From: Paraburkholderia sp. PGU19
GTDB lineage: Bacteria > Pseudomonadota > Gammaproteobacteria > Burkholderiales > Burkholderiaceae
Reading direction: 5' to 3'
NCBI RefSeq assembly: GCF_013426915.1
Contig: NZ_AP023180.1
Span: 496,001 to 560,000 of the forward strand
DNA: 64,000 nucleotides
In this document: positions 1 through 64,000 of the stretch, in pieces
Layout: each line of letters opens with the position of its first letter
Numbering within the stretch: the first letter of the stretch is position 1
The notes under the pieces: generated by a model
Told to the model about the DNA's origin: nothing
Seen by the model: the letters and a program-made list of their open reading frames with translations, nothing else
Databases searched by the model: none
Translations under genes and position numbers: made by a program

Positions 1-1101
1 AGCGGCGCGTCGAAAGCCGCGAAGACGCAGCGCATTCTCGGCATTGCATCGCTTGCGCCCTTGCTGATCGTCGGCATCGTTCCATTCGTGACGGGCGATG
101 TGCCCGCTGCGCATCTGTGGCCGCTGCTGCCGCTCGGACACGATGCGCAAGGCAACGTGACGGCGTCGACATTCGGCTCGTGGAATGGTGCGGGCATCAC
201 GATGGCGTTCGGTGCGATGTTCATGGCAGGCTGGGCCGCGTACGGCTTCGAAACGGCCGTGTGCTACACGCGCGAGTTCCGCGATCCGCGCAGCGATACG
301 GTAAAAGCAATCTTCTGGTCCGGCATGGCATGTCTGGTCGTGATGACGCTGGTGCCGCTTGCGTTTCAGGGTGTGTTGGGCACGAAGGGCATGCTCGATC
401 CGAAGATCGCCGACGGCACGGGCGTGGCGGCCGCCATGGCGCATATGGTCGGCGGCGGCGCGCTCGTGTTCGATGTGGTCGTCGTCATGCTGATGCTGAC
501 CATTCTGCTGATCGTGATGACGTCGATGATGGGCTCGTCGCGCACGCTGTATCAGGCATCCGTCGACGGCTGGCTGCCGAAGTATCTTTCGCACGTCAAC
601 GAGCACGGCTCACCAACGCGCGCGATGTGGACCGACCTCGGCTTCAATCTGATCCTGCTGCTGATGTCGGACTACATGACGGTGCTGTCGATATCGAACG
701 TCTGCTACATGATCTTCGTGTTTCTGAATCTGCAATCGGGCTGGATTCACCGGCTGGATCGCGCGGATGCGGACCGGCCGTTCCGTTGTCCGGCGTGGCT
801 CCTCGCCGCTGGCGCGCTGTGCGGCTATCTGGATCTCGCGTTCATCGGCGCGGGCGCGGACATGCAGGGCGTGGGAACAATGCGCAACGGCCTGATCGCG
901 ATGCTGCTGATCGTGCCCGTGTTCATGTTCCGCCATTACGTGCAGGATCGCGGGCGTTTCCCCGCGCGCATGCAGCAGGATATGGAGTGGAAAGGTGGTT
1001 TGCGGCCCGCTGGCCTGCGCGGCTTGCTGCCGTATGGCGCGTTGCTGCTAGCCGTGTTCGTCGTATGGTTCTCGCACTATCTGGCGAAGCCGTTCCTTTG
1101 A
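1..1101 (+). CDS. APC-superfamily amino acid permease, C-terminal part
   Basis: The frame is open from the first base, so the gene begins upstream and only about 366 C-terminal residues are present. The product is an integral inner-membrane transporter with many hydrophobic segments. Two stretches are typical of amino acid/polyamine/organocation permeases: an aromatic-acidic YGFETAVCYTREF segment followed by basic DPRS, and an SSRTLYQASVDGWLPK loop followed by a conserved Gly-Ser-Pro. The last segment is a hydrophobic helix ending HYLAKPFL. Substrate cannot be read from the sequence; an amino acid or small amine is likely. A GC-rich hairpin follows the stop, and the next gene is convergent, so this is the end of its transcription unit. 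Confidence 0.85.
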   Translation, partial: SGASKAAKTQRILGIASLAPLLIVGIVPFVTGDVPAAHLWPLLPLGHDAQGNVTASTFGSWNGAGITMAFGAMFMAGWAAYGFETAVCYTREFRDPRSDTVKAIFWSGMACLVVMTLVPLAFQGVLGTKGMLDPKIADGTGVAAAMAHMVGGGALVFDVVVVMLMLTILLIVMTSMMGSSRTLYQASVDGWLPKYLSHVNEHGSPTRAMWTDLGFNLILLLMSDYMTVLSISNVCYMIFVFLNLQSGWIHRLDRADADRPFRCPAWLLAAGALCGYLDLAFIGAGADMQGVGTMRNGLIAMLLIVPVFMFRHYVQDRGRFPARMQQDMEWKGGLRPAGLRGLLPYGALLLAVFVVWFSHYLAKPFL

Positions 1102-1119
1102 TCGACTTTAAGTGATACC

Positions 1120-1156
1120 GCCGCCGCGTCTGCCTTGCAGCGCGGCGGCTTCTGTT
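1120..1156 (+). terminator. Rho-independent terminator candidate after the permease gene
   Basis: Perfect 9-bp arms (1120-1128 and 1141-1149, GCCGCCGCG paired with CGCGGCGGC) enclose a 12-nt loop. The sequence TTCTGTTTT follows. It lies between convergent genes. Confidence 0.7.
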
Positions 1157-1157
1157 T

Positions 1158-2036
1158 TCAGAGCACGACAGTTCGGTCGCCGTTGATGAACACACGCCGT
1201 TCGACGAACGCCTTCACCGCGCGCGCCAGCGTGATGCATTCGACGTCGCGGCCCACGGCTAGCAGGCGTTCAGGCCCATACGAATGGTCGACACGCTGCA
1301 CTTCCTGCTCGATGATCGGGCCTTCGTCGAGGTCGTCGGTGACGAAGTGCGCCGTCGCGCCGATCAGTTTGACGCCACGCGCGTGCGCCTGATGATAAGG
1401 CCGTGCGCCCTTGAAGCCGGGCAGGAACGAGTGATGGATATTGATCGCGCGTCCCGCGAGCTTGCGGCTCGTTTCATCGGACAGAATCTGCATGTAGCGC
1501 GCGAGAATCATCAGTTCCGCGCCGCTCGATTCGAACAGGTCGAGAATTTGCGCTTCCTGTTGCAGCTTCGTTTCAGGCGTCAACGGCAAATGATGGAACG
1601 GCAGGCCATGCTGCACGGCAAGCGGCTCGAAGTCGGGATGATTCGATGCAATGCCGGCAATGTCCATTTTCAGTTCACCCATGCGCCAGCGGAATAGCAG
1701 GTCGGCAAGGCAATGCTCGAGCTTCGACACCATGATCAGTACTTTGGGCCGCGTGTCGAGATCGTGCATCGCCCACTGCATATCGAAGTCGGCGGCGATG
1801 GGGTGGAACTCGCGCCGCAACGTGTCGATATGCAGCGCCGCTTCGGGCGCGCTCGCTACGCCATGAAACACGCAGCGCACGAAAAAACGCTCGCTGATGT
1901 CGTCGTCGAACACCGTGAGTTCGTCGATATAGCAGTGGTGCCGATCGAGAAAGCCGACGACGGCAGCAACCTGGCCGGCGGCGCTCGGGCAGGAAAGGGT
2001 CAGCGCGAACTGATGCGGGCGATCGGTGGTGGGCAT
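1158..2036 (-). CDS. purU: Formyltetrahydrofolate deformylase (PurU)
   Basis: This 292-residue cytosolic enzyme would hydrolyse 10-formyl-tetrahydrofolate to formate and tetrahydrofolate, balancing the one-carbon pool. Residues about 8-90 form an ACT domain beginning HQFALTLSCPS. Residues about 98-285 form the formyltransferase domain, with the catalytic-region motif INIHHSFLPGFKGA starting near residue 198 and DLDEGPII near 235-242. Length matches the family (about 280-290). It sits next to choline and carnitine catabolism; demethylating glycine betaine generates one-carbon units, so a link is plausible but is inference from location. It is transcribed convergently with the permease gene. 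Confidence 0.95.
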   Translation of the reverse strand: MPTTDRPHQFALTLSCPSAAGQVAAVVGFLDRHHCYIDELTVFDDDISERFFVRCVFHGVASAPEAALHIDTLRREFHPIAADFDMQWAMHDLDTRPKVLIMVSKLEHCLADLLFRWRMGELKMDIAGIASNHPDFEPLAVQHGLPFHHLPLTPETKLQQEAQILDLFESSGAELMILARYMQILSDETSRKLAGRAINIHHSFLPGFKGARPYHQAHARGVKLIGATAHFVTDDLDEGPIIEQEVQRVDHSYGPERLLAVGRDVECITLARAVKAFVERRVFINGDRTVVL

Positions 2037-2186
2037 GCGGGTCCTCTGTCATTCGATATGGGATTCCCGCATGGCCGTGCCATTGAACCTGACGCGCAGC
2101 GCGACGCGGCAAGCGGGATGATCAAGTAAATCAGCCCAATTTGCGCGCGCATAGAACCGATGCGCCGTGCTCGTGGTATCGGAACG

Positions 2187-3113
2187 TCAGGCGTGCGCGT
2201 GCTCGCCGGCGTCGATCAGTTCGTTGAAAAGCCAGCGCCGGAAGAGCGGCACGGCGGCGGGCGCGGGGCGCGCGGGCGGGCAGACGAGGTAATAGCCGCG
2301 TTCGGTGGTGACAGGCGTGTCGAGCAGGCGCACGAGCAGGCCGGATGCGATGAGTTCGTCGGTCAGCGGCGTCCAGCCGAGCGCGACACCCTGGCCCATT
2401 AGCGCGGCCTGCACGACGAGCGAATAACTGTTGAACATCATCCCCTGGCTATCTTCCGGTGCTTGAAGACCGTGCGCGGCGAACCATGTGTTCCAGGCAA
2501 GCCAGCGCTCGGGGTCGGTCGGCTGCACGTGCAGTAGCGGCAATGCGGCGAGGTCGGCGGCTACCCTTACGGGTGCGTGAAGATTGCGGAACGCGGGCGA
2601 GCAGACGGGCGTGACAGCCTCGGCGAAAAGCCGCGTGGACGTGCAGGGCGGCCAATGGCCGTCGCCGAACGCGATGGCGATATCCGCGTGGTCGCGGTGC
2701 GGATCGTAGCCGAGTTGCGAGGTGACGATCTTCACGTTGACGCCGGGCATCGACGCCTTGAGGCGGGCCAGGCGCGGCATCAGCCAGTAGGTGGCGAAGC
2801 CGGCGTCGGTGAGGATCGTCAATGCGCCTGTCGCGCGGCGCGCGCGGATGTCAGCTGTCGCTTCGCGGATCGTGTCGAGGCCGCTGCGTACGGCTTCATA
2901 GAGCAACGCGCCTTCAGGCGTGAGCGTCACGCCGCGATGGCCGCGCTCGAACAATGGGGCGCCGAGGTCCTCTTCGAGTTGCACGATGCGCTGGCTCACG
3001 GCGGGCTGCGTCGAGCCGAGCTCGCGCGCGGCGGCTGTGAAGCTCGCGAGGCGCGCGGCCGATTCGAAGGCCGATAAGGTCTGCATCGGCGGAAGACGGT
3101 CTGGTCCCGGCAT
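2187..3113 (-). CDS. LysR-family transcriptional regulator, divergent from betC
   Basis: A 308-residue DNA-binding regulator. Residues about 10-68 make the N-terminal winged HTH (FTAAARELGSTQPAVSQRI, then LFERGHRGVTLTPEG). The rest is a periplasmic-binding-protein-like effector domain of the GcvA type. The ATG at 3113 has a good ribosome binding site (AAGGGGA about 6 nt upstream); a second ATG nine codons in is less likely. It is divergent from betC across 141 bp holding three inverted repeats, so it probably controls choline-sulfate use and its own gene. The effector, perhaps choline-O-sulfate or choline, is inference. Confidence 0.9.
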   Translation of the reverse strand: MPGPDRLPPMQTLSAFESAARLASFTAAARELGSTQPAVSQRIVQLEEDLGAPLFERGHRGVTLTPEGALLYEAVRSGLDTIREATADIRARRATGALTILTDAGFATYWLMPRLARLKASMPGVNVKIVTSQLGYDPHRDHADIAIAFGDGHWPPCTSTRLFAEAVTPVCSPAFRNLHAPVRVAADLAALPLLHVQPTDPERWLAWNTWFAAHGLQAPEDSQGMMFNSYSLVVQAALMGQGVALGWTPLTDELIASGLLVRLLDTPVTTERGYYLVCPPARPAPAAVPLFRRWLFNELIDAGEHAHA

Positions 3114-3121
3114 AACATCCC

Positions 3122-3137
3122 CTTATGGGCCGATAAG
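3122..3137. promoter_or_regulatory. Candidate LysR operator, inverted repeat next to the regulator start
   Basis: CTTAT and ATAAG arms are separated by six bases. This has the TTAT-N6-ATAA geometry of a LysR-type box. It abuts the ribosome binding site of the LysR gene, which would suit autorepression. Confidence 0.45.
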
Positions 3138-3188
3138 CGCACGCCGCCTTCACAACGGTTTAATGAGCGGCAATAGTGACGTACAGGC

Positions 3189-3212
3189 GGCGCTCGCTGC
3201 AATACGAGCGCC
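3189..3212. promoter_or_regulatory. Perfect 8-bp inverted repeat in the betC promoter region
   Basis: Arms GGCGCTCG (3189-3196) and CGAGCGCC (3205-3212) are separated by eight bases. The dyad lies mid-intergenic, 43 bp before the betC start, and is a candidate regulator site or leader hairpin. Confidence 0.4.
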
Positions 3213-3232
3213 ACACGTCGATGCGTAACTTC

Positions 3233-3246
3233 AGGATTTTAATCCT
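3233..3246. promoter_or_regulatory. 14-bp palindrome just before the betC start codon
   Basis: AGGATT and AATCCT flank two thymines. The palindrome ends eight bases before the betC ATG. The only Shine-Dalgarno-like bases near betC (AGGA) are in its left arm, so folding could affect translation. Confidence 0.4.
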
Positions 3247-3254
3247 CCCCGCTC

Positions 3255-4796
3255 ATGAGCCTTAATACAAAGCAGAATATCGTTATCTTGATGGCGGACC
3301 AGATGACGCCGTTCGCGCTGCGCGCATATGGCAATCAGGTCTCGCTGACGCCGCGCATCGATGCGCTGGCGAAGGAAGGCGTCGTATTCGATTCCGCGTA
3401 CTGCGCGAGCCCGCTGTGCGCGCCGTCGCGTTTCTCGATGATGGCGGGCAAATTGCCCGCCGCAATCGGTGCTTACGATAACGCCGCCGAATTGCCCGCG
3501 CAAACGCTTACGTTCGCGCACTATCTGCGGGCAGCGGGCTACCGGACGATCCTCTCGGGCAAGATGCATTTCTGCGGCCCCGACCAGTTGCACGGCTTCG
3601 AGGAGCGCCTGACCACCGACATCTATCCCGCCGATTTCGGCTGGGTGCCGGATTGGGATCGCCCCGACGTGCGGCCCAGCTGGTATCACAACATGAGTTC
3701 CGTGCTGGATGCGGGGCCATGCGTGCGCACGAACCAGCTCGATTTCGACGATGAAGTGACCTATACGACGCGCCAGAAGCTATACGATATCGTGCGCGAA
3801 CGCGCGGCGGGCGGCGATGCGCGGCCGTTTTGCCTCGTCGCATCGCTCACGCATCCGCATGATCCTTACGCGATTCCGCAGCAATACTGGGATCTGTACC
3901 GGGACGAAGAGATCGACATGCCGCGCGTGACATTGACGCGCGAAGAGAGCGATCCGCATTCGAAGCGTCTGCGCGATGTCTACGAAGCGGATATCACGCC
4001 GCCGACCGAACAGCAAATCCGCGACGCACGGCGCGCGTACTATGGCGCGCTCTCATATGTCGATGCGCAATTCGGCGCGATTCTCGACACGCTGAAGGCA
4101 ACCGGCCTAGCCGACGACACCATCGTCATCGTCACATCGGATCACGGCGAAATGCTCGGTGAACGCGGGCTCTGGTACAAGATGACGTGCTTTGAAGGCG
4201 GCGTGCGCGTGCCGCTGATCGTGCATGCGCCAAAGGACTACCGTGCACATCGCGTGGGTGCGTCCGTCTCGCACGTCGATCTTCTGCCGACGCTGGTCGA
4301 AATGGCAACGGGCGCCCGGCGTGCGGAATGGCCCGATTCCGTGGATGGAAAGAGCCTCATCCCGCACCTGCACGACGACGGCGGCCACGACGAAGCGATT
4401 GTCGAGTACTTCGCGGAGGGTGCAATTGCGCCGATGGTGATGATCCGACGCGGCAAGTACAAGTTCATTCATACGCCCGTTGATCCGGATCAGCTTTACG
4501 ATCTTGCGGACGATCCACACGAGCGCGTGAACCTCGCGCAAGATCCGAAGCATGCCGCGCTAATCGACGCATTTCGCAAGGAGATTGCGTTGCGCTGGAA
4601 CATTCCCGCACTGCATCAAGCGGTGCTTGCGAGCCAGCGCCGCCGGCGCTTTCATTTCGAAGCGACGACGCAAGGCGCGATCCGCTCATGGGACTGGCAA
4701 CCATTCAATGACGCAAGCCAGCGCTACATGCGCAATCACATCGAACTCGATACGCTCGAAGCAATGGCGCGGTATCCGCGCATCGTCAGCGGCTAG
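3255..4796 (+). CDS. betC: Choline-sulfatase
   Basis: A 513-residue sulfatase that hydrolyses choline-O-sulfate to choline and sulfate. The sulfatase signature CAPSR is at residues 55-59, so Cys55 should be converted to formylglycine. Metal ligands fit D15 near the N-terminus and D296/H297 in SDHGEM; K103 and H105 (SGKMHF) fit the active site. The choline-sulfatase-specific C-terminal domain is present (WDWQPFNDASQRYMRNH). There is no signal peptide, so it is cytosolic. The start is fixed by the family N-terminus KQNIVILMADQ; no strong ribosome binding site precedes it. choX follows 41 bp downstream, so the pair is probably one operon. The maturation enzyme must lie elsewhere. Confidence 0.96.
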   Translation: MSLNTKQNIVILMADQMTPFALRAYGNQVSLTPRIDALAKEGVVFDSAYCASPLCAPSRFSMMAGKLPAAIGAYDNAAELPAQTLTFAHYLRAAGYRTILSGKMHFCGPDQLHGFEERLTTDIYPADFGWVPDWDRPDVRPSWYHNMSSVLDAGPCVRTNQLDFDDEVTYTTRQKLYDIVRERAAGGDARPFCLVASLTHPHDPYAIPQQYWDLYRDEEIDMPRVTLTREESDPHSKRLRDVYEADITPPTEQQIRDARRAYYGALSYVDAQFGAILDTLKATGLADDTIVIVTSDHGEMLGERGLWYKMTCFEGGVRVPLIVHAPKDYRAHRVGASVSHVDLLPTLVEMATGARRAEWPDSVDGKSLIPHLHDDGGHDEAIVEYFAEGAIAPMVMIRRGKYKFIHTPVDPDQLYDLADDPHERVNLAQDPKHAALIDAFRKEIALRWNIPALHQAVLASQRRRRFHFEATTQGAIRSWDWQPFNDASQRYMRNHIELDTLEAMARYPRIVSG

Positions 4797-4837
4797 TTGC
4801 GGGCAAGAGAGAGAACATTTCAAGACGGGAGTCCACG

Positions 4838-5803
4838 ATGAACATACGCTGGAGAAGTTCGCTTGCGAAGGCCGCATTGATGCTTGCTGCATGCGGCATT
4901 GCTTTGACAGGATCGTCGCATGCAGCAGAGCCTCAAAGCTGCACGCAGGTCCGGATGGCCGACCCCGGCTGGACCGATATCGATGCGACCAACGCAGTCA
5001 CGGGCGTGCTGTTGAAGGCGCTCGGCTATCAGCAGAACGTTTCGAACCTGTCGGTGCCGATCACGTATCAGGGCCTGAAAAAAGGGCAAATCGACGTGTT
5101 TCTCGGCAACTGGATGCCCGCGCAAGGTCCGCTCGTCAAGCCGTTCGTCGATGAACGTTCGATCGACGTGCTACATGCGAATCTGACCAATGCGAAATTC
5201 ACGCTTGCCGTTCCCGACTATGTCGCCGCTGCAGGCGTGCATTCATTCGCCGATCTCGTCAAGCACGCCGACCAGTTCAACGGGAAGATCTATGGTATCG
5301 AGCCAGGTGCGCCCGCCAATCAGAACATCAAGAAGATGATTTCCGATAAGGCATTTGGTCTCGGCGACTGGAAGATTGTCGAATCGAGTGAAACGGGGAT
5401 GCTGACACAGGTCGAGCGCGCGGTGCGAGACAAGCAATGGATCGTGTTTCTCGCGTGGGAACCGCATCTGATGAACACGAAATTCCATTTGACCTATCTG
5501 TCGGGCGGTGACGCGTATTTCGGCCCGAACTACGGCGGCGCAACGGTGAATACGGTCACGCGTGCAGGTTTTTCCGGCCAATGCACGAATCTCGCCAGGC
5601 TCTTCCAGCAATTGACATTCAATGTCGATCTGGAAAACCAGATCATCACAAATGTGCTGCAAAACAAGGTGGATATCAATACAGCGGCGTTGAATGCGCT
5701 GAAAGGCAATCCCGCTTTGTTAAATACGTGGCTCAAAGGCGTGACGACCACGAATGGCGGCGACGGATTGCAGGCTGTGCAGGCGCAACTCGGCATTCAT
5801 TGA
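4838..5803 (+). CDS. choX: Choline ABC transporter substrate-binding protein
   Basis: A 321-residue periplasmic protein with a signal peptide (residues 1 to about 30, cleaved near SHAAEP) and an OpuAC/ProX-like fold. W45 (DPGWTD), W92 (GNWMPAQG), Y128 and W207 sit at spacings close to the aromatic cage that binds trimethylammonium groups in ChoX. GGGAG lies 7 nt before the ATG. It follows betC closely, suggesting it captures choline (or choline-sulfate) for the same pathway. No permease or ATPase gene is nearby, so it must use a transporter core encoded elsewhere, as orphan binding proteins of Pseudomonas do. It resembles CaiX downstream (shared GKIYGIEPG segment). Confidence 0.9.
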   Translation: MNIRWRSSLAKAALMLAACGIALTGSSHAAEPQSCTQVRMADPGWTDIDATNAVTGVLLKALGYQQNVSNLSVPITYQGLKKGQIDVFLGNWMPAQGPLVKPFVDERSIDVLHANLTNAKFTLAVPDYVAAAGVHSFADLVKHADQFNGKIYGIEPGAPANQNIKKMISDKAFGLGDWKIVESSETGMLTQVERAVRDKQWIVFLAWEPHLMNTKFHLTYLSGGDAYFGPNYGGATVNTVTRAGFSGQCTNLARLFQQLTFNVDLENQIITNVLQNKVDINTAALNALKGNPALLNTWLKGVTTTNGGDGLQAVQAQLGIH

Positions 5804-5829
5804 ATCGGCATTGTCAGGACTGTCAAATG

Positions 5830-5863
5830 GCGCGCGGTTCCGCAAGGGGCCGCGCGCTTTTCT
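5830..5863 (+). terminator. Rho-independent terminator after choX
   Basis: Perfect 8-bp GC-rich arms GCGCGCGG (5830-5837) and CCGCGCGC (5850-5857) are followed by TTTTCTT. It lies 27 bp after the choX stop and ends the betC-choX unit. Confidence 0.85.
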
Positions 5864-5943
5864 TATGCGGTACGCGGGTTCGTTTTGTTGCGTGTGTCGC
5901 TAACAGACCAAAGTACGTCGTGTTTGGTCGAGTTGCCTGAAAA

Positions 5944-5955
5944 ATGGATTTGTAC
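5944..5955 (+). promoter_or_regulatory. Shared motif ATGGATTTGTAC upstream of the porin gene
   Basis: The identical 12-mer occurs at 8436-8447 upstream of caiX. Each copy is about 102-107 bp before the start codon and is preceded by TTGCC. This suggests a common activator site, for example CdhR or a GbdR-like regulator. Confidence 0.4.
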
Positions 5956-6045
5956 TGTGCATTCATCGTCATGCGAATTGCACAAGCCGCGAAGTCCGCT
6001 TCGCATCCCTATCCCCCTCGGAGTCAGGCAAGAGAGAACCACACA

Positions 6046-7188
6046 ATGAAAAAACTGAATGCCGCAGCACTGACAGGCGTCGCGCTCGCGCTCGCTGGAA
6101 TGTCGAACGCGAGTCACGCGCAGAGCAGTGTCACGTTGTATGGGATCATCGACGCGGGCATTACCTGGGTCAACAATACAGGTGGCTCGCACGTCGTGAA
6201 GTTCGACGACGGCATCTCATACGGCAACCGCTTCGGCATCAAGGGCACGGAAGATCTGGGCGGCGGCTTGCAGGCGGTGTTCACGCTCGAAAGCGGTTTT
6301 CACCTCGGCAATGGGCAACTGGGTTTCGGTAGCGCGCTATTTGGGCGTCAGGCTTATGTGGGGCTGAAGAACCAATGGGGCACGCTGTCGTTCGGCAATC
6401 AGCTGGATATGACAGAAGAGATGGTGTACCTGTACAACGTCTCGGCGTGGGGGAGCGGCTACGCGATTCACCAGGGCGACTTCGACCGCTTCAATGGCGA
6501 CCGTCTGCCCAATTCGGTGAAGTTCCTGTCGAATGAATTCGCGGGCTTCATGTTCGGCGGCATGTACTCGTTCGGCAACGTCGCGGGCGATTTCCACCAG
6601 GACAGCGCATGGAGCGTCGGTGCGCACTATGCGAATGGACCGTTCACGATGGGCGCGGCCTATACACAGTTGAACAATCCGCACGGCATCTACGCCTTCG
6701 ATCCGTACGCGATGCTCGGTGTACACACTTTCCTCGGCCAGCAGACGGTTACCGTCGATCCGGCGACAGGTGCGAGAACTGATCTCTTTTCGAGCAACCC
6801 ATTTCCTGTCGATAAGCAGGGCACCTTCGGCGTCGGCTCGAGCTATGCGATCGGCGACGTGACGCTGATGGGCAACTTCACCTATACGACGATCAAGGGC
6901 CTGGGCGTCACGTCGCACATGAAGGTGGGTGAAGGCGGCGCGAGCTGGCAGGTGACACCGGCGTTCAGCGTGATCGGCGGCTACCAGTACACGAACTTCG
7001 AAGGACATCACTGGAATCAGGGCTCGCTGGGCGCGCACTATCTGCTGTCCAAGCGCACGGACGTCTATATTTCTGGCGACTACCTAAAGGCGTCGAGCGG
7101 CGTGGATGCCGTGATCGGCTATAGCTTCACGCCGTCCACCACGACGACACAGGCCGATGTGCGTATCGGCATGCGGCACTCGTTCTGA
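6046..7188 (+). CDS. Gram-negative porin (OmpC-like), in the choline/carnitine region
   Basis: A 380-residue outer-membrane trimeric beta-barrel porin of the Burkholderia type. The signal peptide (MKKLNAAALTGVALALAG, cleaved after SHA before QSS) is followed by the family start SSVTLYGIIDAG. Further markers are RFGIKGTEDLGGG, LFGRQAYVGL and a C-terminal aromatic residue in MRHSF for barrel assembly. The frame extends 34 codons upstream, but only the ATG at 6046 gives a proper signal peptide, with AGAGAGA upstream. The promoter region shares a 12-bp motif with caiX, which suggests co-regulation with carnitine uptake. Solute specificity is unknown. Confidence 0.93.
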   Translation: MKKLNAAALTGVALALAGMSNASHAQSSVTLYGIIDAGITWVNNTGGSHVVKFDDGISYGNRFGIKGTEDLGGGLQAVFTLESGFHLGNGQLGFGSALFGRQAYVGLKNQWGTLSFGNQLDMTEEMVYLYNVSAWGSGYAIHQGDFDRFNGDRLPNSVKFLSNEFAGFMFGGMYSFGNVAGDFHQDSAWSVGAHYANGPFTMGAAYTQLNNPHGIYAFDPYAMLGVHTFLGQQTVTVDPATGARTDLFSSNPFPVDKQGTFGVGSSYAIGDVTLMGNFTYTTIKGLGVTSHMKVGEGGASWQVTPAFSVIGGYQYTNFEGHHWNQGSLGAHYLLSKRTDVYISGDYLKASSGVDAVIGYSFTPSTTTTQADVRIGMRHSF

Positions 7189-7196
7189 TGCCGGTT

Positions 7197-7231
7197 CGAT
7201 TTGCCTTGTTCGCAAAGGGCAAGGCAAATCG
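7197..7231. terminator. Perfect 12-bp inverted repeat between convergent genes
   Basis: Arms CGATTTGCCTTG (7197-7208) and CAAGGCAAATCG (7220-7231) follow the porin stop. The cdhR gene converges from the other side. No T-run follows, so termination activity is uncertain. Confidence 0.5.
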
Positions 7232-7248
7232 ATTAAACGAGGCTGCAT

Positions 7249-8241
7249 TCAAGGCACTGCGGTCTCCAGTGTCGTATTGGCATTGCCACCGGCGGTCTGA
7301 CGCAGCGGACTCCGGTCGCTGCGCGGACTCGTGCCGAACCGCGCGCGATAGGTCCGCGAGAAGTGCGACGGCGACTCGAATCCGCACGCGACACAGATTG
7401 CCGTAATCGACATATCGGTCTGCCTCAAAAGCTCGCGCGCACGATCCAGCCGCAATTGCAGATAGAAATGGGTCGGTGTGTCCTTTAGGGATGAACAGAA
7501 AAGCCGCTCCAGCTGTCTGCGCGTGACGCCGATTTCCTGCGCGAGATCGGCAGGCGCAAGCGGTTCTTCCATGTTCTGTTCCATCACGCCGATCACCTGA
7601 ATCAGCTTGCGGTTATGCACGCCGTAACGCGCGGCGATTTCCATGCGCTGATGATCGGAGCGCTGGCGAATGCGGCTCACGACGAATTGCTCTGAGATCG
7701 ACGAAGCGAGCGCCGCACCGTGGCTGCGCGAAATCAGGTCGAGCATCATGTCGATCGACGCGGTGCCGCCCGCGCACGTGATGCGTCGCGCGCCGATCTC
7801 GAATAGCTCTTCGCTCGCATCCACCGACGGGTAGCGCTCGCGGAAGGCGGAGAGCGCTTCCCAATGCAAGGTCACGCTGTCGGTTGCGCGCAGCAGTCCC
7901 GCTTCGGCCAGAATAAAGGCACCCGTGTCGATGCCGCCGAGCGTCGCGTGCGCGTGGTCGAGCCGCCGGAGCCAGTCGCCGAGCGCGCGGTTGTAGCACG
8001 CGAGCGGATCGAACCCCGCGACGATAAAGACCGTTCGCGCGTGATCGACATCGCCGAAGGCGGCTTCGGCATTCATCGAAATGCCGTTGCTCGCGGCGAC
8101 GGGCGCGCCGTCCACGCTCAGGATATGCCAGCGGTACAGGTTCTCGCGAAAGCGGTTCGCGACGCGCAAAGGCTCGATGGCCGACATGAAGCCAAGAGCC
8201 GAAAAGCCCGGTAGCAGCAGGAACGAAATGTCTTCGGGCAT
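7249..8241 (-). CDS. cdhR: GlxA-type AraC regulator of carnitine catabolism (CdhR-like)
   Basis: A 330-residue two-domain regulator. Residues about 5-170 form a DJ-1/PfpI (class I glutamine amidotransferase-like) domain; the elbow reads GGIDTGAFILAEAG, so the nucleophilic Cys is absent and the domain probably senses rather than catalyses. Residues about 215-310 carry the AraC double HTH (LAQEIGVTRRQLERLF and ITAICVACGFESPSHFSRTY). It is divergent from caiX-cdhCAB-hocS, the arrangement of cdhR in Pseudomonas aeruginosa, where it activates carnitine use. A 21-bp palindrome lies 27 bp before its start codon. The CdhR assignment rests mainly on synteny. Confidence 0.85.
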   Translation of the reverse strand: MPEDISFLLLPGFSALGFMSAIEPLRVANRFRENLYRWHILSVDGAPVAASNGISMNAEAAFGDVDHARTVFIVAGFDPLACYNRALGDWLRRLDHAHATLGGIDTGAFILAEAGLLRATDSVTLHWEALSAFRERYPSVDASEELFEIGARRITCAGGTASIDMMLDLISRSHGAALASSISEQFVVSRIRQRSDHQRMEIAARYGVHNRKLIQVIGVMEQNMEEPLAPADLAQEIGVTRRQLERLFCSSLKDTPTHFYLQLRLDRARELLRQTDMSITAICVACGFESPSHFSRTYRARFGTSPRSDRSPLRQTAGGNANTTLETAVP

Positions 8242-8267
8242 CGCTCGATCTTCTGGATGTCAGGTTG

Positions 8268-8288
8268 GCCGGATTCGTCGAATCCGGC
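8268..8288. promoter_or_regulatory. 21-bp perfect palindrome upstream of cdhR
   Basis: Arms GCCGGATTCG and CGAATCCGGC are separated by a single T. The site starts 27 bp before the cdhR start codon. It is a strong dyad operator candidate. Confidence 0.5.
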
Positions 8289-8435
8289 GAGCGTAGCAAG
8301 CAGCATGCAATGCGGCAAGCCGACAAAAAACACCTTCAGATGGCGCAGCGCACCAATCGCGTCGACGCATGCTGGTTTTCCCTCATGGTCGCGCGCAAGC
8401 AAGAACGGGTCGCTGATAGTCGATTTTGCCGGAAT

Positions 8436-8447
8436 ATGGATTTGTAC
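8436..8447 (+). promoter_or_regulatory. Shared motif ATGGATTTGTAC upstream of caiX
   Basis: Second copy of the 12-mer found at 5944-5955, at almost the same distance from its start codon and with TTGCC just upstream. Confidence 0.4.
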
Positions 8448-8542
8448 CTTTAATGCACATCGCGTCTTTCCAGGGTCGTCTCACTCGCCGCCCGTCATGC
8501 GGGCGTTCTAGAACATTACGAGCTGTGTCGAAGGGGATCGTC

Positions 8543-9493
8543 ATGAAGTTGATCATCAAAGCCGTTTCCGCATGTCTTGCCGGCCTTCTGGCCGCACTGT
8601 CGCTGCCCGCGCTCGCGCAGGACCCGCCGAGCTGCCGTGCCGTCCATTTCGCGGATATCGGCTGGACCGACATCACGTCGACGACGGCGCTCGCGTCGAC
8701 AGTATTCGAAGGGCTGGGTTATCAGCCGGTGACGACGGTGGCGTCCGTGCCAATCTCGTTTGCCGGGTTGAAGAGCAAGCAGCTCGACGTCTCGCTCGGC
8801 TACTGGTGGCCCGTGCAGGAAAAGGCGATTGCGCCGTTCGTCGATGCGAAGTCGATCAACGTCTTGCAGCCGCCCAATCTGACGGGCGCGAGGGCGACGT
8901 TTGCCGTGCCCACTTACGAATACGACGCGGGATTGAAGACTTTCGCCGATATCGCGAAGCATCGCGCGGAACTCGACGGAAAGATCTATGGCATCGAGCC
9001 GGGCAGCAGCGCGAATGCCGCAATCCAGAAGATGATCGCGACCAACCAGTTCGGTCTGGGCGGATTCAAGCTGATCGAATCGAGCGAAGCGGGCATGCTC
9101 GTGACCGTCGACCGTGCGGTGCGCGAGAAGAAATGGGTGGTCTTTCTCGGCTGGCAGCCGCATCCGATGAACATTCAGCTCGATATGAAGTACCTGAGCG
9201 GGAGCGAGGGCGTATTCGGTCCGAACGATGGCGAAGCGCGTGTCTATACGCTGACGTCGCCGGACTTCCTGACGCGCTGCCCGAATGCGGGAAAGCTCGT
9301 GAGCAATCTTCGCTTTACCACGCAGCTCGAGAACGTCGTGATGCAGTCGGTGATGAACAAGGAGAAACCGGCCGAAGCCGCTAAAGCGTACTTGAAAAAG
9401 AATCCGCAAGTACTCGACGAATGGCTTGCAGGCGTCAAGACGTATGACGGCAAGGATGGCTTGCCTGCCGTGAAGGCTTATCTCGGTCTTTGA
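8543..9493 (+). CDS. caiX: Carnitine ABC transporter substrate-binding protein (CaiX-like)
   Basis: A 316-residue periplasmic OpuAC/ProX-family binding protein. The signal peptide is MKLIIKAVSACLAGLLAAL, ending ALA before QDPP. Aromatic residues in ADIGWTD, LGYWWPVQE and FLGWQPH should form the cage for the trimethylammonium group. The frame extends 39 codons further upstream, but the ATG at 8543 has AAGGGGA before it and gives a clean signal peptide. It is first in an operon with carnitine dehydrogenase genes, as caiX is in Pseudomonas, so carnitine is the likely ligand. No transporter core is present here. Confidence 0.9.
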   Translation: MKLIIKAVSACLAGLLAALSLPALAQDPPSCRAVHFADIGWTDITSTTALASTVFEGLGYQPVTTVASVPISFAGLKSKQLDVSLGYWWPVQEKAIAPFVDAKSINVLQPPNLTGARATFAVPTYEYDAGLKTFADIAKHRAELDGKIYGIEPGSSANAAIQKMIATNQFGLGGFKLIESSEAGMLVTVDRAVREKKWVVFLGWQPHPMNIQLDMKYLSGSEGVFGPNDGEARVYTLTSPDFLTRCPNAGKLVSNLRFTTQLENVVMQSVMNKEKPAEAAKAYLKKNPQVLDEWLAGVKTYDGKDGLPAVKAYLGL

Positions 9494-9568
9494 GGTTCGA
9501 CATTCGAATACGGAAAGTACTGTTCCATTGCAACCAATCAGACACCACAGTTAACAGGAATTGCACGC

Positions 9569-10498
9569 ATGAACCATGAAGTGATCGTGACCTGCGCCGT
9601 CACGGGTGCAGGCGACACCGTCGGCAGGCATCCCGCCATTCCCGTCACGCCCAAACAGATCGCCGATGCCGCGATCGAAGCCGCAAAAGCAGGCGCAACC
9701 GTCGCGCACTGCCACGTCCGCGATCCGAAAACGGGACGCGGCAGCCGCGATCCGAATCTGTATCGCGAGGTCGTCGACCGTATTCGTTCCGCGGATACGG
9801 ACGTCATCATCAATCTGACGGCGGGCATGGGCGGGGACCTGGAGATCGGTCCCGGCGAAGACCCGATGCGCTTCGGCGCGGGCACCGATCTGGTCGGCGG
9901 CCTGACGCGGCTTGCGCATGTCGAAGAGCTTTTGCCGGAAATCTGCACGCTCGATTGCGGCACGCTCAATTTCGGCGACGGCGACTATATCTACGTGTCG
10001 ACGCCCGCTCAATTGCGGGCGGGCGCGAAGCGCATTCAGGAACTCGGCGTCAAGCCGGAACTGGAGATCTTCGATACGGGCCACCTGTGGTTCGCCAATC
10101 AATTGCTGAAAGAAGGTCTGCTCGATGCGCCGCCGATGTTTCAACTGTGCCTCGGTATTCCGTGGGGCGCGCCCGCCGATACGACGACGATGAAGGCGAT
10201 GGTCGACAACCTGCCGCCGGGCGCGCAATGGGCGGGTTTCGGCATCGGCCGGATGCAGATGCCGATGGTCGCGCAGGCGATGCTGCTCGGCGGTCACGTG
10301 CGCGTGGGTCTCGAAGACAACATCTGGCTCGACAAGGGCGTGCCTGCGAGCAATGGCTCGCTGGTCACGCGCGCCGTTGAAATCATCGAACGGCTCGGCG
10401 GCCGCGCGCTGACACCGGCGGAAGGCCGCAAGAAACTCGGCTTGCCCGCACGTGGCGAACGGCTGCTCGAAAAGCGCGCCGCAGAACAGTTCGCCTAG
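9569..10498 (+). CDS. cdhC: 3-dehydrocarnitine cleavage enzyme (BKACE family)
   Basis: A 309-residue TIM-barrel enzyme of the beta-keto acid cleavage family (formerly DUF849). The expected reaction is 3-dehydrocarnitine plus acetyl-CoA giving betainyl-CoA plus acetoacetate. H47 and H49 (VAHCHVRD) and E249 (VGLEDNIW) fit the zinc and active-site residues, and the barrel segments NLTAGMGG and LDCGTLNFG are conserved. Its length is typical. AGGAA precedes the ATG. It lies between caiX and carnitine dehydrogenase, which supports the dehydrocarnitine substrate among the many possible for this family. Confidence 0.92.
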
Positions 10499-10541
10499 CA
10501 GTTCGTATAACGCTTTGAATCAATCCAGAGGATCATCGGCA

Positions 10542-11507
10542 ATGGCAGTGATTACGGATATCAAGACTTTTGCAGCAATCGGCGCAGGTGTGATCGGCAG
10601 CGGCTGGGTGGCGCGCGCGCTCGCGCATGGGCTCGACGTCATTGCATGGGACCCGGCGCCGGGCGCGGAGAAGCAGTTGCGCGACAACGTCGCGAATGCA
10701 TGGCCTGCGCTCGAACGTGTCGGACTCGCGGCGGGGGCTTCGCAGGAGCGTCTGCGTTTCGTGAAGACGATTGAAGCGTGCGTCGCGGATGCCGACTTCA
10801 TTCAGGAAAGCGCGCCTGAACGCGAGGAATTGAAGCTTGCGTTGCATGAACAGATCAGCCGCGCCGCGAAGCCCGATGCGATCATCGCATCGTCGACATC
10901 GGGCCTGCTGCCTAGCGATTTCTATGCACGCGCGTTGCACCCCGAGCGCTGTATCGTCGGGCATCCGTTCAACCCTGTGTATCTGTTGCCGCTTGTCGAA
11001 GTGCTGGGCGGTGAGCAAACCGCGCCTTCGACCATCGACGCCGCAATGAGCATCTATCGCGCGCTCGGCATGCGGCCGCTGCATGTGCGCAAGGAAGTGC
11101 CGGGCTTTATCGCCGACCGACTGCTCGAAGCGCTATGGCGCGAGGCGCTGCATCTCGTCGATGAAGGTGTCGCGACGACGGGGGAAATCGACGATGCGAT
11201 CCGCTTCGGCGCGGGCATCCGCTGGTCGTTCATGGGGACGTTCCTTACCTATACGCTGGCTGGCGGCGACGCAGGCATGCGGCATTTCATGCAGCAATTC
11301 GGGCCCGCGCTGGAATTGCCGTGGACGAAACTCGTCGCGCCGAAGCTGACGGATCAGTTGATCGATCGCGTGGTGGACGGGACGGCGGAGCAGGTCGGTC
11401 CGCGTTCCATCAAGCAACTCGAACGCTATCGCGACGAATGCATCACGAACGTGCTGTCCGCGATTGCCGAAACGAAAGCGCGTCATGGCTTGAGGGCCGA
11501 CGAATAA
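10542..11507 (+). CDS. cdhA: L-carnitine 3-dehydrogenase
   Basis: A 321-residue NAD-dependent enzyme of the 3-hydroxyacyl-CoA dehydrogenase superfamily that oxidises L-carnitine to 3-dehydrocarnitine. The Rossmann motif GAGVIGSGW is at residues 14-22. The catalytic region [12 protein letters not shown] leads into [16 protein letters not shown], with H141 and N144 as active-site residues. A conserved C-terminal helical domain begins near [15 protein letters not shown]. The start at 10542 has AGAGGAT upstream; the open frame extends into cdhC but without support. The product feeds CdhC, encoded just upstream. Confidence 0.95.
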
Positions 11508-11600
11508 GGTCGGGTAATATCTGTGCGTGTGCGGGGCATCGAAACGAAACAGATGTCCCGCGCGTGCAGTACCTCATTCAAAGCAATGGAGACATTCGCC

Positions 11601-12092
11601 ATGCCGCGACACGCGGAATTGCCTGCGTATCACGACGTCGTGCGCGCCGAGTGGGTCGACTACAACGGCCATCTGCGCGACGCGTTCTATATGCTGATTT
11701 TCAGCTTCGCCACCGATGCGCTGATCGAGCAGATCGGCCTCGACGACGCGGTGCGCAAAGCGCGTGGCCGCTCGATCTACACACTCGAAGCGCACATCCA
11801 CTATCTGCACGAAATCAAGGAAGGCGCGCGAGTGCGGGTCGAGATGCGCGTACTCGCGCATGACGCCAAGCGCATGCACCTGTACCTCGAAATGTTCGCG
11901 GACGATGGCACTGAAGCCGTCGCGGCGGGCGAGCAGATGCTGTTGCACGTCGATACCAGCGGGCCGCGTTCAGCGGTGTTCGACAGCGATGTCGAAGCGC
12001 GCGTGCGCGCGCTCGTCGATGCGCAAGCGGCGCTGCCTGCGCCCCGATACGCGGGGCGCGTGATTGGCTTGCCAGGGCAAACGCGTAAATAG
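11601..12092 (+). CDS. cdhB: Betainyl-CoA thioesterase (hotdog fold)
   Basis: A 163-residue hotdog-fold acyl-CoA thioesterase. The motif AEWVDYNGHLRDAFY, with a conserved D-x-N-G-H core, matches 4-hydroxybenzoyl-CoA-type thioesterases. In this operon it should hydrolyse betainyl-CoA to glycine betaine and CoA, completing the conversion begun by CdhA and CdhC. I chose the ATG at 11601 because GGAGA lies about 9 nt upstream and the protein then begins at the family N-terminus; an ATG five codons earlier (11586) is possible. The gene lies 93 bp after cdhA. Confidence 0.88.
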   Translation: MPRHAELPAYHDVVRAEWVDYNGHLRDAFYMLIFSFATDALIEQIGLDDAVRKARGRSIYTLEAHIHYLHEIKEGARVRVEMRVLAHDAKRMHLYLEMFADDGTEAVAAGEQMLLHVDTSGPRSAVFDSDVEARVRALVDAQAALPAPRYAGRVIGLPGQTRK

Positions 12093-12143
12093 CGCCGCGC
12101 GCATTCGCGTGCATGATCAGAAAACATCAGCGGAGCACGCGAC

Positions 12144-13079
12144 ATGCTCGAACCTGAGATGGCTGAATTCGTCGAGTGCACGAAGGGTCTTTATCCGCGC
12201 GATCGATCGGCATCGACAATTGCCGAACAGCGAGCGGTGTACGAGCGGTACGCCGCCGCGTTCACGCCGCCATTGCCCGATGGCGTGACGACTCACGATG
12301 CGCCTTTCACATCGCCTGATGGACATACGTTCGACGTGCGCCTGTATGCGCCCGCTGAGCGCACGCGGTCGGCGGGCACGGTGCTGTATTTTCATGGCGG
12401 CGGCTTCGTCGTCGGGTCGCTCGACAGTCACGATCTGATCACGGCGCGCATCGCGGCGGATACAGGGTTGTGCGTGGTGGCCGTCGATTATCGGCTTGCG
12501 CCCGATCATCCCGCGCCTGCTGCTCACGACGATTGCGTCGCCGTCACGCGCGCCGCGCTCGATGGCCGCCTGCCGTTCGGTCCGCTACCGCGTTCGCTGC
12601 AACTGGCAGGCGACAGCGCGGGCGGCACGCTCGCGGCGAGTGTCGCGATGCGTCTGCGCGACGAAGGGAAAGCGGGCGTGCGCAGCGTCGCGCTGGTTTA
12701 TCCGATGCTGGGCATCGAACCGCAATTGCCCGCGCGCGATTCGGAAGCCGATGCGCCGATGCTCACGCTCGCCGATGTGCGACGCTACGGCGCGCTGTAT
12801 TGGGCGAGTCAGGCGCGCGATCACGCGTGGACCGTTCCGCTCGAAGCATCACGCTATGATGGATTGCCGCCGACGCTCGCGATCGGCGTCGAGCACGATC
12901 CATTGCGCGACGATGCCCGCGTCTTTGCCGAGCGCATCCGCGCGGCGGGAGGACAGGCGAGTACGCCCGTCGGCATCGGTCTCGTGCACGGATCGTGGCG
13001 CGCGCTGGCGACGAGTCCCGGCGTGCAGTGGATGCATCGCGAAGTGTGCCGCTTCCTCGTCGAACACGCGGCCGGTTGA
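12144..13079 (+). CDS. hocS: Alpha/beta hydrolase of the HSL family, probable acylcarnitine hydrolase
   Basis: A 311-residue cytosolic esterase of the hormone-sensitive-lipase family. The oxyanion motif HGGG is at residues 84-87 and the nucleophile elbow GDSAGG at 156-161 (Ser158). The catalytic Asp lies in EHDPLRDD and the His in VHGSW near the C-terminus. As the last gene after caiX-cdhC-cdhA-cdhB, it occupies the place of hocS in Pseudomonas, whose product releases carnitine from short-chain O-acylcarnitines. The substrate is therefore inferred from synteny. GGAG lies upstream of the ATG. Confidence 0.85.
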   Translation: MLEPEMAEFVECTKGLYPRDRSASTIAEQRAVYERYAAAFTPPLPDGVTTHDAPFTSPDGHTFDVRLYAPAERTRSAGTVLYFHGGGFVVGSLDSHDLITARIAADTGLCVVAVDYRLAPDHPAPAAHDDCVAVTRAALDGRLPFGPLPRSLQLAGDSAGGTLAASVAMRLRDEGKAGVRSVALVYPMLGIEPQLPARDSEADAPMLTLADVRRYGALYWASQARDHAWTVPLEASRYDGLPPTLAIGVEHDPLRDDARVFAERIRAAGGQASTPVGIGLVHGSWRALATSPGVQWMHREVCRFLVEHAAG

Positions 13080-13080
13080 C

Positions 13081-13095
13081 GTCGGGAACCCCGAC
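13081..13095 (+). terminator. Weak hairpin after hocS
   Basis: GTCGGG and CCCGAC arms enclose three bases directly after the stop codon. No T-run follows, so this is only a possible terminator. Confidence 0.3.
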
Positions 13096-13120
13096 TGCCG
13101 ATTGTTACCAGAAACGTGGG

Positions 13121-13408
13121 TTATGCAGCGAATGCGTGCTCAAGCACTTCGGCCGCGATCATGGCGGAGGCGTTCGCGGGAGCGGGGCGTTCGGCCGGTT
13201 TGAAGACGGCGTCGCCGCGCCGGATCTTTCTGCGCGAAACGGCGCAAGTGCCCGACGTATGCGCGGAGCGGCGGCGCCAGCGTTGCTCGCCATAATGGCA
13301 GCGGCCGGGTTCGATCCAGCGGATTACCAGCGTCGTGTCAGAGTGTTCGAGAATCTCGATGCGCAACCCGTTAGCGCCCATCAACGGTAAACACTCCAGG
13401 GTGGTCAT
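13121..13408 (-). CDS. Small DUF3331-like protein
   Basis: A 95-residue protein. The central segment, with paired arginines, SGTCAVSRRKIRRGDAVF and a following KPAERPAP, resembles the short Burkholderiales proteins grouped as DUF3331; the motif looks like a degraded zinc-ribbon or nucleic-acid-binding patch. Only one cysteine is in that motif and one earlier in EPGRCHYG, so a full zinc site is not obvious. No signal peptide or membrane segment is present. It is convergent with hocS and has no functional partner nearby. The function is unknown; the family call is from memory of the motif. Confidence 0.65.
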   Translation of the reverse strand: MTTLECLPLMGANGLRIEILEHSDTTLVIRWIEPGRCHYGEQRWRRRSAHTSGTCAVSRRKIRRGDAVFKPAERPAPANASAMIAAEVLEHAFAA

Positions 13409-13786
13409 GGTCGGCTCCGTATTTGTGGTGTGCCGAATTTAGACCCGCGCGCGCGTGAGAGCCATTGTGCTCGCGTAGAAACACTGTTCCCGATTTAGCA
13501 ATAATCGGGTGTTGAGCATGCTTGCGGACGGTATAAAGCCGATTTGAGGCTTGTCATATCGATTACACGCAAATATGCAACGAACTGTTGTATGAAAGGC
13601 GGAAAAGGGCCGGACCGTTTGCCTGGTCTGCCGGCAATCGTTGCATCCTTTAAGATGAAGGGCTTGGCAGCGCCGCGGCGAGCGCGCAGGCACCGCGCAT
13701 GCGCTTATCCGCTGACGGTGTTTGCCCGCCCCAATCATTGCGATGCACGTTCGTTGAACGCGCATCGAGTTTCATCACGAGGTCAC
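13409..13786. other. 378-bp intergenic region without a recognised gene
   Basis: This lies between the divergent DUF3331-like gene and the AI-2E-family transporter gene. It has a lower-GC stretch (about 13480-13600) that could hold promoters for both, but I find no strong dyad, RNA or conserved open frame. Confidence 0.5.
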
Positions 13787-14872
13787 ATGAACCAGCGCCC
13801 GCCCGACGTTCCATCCAAGGCCGACATGCCGAACCGCCGCAAGATGCAGCGGCTGGCTTCGGCCGCGCTGTATGCCGTGATGGTGGCGCTGGCGATCTGG
13901 GTGATCCGCGATTTCGTGCCGGCCATTGCGTGGGCTTGCGTGATCGCGATTGCGCTGTGGCCGGCATTTCACCGGATCGAAGAGCACAGGCTGTTCAAGG
14001 GGCGTTCGACGCTGATCGCGACCGTTCTGACCATCGCTATCGGCTTGCTGTTTCTGCTGCCTGTCGGAATCGGGATTGCACAGGCGGCGGCCGAGGCGCA
14101 TGACGTGATCGAATGGGCGCGTGACGCGCAGGAGAACGGTATTCCGTTGCCGGACTTCGTTCAGCATCTGCCGTTTGGCGCTTCACAGATCGGGGCCTGG
14201 TGGCAGGACAACCTGACGCAGCCGCTGCGCGATTCGCCCGCGATGAAGGGATTGCACGGCGGCGCTGTCGTCACGTTCGGCCGGCATTTCGGCGCGCGGG
14301 CCGCGCACGCGCTGATGCTGTTCGGCTTCATGCTCGTCACGCTGTTCGTGATCTTTCAGGCCGGGCCGAAGCTGTCGTGCGAATTGATGAAGGGCGTGCG
14401 GCGCGCGTTCGGCTATGACGGCATGCATCTCGCCGAACGGATGGCTGCGGCTGTGCGCGGGACGGTGTCGGGGCTGGTGGTCGTCGGGATTGGCGAGGGG
14501 GCGCTGCTGTTGCTTGCCTATATGCTGACGGGGGTCCCGCACGCGGCGCTGCTCGGGTTCGTCACGGCCGTCGCCGCGATGCTGCCGTTCTGCGCGCCGA
14601 TCGTATTCTGCGGCGCGGCGCTGTGGCTCTTCATCGAGCAGGGCGCGCTCGTTCCTGCGATCGGCCTTGCCGTGTTCGGTTTCGTTGTCGCGTTTGTCGC
14701 CGAGCACTTCGTGCGACCGGTGCTGATCGGCAGTTCCGCGCGGCTGCCGTTTCTGCTCGTGCTGTTCGGGATTCTAGGCGGCGCGGAGACGTTCGGGCTG
14801 CTTGGGCTATTCGTCGGCCCGGCGCTGATGACGGTGCTGATGGTGCTATGGACCGAGTGGGTCGAGCGCTGA
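13787..14872 (+). CDS. AI-2E-family (PerM/YdiK-like) membrane protein
   Basis: A 361-residue inner-membrane protein with about seven or eight hydrophobic segments. The paired N-terminal helices are AALYAVMVALAIWVI and PAIAWACVIAIALWPAF. The C-terminal half has the family pattern YMLTGVPHAALLGFVTAVAAMLP, then EHFVRPVLIGSSARLPFL and GLFVGPALMTVLMVLW. Members are proposed exporters, and some act as Na/Li-H antiporters; the substrate here is not indicated. The ATG at 13787 follows an AGG-containing leader, while the open frame extends 81 codons upstream in unlikely sequence. Confidence 0.88.
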   Translation: MNQRPPDVPSKADMPNRRKMQRLASAALYAVMVALAIWVIRDFVPAIAWACVIAIALWPAFHRIEEHRLFKGRSTLIATVLTIAIGLLFLLPVGIGIAQAAAEAHDVIEWARDAQENGIPLPDFVQHLPFGASQIGAWWQDNLTQPLRDSPAMKGLHGGAVVTFGRHFGARAAHALMLFGFMLVTLFVIFQAGPKLSCELMKGVRRAFGYDGMHLAERMAAAVRGTVSGLVVVGIGEGALLLLAYMLTGVPHAALLGFVTAVAAMLPFCAPIVFCGAALWLFIEQGALVPAIGLAVFGFVVAFVAEHFVRPVLIGSSARLPFLLVLFGILGGAETFGLLGLFVGPALMTVLMVLWTEWVER

Positions 14873-14934
14873 TGCGACTTTTTTGATGCGGTGTCTGGTT
14901 TAGTCAGGCTCGCGTAAGTGCCTGATCGCGGATT

Positions 14935-16038
14935 TCAGGCGGGGCCCGAGCCGCGCAGGCGCAGCGTCAGCACGCGCGAGATCGGCACCGATACTTTGGC
15001 GACGGCGAACAGCGAGCCGATCGCGACGGCGTCGGCGACGAGGCCGAGCGGGACATTCAGATAGCCGTCGGTGGCCGTGTAGAGCAGCGAGTCGACCACA
15101 AGCGAGATCACCGTCCCCGCGACAAAGCACAACAGGCCCTTGCGCCCGACGAGTCCGACCCACGGCAGGCGCTGCGCGAGCGCTCGCACCCAGCCAATGC
15201 GCACCATATTCGCGACGAGCCATGCGATCGCGAGGAAATTCACCGCGCGCAGCCACGACAGATTCTGTTTCAGGCTGCTGTCCAGCGGCCCCGCTTCCAC
15301 GAATAGCTTGAACCAGGCGGCAGCTGCGACGATGCCGCAGGCGAGCACGGTCAATAGCCACCCGTGGCGGTGCGCACTCGCGCGCTGATAAACGGGCTGC
15401 GTCTGCGCGATCACGCCAAGCACGAACATCAACTGCCACGCGAAGGGATTGAAGTCCCATTGCGCATCGTCCGCGACGGGCAGATGCGGCAGCAACGACG
15501 GCGCAGTCGACCACACGGCGAGGCTGACCGCCAGCAGCAGCCACGGCTTGCTGCGCGCGAGCGGCAGGATGGCGGGCACGGCAAACGCGAAGAATGCATA
15601 CATGGGCAACACCGACGCCAGATACGGCTGGCGACGGAACAGCAGGATGTCGCGCAGGACGGCCGTGGGCGCGTCCATCATGTCGTCGAGATCGGTCGTG
15701 GCCATGTTGGGCGCGTCGATGCTGAACGCGCTCATCACGGCGCTTACGAGCAGCATCAGGACGGCCGTGATCAGAAACGCCCTATACAGCTCGAGTGAGC
15801 GCTTGAAGAAGCGGTTTCGTGCGTCGGCTTCCGTGTGGCGCTTCGCCAGCGACGCGTAGGCCGTGGCCGTCGCGAATCCACCGAGGAAGACGAAGACTTC
15901 GGCCGCGTCGCACAGCGCGTACGCGTGCAGCGTCGCGCGCGACAGGATGCTGCCGCCGATGTGGTCGACGACGATAAATACAAGAACCAGCCCTCGGAAG
16001 AAGTCCAGTTCGATCAGACGGTTTTTCGATGCCTGCAT
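14935..16038 (-). CDS. OpgC-domain multipass membrane protein (acyltransferase-like)
   Basis: About 367 residues with some ten transmembrane segments. The N-terminus RLIELDFFRGLVLVFIVVDH is the OpgC/acyltransferase-3-type opening, with the conserved Asp-Phe-Arg and His of the first helix, followed by CDAAEVFVFLGGF. OpgC succinylates periplasmic glucans, so a role in modifying a glycan is plausible; its position beside an exopolysaccharide locus fits but proves nothing. I chose the start at 16038 because it gives the family N-terminus. An in-frame ATG at 16230 would add 64 low-complexity, Ala/Pro/Arg-rich residues and has no good ribosome binding site. Confidence 0.8.
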   Translation of the reverse strand: MQASKNRLIELDFFRGLVLVFIVVDHIGGSILSRATLHAYALCDAAEVFVFLGGFATATAYASLAKRHTEADARNRFFKRSLELYRAFLITAVLMLLVSAVMSAFSIDAPNMATTDLDDMMDAPTAVLRDILLFRRQPYLASVLPMYAFFAFAVPAILPLARSKPWLLLAVSLAVWSTAPSLLPHLPVADDAQWDFNPFAWQLMFVLGVIAQTQPVYQRASAHRHGWLLTVLACGIVAAAAWFKLFVEAGPLDSSLKQNLSWLRAVNFLAIAWLVANMVRIGWVRALAQRLPWVGLVGRKGLLCFVAGTVISLVVDSLLYTATDGYLNVPLGLVADAVAIGSLFAVAKVSVPISRVLTLRLRGSGPA

Positions 16039-16587
16039 GCGTTTTTTCGGCGAAAACGCCTCCGCGAGACGGTGCGCGGGTGACGCGCAGCGCGGGCTCG
16101 GTGAGGCTGGAATTTTGGGGCGTTGCTTTGTGGCTGTTGCGCCGGTCGCGGTCCCTGCGGTGGGCCAGGGAGGGCTTGGCGCGGTAGCGCGGCGTTGGTT
16201 CGTGGCGGTTTCTATGAGGTTTTGCAGCATAGGGACCGAACTTGGAATCGCCGCACGACCCCATGTGGACCGACATTATCTCTCAGAGTTCCTCCGGATT
16301 GTGTTTTTGTTGGGAACGTGGTTGGCGCGGGTGATGTCTGGGTTGGAATATGAAATGAGGGTTGGCGAAAACGGTTCGGGTATTGGCGGGAAAGGTGGTG
16401 AGGGGATTCGTATGCTTGCGGGTCTTTGGGAGGGGGGCGAAGTCAGTCTACCTCGTTGTGCTTCGCACGGGCAACGGAGGCGAAGCACAGCTCAACTGGA
16501 TTTGCGCGCGTCGAGGCGCGGCACTTTGGCGAGAGGCGTGCTTCTGCGCACCCCGTCGCATTGGACGCAAGGAATAGCTAGGCGCGT
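16039..16587. promoter_or_regulatory. Leader region of the exopolysaccharide locus, 549 bp
   Basis: Non-coding region between the OpgC-like gene and ugd. Its codon patterns do not look protein-like in any frame. The part from 16300 is G-rich and of mixed composition. It contains a 10-bp inverted repeat at 16457-16489 about 100 bp before ugd. The main exopolysaccharide promoter presumably lies here. Confidence 0.5.
16457..16489 (+). promoter_or_regulatory. Perfect 10-bp inverted repeat in the ugd leader
   Basis: Arms TGTGCTTCGC (16457-16466) and GCGAAGCACA (16480-16489) are separated by 13 bases. No T-run follows. It could be a protein-binding site or a leader-RNA hairpin. Confidence 0.45.
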
Positions 16588-18051
16588 ATGAAAATCACCA
16601 TCATCGGCACGGGTTACGTAGGTCTCGTCACGGGCGCATGTCTTGCCGAAGTCGGCAACGACGTTTTCTGTCTGGACGTCGATCCGCGCAAGATCGACAT
16701 TCTCAACAACGGCGGCATGCCGATCCATGAGCCGGGCCTGCGGGAGATCATCGCGCGCTCGCGCGCAGCGGGGCGCATCACGTTTTCGACCGATGTCGAG
16801 GCGAGTGTCGCGCACGGTGAGATCCAGTTCATCGCCGTGGGCACGCCACCCGACGAAGACGGCTCCGCCGACCTGCAATATGTGCTCGAAGCGGCCCGCG
16901 ACATCGGCCGCACGATGAACGGCTTCAAGGTGATCGTCGACAAGTCGACGGTGCCCGTCGGCACTGCGCAGCGCGTGCGCGCGGTGATCGCGGAAGAACT
17001 GGAGAAGCGCGGTCTCGCGGACAGCGCGCAGCATCGGTTCTCGATCGTGTCGAATCCGGAGTTCCTGAAGGAAGGCGCAGCCGTCGACGACTTCATGCGT
17101 CCGGACCGTATCGTCGTCGGCGTCGACAATGACGAAGACGGCGACAAGGCGCGCGAGAAGATCCGCCGCCTGTACGCGCCGTTCAACCGCAATCACGAGC
17201 GCACGCTTTACATGGATGTGCGCTTGGCCGAATTCACGAAGTACGCGGCTAACGCGATGCTCGCCACGCGCATCTCGTTCATGAACGAGATGGCAAATCT
17301 GGCCGATACGGTCGGCGCGGACATCGAAGCCGTGCGCCGCGGCATCGGCTCGGACCCGCGCATCGGCTATCACTTCCTGTACGCGGGCGTCGGTTATGGC
17401 GGCTCGTGCTTTCCTAAGGACGTGCAGGCGCTGATCCGCACGGGCAGCGAGATGGGCCACAGCCTGCGCATTCTGGAAGCCGTCGAAGAAGTGAACCACG
17501 AGCAGAAGGAAGTGCTCGTGCGCAAGATCACGGACGCGCTCGGCGAAGATCTGAGCGACCGCACCTTCGCTGTGTGGGGTCTCTCGTTCAAGCCGAATAC
17601 CGACGACATGCGCGAGGCGCCGAGCCGCCGCGTGATCGCGCAACTGCTCGCGCGCGGCGCGACGGTGCGCGGGTACGATCCCGTCGCGACGGCGGAGGCG
17701 AAGCGCGTGTTCGCGCTCGATCTCGCCAGCGCGCCCGACCACCAGGCGCGCCTGCACTTCACGAGCACGCAGGACGAAACGCTCGCGGGCGCCGATGCAC
17801 TCGTCATCGTCACGGAATGGAAGGAGTTCAAGAGCCCGGACTTCACGCGTCTGAAGGCCGAGCTGAAAACGCCGCTGATTTTCGACGGCCGCAATCTGTA
17901 CGAACCCGAAGCGATGTCCGAACTCGGCATCGACTATTACTCGGTTGGACGGCGAAGTATTGATCGTCGCTCTTCCCGTCTAATCGATCGACGAGCTAGT
18001 GCGATGACCTCCTTTCACTGCGATCAGATCGAGTTGAGAGAAGACTCCTGA
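16588..18051 (+). CDS. ugd: UDP-glucose 6-dehydrogenase
   Basis: A 487-residue NAD-dependent enzyme that oxidises UDP-glucose to UDP-glucuronate, a precursor for acidic exopolysaccharide. The NAD-binding motif [10 protein letters not shown] is at residues 7-16, the SNPEFLKEG segment at 155-163, and the catalytic Cys274 in GGSCFPKD. Three domains are complete. The last 30 or so residues after DYYSVGR are an Arg/Ser-rich tail ([15 protein letters not shown]) unlike the usual C-terminus, and base composition falls here, as if the 3' end were a recombination junction. The phosphatase gene follows two bases after the stop codon. It corresponds to bceC in cepacian loci. Confidence 0.96.
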
Positions 18052-18053
18052 CC

Positions 18054-18497
18054 ATGTTTTCCAACGTATTGATCGTGTGCTACGCAAATATTTGTCGTTC
18101 ACCTGCGGCAGAAGTGGTCTTCAAGTCGTTGCATCCGGGAGTGTCCTGTAAGCCGGTGACCTATCACTCTGCGGGCGTTCGTGCGTTCGAGGGAATGGAA
18201 ATGGATGCAGTTATGAAAGACCTGCTGGTGGCACAGGGGCTGTCGGTTGCACCACACCGTTCGAGACGCTTGAACATCGGTATGGTGCGCGAGGCGGATC
18301 TCATACTCGTTGCGGAACGAAATCAGATCGGCCAGGTGGAAGACCTCGATCGCGCTGCTCGGGGCAAGGTGTTTGCATTGGGCAATTGGGAAGGGATCGA
18401 CGTTGTCGATCCTCATGGTAAGTCGGAGTCGTCATATCGCGCATCCTTGACTCTGATTGAGCGATTGGCGGCGGGTTGGATTGAACGTATATGTTGA
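18054..18497 (+). CDS. wzb: Low-molecular-weight protein-tyrosine phosphatase (Wzb/BceD-like)
   Basis: A 147-residue cytosolic phosphatase that should dephosphorylate the tyrosine kinase encoded two genes downstream. The P-loop C-x5-R-S is at Cys9-Arg15-Ser16 (VCYANICRSPAAE). The general acid Asp119 lies in VDPHGKS, and the length is typical. It starts two bases after ugd and overlaps wza by 7 bp, so it is cotranscribed. Base composition from here to the first insertion sequence is lower in GC than the catabolic region. Confidence 0.93.
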   Translation: MFSNVLIVCYANICRSPAAEVVFKSLHPGVSCKPVTYHSAGVRAFEGMEMDAVMKDLLVAQGLSVAPHRSRRLNIGMVREADLILVAERNQIGQVEDLDRAARGKVFALGNWEGIDVVDPHGKSESSYRASLTLIERLAAGWIERIC

Positions 18498-19666
18498 AGC
18501 AATACTTTGCGAGTCTTGTCATTGTGCCGTTTCTTTCGGCGTGCATGACTGCACCGGGCAACTATCTCGATACGTCGCGGCTCAAAGAACAGTCGTCCGT
18601 CCAGACTGCGGAAGTGTACCCAGTAAAGGCGATCGATGGCGGGCTAATCGTGGAGCAGGCACGGTCCCGTGCAGAAGTCGAACGGGTGCAGCGGGCGACG
18701 GTCGATCAGCTCGCAAGCTCTGGGCGCTACGTGTATCACGTTCAGCCACAGGACATTCTCGGAGTCACGGTATGGGACCACCCCGAGTTGACCACGCCGA
18801 CAATCACCTCCTTCTCATCCGGTGGTAACACGACTCAAACGCTTGCCGCAACCTTGCAGCAGCCGTACACCACGGCGTTACCTGGGCAGGCAGATCCCTA
18901 CGGCCAGACGGTAGCGGCCGACGGCACCATTTTCATTCCTTTTTCAGGGCGCCTGCAGGTTGCCGGCAAGACGGTTGGTCAGATTCGCGATCAGGTAGCG
19001 ACGAGTCTTGTTCGATTTGTCAGGAATCCACAAGTCGATGTTCGTGTGCTTTCGTTTCGCAGCCAAAAGGTGCAGGTAACGGGGCAGGTGAAGACTCCTG
19101 GGCCTTTGGCTGTCAGTGATGTGCCACTTACCCTGGTCGATGCAATCACGCGTTCGGGAGGGACGACTACCGATGCCGACTTGCAACGGATTCGTCTCGT
19201 TCGTAAGAAGCAGTTATACGTGCTTGACGCAAATCGGATGCTGGATCGAGGTGATATGTCGCAGGATGTCCTTTTACAGTCAGGCGATGTCATAAACGTA
19301 CCGGACCGCGTTGACAGCCGAGTCTTCGTGATGGGGGAGGTAAAAACGCCAGCACCTCTCTCGATGTACCGGGGGAGCCTGACAATTGCAGACGCTCTAA
19401 CGCAGGCGGGAGGAATTCTCGATTCCGACGCAAATCCGCGTCAGATATATGTGTTGCGAGGTATGAAGGAAAAGCCGACGACGCCTGATGTATTTCATCT
19501 TGACATGACTCAGCCGGACTCGATCATGTTGTCGACGCAGTTCGAGCTTCAGCCGATGGACGTTGTATATGTCGGAACAGCGGCTTCCACAACATTCAAT
19601 CGCGTTTTGCAGCAAGTGTTGCCGACGTTGCAAACGCTCTTTTATCTGAAGCAGCTCACGCGCTAA
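18491..19666 (+). CDS. wza: Outer-membrane polysaccharide export lipoprotein (Wza/BceE-like)
   Basis: A 391-residue lipoprotein that forms the octameric export channel. The lipobox LSAC places the lipidated Cys at residue 18. The polysaccharide export domain follows (YHVQPQDILGVTVWDHPELT), then a PFSGRLQVAGKTVGQIRDQV segment and two SLBB-type repeats (VQVTGQVKTPGPLAV and VFVMGEVKTPAPLSM). The C-terminal amphipathic stretch FNRVLQQVLPTLQTLFYLKQL fits the pore helix. Its start overlaps the phosphatase gene by 7 bp. It corresponds to bceE by order. Confidence 0.95.
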   Translation: MLKQYFASLVIVPFLSACMTAPGNYLDTSRLKEQSSVQTAEVYPVKAIDGGLIVEQARSRAEVERVQRATVDQLASSGRYVYHVQPQDILGVTVWDHPELTTPTITSFSSGGNTTQTLAATLQQPYTTALPGQADPYGQTVAADGTIFIPFSGRLQVAGKTVGQIRDQVATSLVRFVRNPQVDVRVLSFRSQKVQVTGQVKTPGPLAVSDVPLTLVDAITRSGGTTTDADLQRIRLVRKKQLYVLDANRMLDRGDMSQDVLLQSGDVINVPDRVDSRVFVMGEVKTPAPLSMYRGSLTIADALTQAGGILDSDANPRQIYVLRGMKEKPTTPDVFHLDMTQPDSIMLSTQFELQPMDVVYVGTAASTTFNRVLQQVLPTLQTLFYLKQLTR

Positions 19667-19682
19667 GCGATCTTACGCGGAT

Positions 19683-19706
19683 CTGGGTCACCTTAAGGTG
19701 ACCCAG
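19683..19706 (+). promoter_or_regulatory. 24-bp perfect palindrome between wza and wzc
   Basis: Arms CTGGGTCACC and GGTGACCCAG flank TTAA. The palindrome is 17 bp after the wza stop and 102 bp before the preferred wzc start. As RNA it forms a 10-bp stem with a 4-nt loop; no T-run follows. It may trim or attenuate the message between export channel and kinase, or bind a protein. Confidence 0.5.
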
Positions 19707-19807
19707 TGCGCTCTATTGAGTTGCTAAGCGGACTGGCCTTGTTTCCCCATCCTGTCGCAATACACGTTGAAGAAGCCGTGAGTATTGAAGTGAAAAATAA
19801 TGGGATT

Positions 19808-22003
19808 ATGAATCCCGGTACGCGACATGATCCGGAGGAGGAATTCGTCCTCGGTGATTTATTGCGCGTCATCGCGGAAGATGTCTGGTGGCTCGTGGGC
19901 GCGGCACTCGTGGTACTCACTTTGGGTGGCCTCTATTGCGCTTTCGCGAAACCGGTTTATGTTGCAAACGCATTGATAAAGATCGAACAGCCAAACGATG
20001 CCGCGCCGGCATTGATGCAGTTGAGCAGTGTCGCAAGTGCGATGACGCCTCTCCCGGCCGATGCGGAAATCGCGATTATTCAGAGTCGCGATGTGATGAA
20101 AGATGTTGTCAGGAAATTCAAGTTCGATATCACTGTTGAGCCGAAAAAATTTCCCGTTTTGGGGGGCTTGGCGTCGAAGCTGGCAACCCCGGGGCGGCCT
20201 GCGAATCCATGGCTCGGTTTAACTTCGTACGCATGGGGAGGCGAAGTTGCAGACGTGAGGAGCGTCGAGGTTCCGCCCACGCTCGAAGGGGAAAGACTAG
20301 TACTGACCAGCCGGCCCAATGGCCGCTACGATTTGCAGGATCCGGACGGAAATGTACTCGTCCGCGGGACTGTGGGTCAGGCATCGAGCGGGAATGGCGT
20401 CACGCTTTTCGTCAATCAGCTTATCGCTCGTCCTGAAACACAATTTTCGGTCGTGCGGATAAACGACGTTGATGCTGTCAACGGCCTTCAGAAATTTGTC
20501 GCAGTGCAGGAGCTGGGAAAGTTGACCGGGCTCGTCGACGTGTCTATGGAAAGCGATGATCCGGCGTTTGCGGCGGAAGCGACCAACGATTTGGCGCAAA
20601 CGTATCTCCGACGCCATGTTCAGAGTAAGCAGGTTAACGCTCAAAACATGTTGTCTTTCCTGAAGAGCGAGGAACCACGCTTGAAGGCGGAGCTTGATCG
20701 GGCCGAGATTGCGCTTGCGCAGTATCAACGGAAATCGGGATCGATCACTGCAGGCGAGGAAGCTAAGGTTTATCTCGCGGGAAGTGTGGAGTACGAACAG
20801 CAGATGTCGGCAATGCGTCTGCAACTTGCAGCGCTTCAGGAACGATTTGGAGACGATCATCCGCTACTTAAAGCAACGCGTGAGCAGATCACCCAGCTAA
20901 CAGCGCAGCGCGACCGCTATGAAGGTCGCTTCCGAGATTTACCAGAGGCCGAAGTACGTGCTGTGCAATTGCAGCGTGACGCCAAGGTTGCTGCGGAGAT
21001 TTACGAGTTAGTGCTAACGCGCGAGCAAGAACTCTCGGTTCAGAAGGCGGGCACGGGAGGGAATGCACAAATAGTTGATATGGCGCTTCGACCTGGCACG
21101 CCAGTCAAACCAAAGAAACTGTTGATCATGTCCGCAGCGACAATGCTAGGTCTTATCCTTGGCGTGGTCGTGATCCTCGCCCGAAGGAGACTCTTCAAGG
21201 GGATCGAAGATCCGGAGGCCATTGAGCGCATGTTCCAACTGCCTATTTGCGGAATGGTGCCGTTGAGCGAGCAGCACGTGCAGACCGGTGGCCGCCCCGT
21301 GACCGGAAAGGTGTGGCTCCATTCAGTGTTGGCCCATGCAAATCCGGCGGACCCATGCGTGGAGAGTCTTCGAAGTTTGCGCACGTCGATGCAATTCACG
21401 ATGCTCGATGCTCGTAATCGGATTGTCATGCTGACGGGGCCCGTTCCGGGCGTTGGTAAGAGTTTCCTTACGGTGAATCTGGCCGTTCTGCTCGCGAATT
21501 CGGGCAAGAAGGTTTTGATGATCGATGCGGATATGCGTAAGGGGGCGCTCGAGCGCTACGTGGGTGGTGCGGCTGGCGGCGGGCTTGCGGAACTTCTTGC
21601 AGGCAGCGTTTCAGTTGAGGAAACAATCAGGCAGACGCATTTTGACGGGCTTGATTTCATTTCGTGTGGTCGGCGGCCTTCGAACCCAGCAGAGCTGCTG
21701 ATGTCATCGCGTTTCGCCAATTGCCTTCATGAACTGGAAATGCTGTATGACGTGATTCTTATCGATACACCACCTGTGCTAGCAGTAACAGATGCATCGC
21801 TCGTTGGTGAGCACGCCGGGGCGAGTTTCCTTGTTTTGCGATCTGGCATGCATCGTCCGATCGAGATTGCCGATGCCATCAAGCGGCTCAAGGTGGCTGG
21901 TGTTGATTTGAAGGGGGGGATTTTCAATGGTATGCCGTCCTCCGGGCGCTACGGCTACGGTGCCGTACATCGCTACCTGACAACGGAAACCTCTACTGTT
22001 TGA
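19808..22003 (+). CDS. wzc: Polysaccharide copolymerase/BY-type tyrosine kinase (Wzc/BceF-like)
   Basis: About 731 residues. It has an N-terminal Wzz domain with a membrane segment (WWLVGAALVVLTLGGLYC), a long coiled coil and GNVR-type region, a second membrane segment (LLIMSAATMLGLILGVVVIL), then a cytosolic kinase. Walker A GPVPGVGKS is at about 544-552, Walker A' VLMIDAD near 570 and Walker B DVILIDTPP near 648. The C-terminal tail RYGYGAVHRYL holds three tyrosines for autophosphorylation. It controls chain length and export with Wza and the phosphatase. In-frame GTG codons at 19778 and 19706 are alternatives; the latter lies inside the palindrome. The ATG at 19808 gives the usual short N-terminus before DLLRVI. 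Confidence 0.93.
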   Translation: MNPGTRHDPEEEFVLGDLLRVIAEDVWWLVGAALVVLTLGGLYCAFAKPVYVANALIKIEQPNDAAPALMQLSSVASAMTPLPADAEIAIIQSRDVMKDVVRKFKFDITVEPKKFPVLGGLASKLATPGRPANPWLGLTSYAWGGEVADVRSVEVPPTLEGERLVLTSRPNGRYDLQDPDGNVLVRGTVGQASSGNGVTLFVNQLIARPETQFSVVRINDVDAVNGLQKFVAVQELGKLTGLVDVSMESDDPAFAAEATNDLAQTYLRRHVQSKQVNAQNMLSFLKSEEPRLKAELDRAEIALAQYQRKSGSITAGEEAKVYLAGSVEYEQQMSAMRLQLAALQERFGDDHPLLKATREQITQLTAQRDRYEGRFRDLPEAEVRAVQLQRDAKVAAEIYELVLTREQELSVQKAGTGGNAQIVDMALRPGTPVKPKKLLIMSAATMLGLILGVVVILARRRLFKGIEDPEAIERMFQLPICGMVPLSEQHVQTGGRPVTGKVWLHSVLAHANPADPCVESLRSLRTSMQFTMLDARNRIVMLTGPVPGVGKSFLTVNLAVLLANSGKKVLMIDADMRKGALERYVGGAAGGGLAELLAGSVSVEETIRQTHFDGLDFISCGRRPSNPAELLMSSRFANCLHELEMLYDVILIDTPPVLAVTDASLVGEHAGASFLVLRSGMHRPIEIADAIKRLKVAGVDLKGGIFNGMPSSGRYGYGAVHRYLTTETSTV

Positions 22004-22009
22004 CCCGAG

Positions 22010-22948
22010 ATGAGAATGATGAAAATAACGGTGCTGGTTCCGACTTATCGTCGGGAGGAGGACCTCGTGCGGTGTCTTCTGGCATTGAGAATGCAGGAGC
22101 GCGGATGCGATGAGGTTGTGGTGGTAGCGCGGTCGGATGACGAGACAACTTTGGCGTGTTTGAAGAATCCAGAAGTCGCAGAGGGGCTTCCGCTTAAAGT
22201 CGCATTGAGCCAGGTGTCCGGTCAGGTCGCAGCACTCAATTGCGGCTTGGATGCTGCCACTGGTGATGTGATTGCGATCACTGATGACGATGCGGCGCCA
22301 CGCCCGGATTGGGTGCGACGCATAGAAACCGCGTTTTGTGCGGATCCAAGGTTAGGTGGGCTTGGTGGACGCGACTGGATGCATCTTAAGGGCAGTGTGG
22401 TGTATGGCGAGCGTCCCATTGTCGGGAAGATAGCACTCTCCGGCAAAGTTACTGGTAATCATCATCTGGGTGCAGGCGAACCACGCGAAGTCGATGTGCT
22501 CAAAGGAGCCAACATGAGCTACCGTCGTGACGCGATTTGCAATATCCGTTTTGATACACGTTTGCGCGGCGCGGGCGCGCAGGTTCATAACGATATGGCA
22601 TTCAGCATGAGCGTGAAGCGCGCCGGCTGGAAACTGACCTACGATCCACAGGTAGCGGTTGATCACTTTCCTGCTGAACGATTTGATGAAGATCGTCGAG
22701 ACGCGCCGAGCTTGGTAGCTGTGTGCAATGCCGCATACAACTTGCATCTGACGCTGAGAGACCATTTGTCTCCGCTGCATCGCGGTATAGCGTGGTGGTG
22801 GTATGCGCTCATCGGCACGCGCGTCTATCCCGGTATGGCGCATGTACTGCTTGCATTGCTCTCTAGTCTCACTGTGTCACAAAATCTATTTGCAGTGAAG
22901 CGATACCTGGTAGTATTGAATAATACAGACTTCGGGCGATCGCGATGA
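22010..22948 (+). CDS. Family 2 glycosyltransferase, 3' end replaced by insertion sequence
   Basis: A 312-residue GT-A enzyme. ITVLVPTYRREEDLV opens the fold, the metal-binding DDD is at residues 92-94 (AITDDDAAPRPDW), and an acceptor-region motif with ED-like NDMAFS follows. It begins 7 bp after wzc. The native gene ran on: at 22863-22866 an IS701-like element is inserted, and the last 26 residues (from LTVSQ) come from the element. Removing the element and one CTAG copy joins codon-perfectly to 24372-24483, giving a 322-residue protein whose TGA overlaps the next ATG. The catalytic domain is intact, so activity may survive. It occupies the bceG position. Confidence 0.85.
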   Translation: MRMMKITVLVPTYRREEDLVRCLLALRMQERGCDEVVVVARSDDETTLACLKNPEVAEGLPLKVALSQVSGQVAALNCGLDAATGDVIAITDDDAAPRPDWVRRIETAFCADPRLGGLGGRDWMHLKGSVVYGERPIVGKIALSGKVTGNHHLGAGEPREVDVLKGANMSYRRDAICNIRFDTRLRGAGAQVHNDMAFSMSVKRAGWKLTYDPQVAVDHFPAERFDEDRRDAPSLVAVCNAAYNLHLTLRDHLSPLHRGIAWWWYALIGTRVYPGMAHVLLALLSSLTVSQNLFAVKRYLVVLNNTDFGRSR

Positions 22949-24367
22949 GAGAAGATGTCGACGAATTTGACGCGTATCTGAATCATCTGGCGCTGGCGTT
23001 AGGGCACGCCGATCGCCATGCCGGCCTCAAGGGTTACTGTTCGGGCTTGGTAATGCCGTTGTCACGCAAGAGCGTCGAGCCGATGGCCGCGCATATTGAC
23101 CCACTTCACGCGAGTGCGAAACACCAGTCACTTCACCATTTTGTGGCCAAGGCAGAATGGTCTGACCGGGCGGTCCTGCAGCGGGTACGCGAATGGGTGA
23201 TGCCCGCGTTAGGCCTGCACGCTGCTGAAGAGGCTGGCTATTACTGGATTATTGACGATACGGGCTTCCCGAAGAAGGGCAAGCATTCGGTCGGCGTAGC
23301 GCGACAATACTGTGGGCAACTGGGCAAACAGGATAACTGCCAGATCGCCGTGAGCCTGTCGATCGCGACGCAACGGGGCAGTTTGCCGATTGCCTGGCAA
23401 TTGTATATCCCCAAGGAATGGATTGACGACCGGGAACGTGCCCGTCGCGCTGGCATTCCCGACGAACTAGTTTTCCAGACCAAGCCACAGATTGCGCTGG
23501 CCCAGCTTCGCGAGGCCATAGCATCCGGCGTTGCGCCGGGCATCGTGCTGGCCGACGCTGGGTATGGCGACGAAACCGCATTCCGGGAGGGCATAACTGA
23601 ACTGGGTTTGTTGTACGCGGTAGGGATCCGGCCGGTCACCTCTGTGTGGGCGCCAGGTACGGAGCCGCTTCCACCCAAGCCCTGGAGCGGGCGCGGTCAG
23701 CCACCGAAGTTGTTGCGCCGTGCGCCCGGCCATAAACCGCTCGCGGTGAAGGAACTGGCCATGCAATTACCCGTGAACGCCTGGCAAACCGTAACCTGGC
23801 GGGAAGGTAGCAACGCAGCACTTTCCTCACGCTTTGCCGCCGTACGGGTTCGTCCCGCACATCACGACTATTGGCGAAGTACGGTTCGCGACGAAGAATG
23901 GCTGCTTATTGAATGGCCTGATGGCGATACGGAGCCGCTCAAATACTTTCTCGCTACTGCCCCCGAGGAGGCGACACTTGAGCAGCTTGTGTTCGTGACC
24001 AAGATGCGCTGGCGCATCGAGCGCGACTATCAGGACCTGAAACAGGAGTTCGGGCTCGGTCATTATGAAGGGCGAGGCTGGCGTGGCTTTCACCACCACG
24101 CCACATTGAGTATCGCTGCGTATGGGTTTCTGATGGCTCAGCGACTGCGAATGCAATCAGGTGGACGCGATAAAAAAAACTTCCTTGAACGGGCGCTGCC
24201 TGCCCTTCCCTCGGATTACATCCCCCGGGGCAGTCCAGCGCGCTCAACGCCACGTTCCTGATTCCATTACCACGTTGCGCATCCTGCTTGGACTAAGGCT
24301 CATGCAACGATGGCTCGCTCCCTAGTACAGCAATCGAGCGCGCAATTATTTATATGACACAGTAGTA
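22867..24367 (+). mobile_element. IS701-family insertion sequence, copy 1 (1501 bp)
   Basis: A complete element with imperfect terminal inverted repeats that share ACTGTGTCA (left end TCTCACTGTGTCA, right end read inward TACTACTGTGTCA). The 4-bp target duplication CTAG is at 22863-22866 and 24368-24371, matching the short CTAG-like target preference known for the IS701 family. It carries one transposase gene on the + strand. A second copy of the same length lies at 26995-28495 in the opposite orientation. Its excision would restore the GT2 gene exactly. Confidence 0.95.
22945..24261 (+). CDS. IS701-family transposase, copy 1
   Basis: A 438-residue DDE transposase. The first acidic motif IIDDTGFPKKGKHSVG has Asp104/Asp105, the second is Asp204 in LADAGYGDE, and the glutamate lies in WRIERDYQDLKQEFG (residues 356-370), a typical IS4/IS701 Y-(2)-R-type signature region. 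It is full length without frameshifts, so the element is probably active. Its translated product is identical over all 438 residues to copy 2. The start ATG overlaps the end of the truncated GT2 frame by 4 bp. Confidence 0.95.
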   Translation: MREDVDEFDAYLNHLALALGHADRHAGLKGYCSGLVMPLSRKSVEPMAAHIDPLHASAKHQSLHHFVAKAEWSDRAVLQRVREWVMPALGLHAAEEAGYYWIIDDTGFPKKGKHSVGVARQYCGQLGKQDNCQIAVSLSIATQRGSLPIAWQLYIPKEWIDDRERARRAGIPDELVFQTKPQIALAQLREAIASGVAPGIVLADAGYGDETAFREGITELGLLYAVGIRPVTSVWAPGTEPLPPKPWSGRGQPPKLLRRAPGHKPLAVKELAMQLPVNAWQTVTWREGSNAALSSRFAAVRVRPAHHDYWRSTVRDEEWLLIEWPDGDTEPLKYFLATAPEEATLEQLVFVTKMRWRIERDYQDLKQEFGLGHYEGRGWRGFHHHATLSIAAYGFLMAQRLRMQSGGRDKKNFLERALPALPSDYIPRGSPARSTPRS

Positions 24368-24371
24368 CTAG

Positions 24372-24483
24372 CGAAAGGGAGGCGAAGGTGGCGCGTTGGC
24401 GGGCAGTACGTATCGGCGGACGTGAGGCACGCCGCGAGCAGTCACGGAGAAATGACGCCCCGACTACGAGTTTGCACGCATGA
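24372..24483 (+). pseudogene. Detached 3' end of the GT2 gene
   Basis: These 112 bases, read in frame with 22010-22866, encode the native C-terminus of the interrupted glycosyltransferase (about 36 Arg-rich residues ending TTSLHA). The TGA overlaps the ATG of the next glycosyltransferase gene by the usual ATGA arrangement. The total of 969 bases is divisible by three, which confirms the reconstruction. Confidence 0.88.
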
Positions 24484-25631
24484 CCACGAAGGTCCACGTA
24501 CATCTGTTTTACGGCGCTGATCCGCGCTTCTACCGCCCGGGCGAGAACATCGGTTGCCTGTATGGCTATCACCATGCCGAGTCCGACGAATTCCAGTTGA
24601 GCTATTCGCAGGACGCGAAGGAAAGCAAGCCGGTACGTCTCATGCGCCGCGCACTGAAGAAGGTGCTCGGCTTCGACCTGATCCACACGCTGCGCAACCG
24701 CGACGAGATGCTGCGCTCGGATGTCATCTGGACGCACACCGAGCAGGAATGGCTGTCGGCCGCGCTGATGCTGTTGATGAACGGCAAGCGCGACGAGCAA
24801 CCGCTATTGCTCGCGCAAAGCGTGTGGCTGATCGACAAGTGGCCGAACTATGGCGTTCTGCGCCGCTGGTTTTATCGCAAGCTGATTGGGCGTGCCGATC
24901 TTCTGACGACGCTTGCGCGCGATAACGCCGAGTTGTGCCGCGACTACTTCGGCCGCGATGCGACGCAGCTTTTCTACGGGCTGAACACGCGCGACTTTCC
25001 CGTGCAGCCGCCGAAGACATGGCAGCCGAATACGCCGCTGCGCATCGCGGCGATCGGCAACGATCGCGACCGCGACTGGGAAACGCTGATCAAGGCCGTC
25101 GGCAACGATCCGCGCTTCGCGGTGCGTCTCGCGACGCGGCGGCGCATTCCGCGCGCACTGCGTTCGCTGAACGTGCAGGTCGCGCCCGCTGCGGGCCTGA
25201 AGAAGCAGCGTGAACTGTACGACTGGGCCGACGTGGTCGTCGTGCCCCTGCGCCCTAACACGCACGCATCCGGAATCACCGTGATGCTGGAAGCAGCCGC
25301 CGTCGGCAAGCCGATGGTCGTGACGAACGTCGGCGGGCTGCAGGATTACTTTTCGGCGAGCGCGGCGGCGTATGTGCCGCCGTTCAACGCGGACGCGCTG
25401 CGCGAGGCGTTGCTCGGCCTCATCGCATCACCGGGCGAAGCGCTGCAACAGGCGCAGGCGGCGTCGATGGAACTCGTGTCGCGCGATCACACGACGCAGC
25501 ACTATGCGCAGCAGCACGTGAGGCTCACGCGCGACCTGCTGCGCCGGCAAGCGCAACACGCGCATCCCGCGCAGAAGGCGAACGCGGGTGCAAACGCCCG
25601 CGTGCCGTCGCAGAGCCGGGGAGGGATGTAA
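24480..25631 (+). CDS. Family 4/1 glycosyltransferase
   Basis: A 383-residue GT-B glycosyltransferase. The N-terminal domain starts VHVHLFYGADPRFYRPGENIG. The C-terminal nucleotide-sugar domain has LRIAAIGNDRDRDWETLI and the E-rich donor-site region ASGITVMLEAAAVGKPMVVTNVGGLQDYF. The tail from about residue 355 is a basic, Ala/Gln-rich extension. It originally overlapped the GT2 gene by 4 bp and is followed 3 bp later by wzy. GC content is high again compared with wza-wzc. It is the bceH-position gene; donor and acceptor are unknown. Confidence 0.88.
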   Translation: MTTKVHVHLFYGADPRFYRPGENIGCLYGYHHAESDEFQLSYSQDAKESKPVRLMRRALKKVLGFDLIHTLRNRDEMLRSDVIWTHTEQEWLSAALMLLMNGKRDEQPLLLAQSVWLIDKWPNYGVLRRWFYRKLIGRADLLTTLARDNAELCRDYFGRDATQLFYGLNTRDFPVQPPKTWQPNTPLRIAAIGNDRDRDWETLIKAVGNDPRFAVRLATRRRIPRALRSLNVQVAPAAGLKKQRELYDWADVVVVPLRPNTHASGITVMLEAAAVGKPMVVTNVGGLQDYFSASAAAYVPPFNADALREALLGLIASPGEALQQAQAASMELVSRDHTTQHYAQQHVRLTRDLLRRQAQHAHPAQKANAGANARVPSQSRGGM

Positions 25632-25634
25632 GCG

Positions 25635-27062
25635 ATGTCGTCGATTGCACGAGCCGGGATCGACAGCGCTGTACGCGCCGTCAAGAGCGACAAGAGCCAT
25701 AAGAGCGTCTGGCTGCCGCCCGCGTTGCTGTGGCTCGTCACGGCGATGCTGATCGTCGCGCATCAGGGGACGGTGCTCACGCTCGCATTCCCGGTGCTGT
25801 CGATCGCCGTCGGTTTCTGGCTGTACTTCAAGGCGCCCGCGAAGTACGTCGGCTACATGTGGTGGCTGTGGTTCCTGAGTCCGGAAGTGCGGCGTCTCGC
25901 CGACTGGTTGAATGGCGTGTATACATCGAATAGTCTGGTCCAGATCGCCCCGCTCGCGGTCAGCATGATCAGCGGTCTATCGTTGATACGTTTTTTCTCG
26001 GTTCTTGCGCAACGACGAGGTCTGCCTGTTTTGCTAATGCTAACGGGAATAGCCTATGCATTTCTTGTCGGGGTCGTCTCCAATGGACTGATGGCTGCCT
26101 TATACGATCTCGCGAACTGGGTCTATCCGATACTGATCGGTTTTCACATCATGACGCACTGGCGTCTATACCGCGAGTGCAGAGCCGAGATCGTCAGCGC
26201 ATTCATTTGGGGCATGTTGGTGACGGGTGCTTACGGCGCAGTGCAATTTTTTATCATGCCGCCTTGGGATGTCCTTTGGATGACGAACGCACAGATGAAC
26301 TCTCAGGGCGACTCCGTACCGTTCGGTGTGCGTGTATTCAGCACGATGAACTCGTCTGGTCCGTTTGCATTTGTCATGTTGGGAGCAATGGTCTATGTAG
26401 CGGCCGCGGATCAACGCATACGCTGGATTGCGAGTGCATTTGGTTTTCTTTCTTTTAGTCTGAGTCTTGTTCGCTCTGCGTGGGGCGGTTGGATGATCGC
26501 GCTGCTTATTCAGGTCGCTAAATCGAGTGGCAAGGTGAGGTTGCACGTCGTAGCGAGTGGTACGGGTTTGGTCATCCTTGCGATACCTGTGCTTATGGTC
26601 GGCCCGATCGCCGAGCGGATGCAAACCAGATTGCAAACCATGGTCCACTTGGGCGATGACCAGAGTTACGTGGTTCGTAACCAATTCTACGCAAAGTTTG
26701 CAAGTATCGCGTTCACGAATATTGCTGGCGAGGGTATGGGGGCGACAGGCACATCGACGAAGCTGTCTAGCGTAGACGCGCGTCTTGGTCAATACGGGAA
26801 TTTCGACAGCGGCGTGATGAACATCCCATTCGTGCTCGGATGGCCCGGAACGTTGCTTTATGTGTCTGGAATGATCTGGGTTTTGATGCGTGCGTTACTC
26901 ATTTCCCCTCAGGTGCGAGGCGACAGTTTTGCGACTGCGAATTTTTCGATATCTTTTGCAACACTATCGATGCTCATGTTTACCAACTCGCTAGTACTAC
27001 TGTGTCATATAAATAATTGCGCGCTCGATTGCTGTACTAGGGAGCGAGCCATCGTTGCATGA
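25635..27062 (+). CDS. wzy: Exopolysaccharide polymerase (Wzy-like), C-terminus replaced by insertion sequence
   Basis: A polytopic membrane protein of the O-antigen ligase/polymerase type, with about ten hydrophobic segments and a large periplasmic loop (PFGVRVFSTMNSSGPFAF). The frame continues into an IS701-like element at 26995, so the last 23 residues or so (from LVLLCHINN) are element-encoded. Removing the element joins 26994 to 28500 in frame and gives 483 residues. The native end includes a hydrophobic stretch, GGLLFFGSMFAILSAV, that looks like a last membrane helix and is lost here. Base composition drops inside the gene near 25950, suggesting recombination. It occupies the bceI position. 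Confidence 0.8.
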   Translation: MSSIARAGIDSAVRAVKSDKSHKSVWLPPALLWLVTAMLIVAHQGTVLTLAFPVLSIAVGFWLYFKAPAKYVGYMWWLWFLSPEVRRLADWLNGVYTSNSLVQIAPLAVSMISGLSLIRFFSVLAQRRGLPVLLMLTGIAYAFLVGVVSNGLMAALYDLANWVYPILIGFHIMTHWRLYRECRAEIVSAFIWGMLVTGAYGAVQFFIMPPWDVLWMTNAQMNSQGDSVPFGVRVFSTMNSSGPFAFVMLGAMVYVAAADQRIRWIASAFGFLSFSLSLVRSAWGGWMIALLIQVAKSSGKVRLHVVASGTGLVILAIPVLMVGPIAERMQTRLQTMVHLGDDQSYVVRNQFYAKFASIAFTNIAGEGMGATGTSTKLSSVDARLGQYGNFDSGVMNIPFVLGWPGTLLYVSGMIWVLMRALLISPQVRGDSFATANFSISFATLSMLMFTNSLVLLCHINNCALDCCTRERAIVA

Positions 27063-28495
27063 GCCTTAGTCCAAGCAGGATGCGCAACGTGGTAATGGAA
27101 TCAGGAACGTGGCGTTGAGCGCGCTGGACTGCCCCGGGGGATGTAATCCGAGGGAAGGGCAGGCAGCGCCCGTTCAAGGAAGTTTTTTTTATCGCGTCCA
27201 CCTGATTGCATTCGCAGTCGCTGAGCCATCAGAAACCCATACGCAGCGATACTCAATGTGGCGTGGTGGTGAAAGCCACGCCAGCCTCGCCCTTCATAAT
27301 GACCGAGCCCGAACTCCTGTTTCAGGTCCTGATAGTCGCGCTCGATGCGCCAGCGCATCTTGGTCACGAACACAAGCTGCTCAAGTGTCGCCTCCTCGGG
27401 GGCAGTAGCGAGAAAGTATTTGAGCGGCTCCGTATCGCCATCAGGCCATTCAATAAGCAGCCATTCTTCGTCGCGAACCGTACTTCGCCAATAGTCGTGA
27501 TGTGCGGGACGAACCCGTACGGCGGCAAAGCGTGAGGAAAGTGCTGCGTTGCTACCTTCCCGCCAGGTTACGGTTTGCCAGGCGTTCACGGGTAATTGCA
27601 TGGCCAGTTCCTTCACCGCGAGCGGTTTATGGCCGGGCGCACGGCGCAACAACTTCGGTGGCTGACCGCGCCCGCTCCAGGGCTTGGGTGGAAGCGGCTC
27701 CGTACCTGGCGCCCACACAGAGGTGACCGGCCGGATCCCTACCGCGTACAACAAACCCAGTTCAGTTATGCCCTCCCGGAATGCGGTTTCGTCGCCATAC
27801 CCAGCGTCGGCCAGCACGATGCCCGGCGCAACGCCGGATGCTATGGCCTCGCGAAGCTGGGCCAGCGCAATCTGTGGCTTGGTCTGGAAAACTAGTTCGT
27901 CGGGAATGCCAGCGCGACGGGCACGTTCCCGGTCGTCAATCCATTCCTTGGGGATATACAATTGCCAGGCAATCGGCAAACTGCCCCGTTGCGTCGCGAT
28001 CGACAGGCTCACGGCGATCTGGCAGTTATCCTGTTTGCCCAGTTGCCCACAGTATTGTCGCGCTACGCCGACCGAATGCTTGCCCTTCTTCGGGAAGCCC
28101 GTATCGTCAATAATCCAGTAATAGCCAGCCTCTTCAGCAGCGTGCAGGCCTAACGCGGGCATCACCCATTCGCGTACCCGCTGCAGGACCGCCCGGTCAG
28201 ACCATTCTGCCTTGGCCACAAAATGGTGAAGTGACTGGTGTTTCGCACTCGCGTGAAGTGGGTCAATATGCGCGGCCATCGGCTCGACGCTCTTGCGTGA
28301 CAACGGCATTACCAAGCCCGAACAGTAACCCTTGAGGCCGGCATGGCGATCGGCGTGCCCTAACGCCAGCGCCAGATGATTCAGATACGCGTCAAATTCG
28401 TCGACATCTTCTCTCATCGCGATCGCCCGAAGTCTGTATTATTCAATACTACCAGGTATCGCTTCACTGCAAATAGATTTTGTGACACAGTGAGA
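26995..28495 (-). mobile_element. IS701-family insertion sequence, copy 2 (1501 bp, inverted)
   Basis: Same element as 22867-24367 in reverse orientation, same length, with end sequences matching base for base where compared. CTAG target duplications are at 26991-26994 and 28496-28499. It interrupts the polymerase gene 31 codons before its native stop. The two copies flank 24368-26994 as inverted repeats and could mediate inversion of that segment. Confidence 0.95.
27101..28417 (-). CDS. IS701-family transposase, copy 2
   Basis: A 438-residue DDE transposase, residue-for-residue identical to the copy at 22945-24261, with all acidic motifs intact. It is transcribed opposite to the surrounding exopolysaccharide genes. 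Identity between copies points to recent transposition or gene conversion. Confidence 0.95.
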   Translation of the reverse strand: MREDVDEFDAYLNHLALALGHADRHAGLKGYCSGLVMPLSRKSVEPMAAHIDPLHASAKHQSLHHFVAKAEWSDRAVLQRVREWVMPALGLHAAEEAGYYWIIDDTGFPKKGKHSVGVARQYCGQLGKQDNCQIAVSLSIATQRGSLPIAWQLYIPKEWIDDRERARRAGIPDELVFQTKPQIALAQLREAIASGVAPGIVLADAGYGDETAFREGITELGLLYAVGIRPVTSVWAPGTEPLPPKPWSGRGQPPKLLRRAPGHKPLAVKELAMQLPVNAWQTVTWREGSNAALSSRFAAVRVRPAHHDYWRSTVRDEEWLLIEWPDGDTEPLKYFLATAPEEATLEQLVFVTKMRWRIERDYQDLKQEFGLGHYEGRGWRGFHHHATLSIAAYGFLMAQRLRMQSGGRDKKNFLERALPALPSDYIPRGSPARSTPRS

Positions 28496-28499
28496 CTAG

Positions 28500-28591
28500 T
28501 GAGCACCGGCGGTCTGCTATTTTTTGGAAGCATGTTTGCCATTCTCTCTGCGGTACGGTGGAAACGAAGTTGCGATTGTCCAACTCCATGA
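28500..28591 (+). pseudogene. Detached 3' end of the wzy gene
   Basis: Read in frame with 25635-26994, these 92 bases encode the native polymerase C-terminus: a hydrophobic helix (LLFFGSMFAILSAV) followed by a short basic tail and a TGA. The combined length of 1452 bases is divisible by three. Confidence 0.85.
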
Positions 28592-28763
28592 TCGACTTTT
28601 TGCACCGCGCCGAGCAAATTATTTATTTCGCCAACCAGACACCGTATTGCTAATTTAGTGCGCTCAGCCTGAGGTAGCTGTGTGTAGATATGAATTGATC
28701 AAAGAAAACTATGGATAATTGGTTATCCTATATATAAATATTAACATTTAATTAAAAACAAAC
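28592..28763. promoter_or_regulatory. AT-rich intergenic segment before the next glycosyltransferase gene
   Basis: The last 80 or so bases are strongly AT-rich (TATATATAAATATTAAC and similar) in an otherwise GC-rich region. This could be a promoter or nucleoid-protein binding tract serving the genes downstream of the IS-disrupted wzy. I cannot assign a definite -35/-10 pair. Confidence 0.45.
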
Positions 28764-29930
28764 ATGCGCTCGATTTCGTTCTCATGTATCAAGTCGCTGC
28801 AAATCGGCATGCACTGGTTTCCCGAGCGCGCGGGCGGTCTCGACCGTATGTATTACTCGCTGATCGGCGCACTGCCCGGCGCACGCGTCGAAGTGCGCGG
28901 CGTCGTCGCGGGCTCCGGGCGCGTCGCGCAGGACACAAACGGCGCGATCCAGGGCTTCGGTTCCGCGGCGCAATCGCTGCCGCTTCGCCTGATGGCCGCA
29001 CGCCGCGCGCTGCGCCGCGAAATTCGCGAGCAGCGTCCCGACGTGATCTCGTCGCACTTCGCGCTGTACACGTTTCCCGGCCTCGACGCGATGCGCGGCA
29101 TCCCGCAGGTGTCGCATTTTCACGGGCCGTGGGCTGATGAGAGTCACGTCGAAGGCGCGGACTCGCTCGGTCAGCGTGCCAAGCGATATCTGGAGCAGAC
29201 CGTGTACGCGCGTTCATCGAGGCTGATCGTGCTGTCCGATGCGTTCGGCCGCATTCTGACGTCGCGCTACGGCATTCCCGCCGACCGCGTGCGCGTCGTG
29301 CCGGGCTGCGTGAACGTCGACCAGTTCAATCTGCCGCTTACGCAAAACGAAGCGCGGCTGCGTCTGCAACTGCCGCTGGGCCGGCCGATCGTGCTGGCCG
29401 TGCGGCGTCTCGTGCGGCGCATGGGTCTCGAAGATCTGATCGACGCCGTGAAGATGGTCAAGCGCCGCAATCCGGACGTGCTGCTACTGATCGCAGGGAA
29501 AGGGCGCTTGCAACAGGAGTTGCAGCAACGCATCGACGATGCCGGTCTCGGCGACAACGTGAAGCTGCTCGGCTTCGTGCCGGACGAGCACCTGGCCGCG
29601 CTCTATCGCGCGGCCACGATCAGCGTGGTGCCGACCGTGGCGCTCGAAGGGTTCGGGCTGATCACCGTGGAATCGCTGGCGTCGGGAACGCCCGTGCTGG
29701 TGACGCCCGTGGGTGGTCTTCCGGAAGCGGTGGCGGGGCTGTCGCAGGATCTCGTGCTGCCTTCGACGGGCGCGGATGCGATCGCCGATGGTCTGGGTAA
29801 GGCGCTGGATGGAACGATCAGGCTGCCGGACTCGGATGCGTGCCGGACGTACGCGCGGGCCAATTTCGATAATCCCGTGATCGCGAAGCGGGTCGCCGCT
29901 GTTTATTACGAAGCTCTCGCAGACGCCTGA
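28764..29930 (+). CDS. Family 4 glycosyltransferase
   Basis: A 388-residue GT-B enzyme. The N-terminal glycine-rich loop lies in QIGMHWFPERAGGLDRMYY. The C-terminal donor domain has IVLAVRRLVRRMGLEDLI, LLIAGKGRLQQEL, and the E-x7-E motif in ALEGFGLITVESLASGTPV. It probably adds one sugar to the lipid-linked repeat unit on the cytosolic face. It is the first gene after the second insertion sequence and is preceded by an AT-rich segment, so it may have its own promoter. It occupies the bceJ position by order. Confidence 0.9.
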   Translation: MRSISFSCIKSLQIGMHWFPERAGGLDRMYYSLIGALPGARVEVRGVVAGSGRVAQDTNGAIQGFGSAAQSLPLRLMAARRALRREIREQRPDVISSHFALYTFPGLDAMRGIPQVSHFHGPWADESHVEGADSLGQRAKRYLEQTVYARSSRLIVLSDAFGRILTSRYGIPADRVRVVPGCVNVDQFNLPLTQNEARLRLQLPLGRPIVLAVRRLVRRMGLEDLIDAVKMVKRRNPDVLLLIAGKGRLQQELQQRIDDAGLGDNVKLLGFVPDEHLAALYRAATISVVPTVALEGFGLITVESLASGTPVLVTPVGGLPEAVAGLSQDLVLPSTGADAIADGLGKALDGTIRLPDSDACRTYARANFDNPVIAKRVAAVYYEALADA

Positions 29931-30043
29931 CCGATATGAATCCTTCCACTCCAGAGTAGACGCACGCGCCATCTATTGGTGATCGCCTCGCGACACCGTG
30001 CATGGCCCATTGACTGCCGCATCAGGCGCATACACGGACGCTC

Positions 30044-31129
30044 ATGACAGCCAGCACCCTGCCCGCCACGCCTTCTCATCACCGACGCATCGTCCAGCTC
30101 GACGGCCTGCGCGCGATCGCCGTGCTCGCGGTGTTCGCGCAGCACGCGCTGAAGGCGCCGCTGTGGATGGGTGTCGACCTGTTCTTCGTGCTGAGCGGCT
30201 TTCTGATCACGGGCATTCTGCTGGACCGCAAGGCGCGCCAGCAGTCGTATTTCAGCTATTTCTATGCACGCCGCGCGCGCCGCATCCTGCCGCCGTATCT
30301 GCTGCTGATGGTGGTGTCGTCGCTGCTGTTCGGCTTCGGCTGGGCGCAGCACTGGGAGTGGTACGCGTTCTTCGCGACGAATATCGGCGATGCGCTCAAC
30401 CAGAGCGGCCATGACAGCCTGAACGTGCTGTGGTCGCTCGCCGTCGAAGAGCAGTTCTATATTGTCTGGCCGTTCGTGATCCTGCTCGTGCCCGAACGCG
30501 CGCTCGGCTATGTCGCGGCCGCGCTGATCGTGCTCGTTCCCGTGCTGCGCGCCGTCGCGACGCCCTGGTTCGATTCGTTCTGGCCGATCTATTACCTGAC
30601 GCCGTTCCGCATGGATCTGCTCGCAGCGGGCGCGCTGCTCGCCGTCGCCGTGCGGCGCGATGCGAACGCGCTCGCGCCGTTCAGGCTGCTGGCCGTGCTC
30701 GGCGTGTGCGTCGCGCTCGCCGTGCTTGCGTGGCTGCATCTGCACTATCCGCGTTTTCGCGCGGCCAATACGCCGCTTTCGAATGCCGGGCTGTATAGCG
30801 TGTCGCTGTTGCTGTGCACGTCGGTTGTCGTGATCGCGCTGCAGAGCAAGGGCATCGTCAAGCGGGTGTTGTGCAATCCCGTGCTCGTCTATATCGGCAC
30901 GATCAGCTACACGATCTACCTGATCCACCTGAGCGTTCTCTACGCGCTCTGGCCGCTGCATTACAACCGCTACGTGACGGCCGCGCTCGCGCTCGCGATC
31001 ACGCTGGTTTATGCAAGCGCATCGTGGTTCGGCTTCGAGCGCCGCCTGATTCATGGCAGCGCGACGCGTGGCCAACGGGCCGACGCCGCGTTGCATGCGA
31101 CACGCGAAGCATCGAGGACGAGCGCTTGA
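30044..31129 (+). CDS. Acyltransferase 3 family membrane protein
   Basis: A 361-residue inner-membrane acyltransferase with about ten helices. The family opening IVQLDGLRAIAVLAVFAQHA contains the catalytic-region His, followed by MGVDLFFVLSGFLITGIL and RRARRILPPYLLL. Such enzymes O-acetylate or otherwise acylate exopolysaccharide units. Its stop overlaps the TTG start of the next gene by 4 bp. In cepacian loci the acyltransferase bceO sits in a comparable place, next to an unnamed gene and the flippase. Confidence 0.9.
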   Translation: MTASTLPATPSHHRRIVQLDGLRAIAVLAVFAQHALKAPLWMGVDLFFVLSGFLITGILLDRKARQQSYFSYFYARRARRILPPYLLLMVVSSLLFGFGWAQHWEWYAFFATNIGDALNQSGHDSLNVLWSLAVEEQFYIVWPFVILLVPERALGYVAAALIVLVPVLRAVATPWFDSFWPIYYLTPFRMDLLAAGALLAVAVRRDANALAPFRLLAVLGVCVALAVLAWLHLHYPRFRAANTPLSNAGLYSVSLLLCTSVVVIALQSKGIVKRVLCNPVLVYIGTISYTIYLIHLSVLYALWPLHYNRYVTAALALAITLVYASASWFGFERRLIHGSATRGQRADAALHATREASRTSA

Positions 31130-33315
31130 AACCGTTGCAGAAGGTCGTGACATGCGCGCTACTTTCCAACGCAGCTTTCGTGCATGCGTTCGCCGAACCC
31201 GCGCTGAACGTGCAGACGTCATGGATCGGCAATACCTTCGGCTACGGCGACGGCGCGTGGACGCAGATCAACATCACGGCGCTCGCCGTGTCGCCCGACG
31301 GCAAGGTCTATACGAACGCACCATGGGACGAGAGCGGCGCGGAAGCGAGCGTCTATCAGAACGGCAAGATGCTCGGCTTCGCGGGCGGCACGCACGGCTG
31401 GGGTAACAGCGGCGGCAACGCGATCGCGATCAACAAACGCTATGCGTACGTGGCTGTCGGCGTCGGCAACGAGAAGGGACATCTCGTCGGGCAGGGCGTG
31501 TGGCCGGACAAGGGTCGCCAGTGGTACGGCATCTCGCGGCGTGAGATCGGCGATACGAAGCGCGTCGCCGCGTTCCAGGCCGCTGTGAGCAGCATCGATC
31601 CGCATGCGAAGGCGGCCGCCGCGTTCGCGATGGTCAACGACGTGCCCACGGGTACGCGCGGCGACATCAACGGGCTCGCTGCGAGCGACACGACGCTCTA
31701 CGCGTCGAACACGTCGCAGAACCGCATCGAGGTGTACGACGCCGAATCGATGCAGCGCAAGGCGCAATGGAGCGTGCCGGCACCGGGCCGCATCGCGCGC
31801 GCGGGCGACGACACGCTGTGGGTGCTGACCGACACGCTCGGCGACAAGCCGAAAGTCGCGCACCTGGATGCAAACGGCCAGCGTCTGAAAGACGAACTGC
31901 CGCTGCCCGCCGACACGGTCGCCGTCGATATCGCCGTCGATCCTCAGGGCCGCGTGCTGATCGCCGATAACGGCCCGCGCCAGCAGGTGCTGTTCTTAAG
32001 CAAGCGCGACGGCGGCTATGCGCTGACCTCGACGCTCGGCGAGCGCGGCGGCATCTTCTCGGGCGTCGCGGGCAAGCCGGGACCACAGCGCTTCAACGGA
32101 CTCACGGGCGTAGGCGTGGATGCGCGCGGCAACATCTACGTCTCGACCAATGGCATCGGTCCGCGCTTCGAGCCGACGGGAGCGGGCCTCGGCGCGACGC
32201 TCGAAAGCTATGCGCCCGACGGCAGGCGCGTGTGGCAGGTGGAAGGGCTGCTGTTCGTCGATGGCGCGTGGATGGACCCGTCGCGGCCCGACAGCGTCTA
32301 TACGGGCAACAAGCGCTTCACGCTCGATCTGTCGAAGCCGGCGGGCCAGCAATGGACCTACGCGGGCTTCCTGACGAACCGCTTCAGGTATCCCGACGAT
32401 CCCGTCTTCAACACCGACCAGTGGCCGGGCCTGCCCATCGCCCGCAAGCTGAAAGGCCGCACGTTCCTGTTCCTCACGGACATGTACGCGGACCATCTGA
32501 AGATCTATCGCTTCGACGGCGGCCGCGACGGCGAGACGGCGACGCCATCGGGCTTTATCGCGGGCCGCGAGCGCGCCGTGCTGAAGGTGCCGAACGCGCC
32601 GAAGGGCGGCGACTGGATCTGGCGCGACAGCAATGGCAACGGCCGCTTCGACGCCGACGAGTTCACGCCGAACACGACGGGCACGCACCTCGCGGGCGGC
32701 TGGGGCTGGTGGGTCGACACCAACGGCGACATCTGGCGCGCGCGCGATTCGAAGGGCATCAACCGCTTCCGGTTCGGCGGTCTCGATGCGAAGGGCAACC
32801 CCGTCTACTCGTACGCGGACATGACTTCATACCCCGTGCCGCAACCGTTCAGCGAAATCAAACGGGCGATCTACGACCCGCAGACCGATTCGATGTATGT
32901 GACGGGCTACACGGCCGAAGCGCCTTTCGACCGTGGCTTCTGGAAGGAAGTGGGCCGCGTGATGGTGCGCTACGACAAGTGGTCGAGCGGCAACCCCGTC
33001 GCGCGCTACACGCTGCCGCTGCCGTGGGACACGAAAGCAAAACCCGTCTCGACGCTGATCGGCCTCACCGTCGAAGGCAGATACGTGTTCGCCGTCGAGC
33101 CCGTTGGCACCATGCACGTCTACGACAAGGACACGGGCACGCCCGTCGGCACGATGCAACCGGGGCCCGAGGTGGGCCACGCATCGGGCTGGGTCGACGT
33201 GCCCAACGGCATCAGCGCATATCGCCGCGACGATGGCGAGTACCTCGTGTTCGTCGAGGAAGACGCGCGCGGCAAGGTGGTGATGTACCGCTGGAAACCG
33301 GCATCGAAAACATAA
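31126..33315 (+). CDS. Secreted NHL/beta-propeller protein with an EF-hand loop
   Basis: A 729-residue protein read from a TTG start that overlaps the acyltransferase stop (TTGA), with GAGGA about 7 nt upstream. A signal peptide (KPLQKVVTCALLSNAAFVHAFA) predicts export. Repeats of the type VSPDGKVYTN, VDPQGRVLIADNG and VDARGNIYVSTNG are NHL-like propeller blades. Residues 501-512 (DSNGNGRFDADE) form a canonical calcium-binding EF-hand loop with D1, N3, N5, G6, F8, D9 and E12; a partial loop (DTNGD) follows. Its place between acyltransferase and flippase suggests a periplasmic or extracellular role with the polysaccharide, possibly binding or modifying it. No catalytic motif is recognised. Confidence 0.8.
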   Translation: MKPLQKVVTCALLSNAAFVHAFAEPALNVQTSWIGNTFGYGDGAWTQINITALAVSPDGKVYTNAPWDESGAEASVYQNGKMLGFAGGTHGWGNSGGNAIAINKRYAYVAVGVGNEKGHLVGQGVWPDKGRQWYGISRREIGDTKRVAAFQAAVSSIDPHAKAAAAFAMVNDVPTGTRGDINGLAASDTTLYASNTSQNRIEVYDAESMQRKAQWSVPAPGRIARAGDDTLWVLTDTLGDKPKVAHLDANGQRLKDELPLPADTVAVDIAVDPQGRVLIADNGPRQQVLFLSKRDGGYALTSTLGERGGIFSGVAGKPGPQRFNGLTGVGVDARGNIYVSTNGIGPRFEPTGAGLGATLESYAPDGRRVWQVEGLLFVDGAWMDPSRPDSVYTGNKRFTLDLSKPAGQQWTYAGFLTNRFRYPDDPVFNTDQWPGLPIARKLKGRTFLFLTDMYADHLKIYRFDGGRDGETATPSGFIAGRERAVLKVPNAPKGGDWIWRDSNGNGRFDADEFTPNTTGTHLAGGWGWWVDTNGDIWRARDSKGINRFRFGGLDAKGNPVYSYADMTSYPVPQPFSEIKRAIYDPQTDSMYVTGYTAEAPFDRGFWKEVGRVMVRYDKWSSGNPVARYTLPLPWDTKAKPVSTLIGLTVEGRYVFAVEPVGTMHVYDKDTGTPVGTMQPGPEVGHASGWVDVPNGISAYRRDDGEYLVFVEEDARGKVVMYRWKPASKT

Positions 33316-33374
33316 GCACGACGCCTCTCCACCCACACGCTACCCAAACCTATGACTGACCAGAAAGGCATCCG

Positions 33375-34853
33375 ATGGATAAAGGCATCCTCAGAAACGT
33401 AGTGATCAACCTGATCGGGCTGGTGTTGCCGACGTTTGTATCGCTCGTCACGGTGCCGTCGTACATCAAGCTGCTGGGCGTCGAACGCTACGGCGTGATC
33501 AGCCTCGTCTGGACGCTGATCGGCTACTTCAGCATTCTCGATCTCGGCATGAGCATGGCTGCGCAGAACCACATCTCGAAGGCGCGTGCATCGAACGACG
33601 AGCAGGCGTGCGAGCAGGTGTTCTGGAGCGCGACGTGGTTGAACCTGGCGACGGGCATCGTCGGCGGGCTCGTCATCTACTTCGGCGCGGCGCTCTATAC
33701 CGCGTATTTCTCGAAGGTGTCGCCCGAACTGCAGCACGAGGTCTATATGGCGCTGCCGTGGCTCGCGGTGGCGATTCCGCTCGCGAACGTGTCGTGGGTG
33801 TTCGCGGGCGCGATCAACGGCGCGGAACGCTTCGGCATCTACAACACGAACCAGACGCTCGGCACGTTCCTGTTCCAGCTGCTGCCGCTCGCCGCCGCAT
33901 GGATGATGGGGCCGACGCTGCAGAACGTGCTGGCGGCGGCTGTGGTCGCGCGCATCATCTTGGCTATTCTGCTTGGACGCTCAGCGTTGATCGTGCTCGG
34001 CATCGGGCGCGCTCAATTACCGCAATTGACCATTGCAAAGGAACTTTTCAATCTCGGCGGCTGGATGCTGATTGCGAGCATCTCGGGGATGGTCTCCGAA
34101 TCGCTGGACCGCGTGATGCTCGGCACGAGTCTAGGCGCGCGTTTCGTTACGTACTACACCGTGCCGCAGAACGTTGTCACACGATTGAACATTTTGCCGA
34201 ATGCAATGGCGCGCACGCTGTTTCCGCGCCTGTCGGCAGTGGGCCGGGACGACGCCGACGTCATCATGCGGCAGTCGCTCGAATTCCTGAACGGTGTGTT
34301 CACGCCCATTGCGCTCGTTGCGATCATCGTGCTGGAACCGTTCCTGCATGCGTGGGTGGGCAACGAAGTCGCCGATGCGGGCGGTCCCGTGGGCCGCATC
34401 CTGATCATCTCCGTGTGGCTCGTCGGTCAGGCGAACCTCGCGCGCATTCTCATCCAGTCGCAGGTGCATCCTGCGACAGCCGCGCGCCTCGGCCTGTTCG
34501 AGCTGCCTTTCTTCGCGGGCGCACTGTGGTTCGGCATTGCGCATTTCGGCCTGACGGGCGCGGCGGTCGTCGTGGCCGCGCGCGGCCTGTTCGACTACGT
34601 GGCGCTGCTGAAACTGTCGGCCATTCACGCGCGTCCGATCGTGCTCGACATGCTCGCGCATCTCGCTTTTCTGGTGGGCACGTTGTGGCTCGCCACCTTG
34701 CTCTCCAGCCTGCCGATGGCCATTGCCGCGGGCGCGCTCATCGTGAGCGCGAACGTCGCGTGGTCGCTCACGATGACCCCTGCATTGCGCGATCTTGCGC
34801 GTTCGCTGCTTGTGCGTCTGAAGTTGCGACTCAATCCGAGGAATAGCGCATGA
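33375..34853 (+). CDS. wzx: Polysaccharide repeat-unit flippase (Wzx-like)
   Basis: A 492-residue MATE/MOP-superfamily membrane protein with twelve to fourteen hydrophobic segments. The opening ILRNVVINLIGLVLPTFVSL and the YIKLLGVERYGVISLVWT segment are typical of oligosaccharide flippases. It should translocate the undecaprenyl-linked repeat unit to the periplasm for Wzy. Its stop overlaps the next ATG by 4 bp (ATGA), so it is cotranscribed with the following glycosyltransferase. It occupies the bceQ position. Confidence 0.92.
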   Translation: MDKGILRNVVINLIGLVLPTFVSLVTVPSYIKLLGVERYGVISLVWTLIGYFSILDLGMSMAAQNHISKARASNDEQACEQVFWSATWLNLATGIVGGLVIYFGAALYTAYFSKVSPELQHEVYMALPWLAVAIPLANVSWVFAGAINGAERFGIYNTNQTLGTFLFQLLPLAAAWMMGPTLQNVLAAAVVARIILAILLGRSALIVLGIGRAQLPQLTIAKELFNLGGWMLIASISGMVSESLDRVMLGTSLGARFVTYYTVPQNVVTRLNILPNAMARTLFPRLSAVGRDDADVIMRQSLEFLNGVFTPIALVAIIVLEPFLHAWVGNEVADAGGPVGRILIISVWLVGQANLARILIQSQVHPATAARLGLFELPFFAGALWFGIAHFGLTGAAVVVAARGLFDYVALLKLSAIHARPIVLDMLAHLAFLVGTLWLATLLSSLPMAIAAGALIVSANVAWSLTMTPALRDLARSLLVRLKLRLNPRNSA

Positions 34854-36112
34854 ACCACGATATCGTTGAAGAAGACCTGCTGCGTCCCACGCCCGTGACG
34901 CGCGATGCGGGCCGCGATCTCATCACGACCACGCCCGTTGGCAGGCCGCCCGCAAAACGGCGCGGCGCGCGCAGCGTCGGGCCCGTGCGGGTTGCCATCA
35001 TTCACGACTGGCTCGTCACCTATGCGGGCGCCGAGCGTGTGCTCGAACAGATCGTCGCGTGTTTTCCGGAGGCGGACATCTTCAGTCTCGTCGACTTCCT
35101 CGACGACCGCACGTTCCTGCGCGGCAAGTCCGTGACGACCTCCTTCATCCAGAAGCTGCCGAAGGCGCGCACGAAATACCGCAGCTATCTGCCGCTGATG
35201 CCGCTCGCGATTGAACAGCTCGACGTGTCCGCGTACGACGTCGTGATCTCGAGCAGTCATGCCGTCGCGAAGGGCGTGCTGACGGGGCCGGACCAGGTGC
35301 ATATCAGCTACGTGCATTCGCCTATCCGCTACGCGTGGGATCTCCAGCATCAGTATCTGCAGCAGTCGAAGCTGACGAGCGGCCCCAAGTCCGCGCTGGC
35401 GCGGATGATCCTGCATTACATGCGCAACTGGGATATCCGCACGTCGAATTCCGTCGATGCGTTCGTCGCGAACTCCGAGTTCATCTCGCGACGCATCCAC
35501 AAGGTTTATCAGCGCGATTCCGAAGTGATCTTTCCGCCCGTCGACGTCGAGTCGTTCTCGCTATGCGAAGAGAAGGACGACTTCTATCTGACGGCCTCGC
35601 GCATGGTGCCGTACAAGAAGATCGACCTGATCGTCGAGGCATTCGCGCGGATGCCGGAGCGCAGGCTGGTCGTGATCGGCGACGGCCCCGACATGCAGAA
35701 GGTGCGCGCGAAGGCGACACCGAACGTGCAGATCATGGGTTATCAGCCGTTCAACGTGTTGCGCGATCACATGCGCCGCGCGAAGGCGTTCGTGTTCGCA
35801 GCGGAAGAGGACTTCGGCATTTCGGTGGTGGAAGCGCAGGCGTGCGGCACGCCCGTGATTGCGTACGGCAAGGGCGGGGCGCTCGAAACCGTGCGCGACC
35901 AGTACGAGTCGCATCCGACGGGGATTTTCTTCAACGAGCAGACGGCCGATTCGATCATCGGCGCGATCGAGGATTTCGCCGACGATCCCGCGCGAATGCC
36001 GAGCGTTTTTCGATCCGGCATTTCCGCGAGCGCTTCTTCGGCTTCGTGCGCGAAACGGTGCCTGCGCTGCAGGGGGCGACGCTGCCTGTGGATGAACCGC
36101 CCGCGAAGGTGA
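34850..36112 (+). CDS. Family 4 glycosyltransferase, 3' end out of frame (apparent frameshift near 35995)
   Basis: The frame codes for 420 residues. After a disordered 40-residue N-terminus comes a GT-B fold: VRVAIIHDWLVTYAGAERVLE, then FYLTASRMVPYKKIDLIVEAF and the donor motif EEDFGISVVEAQACGTPVIAY. From about residue 384 the protein becomes Cys/Arg/Trp-rich and unnatural. The missing family C-terminus (ERFSIRHFRERFFGFV) is present in the +1 position of another frame, which then runs without a stop into the next glycosyltransferase. Adding one A to the AA at 35995-35996 would give one 851-residue two-domain protein. The stop of the shifted frame overlaps a GTG by 4 bp, so separate genes remain possible. 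Confidence 0.75.
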   Translation: MNHDIVEEDLLRPTPVTRDAGRDLITTTPVGRPPAKRRGARSVGPVRVAIIHDWLVTYAGAERVLEQIVACFPEADIFSLVDFLDDRTFLRGKSVTTSFIQKLPKARTKYRSYLPLMPLAIEQLDVSAYDVVISSSHAVAKGVLTGPDQVHISYVHSPIRYAWDLQHQYLQQSKLTSGPKSALARMILHYMRNWDIRTSNSVDAFVANSEFISRRIHKVYQRDSEVIFPPVDVESFSLCEEKDDFYLTASRMVPYKKIDLIVEAFARMPERRLVVIGDGPDMQKVRAKATPNVQIMGYQPFNVLRDHMRRAKAFVFAAEEDFGISVVEAQACGTPVIAYGKGGALETVRDQYESHPTGIFFNEQTADSIIGAIEDFADDPARMPSVFRSGISASASSASCAKRCLRCRGRRCLWMNRPRR

Positions 36113-37404
36113 GCGAACCGAAACCGGCATCGGGCGCGTTGCGCGTGCTTGCGATCGATCAGAGCGGCGTGATGGGTGGCGCCGAACTGTCGCTGCTGGA
36201 AGTCGTGAAGGCGCTCAAGGCGCGTGTGCAGGTGGTGCTGTTCGACGACGGACCGTTTCGTATGGCGCTGCATCGCGAAGGCGTGGCCGTCGATGTACTC
36301 GATCCCGGCGCGACGCGCGACATCCGCAAGCAGGGCGGCACGCCGCCCATCGCGAAGGCGGTGAAGGGCGTGGCATCACTGGTTCGCGCGACGGTCGCGC
36401 GAGCCCGGCAGAGCGACGTGATCTATGCGAACACGCAGCGGGCGATGGTGATTGGCGCGATTGCGGGACGCTTTGCGCGGCGCCCTGTGGTCTGGCATCT
36501 GCGCGATATCGTTAGCCCCGAGCATTTCGGCAGCAAGCAGCTTGCGATCATCAAATGGTGCGCGAAACTGGGTCTGGCGCATGTGATCGCCAATTCGGCG
36601 GCTTCGGCGCGTGCGTTTGCCGAGCTGACCAGTTTTGGCGACAAGCGCATCGATGTGGTGTTCAACGGCATTTCCTCTGCACCGTTCAGTGCGTTGCGGG
36701 ATACGCCGCAAAGCGTGCTGCGTGCGCGGCTGAAGCTGCCGCAGGATGCGTTTCTTGTCGGCTCGTTCAGTCGTCTTGCGCAGTGGAAGGGGCAGCATGT
36801 GTTGCTTGAGGCAATGGTGCTCAATCCGCAGATGCATGCGGTTCTGGTGGGCGCGCCGCTGTTTGGCGAAGATGCTTACGAGGCGCGGTTACGTGAGTTT
36901 GTTGCATCGAATGGGCTTGAAGGACGGGTGCATTTTCTTGGGTTTCAGGATGATGTGGCTGCGTGCATGTGTGCCGTCGATGTGGTTGCGCATACGTCGA
37001 TTACGCCAGAGCCGTTTGGCCGTGTGATCGTTGAAGGGATGCTGGCGCGGCGGCCAGTCGTGGCGGCACGTGCCGGTGGTGTGGTTGAGATCATCGACGA
37101 TGGTGTGAATGGGGTGATGTGTACGCCAGGCGATGCGCATGCGCTGGCCGATACGCTTGCTGAGTTGAGGTCGGATCAGGCGCTGCGCGACCGGCTTGTT
37201 GCGCGTGGGTATCAGACCGCGGTGCGGAAGTTTGGGACCCAGGCGTATGTCGAAGGCGTGGAGAGGATTCTTGCGAATGTGGCGGCTAAACGCTCAATGC
37301 TCGCTGACGACCAATGCACACAACAACGATCCGATAGGGCGTCATGCAAATGTTGTCGCTCAATAGATCATGATCTAACACGATACCTCGACAAAAATAC
37401 TTGA
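36109..37404 (+). CDS. Family 4 glycosyltransferase, possibly the second domain of a fused protein
   Basis: Read from a GTG at 36109 that overlaps the previous stop, this is 431 residues. The N-terminal domain begins LRVLAIDQSGVMGGAELSLLEV. The donor domain has AFLVGSFSRLAQWKGQHVL and the motif PEPFGRVIVEGMLARRPVVA. The same frame is open back to 35335, and its upstream part encodes the natural C-terminus of the preceding glycosyltransferase, so the two may form one gene. The last 40 or so residues (from KRSMLADD) are Cys/Arg-rich and of low-GC sequence, suggesting a recombination junction at the 3' end. It is in the bceR position after wzx. Confidence 0.75.
   Translation: MSEPKPASGALRVLAIDQSGVMGGAELSLLEVVKALKARVQVVLFDDGPFRMALHREGVAVDVLDPGATRDIRKQGGTPPIAKAVKGVASLVRATVARARQSDVIYANTQRAMVIGAIAGRFARRPVVWHLRDIVSPEHFGSKQLAIIKWCAKLGLAHVIANSAASARAFAELTSFGDKRIDVVFNGISSAPFSALRDTPQSVLRARLKLPQDAFLVGSFSRLAQWKGQHVLLEAMVLNPQMHAVLVGAPLFGEDAYEARLREFVASNGLEGRVHFLGFQDDVAACMCAVDVVAHTSITPEPFGRVIVEGMLARRPVVAARAGGVVEIIDDGVNGVMCTPGDAHALADTLAELRSDQALRDRLVARGYQTAVRKFGTQAYVEGVERILANVAAKRSMLADDQCTQQRSDRASCKCCRSIDHDLTRYLDKNT
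37364..37377. promoter_or_regulatory. 14-bp perfect palindrome upstream of manC
   Basis: TAGATCATGATCTA, centred about 87 bp before the manC start, lies within the doubtful 3' tail of the preceding glycosyltransferase gene in AT-richer sequence. It is a candidate operator for a separately controlled manC. Confidence 0.35.
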
Positions 37405-37457
37405 ACGTTTGCGTACAACAATACCCACACGCGATTTTTACATTTAGGGAGTATCTC

Positions 37458-38981
37458 ATGGCTGAATCATTCGAATTGCAGATCGATCAGCAACCATTGG
37501 AGAAAAGCGGACTATCTGACACGTCGCTTCAAGTCCATTCTGTGATTCTTGCTGGTGGATCAGGCACTCGGCTATGGCCGGTGTCTCGCGAGCAATGCCC
37601 CAAGCAATTGATCGCCCTGATCGGAGACGATTCATTACTCCAGTCAACAACACGTCGATTGGACGGATTCGAATCCAGCTATCAGGTTGCTCCCCGACTG
37701 ATTGTCGTGTGTAACGAAGAGCATCGTTTTACCACTGCGGAGCAACTAGGGGCGAGCGGAAGGCAATACAAACTGATGCTCGAACCGGTGGCACGAAATA
37801 CCGCACCTGCGCTAACTGTTGCAGCACTCTCGATCATCGAATCTGACGGAGACGGCATCATGGTTGTGATGCCGGCGGATCACGCGTTTGGTGATATTGG
37901 AGGCTTCCAGGCTGCCGTCGATGTGGGCGTCATGCATGCAGCGAAGGGCCATCTTGTTGCGCTTGGCGTAGTGCCTACATCCCCGGAAACTGGCTATGGA
38001 TATATCCGACTCGGTGATGCGCTGACGGGCGACGACGTGACGAGCGCTCGCTGGCTGGATGGGTTCGTGGAAAAGCCTGTTCTGGACGTTGCAAGGCAGT
38101 ATGTTGAGTCGAACGAATACTTGTGGAACAGTGGGATCTTTATTGTGCGCGCATCGGTATGGGTCAAGGCTGTGAAACTGTGCCAACCAAAGATCTATAC
38201 CGCGTGTAGTAAAGCATATGAGCAAGGTGTTTCTGACGGATCGTTTGTACGATTAGACTACGAAGCATTCAAATCGTCCCCGTCGGATTCGATCGACTAC
38301 GCGATTATGGAAAAGTTGGGAAACAATAGTTCGGTCTGCAGCAGCGTTGTCGTTCCGGTATTAGCGGGATGGTCTGATCTGGGCTCATGGGATTCCCTTT
38401 GGAAAATCATGCCAAAGGATGAAAGCGGCAATGTAAGCCAGGGCGGAGCAGTCATGTTTGAAGGCGCATCGTCGACATTTGTACGCTCGGAACGACGGTT
38501 CGTCGCATGCGTGGGCACACGTGACCTTGTCGTCGTGGAAACGGACGACGCCGTGCTTGTGGCTGACAGATCCTCTGTACAGGATGTGAAGAAGGTTGTT
38601 GATCGAGTGCGAAGCGAGCGTCACACACTGGCCGTCAATCATCGAAAAGCGTATCGTCCTTGGGGGCACTACGATTCAATCGACAACGGCGATCGATTTC
38701 AGGTCAAGCGAATCGTTGTGAATCCTGGGGCCAAACTGTCACTGCAAATGCATCATCATCGCGCTGAACATTGGATAATCGTGCGCGGTACGGCGCTCGT
38801 AACTCGGGGCGAAGAAAGTTTCATGCTGTCAGAGAATGAATCGACCTACATCCCGCTTGGTGTTACTCATCGTCTTGAGAATCCAGGACGAATACCGCTT
38901 GAGATCATTGAGGTGCAGTCCGGAGCGTATCTGGGCGAAGACGATATTGTTCGCTTTGAAGATACGTACGGCCGCGGTTAG
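37458..38981 (+). CDS. manC: Mannose-1-phosphate guanylyltransferase/mannose-6-phosphate isomerase
   Basis: A 507-residue bifunctional type II enzyme that makes mannose-6-phosphate from fructose-6-phosphate and GDP-mannose from mannose-1-phosphate. The pyrophosphorylase signature LAGGSGTRLWPVSRE is at residues 31-45, FVEKP supplies the sugar-binding region, and the C-terminal cupin isomerase domain has NPGAKLSLQMHHHRAEHW for the metal site. AGGGAG precedes the ATG; the upstream 19-codon extension is not needed. GC content is clearly lower than in the wzx region. It corresponds to bceA in cepacian loci and supplies GDP-mannose to the glycosyltransferases. GDP-mannose is also the substrate predicted for NudK encoded at 43335. 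Confidence 0.95.
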   Translation: MAESFELQIDQQPLEKSGLSDTSLQVHSVILAGGSGTRLWPVSREQCPKQLIALIGDDSLLQSTTRRLDGFESSYQVAPRLIVVCNEEHRFTTAEQLGASGRQYKLMLEPVARNTAPALTVAALSIIESDGDGIMVVMPADHAFGDIGGFQAAVDVGVMHAAKGHLVALGVVPTSPETGYGYIRLGDALTGDDVTSARWLDGFVEKPVLDVARQYVESNEYLWNSGIFIVRASVWVKAVKLCQPKIYTACSKAYEQGVSDGSFVRLDYEAFKSSPSDSIDYAIMEKLGNNSSVCSSVVVPVLAGWSDLGSWDSLWKIMPKDESGNVSQGGAVMFEGASSTFVRSERRFVACVGTRDLVVVETDDAVLVADRSSVQDVKKVVDRVRSERHTLAVNHRKAYRPWGHYDSIDNGDRFQVKRIVVNPGAKLSLQMHHHRAEHWIIVRGTALVTRGEESFMLSENESTYIPLGVTHRLENPGRIPLEIIEVQSGAYLGEDDIVRFEDTYGRG

Positions 38982-39003
38982 GTACGTCTCACTGCAGGTG
39001 AAC

Positions 39004-39039
39004 GCCCAGGCACACGGGCTATGGCCGGTATGCCTGGGC
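39004..39039 (+). terminator. Hairpin after manC
   Basis: Perfect 9-bp arms GCCCAGGCA and TGCCTGGGC enclose 18 bases that hold a small inner hairpin. It is 23 bp after the manC stop in the gap before a convergent gene. There is no T-run. Confidence 0.5.
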
Positions 39040-39212
39040 CCTATAGATACTGGATGACAATCGTCAGTCGCTCTTCATGCTGAAGTGCTTTGTATCGTTT
39101 TTCCATGGCAACACCTTATGCGAGCCAGGGCGTTGTGCTTCGAACTTGAGAACTCGTCCCGGAAAAGAGAAGGCATTGGATTATGTTGAAAGTCATGGAT
39201 TATTCGAAAATT

Positions 39213-40619
39213 TTAGTAAGCCGCTTTTCCTGAAAAACCTTTGATCATGGTTAGCGCGATGATCTTTATATCCATCCAGAATGACCTATTCTGAATATAA
39301 TAGGCGTCCAGTTTCACCCGCCCTTCCATTTTTTCGAGTCGCGCGGTTTCGCCGCGAAAACCGTTGATCTGCGCCAGTCCAGTAATGCCGGGCTTTATAC
39401 GATATCGAAACATATAATCTTGGACCAGGTCTTTGTAATATTCGTCGTGCTCGACCGCATGTGGACGAGGTCCGACCACCGACATGTCACCGCTCAAAAC
39501 ATTCAGAAATTGAGGTAGTTCGTCGAGACTGGTGCCGCGCAAGAATCGTCCAATTCTGGTGACACGAGCATCCCCCTTTTGCGCTTGAACGATAGTCCCT
39601 GGTATATCCGCTCCTTCATACATTGTTCGAAATTTATAGATTGAGAATACATGTCCATTCATTCCCTTTCTGTACTGTCGGAAAAGAACAGGCCCTGGGG
39701 AAGACACTTTCACGGCGACCGCAATGGCGACGAGTAGAGGCGAAAGGCACGATAGTGCACACAAGGCGAAGATGCGATCAAAGACCTCCTTTGCAACCGT
39801 GCTCCAGCCGCGTTCCGGAGATACCTTAAGGTTTAGAAGGGGAATGCCACGATAATCACCGACATAGGACTTTATGGGTCCACATTCATCCAATAGTGGA
39901 AGGACACGGATATTGACGAATTCGTGCTTGAATTCATGAAGTAGAGGTTCAATCGGAACGGGGCGGAACGGGGAGTTCAGGACCCAGATTTCCCGCAGTT
40001 TTTCGGTCCGAACAACATCAACTAGCGATTGAAACTTGTGGACAACCGGAATACGATCGATCAGCGTATCTCGCGTAAGTGATGGATCGAAGATCAACTC
40101 CGCTGTGAATGTGTCCCGCGTTTGAATGGCAATGCGTTCAATGAGTTTGCCATTGGCACCCGATGGTGCGACTATGGCGATCCGGGAGGGGGAGAACCAC
40201 CAGGAATGGAAAAGGATTGGTAGTGCTTTAATCACACATCGACCCGCGATAAGTGCGCACGCGGCCATGACTGTCCACCAAAGAAGCCAAATGTTTCGGA
40301 GGGCGGCGCCGGGGTAAAGATTAGACAGAATAGCGAGAACGAGTTGAGCTGCGAGCCATGCAGCCAGTGTCCGCGTTGTGCTTACGATTGCAGAATCGTT
40401 TCGAAAAGGTTGATAGACCTTTGTCAATTGAAACGTGATAAACGGTAGTGTCAGACCTAGGATGCCTAATAAAGCATCGACGTGTGAAAAGTCAACTTTA
40501 TCGTGAAACACGATGTTCTGTGAGACATATGCAGCGCTGGCAATGCAGATAAAATCGGTAGCTTTTGAAATGGGTGTAAGCATCGCGGGTATCACGAAAG
40601 AAGCAATGAAAGGACACAC
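39213..40619 (-). CDS. wcaJ: Undecaprenyl-phosphate glucose-1-phosphate transferase (WcaJ/BceB-like)
   Basis: A 468-residue polyisoprenyl-phosphate hexose-1-phosphate transferase that starts repeat-unit assembly on the lipid carrier. The N-terminal half has four to five membrane helices and a CoA-binding-like Rossmann region (IAIVAPSGANGKLIERI). The catalytic C-terminal domain has VFDRIFALCALSCLSPLLV, SSPGPVLFRQYRKG, FRTMYEGAD and LDELPQFLNVLSGDMSVVGPRP. The start at 40619 is a GTG; an ATG 12 codons in (40583) is an equally good candidate. The gene is convergent with manC and shares its lower GC content. Confidence 0.92.
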   Translation of the reverse strand: MCPFIASFVIPAMLTPISKATDFICIASAAYVSQNIVFHDKVDFSHVDALLGILGLTLPFITFQLTKVYQPFRNDSAIVSTTRTLAAWLAAQLVLAILSNLYPGAALRNIWLLWWTVMAACALIAGRCVIKALPILFHSWWFSPSRIAIVAPSGANGKLIERIAIQTRDTFTAELIFDPSLTRDTLIDRIPVVHKFQSLVDVVRTEKLREIWVLNSPFRPVPIEPLLHEFKHEFVNIRVLPLLDECGPIKSYVGDYRGIPLLNLKVSPERGWSTVAKEVFDRIFALCALSCLSPLLVAIAVAVKVSSPGPVLFRQYRKGMNGHVFSIYKFRTMYEGADIPGTIVQAQKGDARVTRIGRFLRGTSLDELPQFLNVLSGDMSVVGPRPHAVEHDEYYKDLVQDYMFRYRIKPGITGLAQINGFRGETARLEKMEGRVKLDAYYIQNRSFWMDIKIIALTMIKGFSGKAAY

Positions 40620-40651
40620 CTTTTAGCTAGTGCGGGACGGATGTCACGTCC

Positions 40652-41614
40652 TCAAACCAACCGGTTCCGATACTCCGTCGGCGAAATATCCCAAATCTGT
40701 CGAAAGAGTCTTGCAAGACATTCCCCACTCGTCAGTCCACAGCGCCGAGCAATCTTGTCGACCGGTAAGTCACTTGATGTAAGCATGGCCGCAGCCAGTT
40801 CAACACGTGACCGTCGCAGATGCTCGGACGGCTTCACGCCCATTTCCGCTCGAAAATGCCGCAAATACGAGCGGTCGCTCATCCCTGCCGTCTGCGCGGC
40901 GACGGTAATCGAAATCGGCCTATCGCAGTTGCGCGTGATCCACCGCGCGCTCTCGTGAATCTTCTCCTTGATTGACTTGGCGCCATTCGCTGCGATCGCA
41001 TTGAATTCCGGCAATCCGGTATGAGGAAGATGTTCGAGCACTTGTCGCAACACGGACAAGCCAAAGTCCTGCCTGATCAATCCAAGCGCGTGCCGCACCG
41101 CAGGTCGCGATGCATGATCGGATGTGTTGTTGCCTGTCGGATCGACAGGTTGGAGGTCACCGGCAGAAGTGTGGACGGACTCGCTGATGCCACCCAGCGA
41201 AGCATCGCTGTTTCCAATAACAAAAACCTCATCAATCTGTGACATCGTCCCGCGAAGCCATTCACTGAACTTCACATCTCTTGTAACGTCCACAGCCATT
41301 TCTCCGCTCGCGACGAAGACCGCCCGAGCGGCGCAAAACTGCTCAGCCGGTTGTGTCAACACGTCGATGCGCGCTGAACTGGACACACAACCTCCGTGGC
41401 TCGAAACAAAAACGGTCCTGTAGCGAGGCATGTCATCACGCCCACCATCCAGGACCTGATTCGCCTTGTCGAATACGTCGGCGACTTCCACTGCCGGCAA
41501 CATCGAAAACCCATCGAAAACGAAGATCCCGATAACGTGAGTACCAACGCTCGGCGTCTGGTAGGAAACAGATCGGTTCGGATTACGCGAAACCTCGTGG
41601 TAAGTCGTTTTCAT
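40652..41614 (-). CDS. GlxA-type AraC-family transcriptional regulator
   Basis: A 320-residue regulator with an N-terminal DJ-1/PfpI-like domain (HVIGIFVFDGFSMLPAVEVADVF) and a C-terminal AraC HTH (ITVAAQTAGMSDRSYLRHFRAEMGVKPSEHL and VDKIARRCGLTSGECLARLFRQ). I chose the ATG at 41614 because GGGAGG lies 7 nt upstream; the frame is open to 41755. It lies 32 bp upstream of the priming transferase gene on the same strand, so it may be cotranscribed and control the exopolysaccharide locus. The ligand is unknown. Confidence 0.87.
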   Translation of the reverse strand: MKTTYHEVSRNPNRSVSYQTPSVGTHVIGIFVFDGFSMLPAVEVADVFDKANQVLDGGRDDMPRYRTVFVSSHGGCVSSSARIDVLTQPAEQFCAARAVFVASGEMAVDVTRDVKFSEWLRGTMSQIDEVFVIGNSDASLGGISESVHTSAGDLQPVDPTGNNTSDHASRPAVRHALGLIRQDFGLSVLRQVLEHLPHTGLPEFNAIAANGAKSIKEKIHESARWITRNCDRPISITVAAQTAGMSDRSYLRHFRAEMGVKPSEHLRRSRVELAAAMLTSSDLPVDKIARRCGLTSGECLARLFRQIWDISPTEYRNRLV

Positions 41615-42098
41615 CAATGCCTCCCGGTCGCGTATCGGTGAGCCTTGGCGCGAAGCGTAGTTGAGCATTGAGACGAATGATTCGGTTCGAACCTCCGTCA
41701 CTTTCTTAAGCACGCGCCACATAGAGGCGCAGAGGATACGAAGACCTTTCGGCACCTCCTATCGGACAATTCCGATTTACGATGTAGAAGTTTCGTGAAG
41801 GAGAGCTTTAGCGAAAATACGCGAAGAGATCTCGAACCTCCCCGACAGACCCACTCAATCGCACGAATTGATGCACCATTCGTGGGCATTTCACAACGAT
41901 TTTCAACACTGCCCTGACTTCAACTAGACGACGCGATTGCGCTCGGGCAGCATCACGTCCGTTGCACGCACCCCTGACCAGAAGTGCGTGCAAACAAAAA
42001 CGTCGCAAAGCTGCATAAATAGTAAGCATGCCGAACAAAAAGCGTTAAATCCAGAGCACAAACCAACCACCATATCTACCAAAATCGGAGATCGTCCA
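41615..42098. promoter_or_regulatory. 484-bp divergent region between AraC regulator and porin
   Basis: No convincing open frame is present. It contains a 9-bp inverted repeat (41962-41993) about 106 bp before the porin start and a CGGAG ribosome binding site before the porin. Composition is mixed, marking the end of the lower-GC exopolysaccharide segment. Confidence 0.5.
41962..41993. promoter_or_regulatory. 9-bp inverted repeat upstream of the second porin
   Basis: TTGCACGCA (41962-41970) and TGCGTGCAA (41985-41993) are separated by 14 bases. It is a possible operator or leader hairpin for the porin gene. Confidence 0.4.
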
Positions 42099-43250
42099 AT
42101 GAAGAAACAGGTCATCGCGCTGGCCGCTACAGCCGCCTTCACCGCTCCCGTTTTCGCGCAAAGCAGCGTCACGCTGTATGGCGTGATCGACGAAGGCGTC
42201 AACTATACGAATAGCGTCGGCGGCCATAGCGTCGTCGAATTGCAAAGCGGCTATGCACAAGGCAGCCGTTGGGGCCTGAAAGGCGCGGAAGATCTGGGCG
42301 GCGGCAACAAGGCGATCTTCCAGCTCGAAAACGGCTTCGACCTGAATAGCGGCCGTCTGGGGCAGGGCGGCCGCATGTTCGGCCGTCAGGCGTACGTCGG
42401 CGTGTCGAACGACCGCTTCGGTACGGTCACGTTGGGCCGCCAGTACGATTCCGTCGTCGACTACCTCGCACAAACGACGTCGAACGGCAACTGGTCCGGC
42501 TATCTGTTCTCGCACCCGTTCGATAACGACAACACGGACAATTCGTTCCGCGTCAACAACACGGTCAAGTACGCGAGCCCGGACATCGCCGGCTTCCAGT
42601 TCGGCGGCACGTATAGCTTCAGCAACGACGTGAATTTCGCCAACAACCGTCAGTACAGCTTCGGCGCGCAATACGCGACGGGCGGCCTGTTGCTCGCCGC
42701 GGCCTACCTGCAGGCGAACAACACGGGCGCAACGTCGAGCGGCGCGATCGCAACCAACGACGCCAGCTTCTTCGCCCAGCGCATGCGTGTATTCGGCGGT
42801 GGCATCAACTACACGTTCGGCTCGGCAACGGTGGGCTTCGCCTACACTAACTCGGACTATCACAACCCGACAGGCAATGGCTATCTCGGCACGCCGGGCG
42901 CGATCGTCTCGGCAGGCTCGACGCTCAATCGCCTGCGGTTCCAGAACTTCGAACTGAATGCGAAGTACCAGTTGACGCCCGCGTTCTATGTCGGCGGCGA
43001 GTACGTGTACACGCTGGAGAACTACGATTCATCGACGGGCAGCGTCAAGCCGAAGGTCCATACGGTCGGCCTGATGGCGGACTACAACATCTCCAAGCGC
43101 ACGGACTTCTACGTGCAGGGCGTGTACCAGAAGGTCGCGGGCGACAAGACTAATTCGATCATGGACAACGCGTTCATTCTCGGCACGCAGGCTCCGTCGT
43201 CGACGTCGAACCAGCTCGCGTTCCGTGCAGCGATTCGCCACAAGTTCTGA
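42099..43250 (+). CDS. Gram-negative porin (OmpC-like)
   Basis: A 383-residue outer-membrane porin. The signal peptide MKKQVIALAATAAFTAPVFA precedes QSSVTLYGVIDEG. RWGLKGAEDLGGGNKAIFQ, MFGRQAYVGVS and TVTLGRQYD are family landmarks, and the barrel ends IRHKF with a terminal Phe. The ATG at 42099 has CGGAG upstream; the frame extends 54 codons further without support. It resembles the porin at 6046 but differs in length and loops. A terminator follows. It is not obviously linked to its neighbours. Confidence 0.95.
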   Translation: MKKQVIALAATAAFTAPVFAQSSVTLYGVIDEGVNYTNSVGGHSVVELQSGYAQGSRWGLKGAEDLGGGNKAIFQLENGFDLNSGRLGQGGRMFGRQAYVGVSNDRFGTVTLGRQYDSVVDYLAQTTSNGNWSGYLFSHPFDNDNTDNSFRVNNTVKYASPDIAGFQFGGTYSFSNDVNFANNRQYSFGAQYATGGLLLAAAYLQANNTGATSSGAIATNDASFFAQRMRVFGGGINYTFGSATVGFAYTNSDYHNPTGNGYLGTPGAIVSAGSTLNRLRFQNFELNAKYQLTPAFYVGGEYVYTLENYDSSTGSVKPKVHTVGLMADYNISKRTDFYVQGVYQKVAGDKTNSIMDNAFILGTQAPSSTSNQLAFRAAIRHKF

Positions 43251-43299
43251 TTACGCGATGTAGCAAGCGACATTCGTGTCGTGAGATTTCCACGCATTC

Positions 43300-43337
43300 C
43301 CCGTCGCGCTTCATCTGAAGCCCGACGGGTTTTTTTA
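43300..43337 (+). terminator. Rho-independent terminator after the porin
   Basis: CCCGTCG (43300-43306) pairs with CGACGGG (43323-43329) and is followed at once by seven thymines. It ends the porin transcript, and its last bases reach the nudK stop region. Confidence 0.85.
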
Positions 43338-43952
43338 TTCGCGCATTTCGTTCTCCGCTGCGCATTCATTCACAAACAGATGAAGCGCCGCGTATTGCAG
43401 CAACATAATGGTCTTGCCGTCCATGATCTCGCCGCACGCGACCATCGCTAGTGCATCGTCGAAGGGCAGTTCGAGTACTTCGATATCTTCGCCCTCGTCA
43501 GCGATTCCGCCCCCACGGCTGATGGGCGTATCGGCATCGTATTCGGCGACAAAGAAATAGAGCTTCTCGGTCACCGAACCCGGACTCATGAACGCCTCGA
43601 ACACCTTGCGCACGCGCTCCACGCGATAGCCGGTTTCCTCTTCGACTTCAGCGCGAATCCTTTCTTCCGGCGATGCCTCTTCGAGCAGACCAGCAGGCGT
43701 TTCGATCAACATCCCTTCGTGTCCATTGACGAATGCAGGCAACCGAAACTGCCGCGTCAGCACGACGGTCCGTCGTCGCGGATCGTAGAGCAGCAACGTC
43801 GCGCCGTTGCCGCGATCATAGGTCTCGCGGCTCTGTCGCTGCCAGCTGCCGTCGCCACGCTGGAAATCAAAGGACGTCTTCTTCAATAGGTACCAGTCGT
43901 CGGACAGCACCTGCACATCGACGATACGCACACGCTCAGCCGTTTTAGCCAT
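43335..43952 (-). CDS. nudK: GDP-mannose pyrophosphatase (NudK-like Nudix hydrolase)
   Basis: A 205-residue cytosolic Nudix hydrolase. Residues 45-51 YDRGNGA, then QFRLPAFVNG, and the Nudix box AGLLEEASPEERIRAEVEEETGY at residues 87-109 align closely with E. coli NudK, as do FMSPGSVTEKLYFFVAEY and DIEVLELPFDDALAM near the end. The first Glu of the box is Ser94; the metal-binding E102-x2-EE is intact. It would split GDP-mannose to mannose-1-phosphate and GMP, opposing manC. ADP-ribose is an alternative substrate. It is divergent from a DeoR-type gene across three phased TCGTGCA repeats. Confidence 0.9.
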   Translation of the reverse strand: MAKTAERVRIVDVQVLSDDWYLLKKTSFDFQRGDGSWQRQSRETYDRGNGATLLLYDPRRRTVVLTRQFRLPAFVNGHEGMLIETPAGLLEEASPEERIRAEVEEETGYRVERVRKVFEAFMSPGSVTEKLYFFVAEYDADTPISRGGGIADEGEDIEVLELPFDDALAMVACGEIMDGKTIMLLQYAALHLFVNECAAENEMRE

Positions 43953-43984
43953 GAATCCTCCTTGTCTCGAACGAATTCATGGTA

Positions 43985-44021
43985 TCGTGCAGATTCGTGC
44001 AATATCAAGAAATTTCGTGCA
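43985..44021. promoter_or_regulatory. Three phased TCGTGCA direct repeats between nudK and the DeoR-type gene
   Basis: TCGTGCA begins at 43985, 43995 and 44015, spaced exactly 10 and 20 bp, with the two right copies extended to TTCGTGCAAT. DeoR-family repressors commonly bind direct repeats on one face of the helix. The site lies 33 bp from each start codon, so it could control both divergent genes. Confidence 0.6.
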
Positions 44022-44053
44022 ATTCCGAAAACACGGCGCGACCAGACAAATAG

Positions 44054-44809
44054 ATGCTGACTTCCCAACGTAAGAATCTGATTCTCGACGCGCTTCAGCG
44101 CGACGGCCAGGTGCTCGCCAAACCGCTGAGCGAGGCATTCGGCGTCTCGGAAGACACGGTGCGCCGCGACCTGCGCGAGCTTGCCGCAGAGGGCAAACTG
44201 CAGCGCGTCCACGGCGGCGCATTGCCTTCATCGCCGGCTGTGGCGAATCTCGCGGGGCGCCAGGCGATCGGCTCGGAAGCGAAGGCGGCGATCGGCCGGG
44301 CCGCCGCGCGGATGATCGCGCCGGGCCAGATCGCCTTTATCGACGGCGGTACGACTGCCGTCCAGTTGGCGCGCCATCTCCCCGCCGACCTGCGGGCGAC
44401 GATCGTGACGCACAGTCCGAGCGTCGCCGTCGAACTCGCGGCGCACGACGCGCTGGAGGTCGTGATCATCGGCGGGCGGCTGTTCCGTCATTCGATGGTG
44501 GCGGTAGGGGCGGCCGCGATCGAAGCGCTCGGCCACATCCGCGCCGATCTGTACTTCATGGGCGTGACGGGCGTTCATCCCGAGGCGGGATTGAGCACGG
44601 GCGATCTCGAAGAGGCGTACGTGAAACGCGCGCTGGTGGCGCGCGCGGCCGAGACGGTCGTGCTCGCATCGTCGGAAAAGTTGAATGCGGCTTCGGCATA
44701 CATGATTGCGGGCATCGACGCGGCAAGCACGATCATCGTCGAGAAGGGCGCGCCCGCGTCGACCACCGCGCCATTCGAAGCGCTCGGCGTGACGATCGTG
44801 CGCGCGTGA
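44054..44809 (+). CDS. DeoR-family transcriptional regulator
   Basis: A 251-residue repressor. The N-terminal winged HTH (RKNLILDALQRDGQVLAKPLSEAFGVSEDTVRRDL, with the following LAAEGKLQRVHGGAL) is the DeoR signature. The C-terminal domain is of the sugar-isomerase-like sensor type, with IDGGTTAVQLARHL and YFMGVTGVHPEAGLSTGD. Such proteins sense phosphorylated sugars. It is divergent from nudK with a repeat array between them, so it probably represses itself and nudK. The effector is not evident. Confidence 0.93.
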   Translation: MLTSQRKNLILDALQRDGQVLAKPLSEAFGVSEDTVRRDLRELAAEGKLQRVHGGALPSSPAVANLAGRQAIGSEAKAAIGRAAARMIAPGQIAFIDGGTTAVQLARHLPADLRATIVTHSPSVAVELAAHDALEVVIIGGRLFRHSMVAVGAAAIEALGHIRADLYFMGVTGVHPEAGLSTGDLEEAYVKRALVARAAETVVLASSEKLNAASAYMIAGIDAASTIIVEKGAPASTTAPFEALGVTIVRA

Positions 44810-44821
44810 ATCGAGCGGACT

Positions 44822-45229
44822 TTATTGCTGCTCGAGAAAGCGCTTCAGTTCAGCGAGATCGCGTTCGACCCACTGTGCGTCTGCGGCGAATTGCGCGTCG
44901 CTCATGCCCGCTGTCCGAAACAGCGTAAACAGTACTTCGCTGCCTTCGCGGTTCGCGATCACGCGCATCGGTATATAGATCTCGTCTCCCTGTCCGGTGC
45001 TCACATAGTGATCAAGCACGCCATACGGATTGCGCGGCGTAAAGCGGACGTCGACGGGTTTGCCGTCCGCGCTTTCGAAAGTCCATTGCGTGCCTTCGCC
45101 GCGAAGCGGCTTGCCGAGTCCCGACGCCCACTGCGCGAAGGACAGCGGATGCTCCATGAACGCGTACACCTCGCGCGAGTCGCGCGCGATCGCCACGCTG
45201 ATCGTTTTCGATTCGCTAATGTCGGCCAT
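44822..45229 (-). CDS. SRPBCC-family (START-like) protein
   Basis: A 135-residue small protein of the Bet v1/polyketide-cyclase fold. KTISVAIARDSREVYAFMEHPLSFAQWASG is the usual N-terminal strand and helix with a Trp, and GDEIYIPMRVIANREGSEVLFTLF forms the later strands. The ATG at 45229 has GGAG 7 nt upstream; another in-frame ATG at 45241 is possible. It binds a hydrophobic ligand or acts as an unassigned enzyme. It is convergent with the DeoR-type gene and has no clear pathway partner. Confidence 0.8.
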   Translation of the reverse strand: MADISESKTISVAIARDSREVYAFMEHPLSFAQWASGLGKPLRGEGTQWTFESADGKPVDVRFTPRNPYGVLDHYVSTGQGDEIYIPMRVIANREGSEVLFTLFRTAGMSDAQFAADAQWVERDLAELKRFLEQQ

Positions 45230-45659
45230 TGACGTCTCCATGTTGATGCAGCGGTGGGGTGCGTCTCAAGTTTCGCGCGCACCGTGCCGATATGAGATAG
45301 AGCGGCTTTATGACGCGTGGTTTAAAAGGCAATCGATAGGCTGCCGATCTACATCCCAACCACCGGAAATTACCGCGATTAAACATTTTGTATCAGAGTG
45401 TTCGCGCGCCGCGTTTTCCCGCGCCTGCACTTTACAATGCGGCTTTAATTTAGAAGGCTATTCCGACCCTTTAGCGGAAGATCGCATCAGATATGACGCG
45501 GCTCCGGGCGAGATGACGGATTGGCCCCGGCAACGCGCCGGACAGTTGAGGCCGCAACGAGGCGGCATGCTGCGCGCCTCCCCGTGGGTGTCTTTCGACA
45601 TCCGCTGATTGGGCGAGCCGCACGCATCCGGTCTTTGAACGAATCATGCGGGAGAGCAT
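45230..45659. other. 430-bp intergenic region without a recognised gene
   Basis: This lies between the SRPBCC gene and the NlpD-like gene. A lower-GC stretch at about 45360-45480 (with TTTACAATGCGGC) could hold the NlpD promoter. Open frames here have poor codon patterns, and I see no RNA gene. Confidence 0.45.
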
Positions 45660-46611
45660 ATGTCGAAGAATGGATTCGACAGGACCTGGGCCAGTTTTGC
45701 GAGCTTCACGCTCGCCTTGATGTTGGGCGCCTGCGCGCATGTCGGCGAGCAGGATGCGAACAGGAACGACGCGGCACCGGCCGCGCAGACGGCAGCCGAT
45801 CCGGCGCCCGCAGCGCCTGCGACCCAGATGGTCGCGCAGCCGGTTCCGCCCGTCGTCTATAAGGTGCGTCGCGGCGATTCGCTGGCGCGCATCGCGCGCA
45901 GCCACAACGTCACGGTCAAGCAAGTTGTCGCCTGGAATCATCTGAAGCCGTCCTCGCGCTTGCATATCGGGCAGGCGCTGAACGTCTCGGCGCCGGATGC
46001 GGTGAAGATGGTCGCCGTTCCGAACGGTCCAGCCGGTCCGGCTCCGGCGCAGGGCGCGACGCCGCCCAACGCAAATGGCGCCGCAGCGGCTTCGAGCGCA
46101 TCGGGCAGCACGGCAAGCGGTGCTGCCAGCAACACGAGCGGCACTTCAAACACGGCGGCATCGGCACCCGCAACAGCTGCCCCGCGCCGAGCGCTGCCGA
46201 CACCCGTGAAGTGAATGCCGAACTGGCGCGCCACGCGAAAGGCGTGTCGCTGATCTGGCCGGCGCAAGGCAATGTCGTCGAAGGCTTTCAGGCTGGCGAG
46301 ACGCGCGGCATCGAAATCGGCGGCAAGCCGGGTGACCCGATCCGTGCGGCCGCCGACGGCAAGGTCATGTACGCCGGCACCGGGTTGAACGAGTACGGCA
46401 GTCTCATCATCGTCCAGCACAACAAGGATTTCCTGACGGCCTACGCGCACAACCGCAAGCTGCTCGTGAAGACGGGCGATATCGTGCGCAGGGTCAGCAG
46501 ATCGCGGAGATGGGCAGCGAGAACAACTCGCGCGTGTCGGTGCTGTTCGAACTGCGCCGCGACGGCAAGCCGATCGATCCGATGCCGTTCCTGCCGCATC
46601 AGCGCGGATAA
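45660..46611 (+). pseudogene. NlpD-like LysM/M23 lipoprotein gene with two apparent frameshifts
   Basis: The first frame (45660-46214) gives a lipoprotein signal (TLALMLGACAH, lipobox LGAC), a LysM domain (YKVRRGDSLARIARSHNVTVKQV, then WNHLKPSSRLHIGQAL) and an Ala/Pro/Ser-rich linker, then stops. A second frame encodes the M23 domain (GVSLIWPAQGNVVEGF, IEIGGKPGDPIRAAADGKVMYAG, AYAHNRKLLVKTGDIV). A third encodes its end (GQQIAEMGS, VLFELRRDGKPIDP). One extra C in the C-run at 46180-46183 and one extra G in the G-run at 46491-46493 would restore a 317-residue protein. The family activates amidases or cleaves peptidoglycan in the envelope. The H-x-H site is degenerate, as in NlpD/EnvC activators. 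Confidence 0.8.
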
Positions 46612-46639
46612 GGCCCGCGTCGGCCTAACCCGCTGACGC

Positions 46640-47458
46640 TCAGTCTATCCACCGCAACACGGCGGCGACGATCGCTTCTGGCGCGTCTTCCTGCATCAGA
46701 TGTCCGGCGTTCTGCACGGGCTGAAAACGCGCGTCCGGGATCATGCGGGCCAGATGCCGCCCGCGTTCGATGGGAATCCACTGATCGTCTTCGCCCCACA
46801 GAATCTGCGTGCGGCAGCGTATCTGCGGATAGCGCGCTTCGACCTCGTCGGTGTAGCGCTGGTCCATCTGCGCGATCTGTCGGTAGAACGCCGGCTGTCC
46901 CACGTCGCCGAGCCACGGCGTGACGTAGGGCGCAAGCTCGTCGTCGGTGAGGGTCCTTGCGACCGCGCCGCGTATGTACGCGTTGACGACGGCTTCATGG
47001 ATATACGCGGGCAGACCGGCAAAAGCCGCCGCATGCTCGCGCACATGCCGCACGAACGGCGAACCCCACGGCGCGACCGCGACGGGATCGATCAGCGTGA
47101 GGCTTCTATAGTCGCAACCGTCGATCAGATGCGCGCGCAATGCCGTCGCCCCGCCGAAGTCATGAGCGACGACATCGGGCGCATCGAGTCCCCAATGTTC
47201 CAGCAGTGCAGCAAGCAAGCCGTTCTGCACGCCGAGCGACACATCCCCGCCTTCGCGCTTCTCCGATTGTCCATAACCGAGCAGGTCGTACACATGAACC
47301 TTGCGGTCATGTGCGAGATACGGCGCGATCCGGTGCCATACCCATGATGAAAACGGCGTGCCATGTATCAGCACGATGGGCGGCCCATCGCCGAAGACCC
47401 GATAACGAACGGATTGATCACGATACGTGAACTGTTGATCGAGCGTCCAGTGTGTCAT
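46640..47458 (-). CDS. Alpha/beta hydrolase with Asp nucleophile (dehalogenase/epoxide-hydrolase type)
   Basis: A 272-residue alpha/beta hydrolase. The oxyanion region is VLIHGTPFSSWVW. The nucleophile elbow reads VVAHDFGGATAL, placing Asp100 where esterases have Ser. This is the pattern of haloalkane and haloacetate dehalogenases and epoxide hydrolases. A catalytic acid lies in WGEDDQWIP and His in NAGHLMQEDAP. The cap domain is about residues 135-210. The substrate is unknown, and no catabolic partner is nearby. Confidence 0.88.
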   Translation of the reverse strand: MTHWTLDQQFTYRDQSVRYRVFGDGPPIVLIHGTPFSSWVWHRIAPYLAHDRKVHVYDLLGYGQSEKREGGDVSLGVQNGLLAALLEHWGLDAPDVVAHDFGGATALRAHLIDGCDYRSLTLIDPVAVAPWGSPFVRHVREHAAAFAGLPAYIHEAVVNAYIRGAVARTLTDDELAPYVTPWLGDVGQPAFYRQIAQMDQRYTDEVEARYPQIRCRTQILWGEDDQWIPIERGRHLARMIPDARFQPVQNAGHLMQEDAPEAIVAAVLRWID

Positions 47459-47721
47459 GCGTGTTCAACTCCGTTCGACATGCTTGCGAGTGTGGCTCGT
47501 TTTTGAGTCGATAAGGCCAGGCGTGCGCTGCAGCGTATTCTGTGCTCCCGCAGAATCTCACCTGGGCGACTCTGCAATATGCCGGAAGTCATCCAGGCGC
47601 ACTGCATGTCGCATTTCATCGCACCTGAAGCCGACTATGCAAAGGTGAGGGAATGCAGGAGCCGATGCCGGTTTCCGTTTCTCATACATCGACTCAAATG
47701 CGAAACAAACGAGTCGATTAA

Positions 47722-48126
47722 TCAACCCGCTTCAAGCGATTTCAATATCGGCGCGATTTGTCCGTGCGCATGCAAAATGTCGGGACTATTCTGCAAAATT
47801 TGCCGATAACGCGGCAGGAAAATATTGCCTGGTAAGTCTTCCGAGAAAAGACCGACAACAGATTCAACCGCGCCAATACGATCGGCACTGGTTGCTTCAT
47901 CGTCATCGAGAATCTCGTCGACATTCGCGATCATCACCGACAACGGATTGAGCCAGCGAAAGCCCGATCCATTGATCAGTACCTGCAGGAACGCGGCAGG
48001 CGTGACAGTGCCAAACTCCTTCTCATACAAGGCGCGCTCGTGATCGAGGATCGTCTTATGCAGCACGAGTAGCGGCTTGCGAATCTCGCCAAGAAACTGA
48101 ATGGCGCGCTCGTCGTTGATCTTCAT
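47722..48126 (-). CDS. Conserved-looking hypothetical protein next to the cellulose operon
   Basis: A 134-residue soluble protein of unknown function. The ATG at 48126 has CGGAG 7 nt upstream. The sequence is rich in Leu and Asp/Glu and predicted mostly helical (FLGEIRKPLLVLHKTILDHERALYEKEFG, shown here as one helix-rich segment). A DDDEATSADR loop follows. No signal peptide, membrane helix or metal motif is seen. It is divergent from bcsD across 332 bp and may share its control region; whether it takes part in cellulose production is unknown. Confidence 0.75.
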   Translation of the reverse strand: MKINDERAIQFLGEIRKPLLVLHKTILDHERALYEKEFGTVTPAAFLQVLINGSGFRWLNPLSVMIANVDEILDDDEATSADRIGAVESVVGLFSEDLPGNIFLPRYRQILQNSPDILHAHGQIAPILKSLEAG

Positions 48127-48458
48127 CGTTTGACTCCGGAAGCAGTAATGCATTGAAAGATACGTGAAGCTGGCTTGCATGTATGAGATGGAAGAAAATG
48201 CGCATTTCGAATGAAACATTTCAATGAACTACCCAGAGCCGAAACGAAAGAGCAAGCGCAAAATAATCGTTTCGTCGTCTGCCTTCCACATCAGAAACCA
48301 TGCCGGTTGCTTTTTTATAGGCAACTGAACGATGCTATGCTGGCGACGCCCATTATGACGATTCGCTGAACATAGCAATCTCTCTGCATGACGGTGTCCG
48401 ATACTGGAAGCAGTGCCTTCCGGGCAAACCCTACGCACCTGTCATCAACCTCTCGGAC
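48127..48458. promoter_or_regulatory. 332-bp divergent region upstream of the cellulose operon
   Basis: No convincing open frame is present. It holds an inverted repeat of CGAAACGA and TCGTTTCG (48240-48274) and a lower-GC stretch around 48300-48370 suited to a promoter. The main bcs promoter is expected here. Confidence 0.5.
48240..48274. promoter_or_regulatory. Inverted repeat upstream of bcsD
   Basis: Perfect 8-bp arms CGAAACGA (48240-48247) and TCGTTTCG (48267-48274) have centres 27 bp apart. It lies about 185 bp before the bcsD start and is a candidate regulator site for cellulose genes. Confidence 0.4.
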
Positions 48459-48923
48459 ATGCAAGACGAACACACGGCCACCTTGCTCGACTATTACACG
48501 CGACATCAGACTTCCGTGCAATGGCGCGGCTTTCTGACCGCACTCGCCGAAGAGTTCGAGACGCAGATTGATACATCACAGTTGCGCATGCTGATGTCCC
48601 GCATCGGCGCACGCTTTGCTGCAAAGCACCCGGCGGGCGAGTGCACGACGCTGGACGACCTCGCTGCGTTTCTCAACAGCATCTGGTCCGCACTCGACTG
48701 GGGTTTCGTTCGTCTTGCAGAGCGGGACGACTATCTGTCCATCGAACATTGCTGCGCGCCGCTTGCCGCATTCGGCGAACGGGCCGCACCGTGGGCTTCC
48801 GCTTTTCTCGAAGGCGCGTATCAGCACTGGCTGCACGAACTGGGCGCAGGCTCGCTGGCACTACAGGAATATCAAAGCGCCGAAGCGCACACATACGAAT
48901 TCAGACTGTTGAAAGCGCCCTGA
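48459..48923 (+). CDS. bcsD: Cellulose synthase accessory protein BcsD
   Basis: A 154-residue soluble protein matching the size of BcsD/AcsD (about 156), the periplasmic octamer that aligns glucan chains in Komagataeibacter. LLDYYTRHQTSVQWRGFLTALAEEF at the start and a C-terminal YQHWLHELGAGSLALQ helix fit the family; no signal peptide is seen, as in other BcsD. It leads the operon, 104 bp before bcsP. The Shine-Dalgarno is weak. Its presence makes this a bcsD-containing (type I-like) cellulose system. Confidence 0.85.
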   Translation: MQDEHTATLLDYYTRHQTSVQWRGFLTALAEEFETQIDTSQLRMLMSRIGARFAAKHPAGECTTLDDLAAFLNSIWSALDWGFVRLAERDDYLSIEHCCAPLAAFGERAAPWASAFLEGAYQHWLHELGAGSLALQEYQSAEAHTYEFRLLKAP

Positions 48924-49027
48924 CTAAACTTGACCCCAACGACGACGTTAACCAAATAGTGAAACAGTGGACGGACAGCTAGCGCTGTCGCAGTAAAGGA
49001 ATGCGCAGGACAAGCAGAGGAAACATC

Positions 49028-49879
49028 ATGAGCGTTTCAGACGACGTCGGTAATCTGTTCCGGCGCTTCGGTGGCGACGCCGGGCAATATCAGGAGGTGA
49101 CGCGTGACGACGACGCGAAGCATGCCGCGCTGCGCTGGCCATTGCTGAACGCGCTCGACATCGCGCACACCCAGCCCTTGCCGGACGCGGGCCGTCCCGC
49201 GTCGCCGGCGGCACGCGTCGAGCCGGCGCCACAGGCGTCGCGCCCACTCGCGGCGCAACAGGCAGACACGGTCGCTACGCCCGCCGGCTCCGAATCCACT
49301 GGACCGGCGCGCCCGCCGCTGTTCGCGCGCGGCCATCGCCACGCGTCGATGCCGCCGCCCGTCGCGCCCGCGCAAGTGGGCGCAAATCGCTTCAGCCCGC
49401 CGCCCACCGTCGCGGCTGCTGCGGATCGCACGCATGCCGCAGCCAATGCGCCGAGCATGTCGGCCGCGCCTGCTGCTCAAACACCCGCGTCCATCCCGCC
49501 TGCATCGACGGTTGCCGCAGCGCCTGCAACGCCCCCGGCTTCGCCGGCGTCGCGCGATGCCGCGCCGCAGCGCGAAGCACAACCCGTTCAGGCCGCCCCT
49601 TTTTTTGCACACGGCCAAACGTTTGCTTGTTCCCCATTTGAGAATCCCGCCGTGGAAGCCGCGCGGGCCAGGCCGCCGGCGACCGTACAGCAGCAGGGCG
49701 GTTCGATCCTCTCGGGGCTGTTCGGCGGCACGAAATCTTCGCAGCCAGAGGCGTCCGCCAAAGCACCGTCGAAAGACCTGTCGTCGCTCTTCGCCCGGCT
49801 GTCGCATGGATCGGCGGCGCCTGGCCGTTCACTGCGCGACACCTTCAGATCGCGCTTCAAGGCGGATGGTGGCGCATGA
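49028..49879 (+). CDS. bcsP: Cellulose biosynthesis protein BcsP
   Basis: A 283-residue, largely disordered Pro/Ala-rich protein. The short N-terminal motif DDVGNLFRRFGGDAGQYQEV resembles that of BcsP and BcsR proteins. A C-terminal motif includes SILSGLFGGTKS and DLSSLFARLSHG. It is thought to support assembly or placement of the synthase with BcsQ. The ATG at 49028 is preceded by AGAGGAAAC. Its stop overlaps the bcsQ start by 4 bp, which shows tight coupling. Confidence 0.82.
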   Translation: MSVSDDVGNLFRRFGGDAGQYQEVTRDDDAKHAALRWPLLNALDIAHTQPLPDAGRPASPAARVEPAPQASRPLAAQQADTVATPAGSESTGPARPPLFARGHRHASMPPPVAPAQVGANRFSPPPTVAAAADRTHAAANAPSMSAAPAAQTPASIPPASTVAAAPATPPASPASRDAAPQREAQPVQAAPFFAHGQTFACSPFENPAVEAARARPPATVQQQGGSILSGLFGGTKSSQPEASAKAPSKDLSSLFARLSHGSAAPGRSLRDTFRSRFKADGGA

Positions 49880-50664
49880 GAGTCGTTTCGGTTGTTTCGG
49901 CTAAGGGCGGTGTCGGCAAGACGACGCTCGCCGCGAATCTCGCCTCGGTGCTGGGCTCGAACGGACGTCGTGTGATCGCCGTCGACTTCGATCCGCAAAA
50001 CGCGCTGCGTCTGCACTTCGGCATTCCCATCGACAACTATGACGGCGTCTCCCGCGCGACCCTCGCGGGCGCATCGTGGCGCACGGTGATGTTCGACGGC
50101 ATCGACGGCATTACGGCGCTGCCGCATGGCGCACTGAACGAAGACGACAGGCGCGTGTTCGAAGCGCAGATCGACGCCGATCCGTATCTGATCCGCGTAT
50201 CGCTCGAAGCGCTCGCGCTCGATGCCGACGACATCGTGCTGATCGACACGCCACCGGGCGCGACCGCCTACACGCGTGCCGCGCTGGTCGCCGCGGACTT
50301 CGTGCTGAACGTCGTGATCGCGGATGCCGCTTCCTATGCGGCGATTCCGCAGATGGAGCGGCTGATCCAGACTTACGCGTTGCCGCGTCAGGACTTCATC
50401 GGCTATGGCTACGTGATCAACCAGGTCGACCAGAGCCGCAGTCTCACGAAAGACGTCGTCAAGGTGTTGCGCGATGCGCTCGACGATCATCTGTTCCCCG
50501 GCGTGATCCATCTCGACCAGGGCGTGAGCGAATCGCTTGCGTACGACACGACCGTGATCCACTACGATCCGCACAGCCAGGCGGCCGCCGATCTGCGCGC
50601 ATGCAGCGACTGGCTGGGCACGCGCCTGAACGGCCAGGCCCGGCTGCCGAGGAACGTCGCATGA
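49876..50664 (+). CDS. bcsQ: Cellulose synthase-associated ATPase BcsQ
   Basis: A 262-residue MinD/ParA-like P-loop ATPase of the YhjQ family. The deviant Walker A KGGVGKTT is at residues 10-17, VIAVDFDPQNALRLHFG follows, and VLIDTPPGATAYTR is Walker B. In E. coli, BcsQ is needed for cellulose secretion and polar placement of the complex. It overlaps bcsP and bcsA by 4 bp on each side. Confidence 0.95.
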   Translation: MRVVSVVSAKGGVGKTTLAANLASVLGSNGRRVIAVDFDPQNALRLHFGIPIDNYDGVSRATLAGASWRTVMFDGIDGITALPHGALNEDDRRVFEAQIDADPYLIRVSLEALALDADDIVLIDTPPGATAYTRAALVAADFVLNVVIADAASYAAIPQMERLIQTYALPRQDFIGYGYVINQVDQSRSLTKDVVKVLRDALDDHLFPGVIHLDQGVSESLAYDTTVIHYDPHSQAAADLRACSDWLGTRLNGQARLPRNVA

Positions 50665-52892
50665 GCACCGCACCCGAAGACATTCTCGACGCCGCCGACA
50701 ACGCGGCGCCGCGCCGCTCGCGTTTCGATCGCCTTGCCTCGCATCTGATCGACGGACGCATTCTGGGCAGCAAGCCCGTTACGATCCTGCTCGTACTGTT
50801 CGCGCTGGCGGCGCTGTTCTTCGTGTTCACGGTGCCGCTCGCGTTCGGCGAGCAACTCACCTTTGCGATCTGCTGCTTCGTCTGCGCGCTGCTGTTTCGC
50901 CGCGCGCAAGGACACTACGCGACGCTCGTGATGATCATGCTGTCGGTGATCGCGACTGGCCGCTATATGTACTGGCGTCTGACGGAGACGACATACTGGG
51001 AACGGCCGCTTGACGCCGTATGGGGTCTGCTGCTGGTGTCGGCGGAAGTGTATGCGGCGCTCGTGCTGATGCTCGGATACTTCCAGACCGCGTGGCCGCT
51101 CAGGCGCAAGCCGATGCCGCTGCCTGTGCATCGCAGCGCCTGGCCGACCGTCGATATTTTCATTCCCACTTATAACGAGCCGTTGTCGGTGGTGAAGCCG
51201 ACCATCTACGCGGCGATCGCGCTCGACTATCCGAAAGACAAACTGTCCATTCACGTGCTCGACGACGGTCGCCGCCCCGAGTTCAAGGCGTTTTGTGAGG
51301 AAGTGGGCGTCGCGTGGACGATCCGCTCGCACAATCGCCACGCGAAGGCGGGCAACATCAATGAGGCATTGAAGATCACCGACGGCGAATACTTCGCGAT
51401 CTTCGACTGCGATCACATCCCCACACGCTCGTTCCTGCAAGTGGGCTTAGGCTGGTTCCTGCGCGACAAGAAACTGTCGATGCTGCAGACGCCGCACCAT
51501 TTCTTCTCCGCCGATCCGTTCGAGAAGAACCTCGGCACGTTCCGCAAGGTGCCGAACGAAGGCGAGCTGTTCTACGGTCTCGTGCAGGACGGCAACGACC
51601 TGTGGAACGCAACGTTCTTCTGCGGCTCGTGCGCGCTCTTGCGCCGCACGATGGTGGAGGAGATCGGCGGCATCGCTGTCGAGACCGTGACGGAAGATGC
51701 GCACACGGCGCTCAAGCTGCACCGCCGCGGCTACACGACCGCGTATCTGTCGATCCCGCAGGCAGCGGGTCTCGCGACGGAAAGTCTCGGCGGCCACATC
51801 GGCCAGCGTATCCGCTGGGCGCGCGGCATGACGCAGATTTTCCGCATCGACAATCCACTGACGGGACGTGGCCTGTCGTTCGGCCAGCGGCTGTGCTATC
51901 TGAACGCGATGATGCACTTCTTCTACGGCATCCCGCGTCTGGTGTTCCTCACCGCGCCGCTCTCGTTTTTGTTCTTCAACGCGCACATCATCCAGGCGGC
52001 GGCGGGCACGATCGCGATCTTCGCGCTGCCGCACATGTTCCACGCGAACATCACGAACTCGCGGATGCAGCAGAAGTTCCGCCACTCGTTCTGGTCCGAA
52101 GTCTATGAATCGGTGCTCGCGTCGTACATCACGGCGCCGACGCTGCTCGCGCTGATCAACCCGAAGCTCGGCAAGTTCAACGTGACGGCGAAGGGCGGCC
52201 GCATCGACGAGCAATACTTCGACTGGGGCATTTCGCGCCCATACCTGATTCTGCTGGCGCTGAACCTGCTCGGCTTTATCGCCGGCTGCGTGCATATCGC
52301 GCTCAATTCCAGTTCGCACAGTGAAGTGCAGACGACGGTGCTGAACCTCGCGTGGACGGGCTACAACATGCTGATCCTCGGCGCGAGCGTCGCGGCGGCG
52401 CGCGAGCAGCGCCAGGTGCGCTCGACGCATCGCGTGGCGATGCGCATTCCGGCATCGCTGCGCTTTTCGACGGGCCGCACGCTGGTGTGCGAAACCGTCG
52501 ATTACGCGGAAGGCGGCGTCGCGCTGCAACTGCCTGCCGCGATCCAGGTGCCGTTGCACGAGAGCGTGGTCGTGTCGCTGTTTCGCGGCCACGAAGAGTT
52601 CGTGTTTCCCGCCGACGTCACGTATTCGGTACCGGGCCGCGTCGGCCTGAAGTTCGCGCCGATGACGCGCGAGCAGGAACTCGACTTCGTGCAGAGCACG
52701 TTCGCGCGCGCCGACGCCTGGACCGGCTGGGCGGAAGGACGCGAAGTCGACACGCCGCTCAGAAGCCTGTCGCACGTGATGCGGGTTGGCGTCGGCGGTA
52801 TCGGCGGGCTGTTCGAACATCTGTACGCCGACCTGCGCACATGGAGCGGTAGACGCAAGACGGCAGTAAACGACACGAAGAATGGAAAATAA
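50661..52892 (+). CDS. bcsA: Cellulose synthase catalytic subunit (UDP-forming)
   Basis: A 743-residue inner-membrane GT2 enzyme that polymerises UDP-glucose and extrudes the chain. N-terminal helices are at about 40-145. Catalytic motifs are DDG (201-203), DCD (249-251), TED (344-346) and QRIRW (382-386). A C-terminal PilZ domain begins about residue 585 with R587-x3-R591. The second PilZ motif reads DYAEGG (614-619), with Ala616 where Ser is usual, so c-di-GMP binding may differ. It overlaps bcsQ by 4 bp. The open frame extends far upstream in bcsQ but without support. Confidence 0.97.
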   Translation: MSTAPEDILDAADNAAPRRSRFDRLASHLIDGRILGSKPVTILLVLFALAALFFVFTVPLAFGEQLTFAICCFVCALLFRRAQGHYATLVMIMLSVIATGRYMYWRLTETTYWERPLDAVWGLLLVSAEVYAALVLMLGYFQTAWPLRRKPMPLPVHRSAWPTVDIFIPTYNEPLSVVKPTIYAAIALDYPKDKLSIHVLDDGRRPEFKAFCEEVGVAWTIRSHNRHAKAGNINEALKITDGEYFAIFDCDHIPTRSFLQVGLGWFLRDKKLSMLQTPHHFFSADPFEKNLGTFRKVPNEGELFYGLVQDGNDLWNATFFCGSCALLRRTMVEEIGGIAVETVTEDAHTALKLHRRGYTTAYLSIPQAAGLATESLGGHIGQRIRWARGMTQIFRIDNPLTGRGLSFGQRLCYLNAMMHFFYGIPRLVFLTAPLSFLFFNAHIIQAAAGTIAIFALPHMFHANITNSRMQQKFRHSFWSEVYESVLASYITAPTLLALINPKLGKFNVTAKGGRIDEQYFDWGISRPYLILLALNLLGFIAGCVHIALNSSSHSEVQTTVLNLAWTGYNMLILGASVAAAREQRQVRSTHRVAMRIPASLRFSTGRTLVCETVDYAEGGVALQLPAAIQVPLHESVVVSLFRGHEEFVFPADVTYSVPGRVGLKFAPMTREQELDFVQSTFARADAWTGWAEGREVDTPLRSLSHVMRVGVGGIGGLFEHLYADLRTWSGRRKTAVNDTKNGK

Positions 52893-52895
52893 CGC

Positions 52896-55460
52896 ATGGG
52901 GATCTTGCGATACGACGCCGCTCGTTCAGCGGCGAAGCGGGCGGTTTTGCGTCAAACCGTGCGTTCGATGACGCGCAACGGCATGCGCTTGCCGCTGCGC
53001 GCGGCGCTGACGGCGCTACTGTTTGCCATGACGCTGCCGACCGCGCAGGCAGCATCTGATGCCGCGCCAGTCGCCTCACCGGGTGCGATTCCCGCCACGC
53101 GCGCCGAACTCGCGGCGAAGCCGGGAACGACGCCCAGCACCACGCCGCTCGTGCCGTCCGCGCCCGCCAGCAACAGCTTGCCGCCGCTGCCGTCCGCGAA
53201 GCCCGTCGATCCGCGCGCGGGGCAACAGCCCGCATTCGCCGAGCCGGCGCCGCAACCCTTCGCTGTCGTGCGCGGCGGCCGCGACACGATGCCGACCACG
53301 GCCGACAACGGCACGGCCGTATCGGGTGGACGCCGTCAGACCTTCACGTTCGCGCAGCTGGGCGCGCTCGATCCGCTGCAACTGCGCGGCGTCGACGGCC
53401 AGAACGGCGTGCCGTTCTCGGTACGCGCCGATGAAGTCGTGACGGGCGCGAACCTGCATCTGATCTATAGCTATTCGCCGTCGCTGCTGTCGAACCTGTC
53501 GCATCTGAAAGTGCTCGTGAACGGCGAAGTCGCCGCGACGCTGCCGTTGCCGCGCGAGCAGGCGGGCACGCTGCTCGCGCGTGACATTCCGCTCGAACCG
53601 CGCCTGATCACCGAGTTCAATCACCTGAACGTCCAGTTGATCGGCCATTACACGCAGGGCTGTGAAGATCCGGCGAGCAGCGCGCTATGGGCGACCGTCA
53701 GCAACGCGAGCACGCTCGATCTCACGTTCGCGTCGCTTGCAGCCAAGCCGGATCTCGGCGCACTGCCGCTGCCTTTCTTCGACCGGCGTGACATCCGCCG
53801 CCTGGAGTTGCCATTCGTATTCGCCGCGAAGCCGTCGCCGCAAGCGCTCGAAGCGGCGGGCGCGGTCGCGTCGTGGTTCGGCTCGCTGGCTGGCTATCGC
53901 GGCGCGCTGTTTCCCGCGCAACTCGACAACGCGCCGCTGTCGGGCAATGCCGTTGTGTTCGCGACCAACGACGAACGGCCCGTGGGCGTCACGCTGCCCA
54001 CCATCGACGGCCCGATGCTTGCCGTCGTCGATCGCGAAGCGCCCGCGCACGGCAAGCTGCTGCTCGTGCTGGGCCGCGATGCGCGCGAGCTGAAGATCGC
54101 CGCGAACGCGCTGTCGCTCGGCGAGGCGGCGCTGTCGGGCACGGTGCAGACCATCACGCACGTCGACGCGCCGCGCGCGCGTCAGCCGTACGACGCGCCA
54201 GGCTGGCTGCCGACCGATCGCCCCGTGCGCTTCGGCGAACTGGCCGTGCCGAAGGATCTGTCCGTGCGCGGCTATAACGGCGACGTCGTGCGCGTGGATC
54301 TGCGCGTCGCGCCCGATCTGTTCACGTGGCGCACCAAGGGCGTGCCTATCGACCTGCGCTATCGCTTCACCGTGCGCCCCGCGCCGGACCGTTCGACGCT
54401 CAACATCAGCGTCAACAACAACTTCGTGCAGGCGTTGCGCATTCCCGCGCAGTCGTCGTCGATGCTCGATCTCGGCCGCTATCTGAACCGGATGCTGCCG
54501 GATCACACGGCGCCCGCGTCGAAAGAGATCTACATTCCGCCGCATCTGCTTGCGTCGCAGGCGCAGTTGCGCTTCCACTTCTACTACGACATGCCGAAGA
54601 CGGGCGAATGCCAGGGGCAGGTGCTCGACAACGTGCGCGGCGAGATCGATCCCGATTCGACCATCGATCTGTCATCGTTCCCGCACTACATGGCGCTGCC
54701 CGATCTGGCCGCGTTCGCGAACAGCGGCTGGCCGTTCACGAAGCTCGCCGACCTGTCGCAGACGGCCGTGATCCTGCCCGTCAACGCGAACCCGAGCGAC
54801 TACAGCCTGTATCTGACGGTGATGGGCCGTATGGGCGCGTCGACGGCGTATCCCGTCACAGCCGTGACCGTCGCGACGGCCGCCGACGTACAGCGTCTCG
54901 CCGACAAGGACCTGCTCATGATCGGCGCGCCCGGCCAGCAGCCTTTGCTGGCGACATGGGAAAAGGACATGCCGTTCTCCACCGCCGACGACTCGCGCCG
55001 CATGCAGTTCTCGAACGTGTCGTTCCGCATCGCCAACTGGTGGCACGGCGATCGGGGCGGCGTACGTACGGCGGGGCGCGCGGATCTGTCGCTGGTGAAT
55101 TCGTCGGGCGACGCGATCATCACCGGCTTCCAGTCGCCGCTCGAAAAAGGCCGTAGCGTGGTCGCGCTGATCTCGGCGCCCGGGCAGTCGGAAACCGATC
55201 TCACCAACGCGATGCTCGACGCCGATCTCGTCCAGTCGATCCAGGGCGGTTTGACCGTGGTGCGCGGCAGAACGCTCGAAGTGGTGTCGAACGGCGACGT
55301 GTATTACGTCGGCCATCTGTCGCCCATCGAGTACATGCGCTGGGCGTTGTCCGTGCATCCGCTGCTGTTGCTGCTCTCCGGGCTGATCGCGGCGTTGATC
55401 ATCGCTGCCGTGTTTTACCGGCTGTTGCGCGCGGTCGCTGCGCGCCGGCTGAAGGACTGA
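52896..55460 (+). CDS. bcsB: Cellulose synthase regulatory subunit BcsB
   Basis: An 854-residue periplasmic protein anchored by a C-terminal helix (PLLLLLSGLIAALIIAAVFYRLL). It guides the glucan chain across the periplasm together with BcsA. The signal peptide lies around RLPLRAALTALLFAMTLPTAQA; an internal ATG at 52968 would give a shorter, more usual leader, so the start is uncertain. Two carbohydrate-binding/flavodoxin-like repeats are suggested by IYSYSPSLLSNLSHLKVLVNGE and by VDLRVAPDLFTWRTKGV. It begins 3 bp after bcsA. Confidence 0.93.
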   Translation: MGILRYDAARSAAKRAVLRQTVRSMTRNGMRLPLRAALTALLFAMTLPTAQAASDAAPVASPGAIPATRAELAAKPGTTPSTTPLVPSAPASNSLPPLPSAKPVDPRAGQQPAFAEPAPQPFAVVRGGRDTMPTTADNGTAVSGGRRQTFTFAQLGALDPLQLRGVDGQNGVPFSVRADEVVTGANLHLIYSYSPSLLSNLSHLKVLVNGEVAATLPLPREQAGTLLARDIPLEPRLITEFNHLNVQLIGHYTQGCEDPASSALWATVSNASTLDLTFASLAAKPDLGALPLPFFDRRDIRRLELPFVFAAKPSPQALEAAGAVASWFGSLAGYRGALFPAQLDNAPLSGNAVVFATNDERPVGVTLPTIDGPMLAVVDREAPAHGKLLLVLGRDARELKIAANALSLGEAALSGTVQTITHVDAPRARQPYDAPGWLPTDRPVRFGELAVPKDLSVRGYNGDVVRVDLRVAPDLFTWRTKGVPIDLRYRFTVRPAPDRSTLNISVNNNFVQALRIPAQSSSMLDLGRYLNRMLPDHTAPASKEIYIPPHLLASQAQLRFHFYYDMPKTGECQGQVLDNVRGEIDPDSTIDLSSFPHYMALPDLAAFANSGWPFTKLADLSQTAVILPVNANPSDYSLYLTVMGRMGASTAYPVTAVTVATAADVQRLADKDLLMIGAPGQQPLLATWEKDMPFSTADDSRRMQFSNVSFRIANWWHGDRGGVRTAGRADLSLVNSSGDAIITGFQSPLEKGRSVVALISAPGQSETDLTNAMLDADLVQSIQGGLTVVRGRTLEVVSNGDVYYVGHLSPIEYMRWALSVHPLLLLLSGLIAALIIAAVFYRLLRAVAARRLKD

Positions 55461-55461
55461 C

Positions 55462-56682
55462 ATGCGGGCGTCGTTTTTCTCACGCCCGTTGCACGCCGTG
55501 CTCGCGTGCGCGGGTGTCATGGTTGGCATCACGGGGCACGCGCACGCCGCGACGTGCGACGACTGGTCAGCGTATCGCGCGTTCGTGTCGCGCTTCGTGC
55601 AGCAGGACGGACGCGTCGTCGATTTTTCGACGCCCACGCAGCAGACCACGTCCGAAGGCCAGTCGTACGGCATGTTCTTCGCGCTCGTCGCGAACGACCG
55701 CGCGACCTTCGAGCGCGTGTTGCGCTGGACGCGCGCGAATTTATCGGCGGGACGTTTCGACGGGGACGACGTGAAGCTGCCTTCGTGGCAGTGGGGCAAG
55801 AAGCCGGATGGCGCGTATGGCGTGCTCGACCCGAACTCGGCGGCGGACTCGGACTTGTGGATCGCCTACGATCTGTTCGAGGCGGGGCGTCTGTGGCATG
55901 AGCCGGCGTACACGAAGCTCGCCTATGCGCTCGTCACGCAGATCGAGAAGCAGGAAGTCGCCGATCTGCGCGGCCTCGGACCGATGCTGCTGCCTGGTCC
56001 GCAGGGCTTCCGCAACGGCGGCACGACGCGGCTGAATCCGAGTTATCTGCCGTTGCCACTGCTGCGCGCGCTCGCCGCGCAATCGCCGAACGGACCGTGG
56101 GCGCGCGTCGCGGACAATGCGTTCAAGCTCATCAAGACGACTGCGCCGCTCGGCTTCGCGCCGGACTGGGCGGCTTATCGTGACGGCCAGCGTGACGGGC
56201 AGTTCATCGTCGATCCGCAAAAGGGCGACGTGGGCAGCTACGATGCGATCCGCGTCTATCTGTGGGCAGGGCTGACTGCACCCGCCGATCCCCTCGCGAA
56301 GCCGTGGCTCGCCGCATTGCACGGCATGCGCGACAGGATCGCGCAGACGGGCGTGCCGCCCGAGAAAGTCGCGACGACCACGGGCAACGCGAGCGGCGAA
56401 GGCCCGATCGGTTTCTGGGGCGCGCTGCTGCCGTATTTCCGCGCGCTCGGCGACACGCGCGCAGCGGGCCTCGCGCAAACGCATCTGGCGTCGCTGGCCA
56501 CGCCTACACCTACACCCGCACTGGGCGCAGGCCAGGCCACTCAAAACCAGCCTGTCTATTACGACGAGGTGTTGATGCTCTTCGGTACAGGGTCCGCAGA
56601 CGGCCGCTACCGCTTCGATGAAAACGGCCGTCTCGTGCCCCGTTGGGAGAACTCATGCCAATCCGCCAACGCGCGCTCGTAA
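55462..56682 (+). CDS. bcsZ: Endo-1,4-beta-glucanase of the cellulose operon (GH8)
   Basis: A 406-residue secreted family 8 glycosidase with a signal peptide (residues 1-29, cleaved near AHAATC). The general acid Glu65 lies in TTSEGQSYGM, and Asp131 is in DSDLWIAYDLF; a further Asp in VGSYDAIRVYLW fits the catalytic base region. It trims or disentangles glucan in the periplasm during cellulose production. It starts 1 bp after bcsB and overlaps bcsC by 28 bp. Confidence 0.95.
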   Translation: MRASFFSRPLHAVLACAGVMVGITGHAHAATCDDWSAYRAFVSRFVQQDGRVVDFSTPTQQTTSEGQSYGMFFALVANDRATFERVLRWTRANLSAGRFDGDDVKLPSWQWGKKPDGAYGVLDPNSAADSDLWIAYDLFEAGRLWHEPAYTKLAYALVTQIEKQEVADLRGLGPMLLPGPQGFRNGGTTRLNPSYLPLPLLRALAAQSPNGPWARVADNAFKLIKTTAPLGFAPDWAAYRDGQRDGQFIVDPQKGDVGSYDAIRVYLWAGLTAPADPLAKPWLAALHGMRDRIAQTGVPPEKVATTTGNASGEGPIGFWGALLPYFRALGDTRAAGLAQTHLASLATPTPTPALGAGQATQNQPVYYDEVLMLFGTGSADGRYRFDENGRLVPRWENSCQSANARS

Positions 56683-59600
56683 TCGGCGTCGCGCTCACGC
56701 TCGGCGCGGGCGCGGCGGCGTCGGCATTCGCGCAGGCGCAGCCGAACGATCCGATGAGCGTCCTGATTGATCAGGGCAAGTATTGGCAGTCGCACAAGCG
56801 CGGCGATCTCGCCGAGCAGGCGTGGCTGAAGGTCTTGCGCATCGATCCGAAGCAGCCCGACGCGCTGTACGGAATGGGCATCGTGATGTCCGACCGCAAG
56901 GACGGCGCGGGTGCGCAGCAGTATCTCGCGCGCTTGCGCCAGGCCGCGCCGAACTATCCGAACATCGACGAACTCGCGCGGCGTCTCGGTCAATCGAGCC
57001 CGACCGACCAGGCCGTCAACGACGCGCGGCGTCTCGCCCAGGCCGGGCAGCAGGCATCGGCGGCGCAGGCGTACCGTCAGGCGCTCGGCTCGAAGCCGGC
57101 CAATCCGCAGCTCGCATTGGAGTACTACCAGACGCTCGGTTCGTCGCCGCAAGGCTGGGAAGAGGCTCGTCGCGGGCTCGAGCAACTGGCGCGCGAGCAT
57201 CCCGACGATCCGCGCTTCGCGCTCGCCTATGCGCAGCATCTGACCTATCGCGAAGCGAATCGGCGCGAGGGCATCGCGCAGCTTGCGCAGTTATCGAAGG
57301 ATTCCGTGGTCGGCGCGCAGGCGAAGGCGGCCTGGCGCCAGGCGCTGTTGTGGCTCGGCGTGCGCGCATCCGACGCACCGCTCTTTCAGGCGTATCTGTC
57401 TGCCGTCCCCGACGATGCCGCCGTCAAGGCACGCGCCGATTCGATTGCGGAACAAGACCGGCGCGCCAGCGAGCGCGCGCAACAGAACGCGGGCGCCGAC
57501 GCGCGCGGCCGCACGATCGCCGAAGGCTTCGCGGCGCTCGATCGCGGCGACCTCGTGACGGCGAAGGCGCGCTTCACGTCGGTGCTCGCCAGTGCGCCGA
57601 ACGATGGCGACGCGCTCGGCGGCATGGGCGTTGCGCTGCTCAAGCAGGAGCAATTCGCGCAGGCGCGCGAGTACCTGCTGCGCGCATCGCAGGCAGGCGG
57701 CGCGGCGCGCTGGCGCGAGGCGCTCAATAGCGCGACCTACTGGATGTACACGAGCGAAGGTCTCGGCGAGCAGAGCAACGGCAATCTCGCGCAAGCGAAG
57801 GCGTCGTTCGAGAAAGCGATTGCCGTGAGTCCCGGCGACGTCACGGCACAAAGCGCGCTCGGCGATCTGCTGATGCAAAGCGGCGACCCGCGCGGCGCGG
57901 AAGCGGCGTTCCGCATGGCGTTGCGCCGCCAGGCCGACAATCCCGATGCGATCCGTGGCCTCGTCGGCGCGCTCGCCGCGCAGGGACGCGGCGACGAGGC
58001 GCTCAGCTTCGCGAACCAGTTGACGGACGAGCAGCGCAAGAAAGTGGGCGGCGCGGACCGTCTGCGCGGCGAGGCGCAAGCGGCGCAGGCGCGTGCCGCC
58101 GAAGCGCGCGGCGATCTCGGCAATGCGCGCAGCCTGTTCGAAGACGCGCTGCTGAGCAATCCCGACGATCCATGGCTGAGGCTCGACCTCGCGCGCATCT
58201 ACGCGAAGCAGGGCGCGTATGCGAATGCGAAAAGCATCATGGATGGCCTGATCGCGCTGCATCCGGACATGCCCGACGCGTTCTATGCGAGCGCGCTGCT
58301 CGCGGCGGATATGCAGGACTGGCGTTACGGTCTGTCGCAACTCGAACGCATTCCGCTCAACAAACGCACCGATGCGATGGCGGTGTTGCAGCATCGGCTG
58401 TGGGTTCATCAGCAGTGCGACGAAGCCGTGGCGCTCGCGAAGAGCGGGCGCGTCGCGCAGGCGCGCGGATTGCTGCAGAACGCGGAACCCGTGGCAGGCA
58501 CGAACGCCGAACTGATCGGCGCGATCGCGTCGGCCTACGTGAATACGGGCGACACGCCGCGCGCGCTGATGATGGTGCGCCGCGCCGTCGCGCGTGCGCC
58601 GAACGATCCGGGGCTGCTGCTCTCCGACGCGGGCATTCTGCTGAACGCGGGCCAGGACATCGAGCTGGGCGAGGTGATGCGGCGGCTCGCATCGATGCAG
58701 CTGACGGGCCAGCAGCGCAGCGACTTCGAGAAGATCAACGTGGCGATCGTCGTGCGCCGCACGGATGCGCTGCGTCAGGCGAACGACCTGGCGAGCGCGT
58801 ACGACGTGCTGTCGCCGTGGCTTGCCGCGCGGCCGAATGATCCCGACATTCTGGCGGCGCTCGCGCGTCTGTACACCGCGAACAACGACAACGCGAATGC
58901 GCTCGCGACGTATCGCCTAGCGCTCGCACAGAATCCGACCGACATGGGCTTGTTGCTCAACGCGGCGGGTGCGGCGACGCAGATCCGCAAGTTCGACTTC
59001 GCCGAATCGACGTTGACGCAGGCGTTGCGCATCGCGCCGAACAACCCGGATGCGCTCGCCGCGATGGGGCGCATGTATCGTGCGCAGGGCAGGAACAGTC
59101 TGGCCGCGCAGTATTTCCAGCGTGCGCTGATTGCGCAGAACGCACCGCTTGCGCGTCCCGGCGCGACGGCGGAGGGCGCCAATGGTCAGCCTGTGCCGCG
59201 CGGCTGGGATGTGCCGTTGCGCCCGAGAGGGCCGATTCCGTTGCCTGGCACGAATCCTTTTGCGAACCGGGCGTCGGCGGATGCGTCGAACAGTGTGCCG
59301 TTCCCGGCGCAGAATACCGGTCTCACGACCCAACCGTCTCCGATGCCAGCCATGCCTGCCTATATTCCGCCGACGCAGCCGGTAACCGCGCCGTATGCGC
59401 CGTACGTCGCGCCGCAGCCGCAGCCGGCCTCGCAGATCAACTCGCTGGAAATGCTCGCGCCGCAAGCCGCGGTGATGGGCAGCGGAACGCCGGACGCGGA
59501 CGGCTACGGCCCCGATCAATATGGCTCGTCGCAGTCGGGCGGCGGGCTCGCGCCGGGACAGGCGTATCCGGCGCAGGGCTATGCGCAGCAGGACACGTAT

Positions 59601-61373
59601 GCGCTGCCGGCGCAAACGTACCAGCAGCCTTATCCGCAGCAATATCAGCAACCGGTGTACGCGCAACCGGCTGACATCAGCACACCGTGGCCGATGTCGC
59701 CTCAGTCGCAGGCCGCCGCGCAGGCGGCGACACAGGGAATGAACACGCAGCCGGCTTCGAAGAAGCGGACGACGAAGAACGCGCGTACGTCGAACAACAA
59801 TGCGGCGTATGCGCAGCAGAACGGCGGTTATCAGCAGGGCGGCTATTCGCAGGGCGGCGCTCCGCAACAGGGTTACGCGCAACCTTATCCGCAGCAACAG
59901 GCTTATCCGCAGCAACCGTATCCACAACAGCCGTATTCGCAGCAGCGCACTTACGCGCAGCAGCCGTACCCGCAGCAGGCGTATCAGCAGCCTTACCAGC
60001 CGCAACCGCCGCAGCAGCCGTATGCGCAGCAGGGCTATACGAATCAGGGCTACGGACTCGTGCCCTACGTCCCGCAACCGCCCGCGCCTTATCCGACGCG
60101 CACCACGCAGATGCAGGACCAGCAGAACCGGCAATATCCGCAGCCGGCGCAGCCGCAGCCGCTGACCGTCGAGGAAGAACTCGCGCAGATCAACCGCGAA
60201 CAGACCAGCACGGTGAGCGGCGGCATCCAGTTCCGCAATCGCGACGGCGAAAACGGCCTGTCGAACCTGACCGATATCGAAGCGCCAGTGCAAGGCCGCA
60301 TCCGCGCGGGCGACGGTCACGTGACCATCGAGGTCACGCCCGTCACGCTCGATGCGGGCACGCCGAGCAACAGCGTGAGTACGCTGTCGCGTTTCGGTTC
60401 GGCCCAGGCTTTCGGCACCAGCACGGTGCTGCCCGGCTCGCAGACGGCGAGCGGCGTCGGCGCGGATGTCGGCTATGAGTGGCGCGGACTGAAGGCCGAT
60501 ATCGGGGCGACGCCGTGGGGCTTCCGCGAGCAGAACATCGTGGGTGGACTGCAGTATCGCGGCAGCATCACCGACAAGGTGTCGTACAAGCTGACGGGCG
60601 CGCGCCGCGCGGTCACCGACAGTCTCGTGTCCTACGCGGGCGCGCACGATACGGCGACGGGCCTCGACTGGGGTGGCGTGACGTCGAATGGGTTGCGTGG
60701 CGACGTCGGCTGGGACGATGGTACGAATGGCCTTTATGCGAATGCGTCATGGGACTATCTGACGGGCCGTAACGTCGCGTCGAACAATGCCGTGAAAGGC
60801 GGTGGCGGCGTCTATACGCGGCTCGTGAAAGACGCGGACCAGACGCTGACCGTCGGCGTCAATGCGACGCTGATGCACTATGACAAGAACCTCTCGTACT
60901 TCACGTTCGGCCAGGGCGGATATTTCAGCCCGCAGCAATATGCGATTCTGAATCTGCCGATCGAGTACACGGGTCGCAACGGTCCATTCACCTACGATCT
61001 GAAAGCGTCGATCGGCGTACAGCATTATCGTCAGGATGCGTCCGACTACTTCCCGACGAACAGTACCTATCAAAGCGCGGCAGCCAACGCCGCCAAGGTG
61101 GCGAACGCGGCAGCGGGCTCGACGGTCGTCGATCCGGACGCCGTCTATCCTGGCCAAAGCAAGACAGGCGTGTCCTACTCGATCGATGCCGTCGGCGAAT
61201 ACCAGCTCGCGCCGCAACTCGCCGTGGGCGCGGCGGCGTCGTTCGGCAACGCGTATCAGTACCGCGAGTTCGTCGCGGCCGTCTACGTGCGATATGCATT
61301 CACGAAGCAGACGGGCCCGAGCATGTTCCCGCCGTCACCCGTCCGCTCGTCTTACCTTCCTTTGAACGATTGA
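56655..61373 (+). CDS. bcsC: Cellulose export outer-membrane protein BcsC with long Gln/Pro/Tyr linker
   Basis: A 1572-residue secreted protein. The signal peptide ends SAFAQAQP (residue about 28). TPR repeats cover about 30-830 and bind the periplasmic complex. The C-terminal BCSC domain (from VSGGIQFRNRDGENGLSNL, about 1185) forms a 16-strand barrel for export. Between them a low-complexity linker of roughly 340 residues includes tandem YPQQ/YAQQ units at about 973-1170. E. coli BcsC is about 1150 residues, so the linker explains much of the extra length. The start at 56655 has GGGAG upstream; a TTG four codons earlier is unlikely. A terminator follows at once. Confidence 0.93.
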   Translation: MPIRQRALVIGVALTLGAGAAASAFAQAQPNDPMSVLIDQGKYWQSHKRGDLAEQAWLKVLRIDPKQPDALYGMGIVMSDRKDGAGAQQYLARLRQAAPNYPNIDELARRLGQSSPTDQAVNDARRLAQAGQQASAAQAYRQALGSKPANPQLALEYYQTLGSSPQGWEEARRGLEQLAREHPDDPRFALAYAQHLTYREANRREGIAQLAQLSKDSVVGAQAKAAWRQALLWLGVRASDAPLFQAYLSAVPDDAAVKARADSIAEQDRRASERAQQNAGADARGRTIAEGFAALDRGDLVTAKARFTSVLASAPNDGDALGGMGVALLKQEQFAQAREYLLRASQAGGAARWREALNSATYWMYTSEGLGEQSNGNLAQAKASFEKAIAVSPGDVTAQSALGDLLMQSGDPRGAEAAFRMALRRQADNPDAIRGLVGALAAQGRGDEALSFANQLTDEQRKKVGGADRLRGEAQAAQARAAEARGDLGNARSLFEDALLSNPDDPWLRLDLARIYAKQGAYANAKSIMDGLIALHPDMPDAFYASALLAADMQDWRYGLSQLERIPLNKRTDAMAVLQHRLWVHQQCDEAVALAKSGRVAQARGLLQNAEPVAGTNAELIGAIASAYVNTGDTPRALMMVRRAVARAPNDPGLLLSDAGILLNAGQDIELGEVMRRLASMQLTGQQRSDFEKINVAIVVRRTDALRQANDLASAYDVLSPWLAARPNDPDILAALARLYTANNDNANALATYRLALAQNPTDMGLLLNAAGAATQIRKFDFAESTLTQALRIAPNNPDALAAMGRMYRAQGRNSLAAQYFQRALIAQNAPLARPGATAEGANGQPVPRGWDVPLRPRGPIPLPGTNPFANRASADASNSVPFPAQNTGLTTQPSPMPAMPAYIPPTQPVTAPYAPYVAPQPQPASQINSLEMLAPQAAVMGSGTPDADGYGPDQYGSSQSGGGLAPGQAYPAQGYAQQDTYALPAQTYQQPYPQQYQQPVYAQPADISTPWPMSPQSQAAAQAATQGMNTQPASKKRTTKNARTSNNNAAYAQQNGGYQQGGYSQGGAPQQGYAQPYPQQQAYPQQPYPQQPYSQQRTYAQQPYPQQAYQQPYQPQPPQQPYAQQGYTNQGYGLVPYVPQPPAPYPTRTTQMQDQQNRQYPQPAQPQPLTVEEELAQINREQTSTVSGGIQFRNRDGENGLSNLTDIEAPVQGRIRAGDGHVTIEVTPVTLDAGTPSNSVSTLSRFGSAQAFGTSTVLPGSQTASGVGADVGYEWRGLKADIGATPWGFREQNIVGGLQYRGSITDKVSYKLTGARRAVTDSLVSYAGAHDTATGLDWGGVTSNGLRGDVGWDDGTNGLYANASWDYLTGRNVASNNAVKGGGGVYTRLVKDADQTLTVGVNATLMHYDKNLSYFTFGQGGYFSPQQYAILNLPIEYTGRNGPFTYDLKASIGVQHYRQDASDYFPTNSTYQSAAANAAKVANAAAGSTVVDPDAVYPGQSKTGVSYSIDAVGEYQLAPQLAVGAAASFGNAYQYREFVAAVYVRYAFTKQTGPSMFPPSPVRSSYLPLND
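59570..60170 (+). repeat. Degenerate short tandem repeats encoding YPQQ/YAQQ units in bcsC
   Basis: Imperfect 12-base units around TATCCGCAGCAA recur many times, densest at 59870-60030. They are in frame and keep coding. They are prone to slippage, so linker length may vary between strains. Confidence 0.8.
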
Positions 61374-61385
61374 GCGCGTTCTCTG

Positions 61386-61418
61386 AAGAAGCAACGCGGT
61401 GACCCGCGTTGCTTCTTT
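61386..61418 (+). terminator. Strong Rho-independent terminator after bcsC
   Basis: A perfect 14-bp stem (61386-61399 pairing with 61404-61417) with a TGAC loop begins 12 bp after the bcsC stop and carries its own TTCTTT tail. It ends the cellulose operon. Confidence 0.93.
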
Positions 61419-61677
61419 CCCCTCCTTGCAGCCAGCACGCGTGCGCCGTCCGCGATCGTCCCGGACGGCCGCCGGCACTTCGTACGCACGTTTTTTTACG
61501 TCCCACTACAATCAGTCGACCCGATCCCTGAATGTGCATGCGCAACAGATCGACGCAGTGCGTATGCACTCGTCGGCCTCGTGCGATTAGCGCGTCACGT
61601 CTAACAAAGCGCGGTTGTCGACCGGATTTTGTTGGCCGTCGGCGGATAAACAAAAACTCCCACTTACGGATACGCTC
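61419..61677. other. Non-coding gap between the cellulose operon and the molybdenum hydroxylase genes
   Basis: About 260 bp following the terminator. It should contain the promoter for the hydroxylase genes; I see no strong dyad, RNA gene or coding frame. Confidence 0.5.
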
Positions 61678-62133
61678 ATGGCAACGCTGAACATCAACGG
61701 CCAGTCTCATACCATCGACGCGCCGCCCGACATGCCCGTGCTCTGGGTGCTGCGCGATATCGTCGGTCTCACCGGAACGAAATTCGGCTGCGGCATCGCG
61801 CAATGCGGCGCGTGCACCGTGCATCTGGATGGCGTTGCCGTGCGCTCGTGCGTGCTGCCCATTGCGGCCGTCGGCGACAAGAAGATCACGACGATCGAAG
61901 CCGTCGGCGACACGCCCGCGGGCAAGAAAGTGCAGGCGGCGTGGCGGCACCTGGACGTCGTGCAATGCGGCTACTGTCAGTCCGGACAGGTGATGCAGGC
62001 GGCTTCGCTGCTCGCGCAGAACCCGAACCCGAGCGATGCCGATATCGACGCGGCGATGGCGGGCAATATCTGCCGCTGCGGCACGTACAACCGCATCCGC
62101 GCTGCTGTGAAGCAGGCAGCGAAGGAGGCATGA
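61678..62133 (+). CDS. (2Fe-2S) subunit of a molybdenum hydroxylase (IorA-like)
   Basis: A 151-residue electron-transfer subunit with two 2Fe-2S sites. Cys38, Cys43 and Cys46 ([12 protein letters not shown]) plus Cys58 form the plant-type ferredoxin site. Cys97, Cys100, Cys132 and Cys134 (CGYCQSG and NICRCGTY) form the second. Length and motifs match the alpha subunit of isoquinoline 1-oxidoreductase and related periplasmic aldehyde oxidases. The ATG at 61678 gives the family start; 21 upstream codons are not needed. The large subunit starts 1 bp after its stop. Confidence 0.93.
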
Positions 62134-62134
62134 C

Positions 62135-64000
62135 ATGTCGCAAGGATTGCTCGATGCACAAAACGGCAAGCCGCGCGACGACGATGCCACGCGAGTCACA
62201 CGCCGTGCGTTTCTGAAATTCAGTGCGAGTGTCGCCGCGATGGCGGGCGGCGGCCTGATGCTCGGCTTCAGCATGCCTGCGCAAAGCCAGGGCGATGTGC
62301 GCAAGTCCGTGATCGGCGGCGATGGTGTCGAGACACCGCAAAGCGGCGTGCTCGCGCCGAACGCTTTCGTGCAGATCGACACGGCGGGCAAGGTCACGCT
62401 GATCATCCCGAAGGTCGAGATGGGGCAAGGCGTGTACACGTCGATCCCGATGCTGATTGCGGAAGAACTCGAAGTGCCGCTCGACAGCGTGACGATCGAC
62501 CATGCGCCGCCCGACGAAACGCGCTTCACGGACCCGCTGCTCGGCGGCCAGCTGACGGGCGGCTCGACGTCGATCCGCTATGCATGGGAACCGATGCGAC
62601 GCGCGGGCGCGACCACGCGCGTGCTGCTGATCAACGCGGCCGCGCAGCAGTGGCAGGTCGATCCTGCGTCGTGCCACGCGGAAAACGGTCAAGTCATTCA
62701 TGCAGACACGAAGCGCAGCGTCGCCTACGGCCAACTCGTCGATGCCGCCGCGAAGCTGCCCGTGCCGCAGAACGTGCCGCTGAAGAATCCGAAAGATTTC
62801 AAGCTGATCGGCACGCAGGCGAAGCGTCTCGATTCGCCGGAGAAAGTGGACGGCAGCGCGGTGTTCGGCCTCGATGTGCGCTTGCCCGACATGGTCTACG
62901 CGGTCATCGTCAATTGCCCGGTGTTCGGCGGGACGCTCGCGAGCGTCGACGATACGGTTGCGAAGAAGATGCCCGGCGTGCGGCAGATCGTGAAGATCGA
63001 CAACGGCGTTGCCGTGATCGGCGATCACACGTGGGCGGCGAAACGCGGCGCGTCGGCGTTGAAGATCACATGGAACGAAGGTGCGGGCGCAACCGTGTCG
63101 ATGAAGACGATCGTCGACGACATGGAGAAGGCGTCGCAGAACAACGGTGCGGTCGCGCGCAAGGACGGCGACGTGAACAACGCGTTCTCGCAGGCGAAGA
63201 CACGCATCGATGCGGTGTATCAGCAGCCGTTTCTCGCGCACGCAACGATGGAGCCGGTCAACTGTACGGTTCACGTGAAGCCCGATAGCTGCGAAATCTG
63301 GGTCGGCACGCAGGTGCCGACGCGGGCGCGCGATGCGGGCGCGAAGGTGACGGGGCTGTCGCCGGACAAGATCGTCGTTCACAACTTCCTGCTCGGCGGC
63401 GGCTTCGGACGCAGGCTCGAATTCGACATGGTCACGCAGGCAGTGAAAGTGGCAAAGCAGCTGAACGTGCCCGTGAAGGTGACGTGGACGCGCGAGGAAG
63501 ACATCCAGCACGACATGTACCGCCCGTACTACTACGACAAGATTTCGGCGGGGCTCGACGCGAACGGCAAGCCGATTGCGTGGCAGCATCGCATTGTCGG
63601 CTCGTCGATTCTGGCGCGTTTCGCGCCGCCGGCCGTGAAGAACGGCGTCGATCCCGATGCCGTCGAAGTGGCTGCCGATCTGCCGTACGACCTGCCCAAT
63701 CAGCTTATCGATTATGTGCGTCAGGAGCCGCATGCGATACCGACTGCGTTCTGGCGCGGCGTAGGTCCGACGCGCGGCACGTTCGTCGTCGAGAGTTTCA
63801 TCGACGAACTCGCGGCGCAGACGAAGAACGATCCCGTCAAGTATCGGCGCGACCTGCTCGGCAAATCGCCGCGCGCGCTGAATGTGCTGAACGTCGCGAC
63901 GCAGGCGGCCGGCTGGGGCAACGGCACGTTGCCGAAGGGCCAGGGGCGCGGGGTGTCGGTGATGCATGCGTTCGGCAGCTTCTTTTCGATGGTGGCCGAC
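62135..64000 (+). CDS. Molybdopterin-binding large subunit of a periplasmic molybdenum hydroxylase (IorB-like), partial
   Basis: Open to the window end (622 codons seen; the family is about 730-750). GGAGG precedes the ATG. A Tat signal (TRRAFLKFSASVAAMAGGG, residues 22-40) shows export of the folded cofactor-bound enzyme. IPKVEMGQGVYTSIPMLIAEEL and the molybdopterin loop LLGGGFGRRLEFDM near 418-431 are typical of the fused xanthine dehydrogenase-type subunit. It pairs with the 2Fe-2S subunit just upstream; a cytochrome c gene often follows in such operons but is outside the window. The substrate, an aldehyde or N-heterocycle, is not determined. Confidence 0.93.
   Translation, partial: MSQGLLDAQNGKPRDDDATRVTRRAFLKFSASVAAMAGGGLMLGFSMPAQSQGDVRKSVIGGDGVETPQSGVLAPNAFVQIDTAGKVTLIIPKVEMGQGVYTSIPMLIAEELEVPLDSVTIDHAPPDETRFTDPLLGGQLTGGSTSIRYAWEPMRRAGATTRVLLINAAAQQWQVDPASCHAENGQVIHADTKRSVAYGQLVDAAAKLPVPQNVPLKNPKDFKLIGTQAKRLDSPEKVDGSAVFGLDVRLPDMVYAVIVNCPVFGGTLASVDDTVAKKMPGVRQIVKIDNGVAVIGDHTWAAKRGASALKITWNEGAGATVSMKTIVDDMEKASQNNGAVARKDGDVNNAFSQAKTRIDAVYQQPFLAHATMEPVNCTVHVKPDSCEIWVGTQVPTRARDAGAKVTGLSPDKIVVHNFLLGGGFGRRLEFDMVTQAVKVAKQLNVPVKVTWTREEDIQHDMYRPYYYDKISAGLDANGKPIAWQHRIVGSSILARFAPPAVKNGVDPDAVEVAADLPYDLPNQLIDYVRQEPHAIPTAFWRGVGPTRGTFVVESFIDELAAQTKNDPVKYRRDLLGKSPRALNVLNVATQAAGWGNGTLPKGQGRGVSVMHAFGSFFSMVAD

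What the first reader, a model, noticed from the sequence alone, without database searches (positions are those of the whole stretch)
22863..28499. Two apparently identical IS701-like elements in inverted orientation within one exopolysaccharide locus
Both elements are 1501 bp, carry identical 438-residue transposases and have their own CTAG duplications, so they reflect two separate insertions rather than a composite transposon. They frame a 2.6-kb segment (a glycosyltransferase gene and most of wzy) as inverted repeats that could flip by recombination. Because each outer and inner flank rejoins into an intact reading frame, the segment is in its ancestral orientation in this sequence. An inversion switch would reassort the 3' ends of two exopolysaccharide genes.
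Basis: partly seen in the sequence, partly recalled or inferred. Interest (0 to 1): 0.7.

Follow-up and report, generated by a model that had tools for sequence, protein, structure and literature searches.

The report
Twin insertion sequences in polysaccharide locus
Two identical jumping-gene copies have landed, facing each other, in a spare second copy of a soil bacterium's slime-polymer gene cluster; they cut two of its genes short, and flipping the piece between them would not change the two shortened proteins.

Summary
In detail: two identical 1501-bp IS701-family elements (22867-24367 +, 26995-28495 -), each between CTAG copies, enclose 2627 bp. They are two of seven near-identical full copies in an 11.2-Mb Paraburkholderia-type genome. 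With both left out, the locus is collinear with its second copy on contig C1; 87 of 89 comparison rows (83 of 85 distinct, C1 included) keep gene order, none with the IS. So these are two separate insertions and the segment is in ancestral orientation. The CTAG duplications alone could not show that: CTAG is palindromic and the element's target. The proposed consequence fails: inversion leaves both truncated proteins letter-for-letter unchanged; only the strand of two genes would change. The locus is a duplicate cepacian-type (bce) cluster with bceG and bceI (wzy) interrupted and bceJ absent. Most likely a redundant, mosaic, IS-damaged locus, not a switch.

The parts
22863..22866 (.). CTAG, left copy of target duplication of IS copy 1
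22867..24367 (+). IS701-family element, copy 1 (1501 bp), inside the GT2 gene (bceG-like)
22945..24261 (+). IS701-family transposase, 438 aa
   Evidence: NF033540, 447.8 bits, cut-off 150
24368..24371 (.). CTAG, right copy of target duplication of IS copy 1
22010..22948 (+). GT2 glycosyltransferase (bceG-like), truncated: 285 host codons then 27 residues read from the IS
24372..24483 (+). separated 3' end of the GT2 gene
24480..25631 (+). glycosyltransferase (bceH-like), intact, 99.2% protein identity to the C1 copy
24662..25908 (+). gene-conversion tract: 1 mismatch in 1247 bases against the C1 cluster; segment averages outside 58-70%
25635..27062 (+). wzy-type polymerase (bceI-like), truncated: 453 host codons then 22 residues read from the IS; chimeric 5' end
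26991..26994 (.). CTAG, inner copy of target duplication of IS copy 2
26995..28495 (-). IS701-family element, copy 2 (1501 bp, identical to copy 1), inside wzy
27101..28417 (-). IS701-family transposase, 438 aa
28496..28499 (.). CTAG, outer copy of target duplication of IS copy 2
28500..28591 (+). separated 3' end of wzy
28592..28763 (.). place where relatives hold one more glycosyltransferase gene (bceJ position); absent here
28764..29930 (+). GT4 glycosyltransferase (bceK-like); 28788-29914 is 96.7% identical to C1, with a 362-base identical run 29307-29668
29977..37283 (+). further genes (O-, P-, Q-, R-like by order, and one more GT): 29977-31129 98.3% and 31181-37283 96.8% copies of the C1 cluster

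Best explanation
A redundant second bce (cepacian-type) exopolysaccharide cluster has been hit twice by a recently active IS701-family element that targets CTAG. One copy interrupts bceG and the other, in opposite orientation, interrupts bceI (wzy). The segment between them keeps its ancestral orientation. Shown: identity of the copies, their targets, collinearity with the C1 paralogue and relatives, truncated products, absence of bceJ, and the conversion tract. Inferred: the damage is tolerated because the C1 cluster supplies the pathway; the two transposition events were recent; RecA-type recombination between the inverted copies can occur at low frequency but would only put bceH and truncated bceI on the other strand, lowering their expression, without restoring or exchanging any reading frame.
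For: Six of seven full copies are identical over 1501 bp and the seventh lacks one base: a recent burst. Six of seven lie between CTAG/CTAG. With the elements left out, one alignment (query 4657-9543, 76.9%) runs through both sites to the C1 paralogue; the same single alignment over both sites was found in 7 of the 15 loci compared, the rest aligning in pieces or ending short of a site. 87 of 89 rows keep GT2-GT1-Wzy order and strand and 0 of 89 hold the IS (the rows include the own C1 copy, and four re-fetch a contig already counted, so 83 of 85 distinct). The window's proteins from bceC on match, in order, the stretch of G107 at the bce coordinates that PMC7378592 gives for P. phymatum. In the inverted isomer both truncated products are unchanged. 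The C1 cluster holds uninterrupted ORFs for GT2, GT1, Wzy, the bceJ-position GT and GT4.
Against: Truncated BceG keeps its Pfam glycosyltransferase region (residues 6-226) and may still work, so 'damaged' is certain only as truncation. The downstream proteins (GT4 to the GT at 36109) are 96-99.5% identical to C1 without stops, so part of the locus looks maintained or newly copied. Redundancy is inferred; there are no expression or phenotype data.
Confidence: 0.85

Rival explanations
1. Invertible switch: recombination between the inverted IS copies flips bceH plus most of wzy and so regulates or diversifies the polymer.
For: 1501 bp of perfect identity in inverted orientation 2.6 kb apart is ample substrate for homologous recombination. 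RecA-dependent recombination between nearly identical IS elements is documented in Burkholderia thailandensis, there duplicating a 208.6-kb region (PMC12124856, abstract read). In this genome another copy (L002) with unequal flanks CTAA/CTAG sits where about 4 kb of sequence conserved in relatives is missing, so IS-associated rearrangement has probably occurred.
Against: Inversion leaves both truncated proteins letter for letter the same, so nothing is reassorted. Both genes are interrupted in either state. None of the 89 rows has the IS. No inverted state is seen, though one assembly could not show it.
Confidence: 0.08
2. Phase variation by excision of the IS copies, as described for IS492 in Pseudoalteromonas atlantica, each excision returning one gene.
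For: Both joined frames are uninterrupted. IS492 mobilisation is stated to control EPS phase variation in P. atlantica, and a cited title speaks of its precise excision (PMC2536512, passages read).
Against: IS492 belongs to another family (IS110; recalled, and papers on IS110 in the listing mention it). Two independent precise excisions would be needed and bceJ would still be missing.
Confidence: 0.03
3. One event: a composite transposon or an intramolecular replicative transposition created both copies.
For: Identical copies in inverted orientation flanking a segment; CTAG on all sides; the target sites share 8 of the 9 nearest bases.
Against: The segment is the ancestral middle of the operon in ancestral orientation. 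From recalled knowledge, intramolecular replicative transposition would have inverted it, and a composite transposon would have brought foreign DNA.
Confidence: 0.03
4. Assembly artefact: one copy misplaced or the segment oriented arbitrarily.
For: The seven copies are near-identical and longer than short reads.
Against: G000 is in 5 contigs of 0.85 Mb or more; both sites rejoin into the frames that relatives have.
Confidence: 0.01

Closest known systems
IS701-family insertion sequences (NF033540)
   Same: Transposase, imperfect terminal inverted repeats, 4-bp target duplication of YTAR type (CTAG here; TTAG, CTAA, TTAA and CTAG among relatives).
   Different: Nothing notable; closest relative found in the genus is 95% identical (G107, at most two candidates scored per genome).
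bce-I/bce-II cepacian gene cluster of Paraburkholderia phymatum (PMC7378592, passages read)
   Same: Gene order C-D-E-F-G-H-I-K, then the O-P-Q-R region, matched to the published coordinates.
   Different: Second copy in the genome; bceG and bceI interrupted; bceJ absent; the O-like gene on the other strand relative to P. phymatum; bceA- and bceB-like genes at the far end; mosaic of divergent and C1-type DNA.
IS492 in the EPS genes of Pseudoalteromonas atlantica (PMC2536512, passages read)
   Same: An IS inserted in exopolysaccharide genes.
   Different: Other IS family (recalled); one element that moves there; here two elements and no evidence for excision.
RecA recombination between IS copies in B. 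thailandensis E264 (PMC12124856, abstract read)
   Same: Nearly identical IS copies as recombination substrate in a related genus.
   Different: There the copies duplicate a 208.6-kb region with a shown phenotype; here inverted copies 2.6 kb apart, no phenotype shown.
Reversible excision of wzy in Salmonella Typhimurium (PMC12074656, abstract read)
   Same: A wzy gene as the target of a repeat-flanked rearrangement.
   Different: Direct att repeats and excision there, not inverted IS copies.

Membership tests
IS701 family | IS701 transposase above curated cut-off | tested here: met
   NF033540 447.8 bits, cut-off 150
IS701 family | terminal inverted repeats | tested here: met
   ends TCTCACTGTGTCA and TACTACTGTGTCA
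IS701 family | 4-bp target duplication, YTAR (consensus recalled) | tested here: met
   6 of 7 own copies CTAG/CTAG; 8 of 14 relatives with readable flanks have equal 4-bp flanks, 7 of them YTAR; 6 of 14 unequal
composite transposon | IS pair enclosing cargo foreign to the site | tested here: not met
   enclosed genes are the native middle of the operon
invertible DNA switch | two states give different protein products | tested here: not met
   truncated GT2 and Wzy identical in both states
invertible DNA switch | two states differ in expression; both present in a population | not testable with these tools
   no read or expression data
bce (cepacian) cluster | ordered homologues of bceC-K and the O-R region | tested here: met
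   in order except bceJ, which is absent; O-like gene on the other strand; gene letters assigned by order from PMC7378592; bceN, V, S, T not looked for
bce (cepacian) cluster | makes cepacian | not testable with these tools
   needs chemistry; bceJ absent, bceG and bceI truncated
gene conversion tract | sharp-edged near-identity between paralogues inside divergent flanks | tested here: met
   957-base identical run; longest run in 1000 shuffles 46; right edge at 25908/25909, left edge graded between 24473 and 24662

The most novel reading that the evidence does not exclude
The C2 bce cluster is not dead but a cassette store in which DNA moves between two replicons: C1 repeatedly overwrites parts of it by conversion, while the IS pair makes bceH and the chimeric bceI a flippable block that is read or silenced depending on orientation, tuning bceH dosage in trans to the C1 pathway.
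Probability: 0.06. Interest if true: 0.6.

Novelty: new member of a known kind. Interest (0 to 1): 0.25.

Why it matters
It shows how to judge such pairs: with an IS that targets a palindromic tetranucleotide, target duplications say nothing about orientation, and a within-genome paralogue does. It also shows why an inverted IS pair inside coding sequence does not reassort genes. The sharp conversion tract between two exopolysaccharide clusters on different contigs is a clean case of paralogue homogenisation making a chimeric polymerase gene. Otherwise ordinary decay of a redundant locus.

Tried and rejected
Target duplications as proof of separate insertion: rejected, CTAG is palindromic and the common target. 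Promoter/terminator scan of 21900-28900: numbers at shuffle level (2 promoter-like sites against 3.6; 6 terminator-like against 6.3), so no outward promoter or terminator is claimed. Clustering of insertions (three close pairs among seven copies; under uniform insertion P of any adjacent pair within 4128 bp is 0.015 and of at least three within 25221 bp 3e-5): could follow uneven CTAG density, which varies from 1 to 20 per 20 kb over 20 sampled stretches (164 sites in 400 kb); the part 16001-28570 without the IS copies has 8 sites in 9.56 kb. Recurrent conversion in other strains: paralogue pairs of C35, LEh10 and E7m39 show 100-base patches up to 95-99%, but I did not measure identical runs there. 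Viral contigs: 6 distant transposase relatives (44-64% identity), uninformative. Transposase against PDB sequences: no match at E 0.001. Literature: 0 papers hold IS701 with CTAG and target site duplication, or IS701 with YTAR. Listings showed no title or abstract start describing an IS pair flipping an EPS segment; from the searches I opened four papers: PMC12074656 and PMC12124856 (outline and abstract), PMC7378592 and PMC2536512 (passages).
Full report
1. Observation. The repeat finder reports one inverted pair of 30 nt or more in 18000-34000: arms 22857-24374 and 26988-28505. The two elements, 22867-24367 (+) and 26995-28495 (-), are identical base for base. Each codes for a 438-aa transposase that NCBIfam names IS701 family (NF033540, 447.8 bits, cut-off 150; Pfam DDE_5). 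CTAG flanks both ends of both. The ends are imperfect inverted repeats (TCTCACTGTGTCA / TACTACTGTGTCA).

2. The element in the genome. The window is G000:C2:496001-560000 of an 11.2-Mb genome in 5 contigs. It holds seven full copies: two here, two on C4, two on C5, one on C3. Six are identical and the seventh lacks one base. Six of seven lie between CTAG/CTAG; the copy L002 on C4 lies between CTAA and CTAG. Matches of any length at E up to 0.001 were found in 71 of 144 genomes of the genus, G000 counted among both (at most two candidates scored per genome, many matches partial); the best outside G000 is 95% in G107. Of 29 loci fetched there, 14 have both ends and both flanks readable: 8 have equal 4-bp flanks, 7 of those YTAR; the other 6 all abut a CTTCTATGG-like sequence on one side. 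CTAG occurs 164 times in 400 kb sampled, and in the window 31 times, IS copies included, against 77 (first-order) or 45 (second-order) expected.

3. Two insertions and orientation. With one IS and one CTAG left out at each place, a single alignment (76.9%) runs through both sites to a second copy of the cluster on contig C1 of the same genome; this holds for 7 of the 15 loci compared, the others aligning in pieces or ending short of a site. The systematic count used 89 rows: the 80 loci that one search kept of 124, plus nine fetched stretches, among them the own C1 copy. 87 rows (83 distinct) have GT2, GT1 and Wzy in this order and strand. One (L071) lacks GT1 and one (L100) begins inside wzy. 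None holds the IS at E 1e-10. So the present orientation is ancestral and the insertions are separate. The CTAG duplications do not show this by themselves.

4. What an inversion would do. Both IS left ends point outward and both right ends inward, so each broken gene always borders the same IS end. In the inverted isomer the GT2 product (285 host + 27 IS-read residues) and the Wzy product (453 host + 22) are letter for letter those of the present state. Only the strand of bceH and truncated bceI changes.

5. Does this IS rearrange DNA here? The L002 copy suggests so. Its left flank, from the base next to the 4-bp flank on, is 93-94% identical to G001, G020, G069, G076 and G130. The site reads CTAA in G130 and CTAT in G001, G020 and G076. 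What follows in G001 (query 1-4238) has no match in G000 above 71% except three of 61 to 80 bases at 73-77%. None of these five genomes has a match to the right flank. Unequal flanks plus a missing stretch fit a deletion through the IS, by recombination between two copies or by transposition. Which of the two is not shown.

6. The locus. Proteins from UDP-glucose dehydrogenase (16588) to the glycosyltransferase at 36109 match, in order, G107:C1:1183179-1215931, the O-like gene on the other strand. PMC7378592 (passages read) gives those coordinates for bce-I and bce-II of P. phymatum; that G107 is this strain is my inference from equal coordinates, and the gene letters are assigned by order. 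The interrupted genes correspond to bceG and bceI (wzy). Between the Wzy and bceK-like matches, 85 of 86 rows with both have 1247-1453 bp (repeated contigs included), and in C1 a 409-aa GT4-type glycosyltransferase lies there, the bceJ position. The window has 172 bp between the two genes and no such gene; L071 (59 bp) lacks it too.

7. Mosaic structure. Against C1, segment averages are 61.8% (Wzc), 69.5 and 58.3% (bceG 5' and 3'), 70.4 and 63.9% (rest of wzy), but 24662-25908 has one mismatch in 1247 bases. The longest identical run, 957 bases, compares with at most 46 in 1000 shuffles of the aligned sites (5860 sites, 1586 mismatches). C1 is 91-98% identical to G001 in all these segments, whereas C2 is so only inside the tract (91.4%; 56-70% elsewhere), so the tract is C1-type DNA in C2. 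It covers most of bceH and about the first 91 codons of wzy, making a chimeric polymerase gene. Downstream, 28788-29914 (96.7%), 29977-31129 (98.3%, differently arranged) and 31181-37283 (96.8%) are also close copies of C1.

8. Verdict. A known kind of event (IS insertions) in a redundant, mosaic polysaccharide cluster. RecA recombination between IS copies is known in B. thailandensis (PMC12124856, abstract), and IS492 is said to control EPS in P. atlantica (PMC2536512, passages), so switching by IS is not absurd, but here it would not change the products.

Noticed in passing
24662-25908 (also 29307-29668): Recent conversion tract from the C1 bce cluster (1 mismatch in 1247 bases) inside the IS-bounded segment; a second identical run of 362 bases in the bceK-like gene.
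   Followed up: yes
28592-28763: The glycosyltransferase gene present at this place in 85 of 86 comparison rows by spacing (bceJ position) is absent.
   Followed up: partly
L159 7667-9167 (G000:C4:643666-645166): IS copy with unequal flanks CTAA/CTAG at a place where sequence conserved in relatives is missing: probably a deletion or rearrangement scar.
   Followed up: partly
L157 7382-11730 (G000:C5:62381-66729): Two direct IS701 copies flank a 1348-bp element with a 394-codon open frame, transposase-like and IS5-like by recall only, with CTAGCAGGTTGCTGAA ends.
   Followed up: no
L046, L051, L054, L055, L057, L059: All 6 of the 14 readable IS701 relatives with unequal flanks abut a CTTCTATGG-like sequence on one side; unexplained.
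   Followed up: no
22857-22866/24368-24374 and 26988-26994/28496-28505: The two target sites share TGCTCnCTAGCGA in the orientation of the IS; 0.5% of random sets of seven CTAG sites hold such a pair.
   Followed up: partly
49001-55460: Cellulose synthesis genes (BcsR-like, BcsB) further along the window.
   Followed up: no
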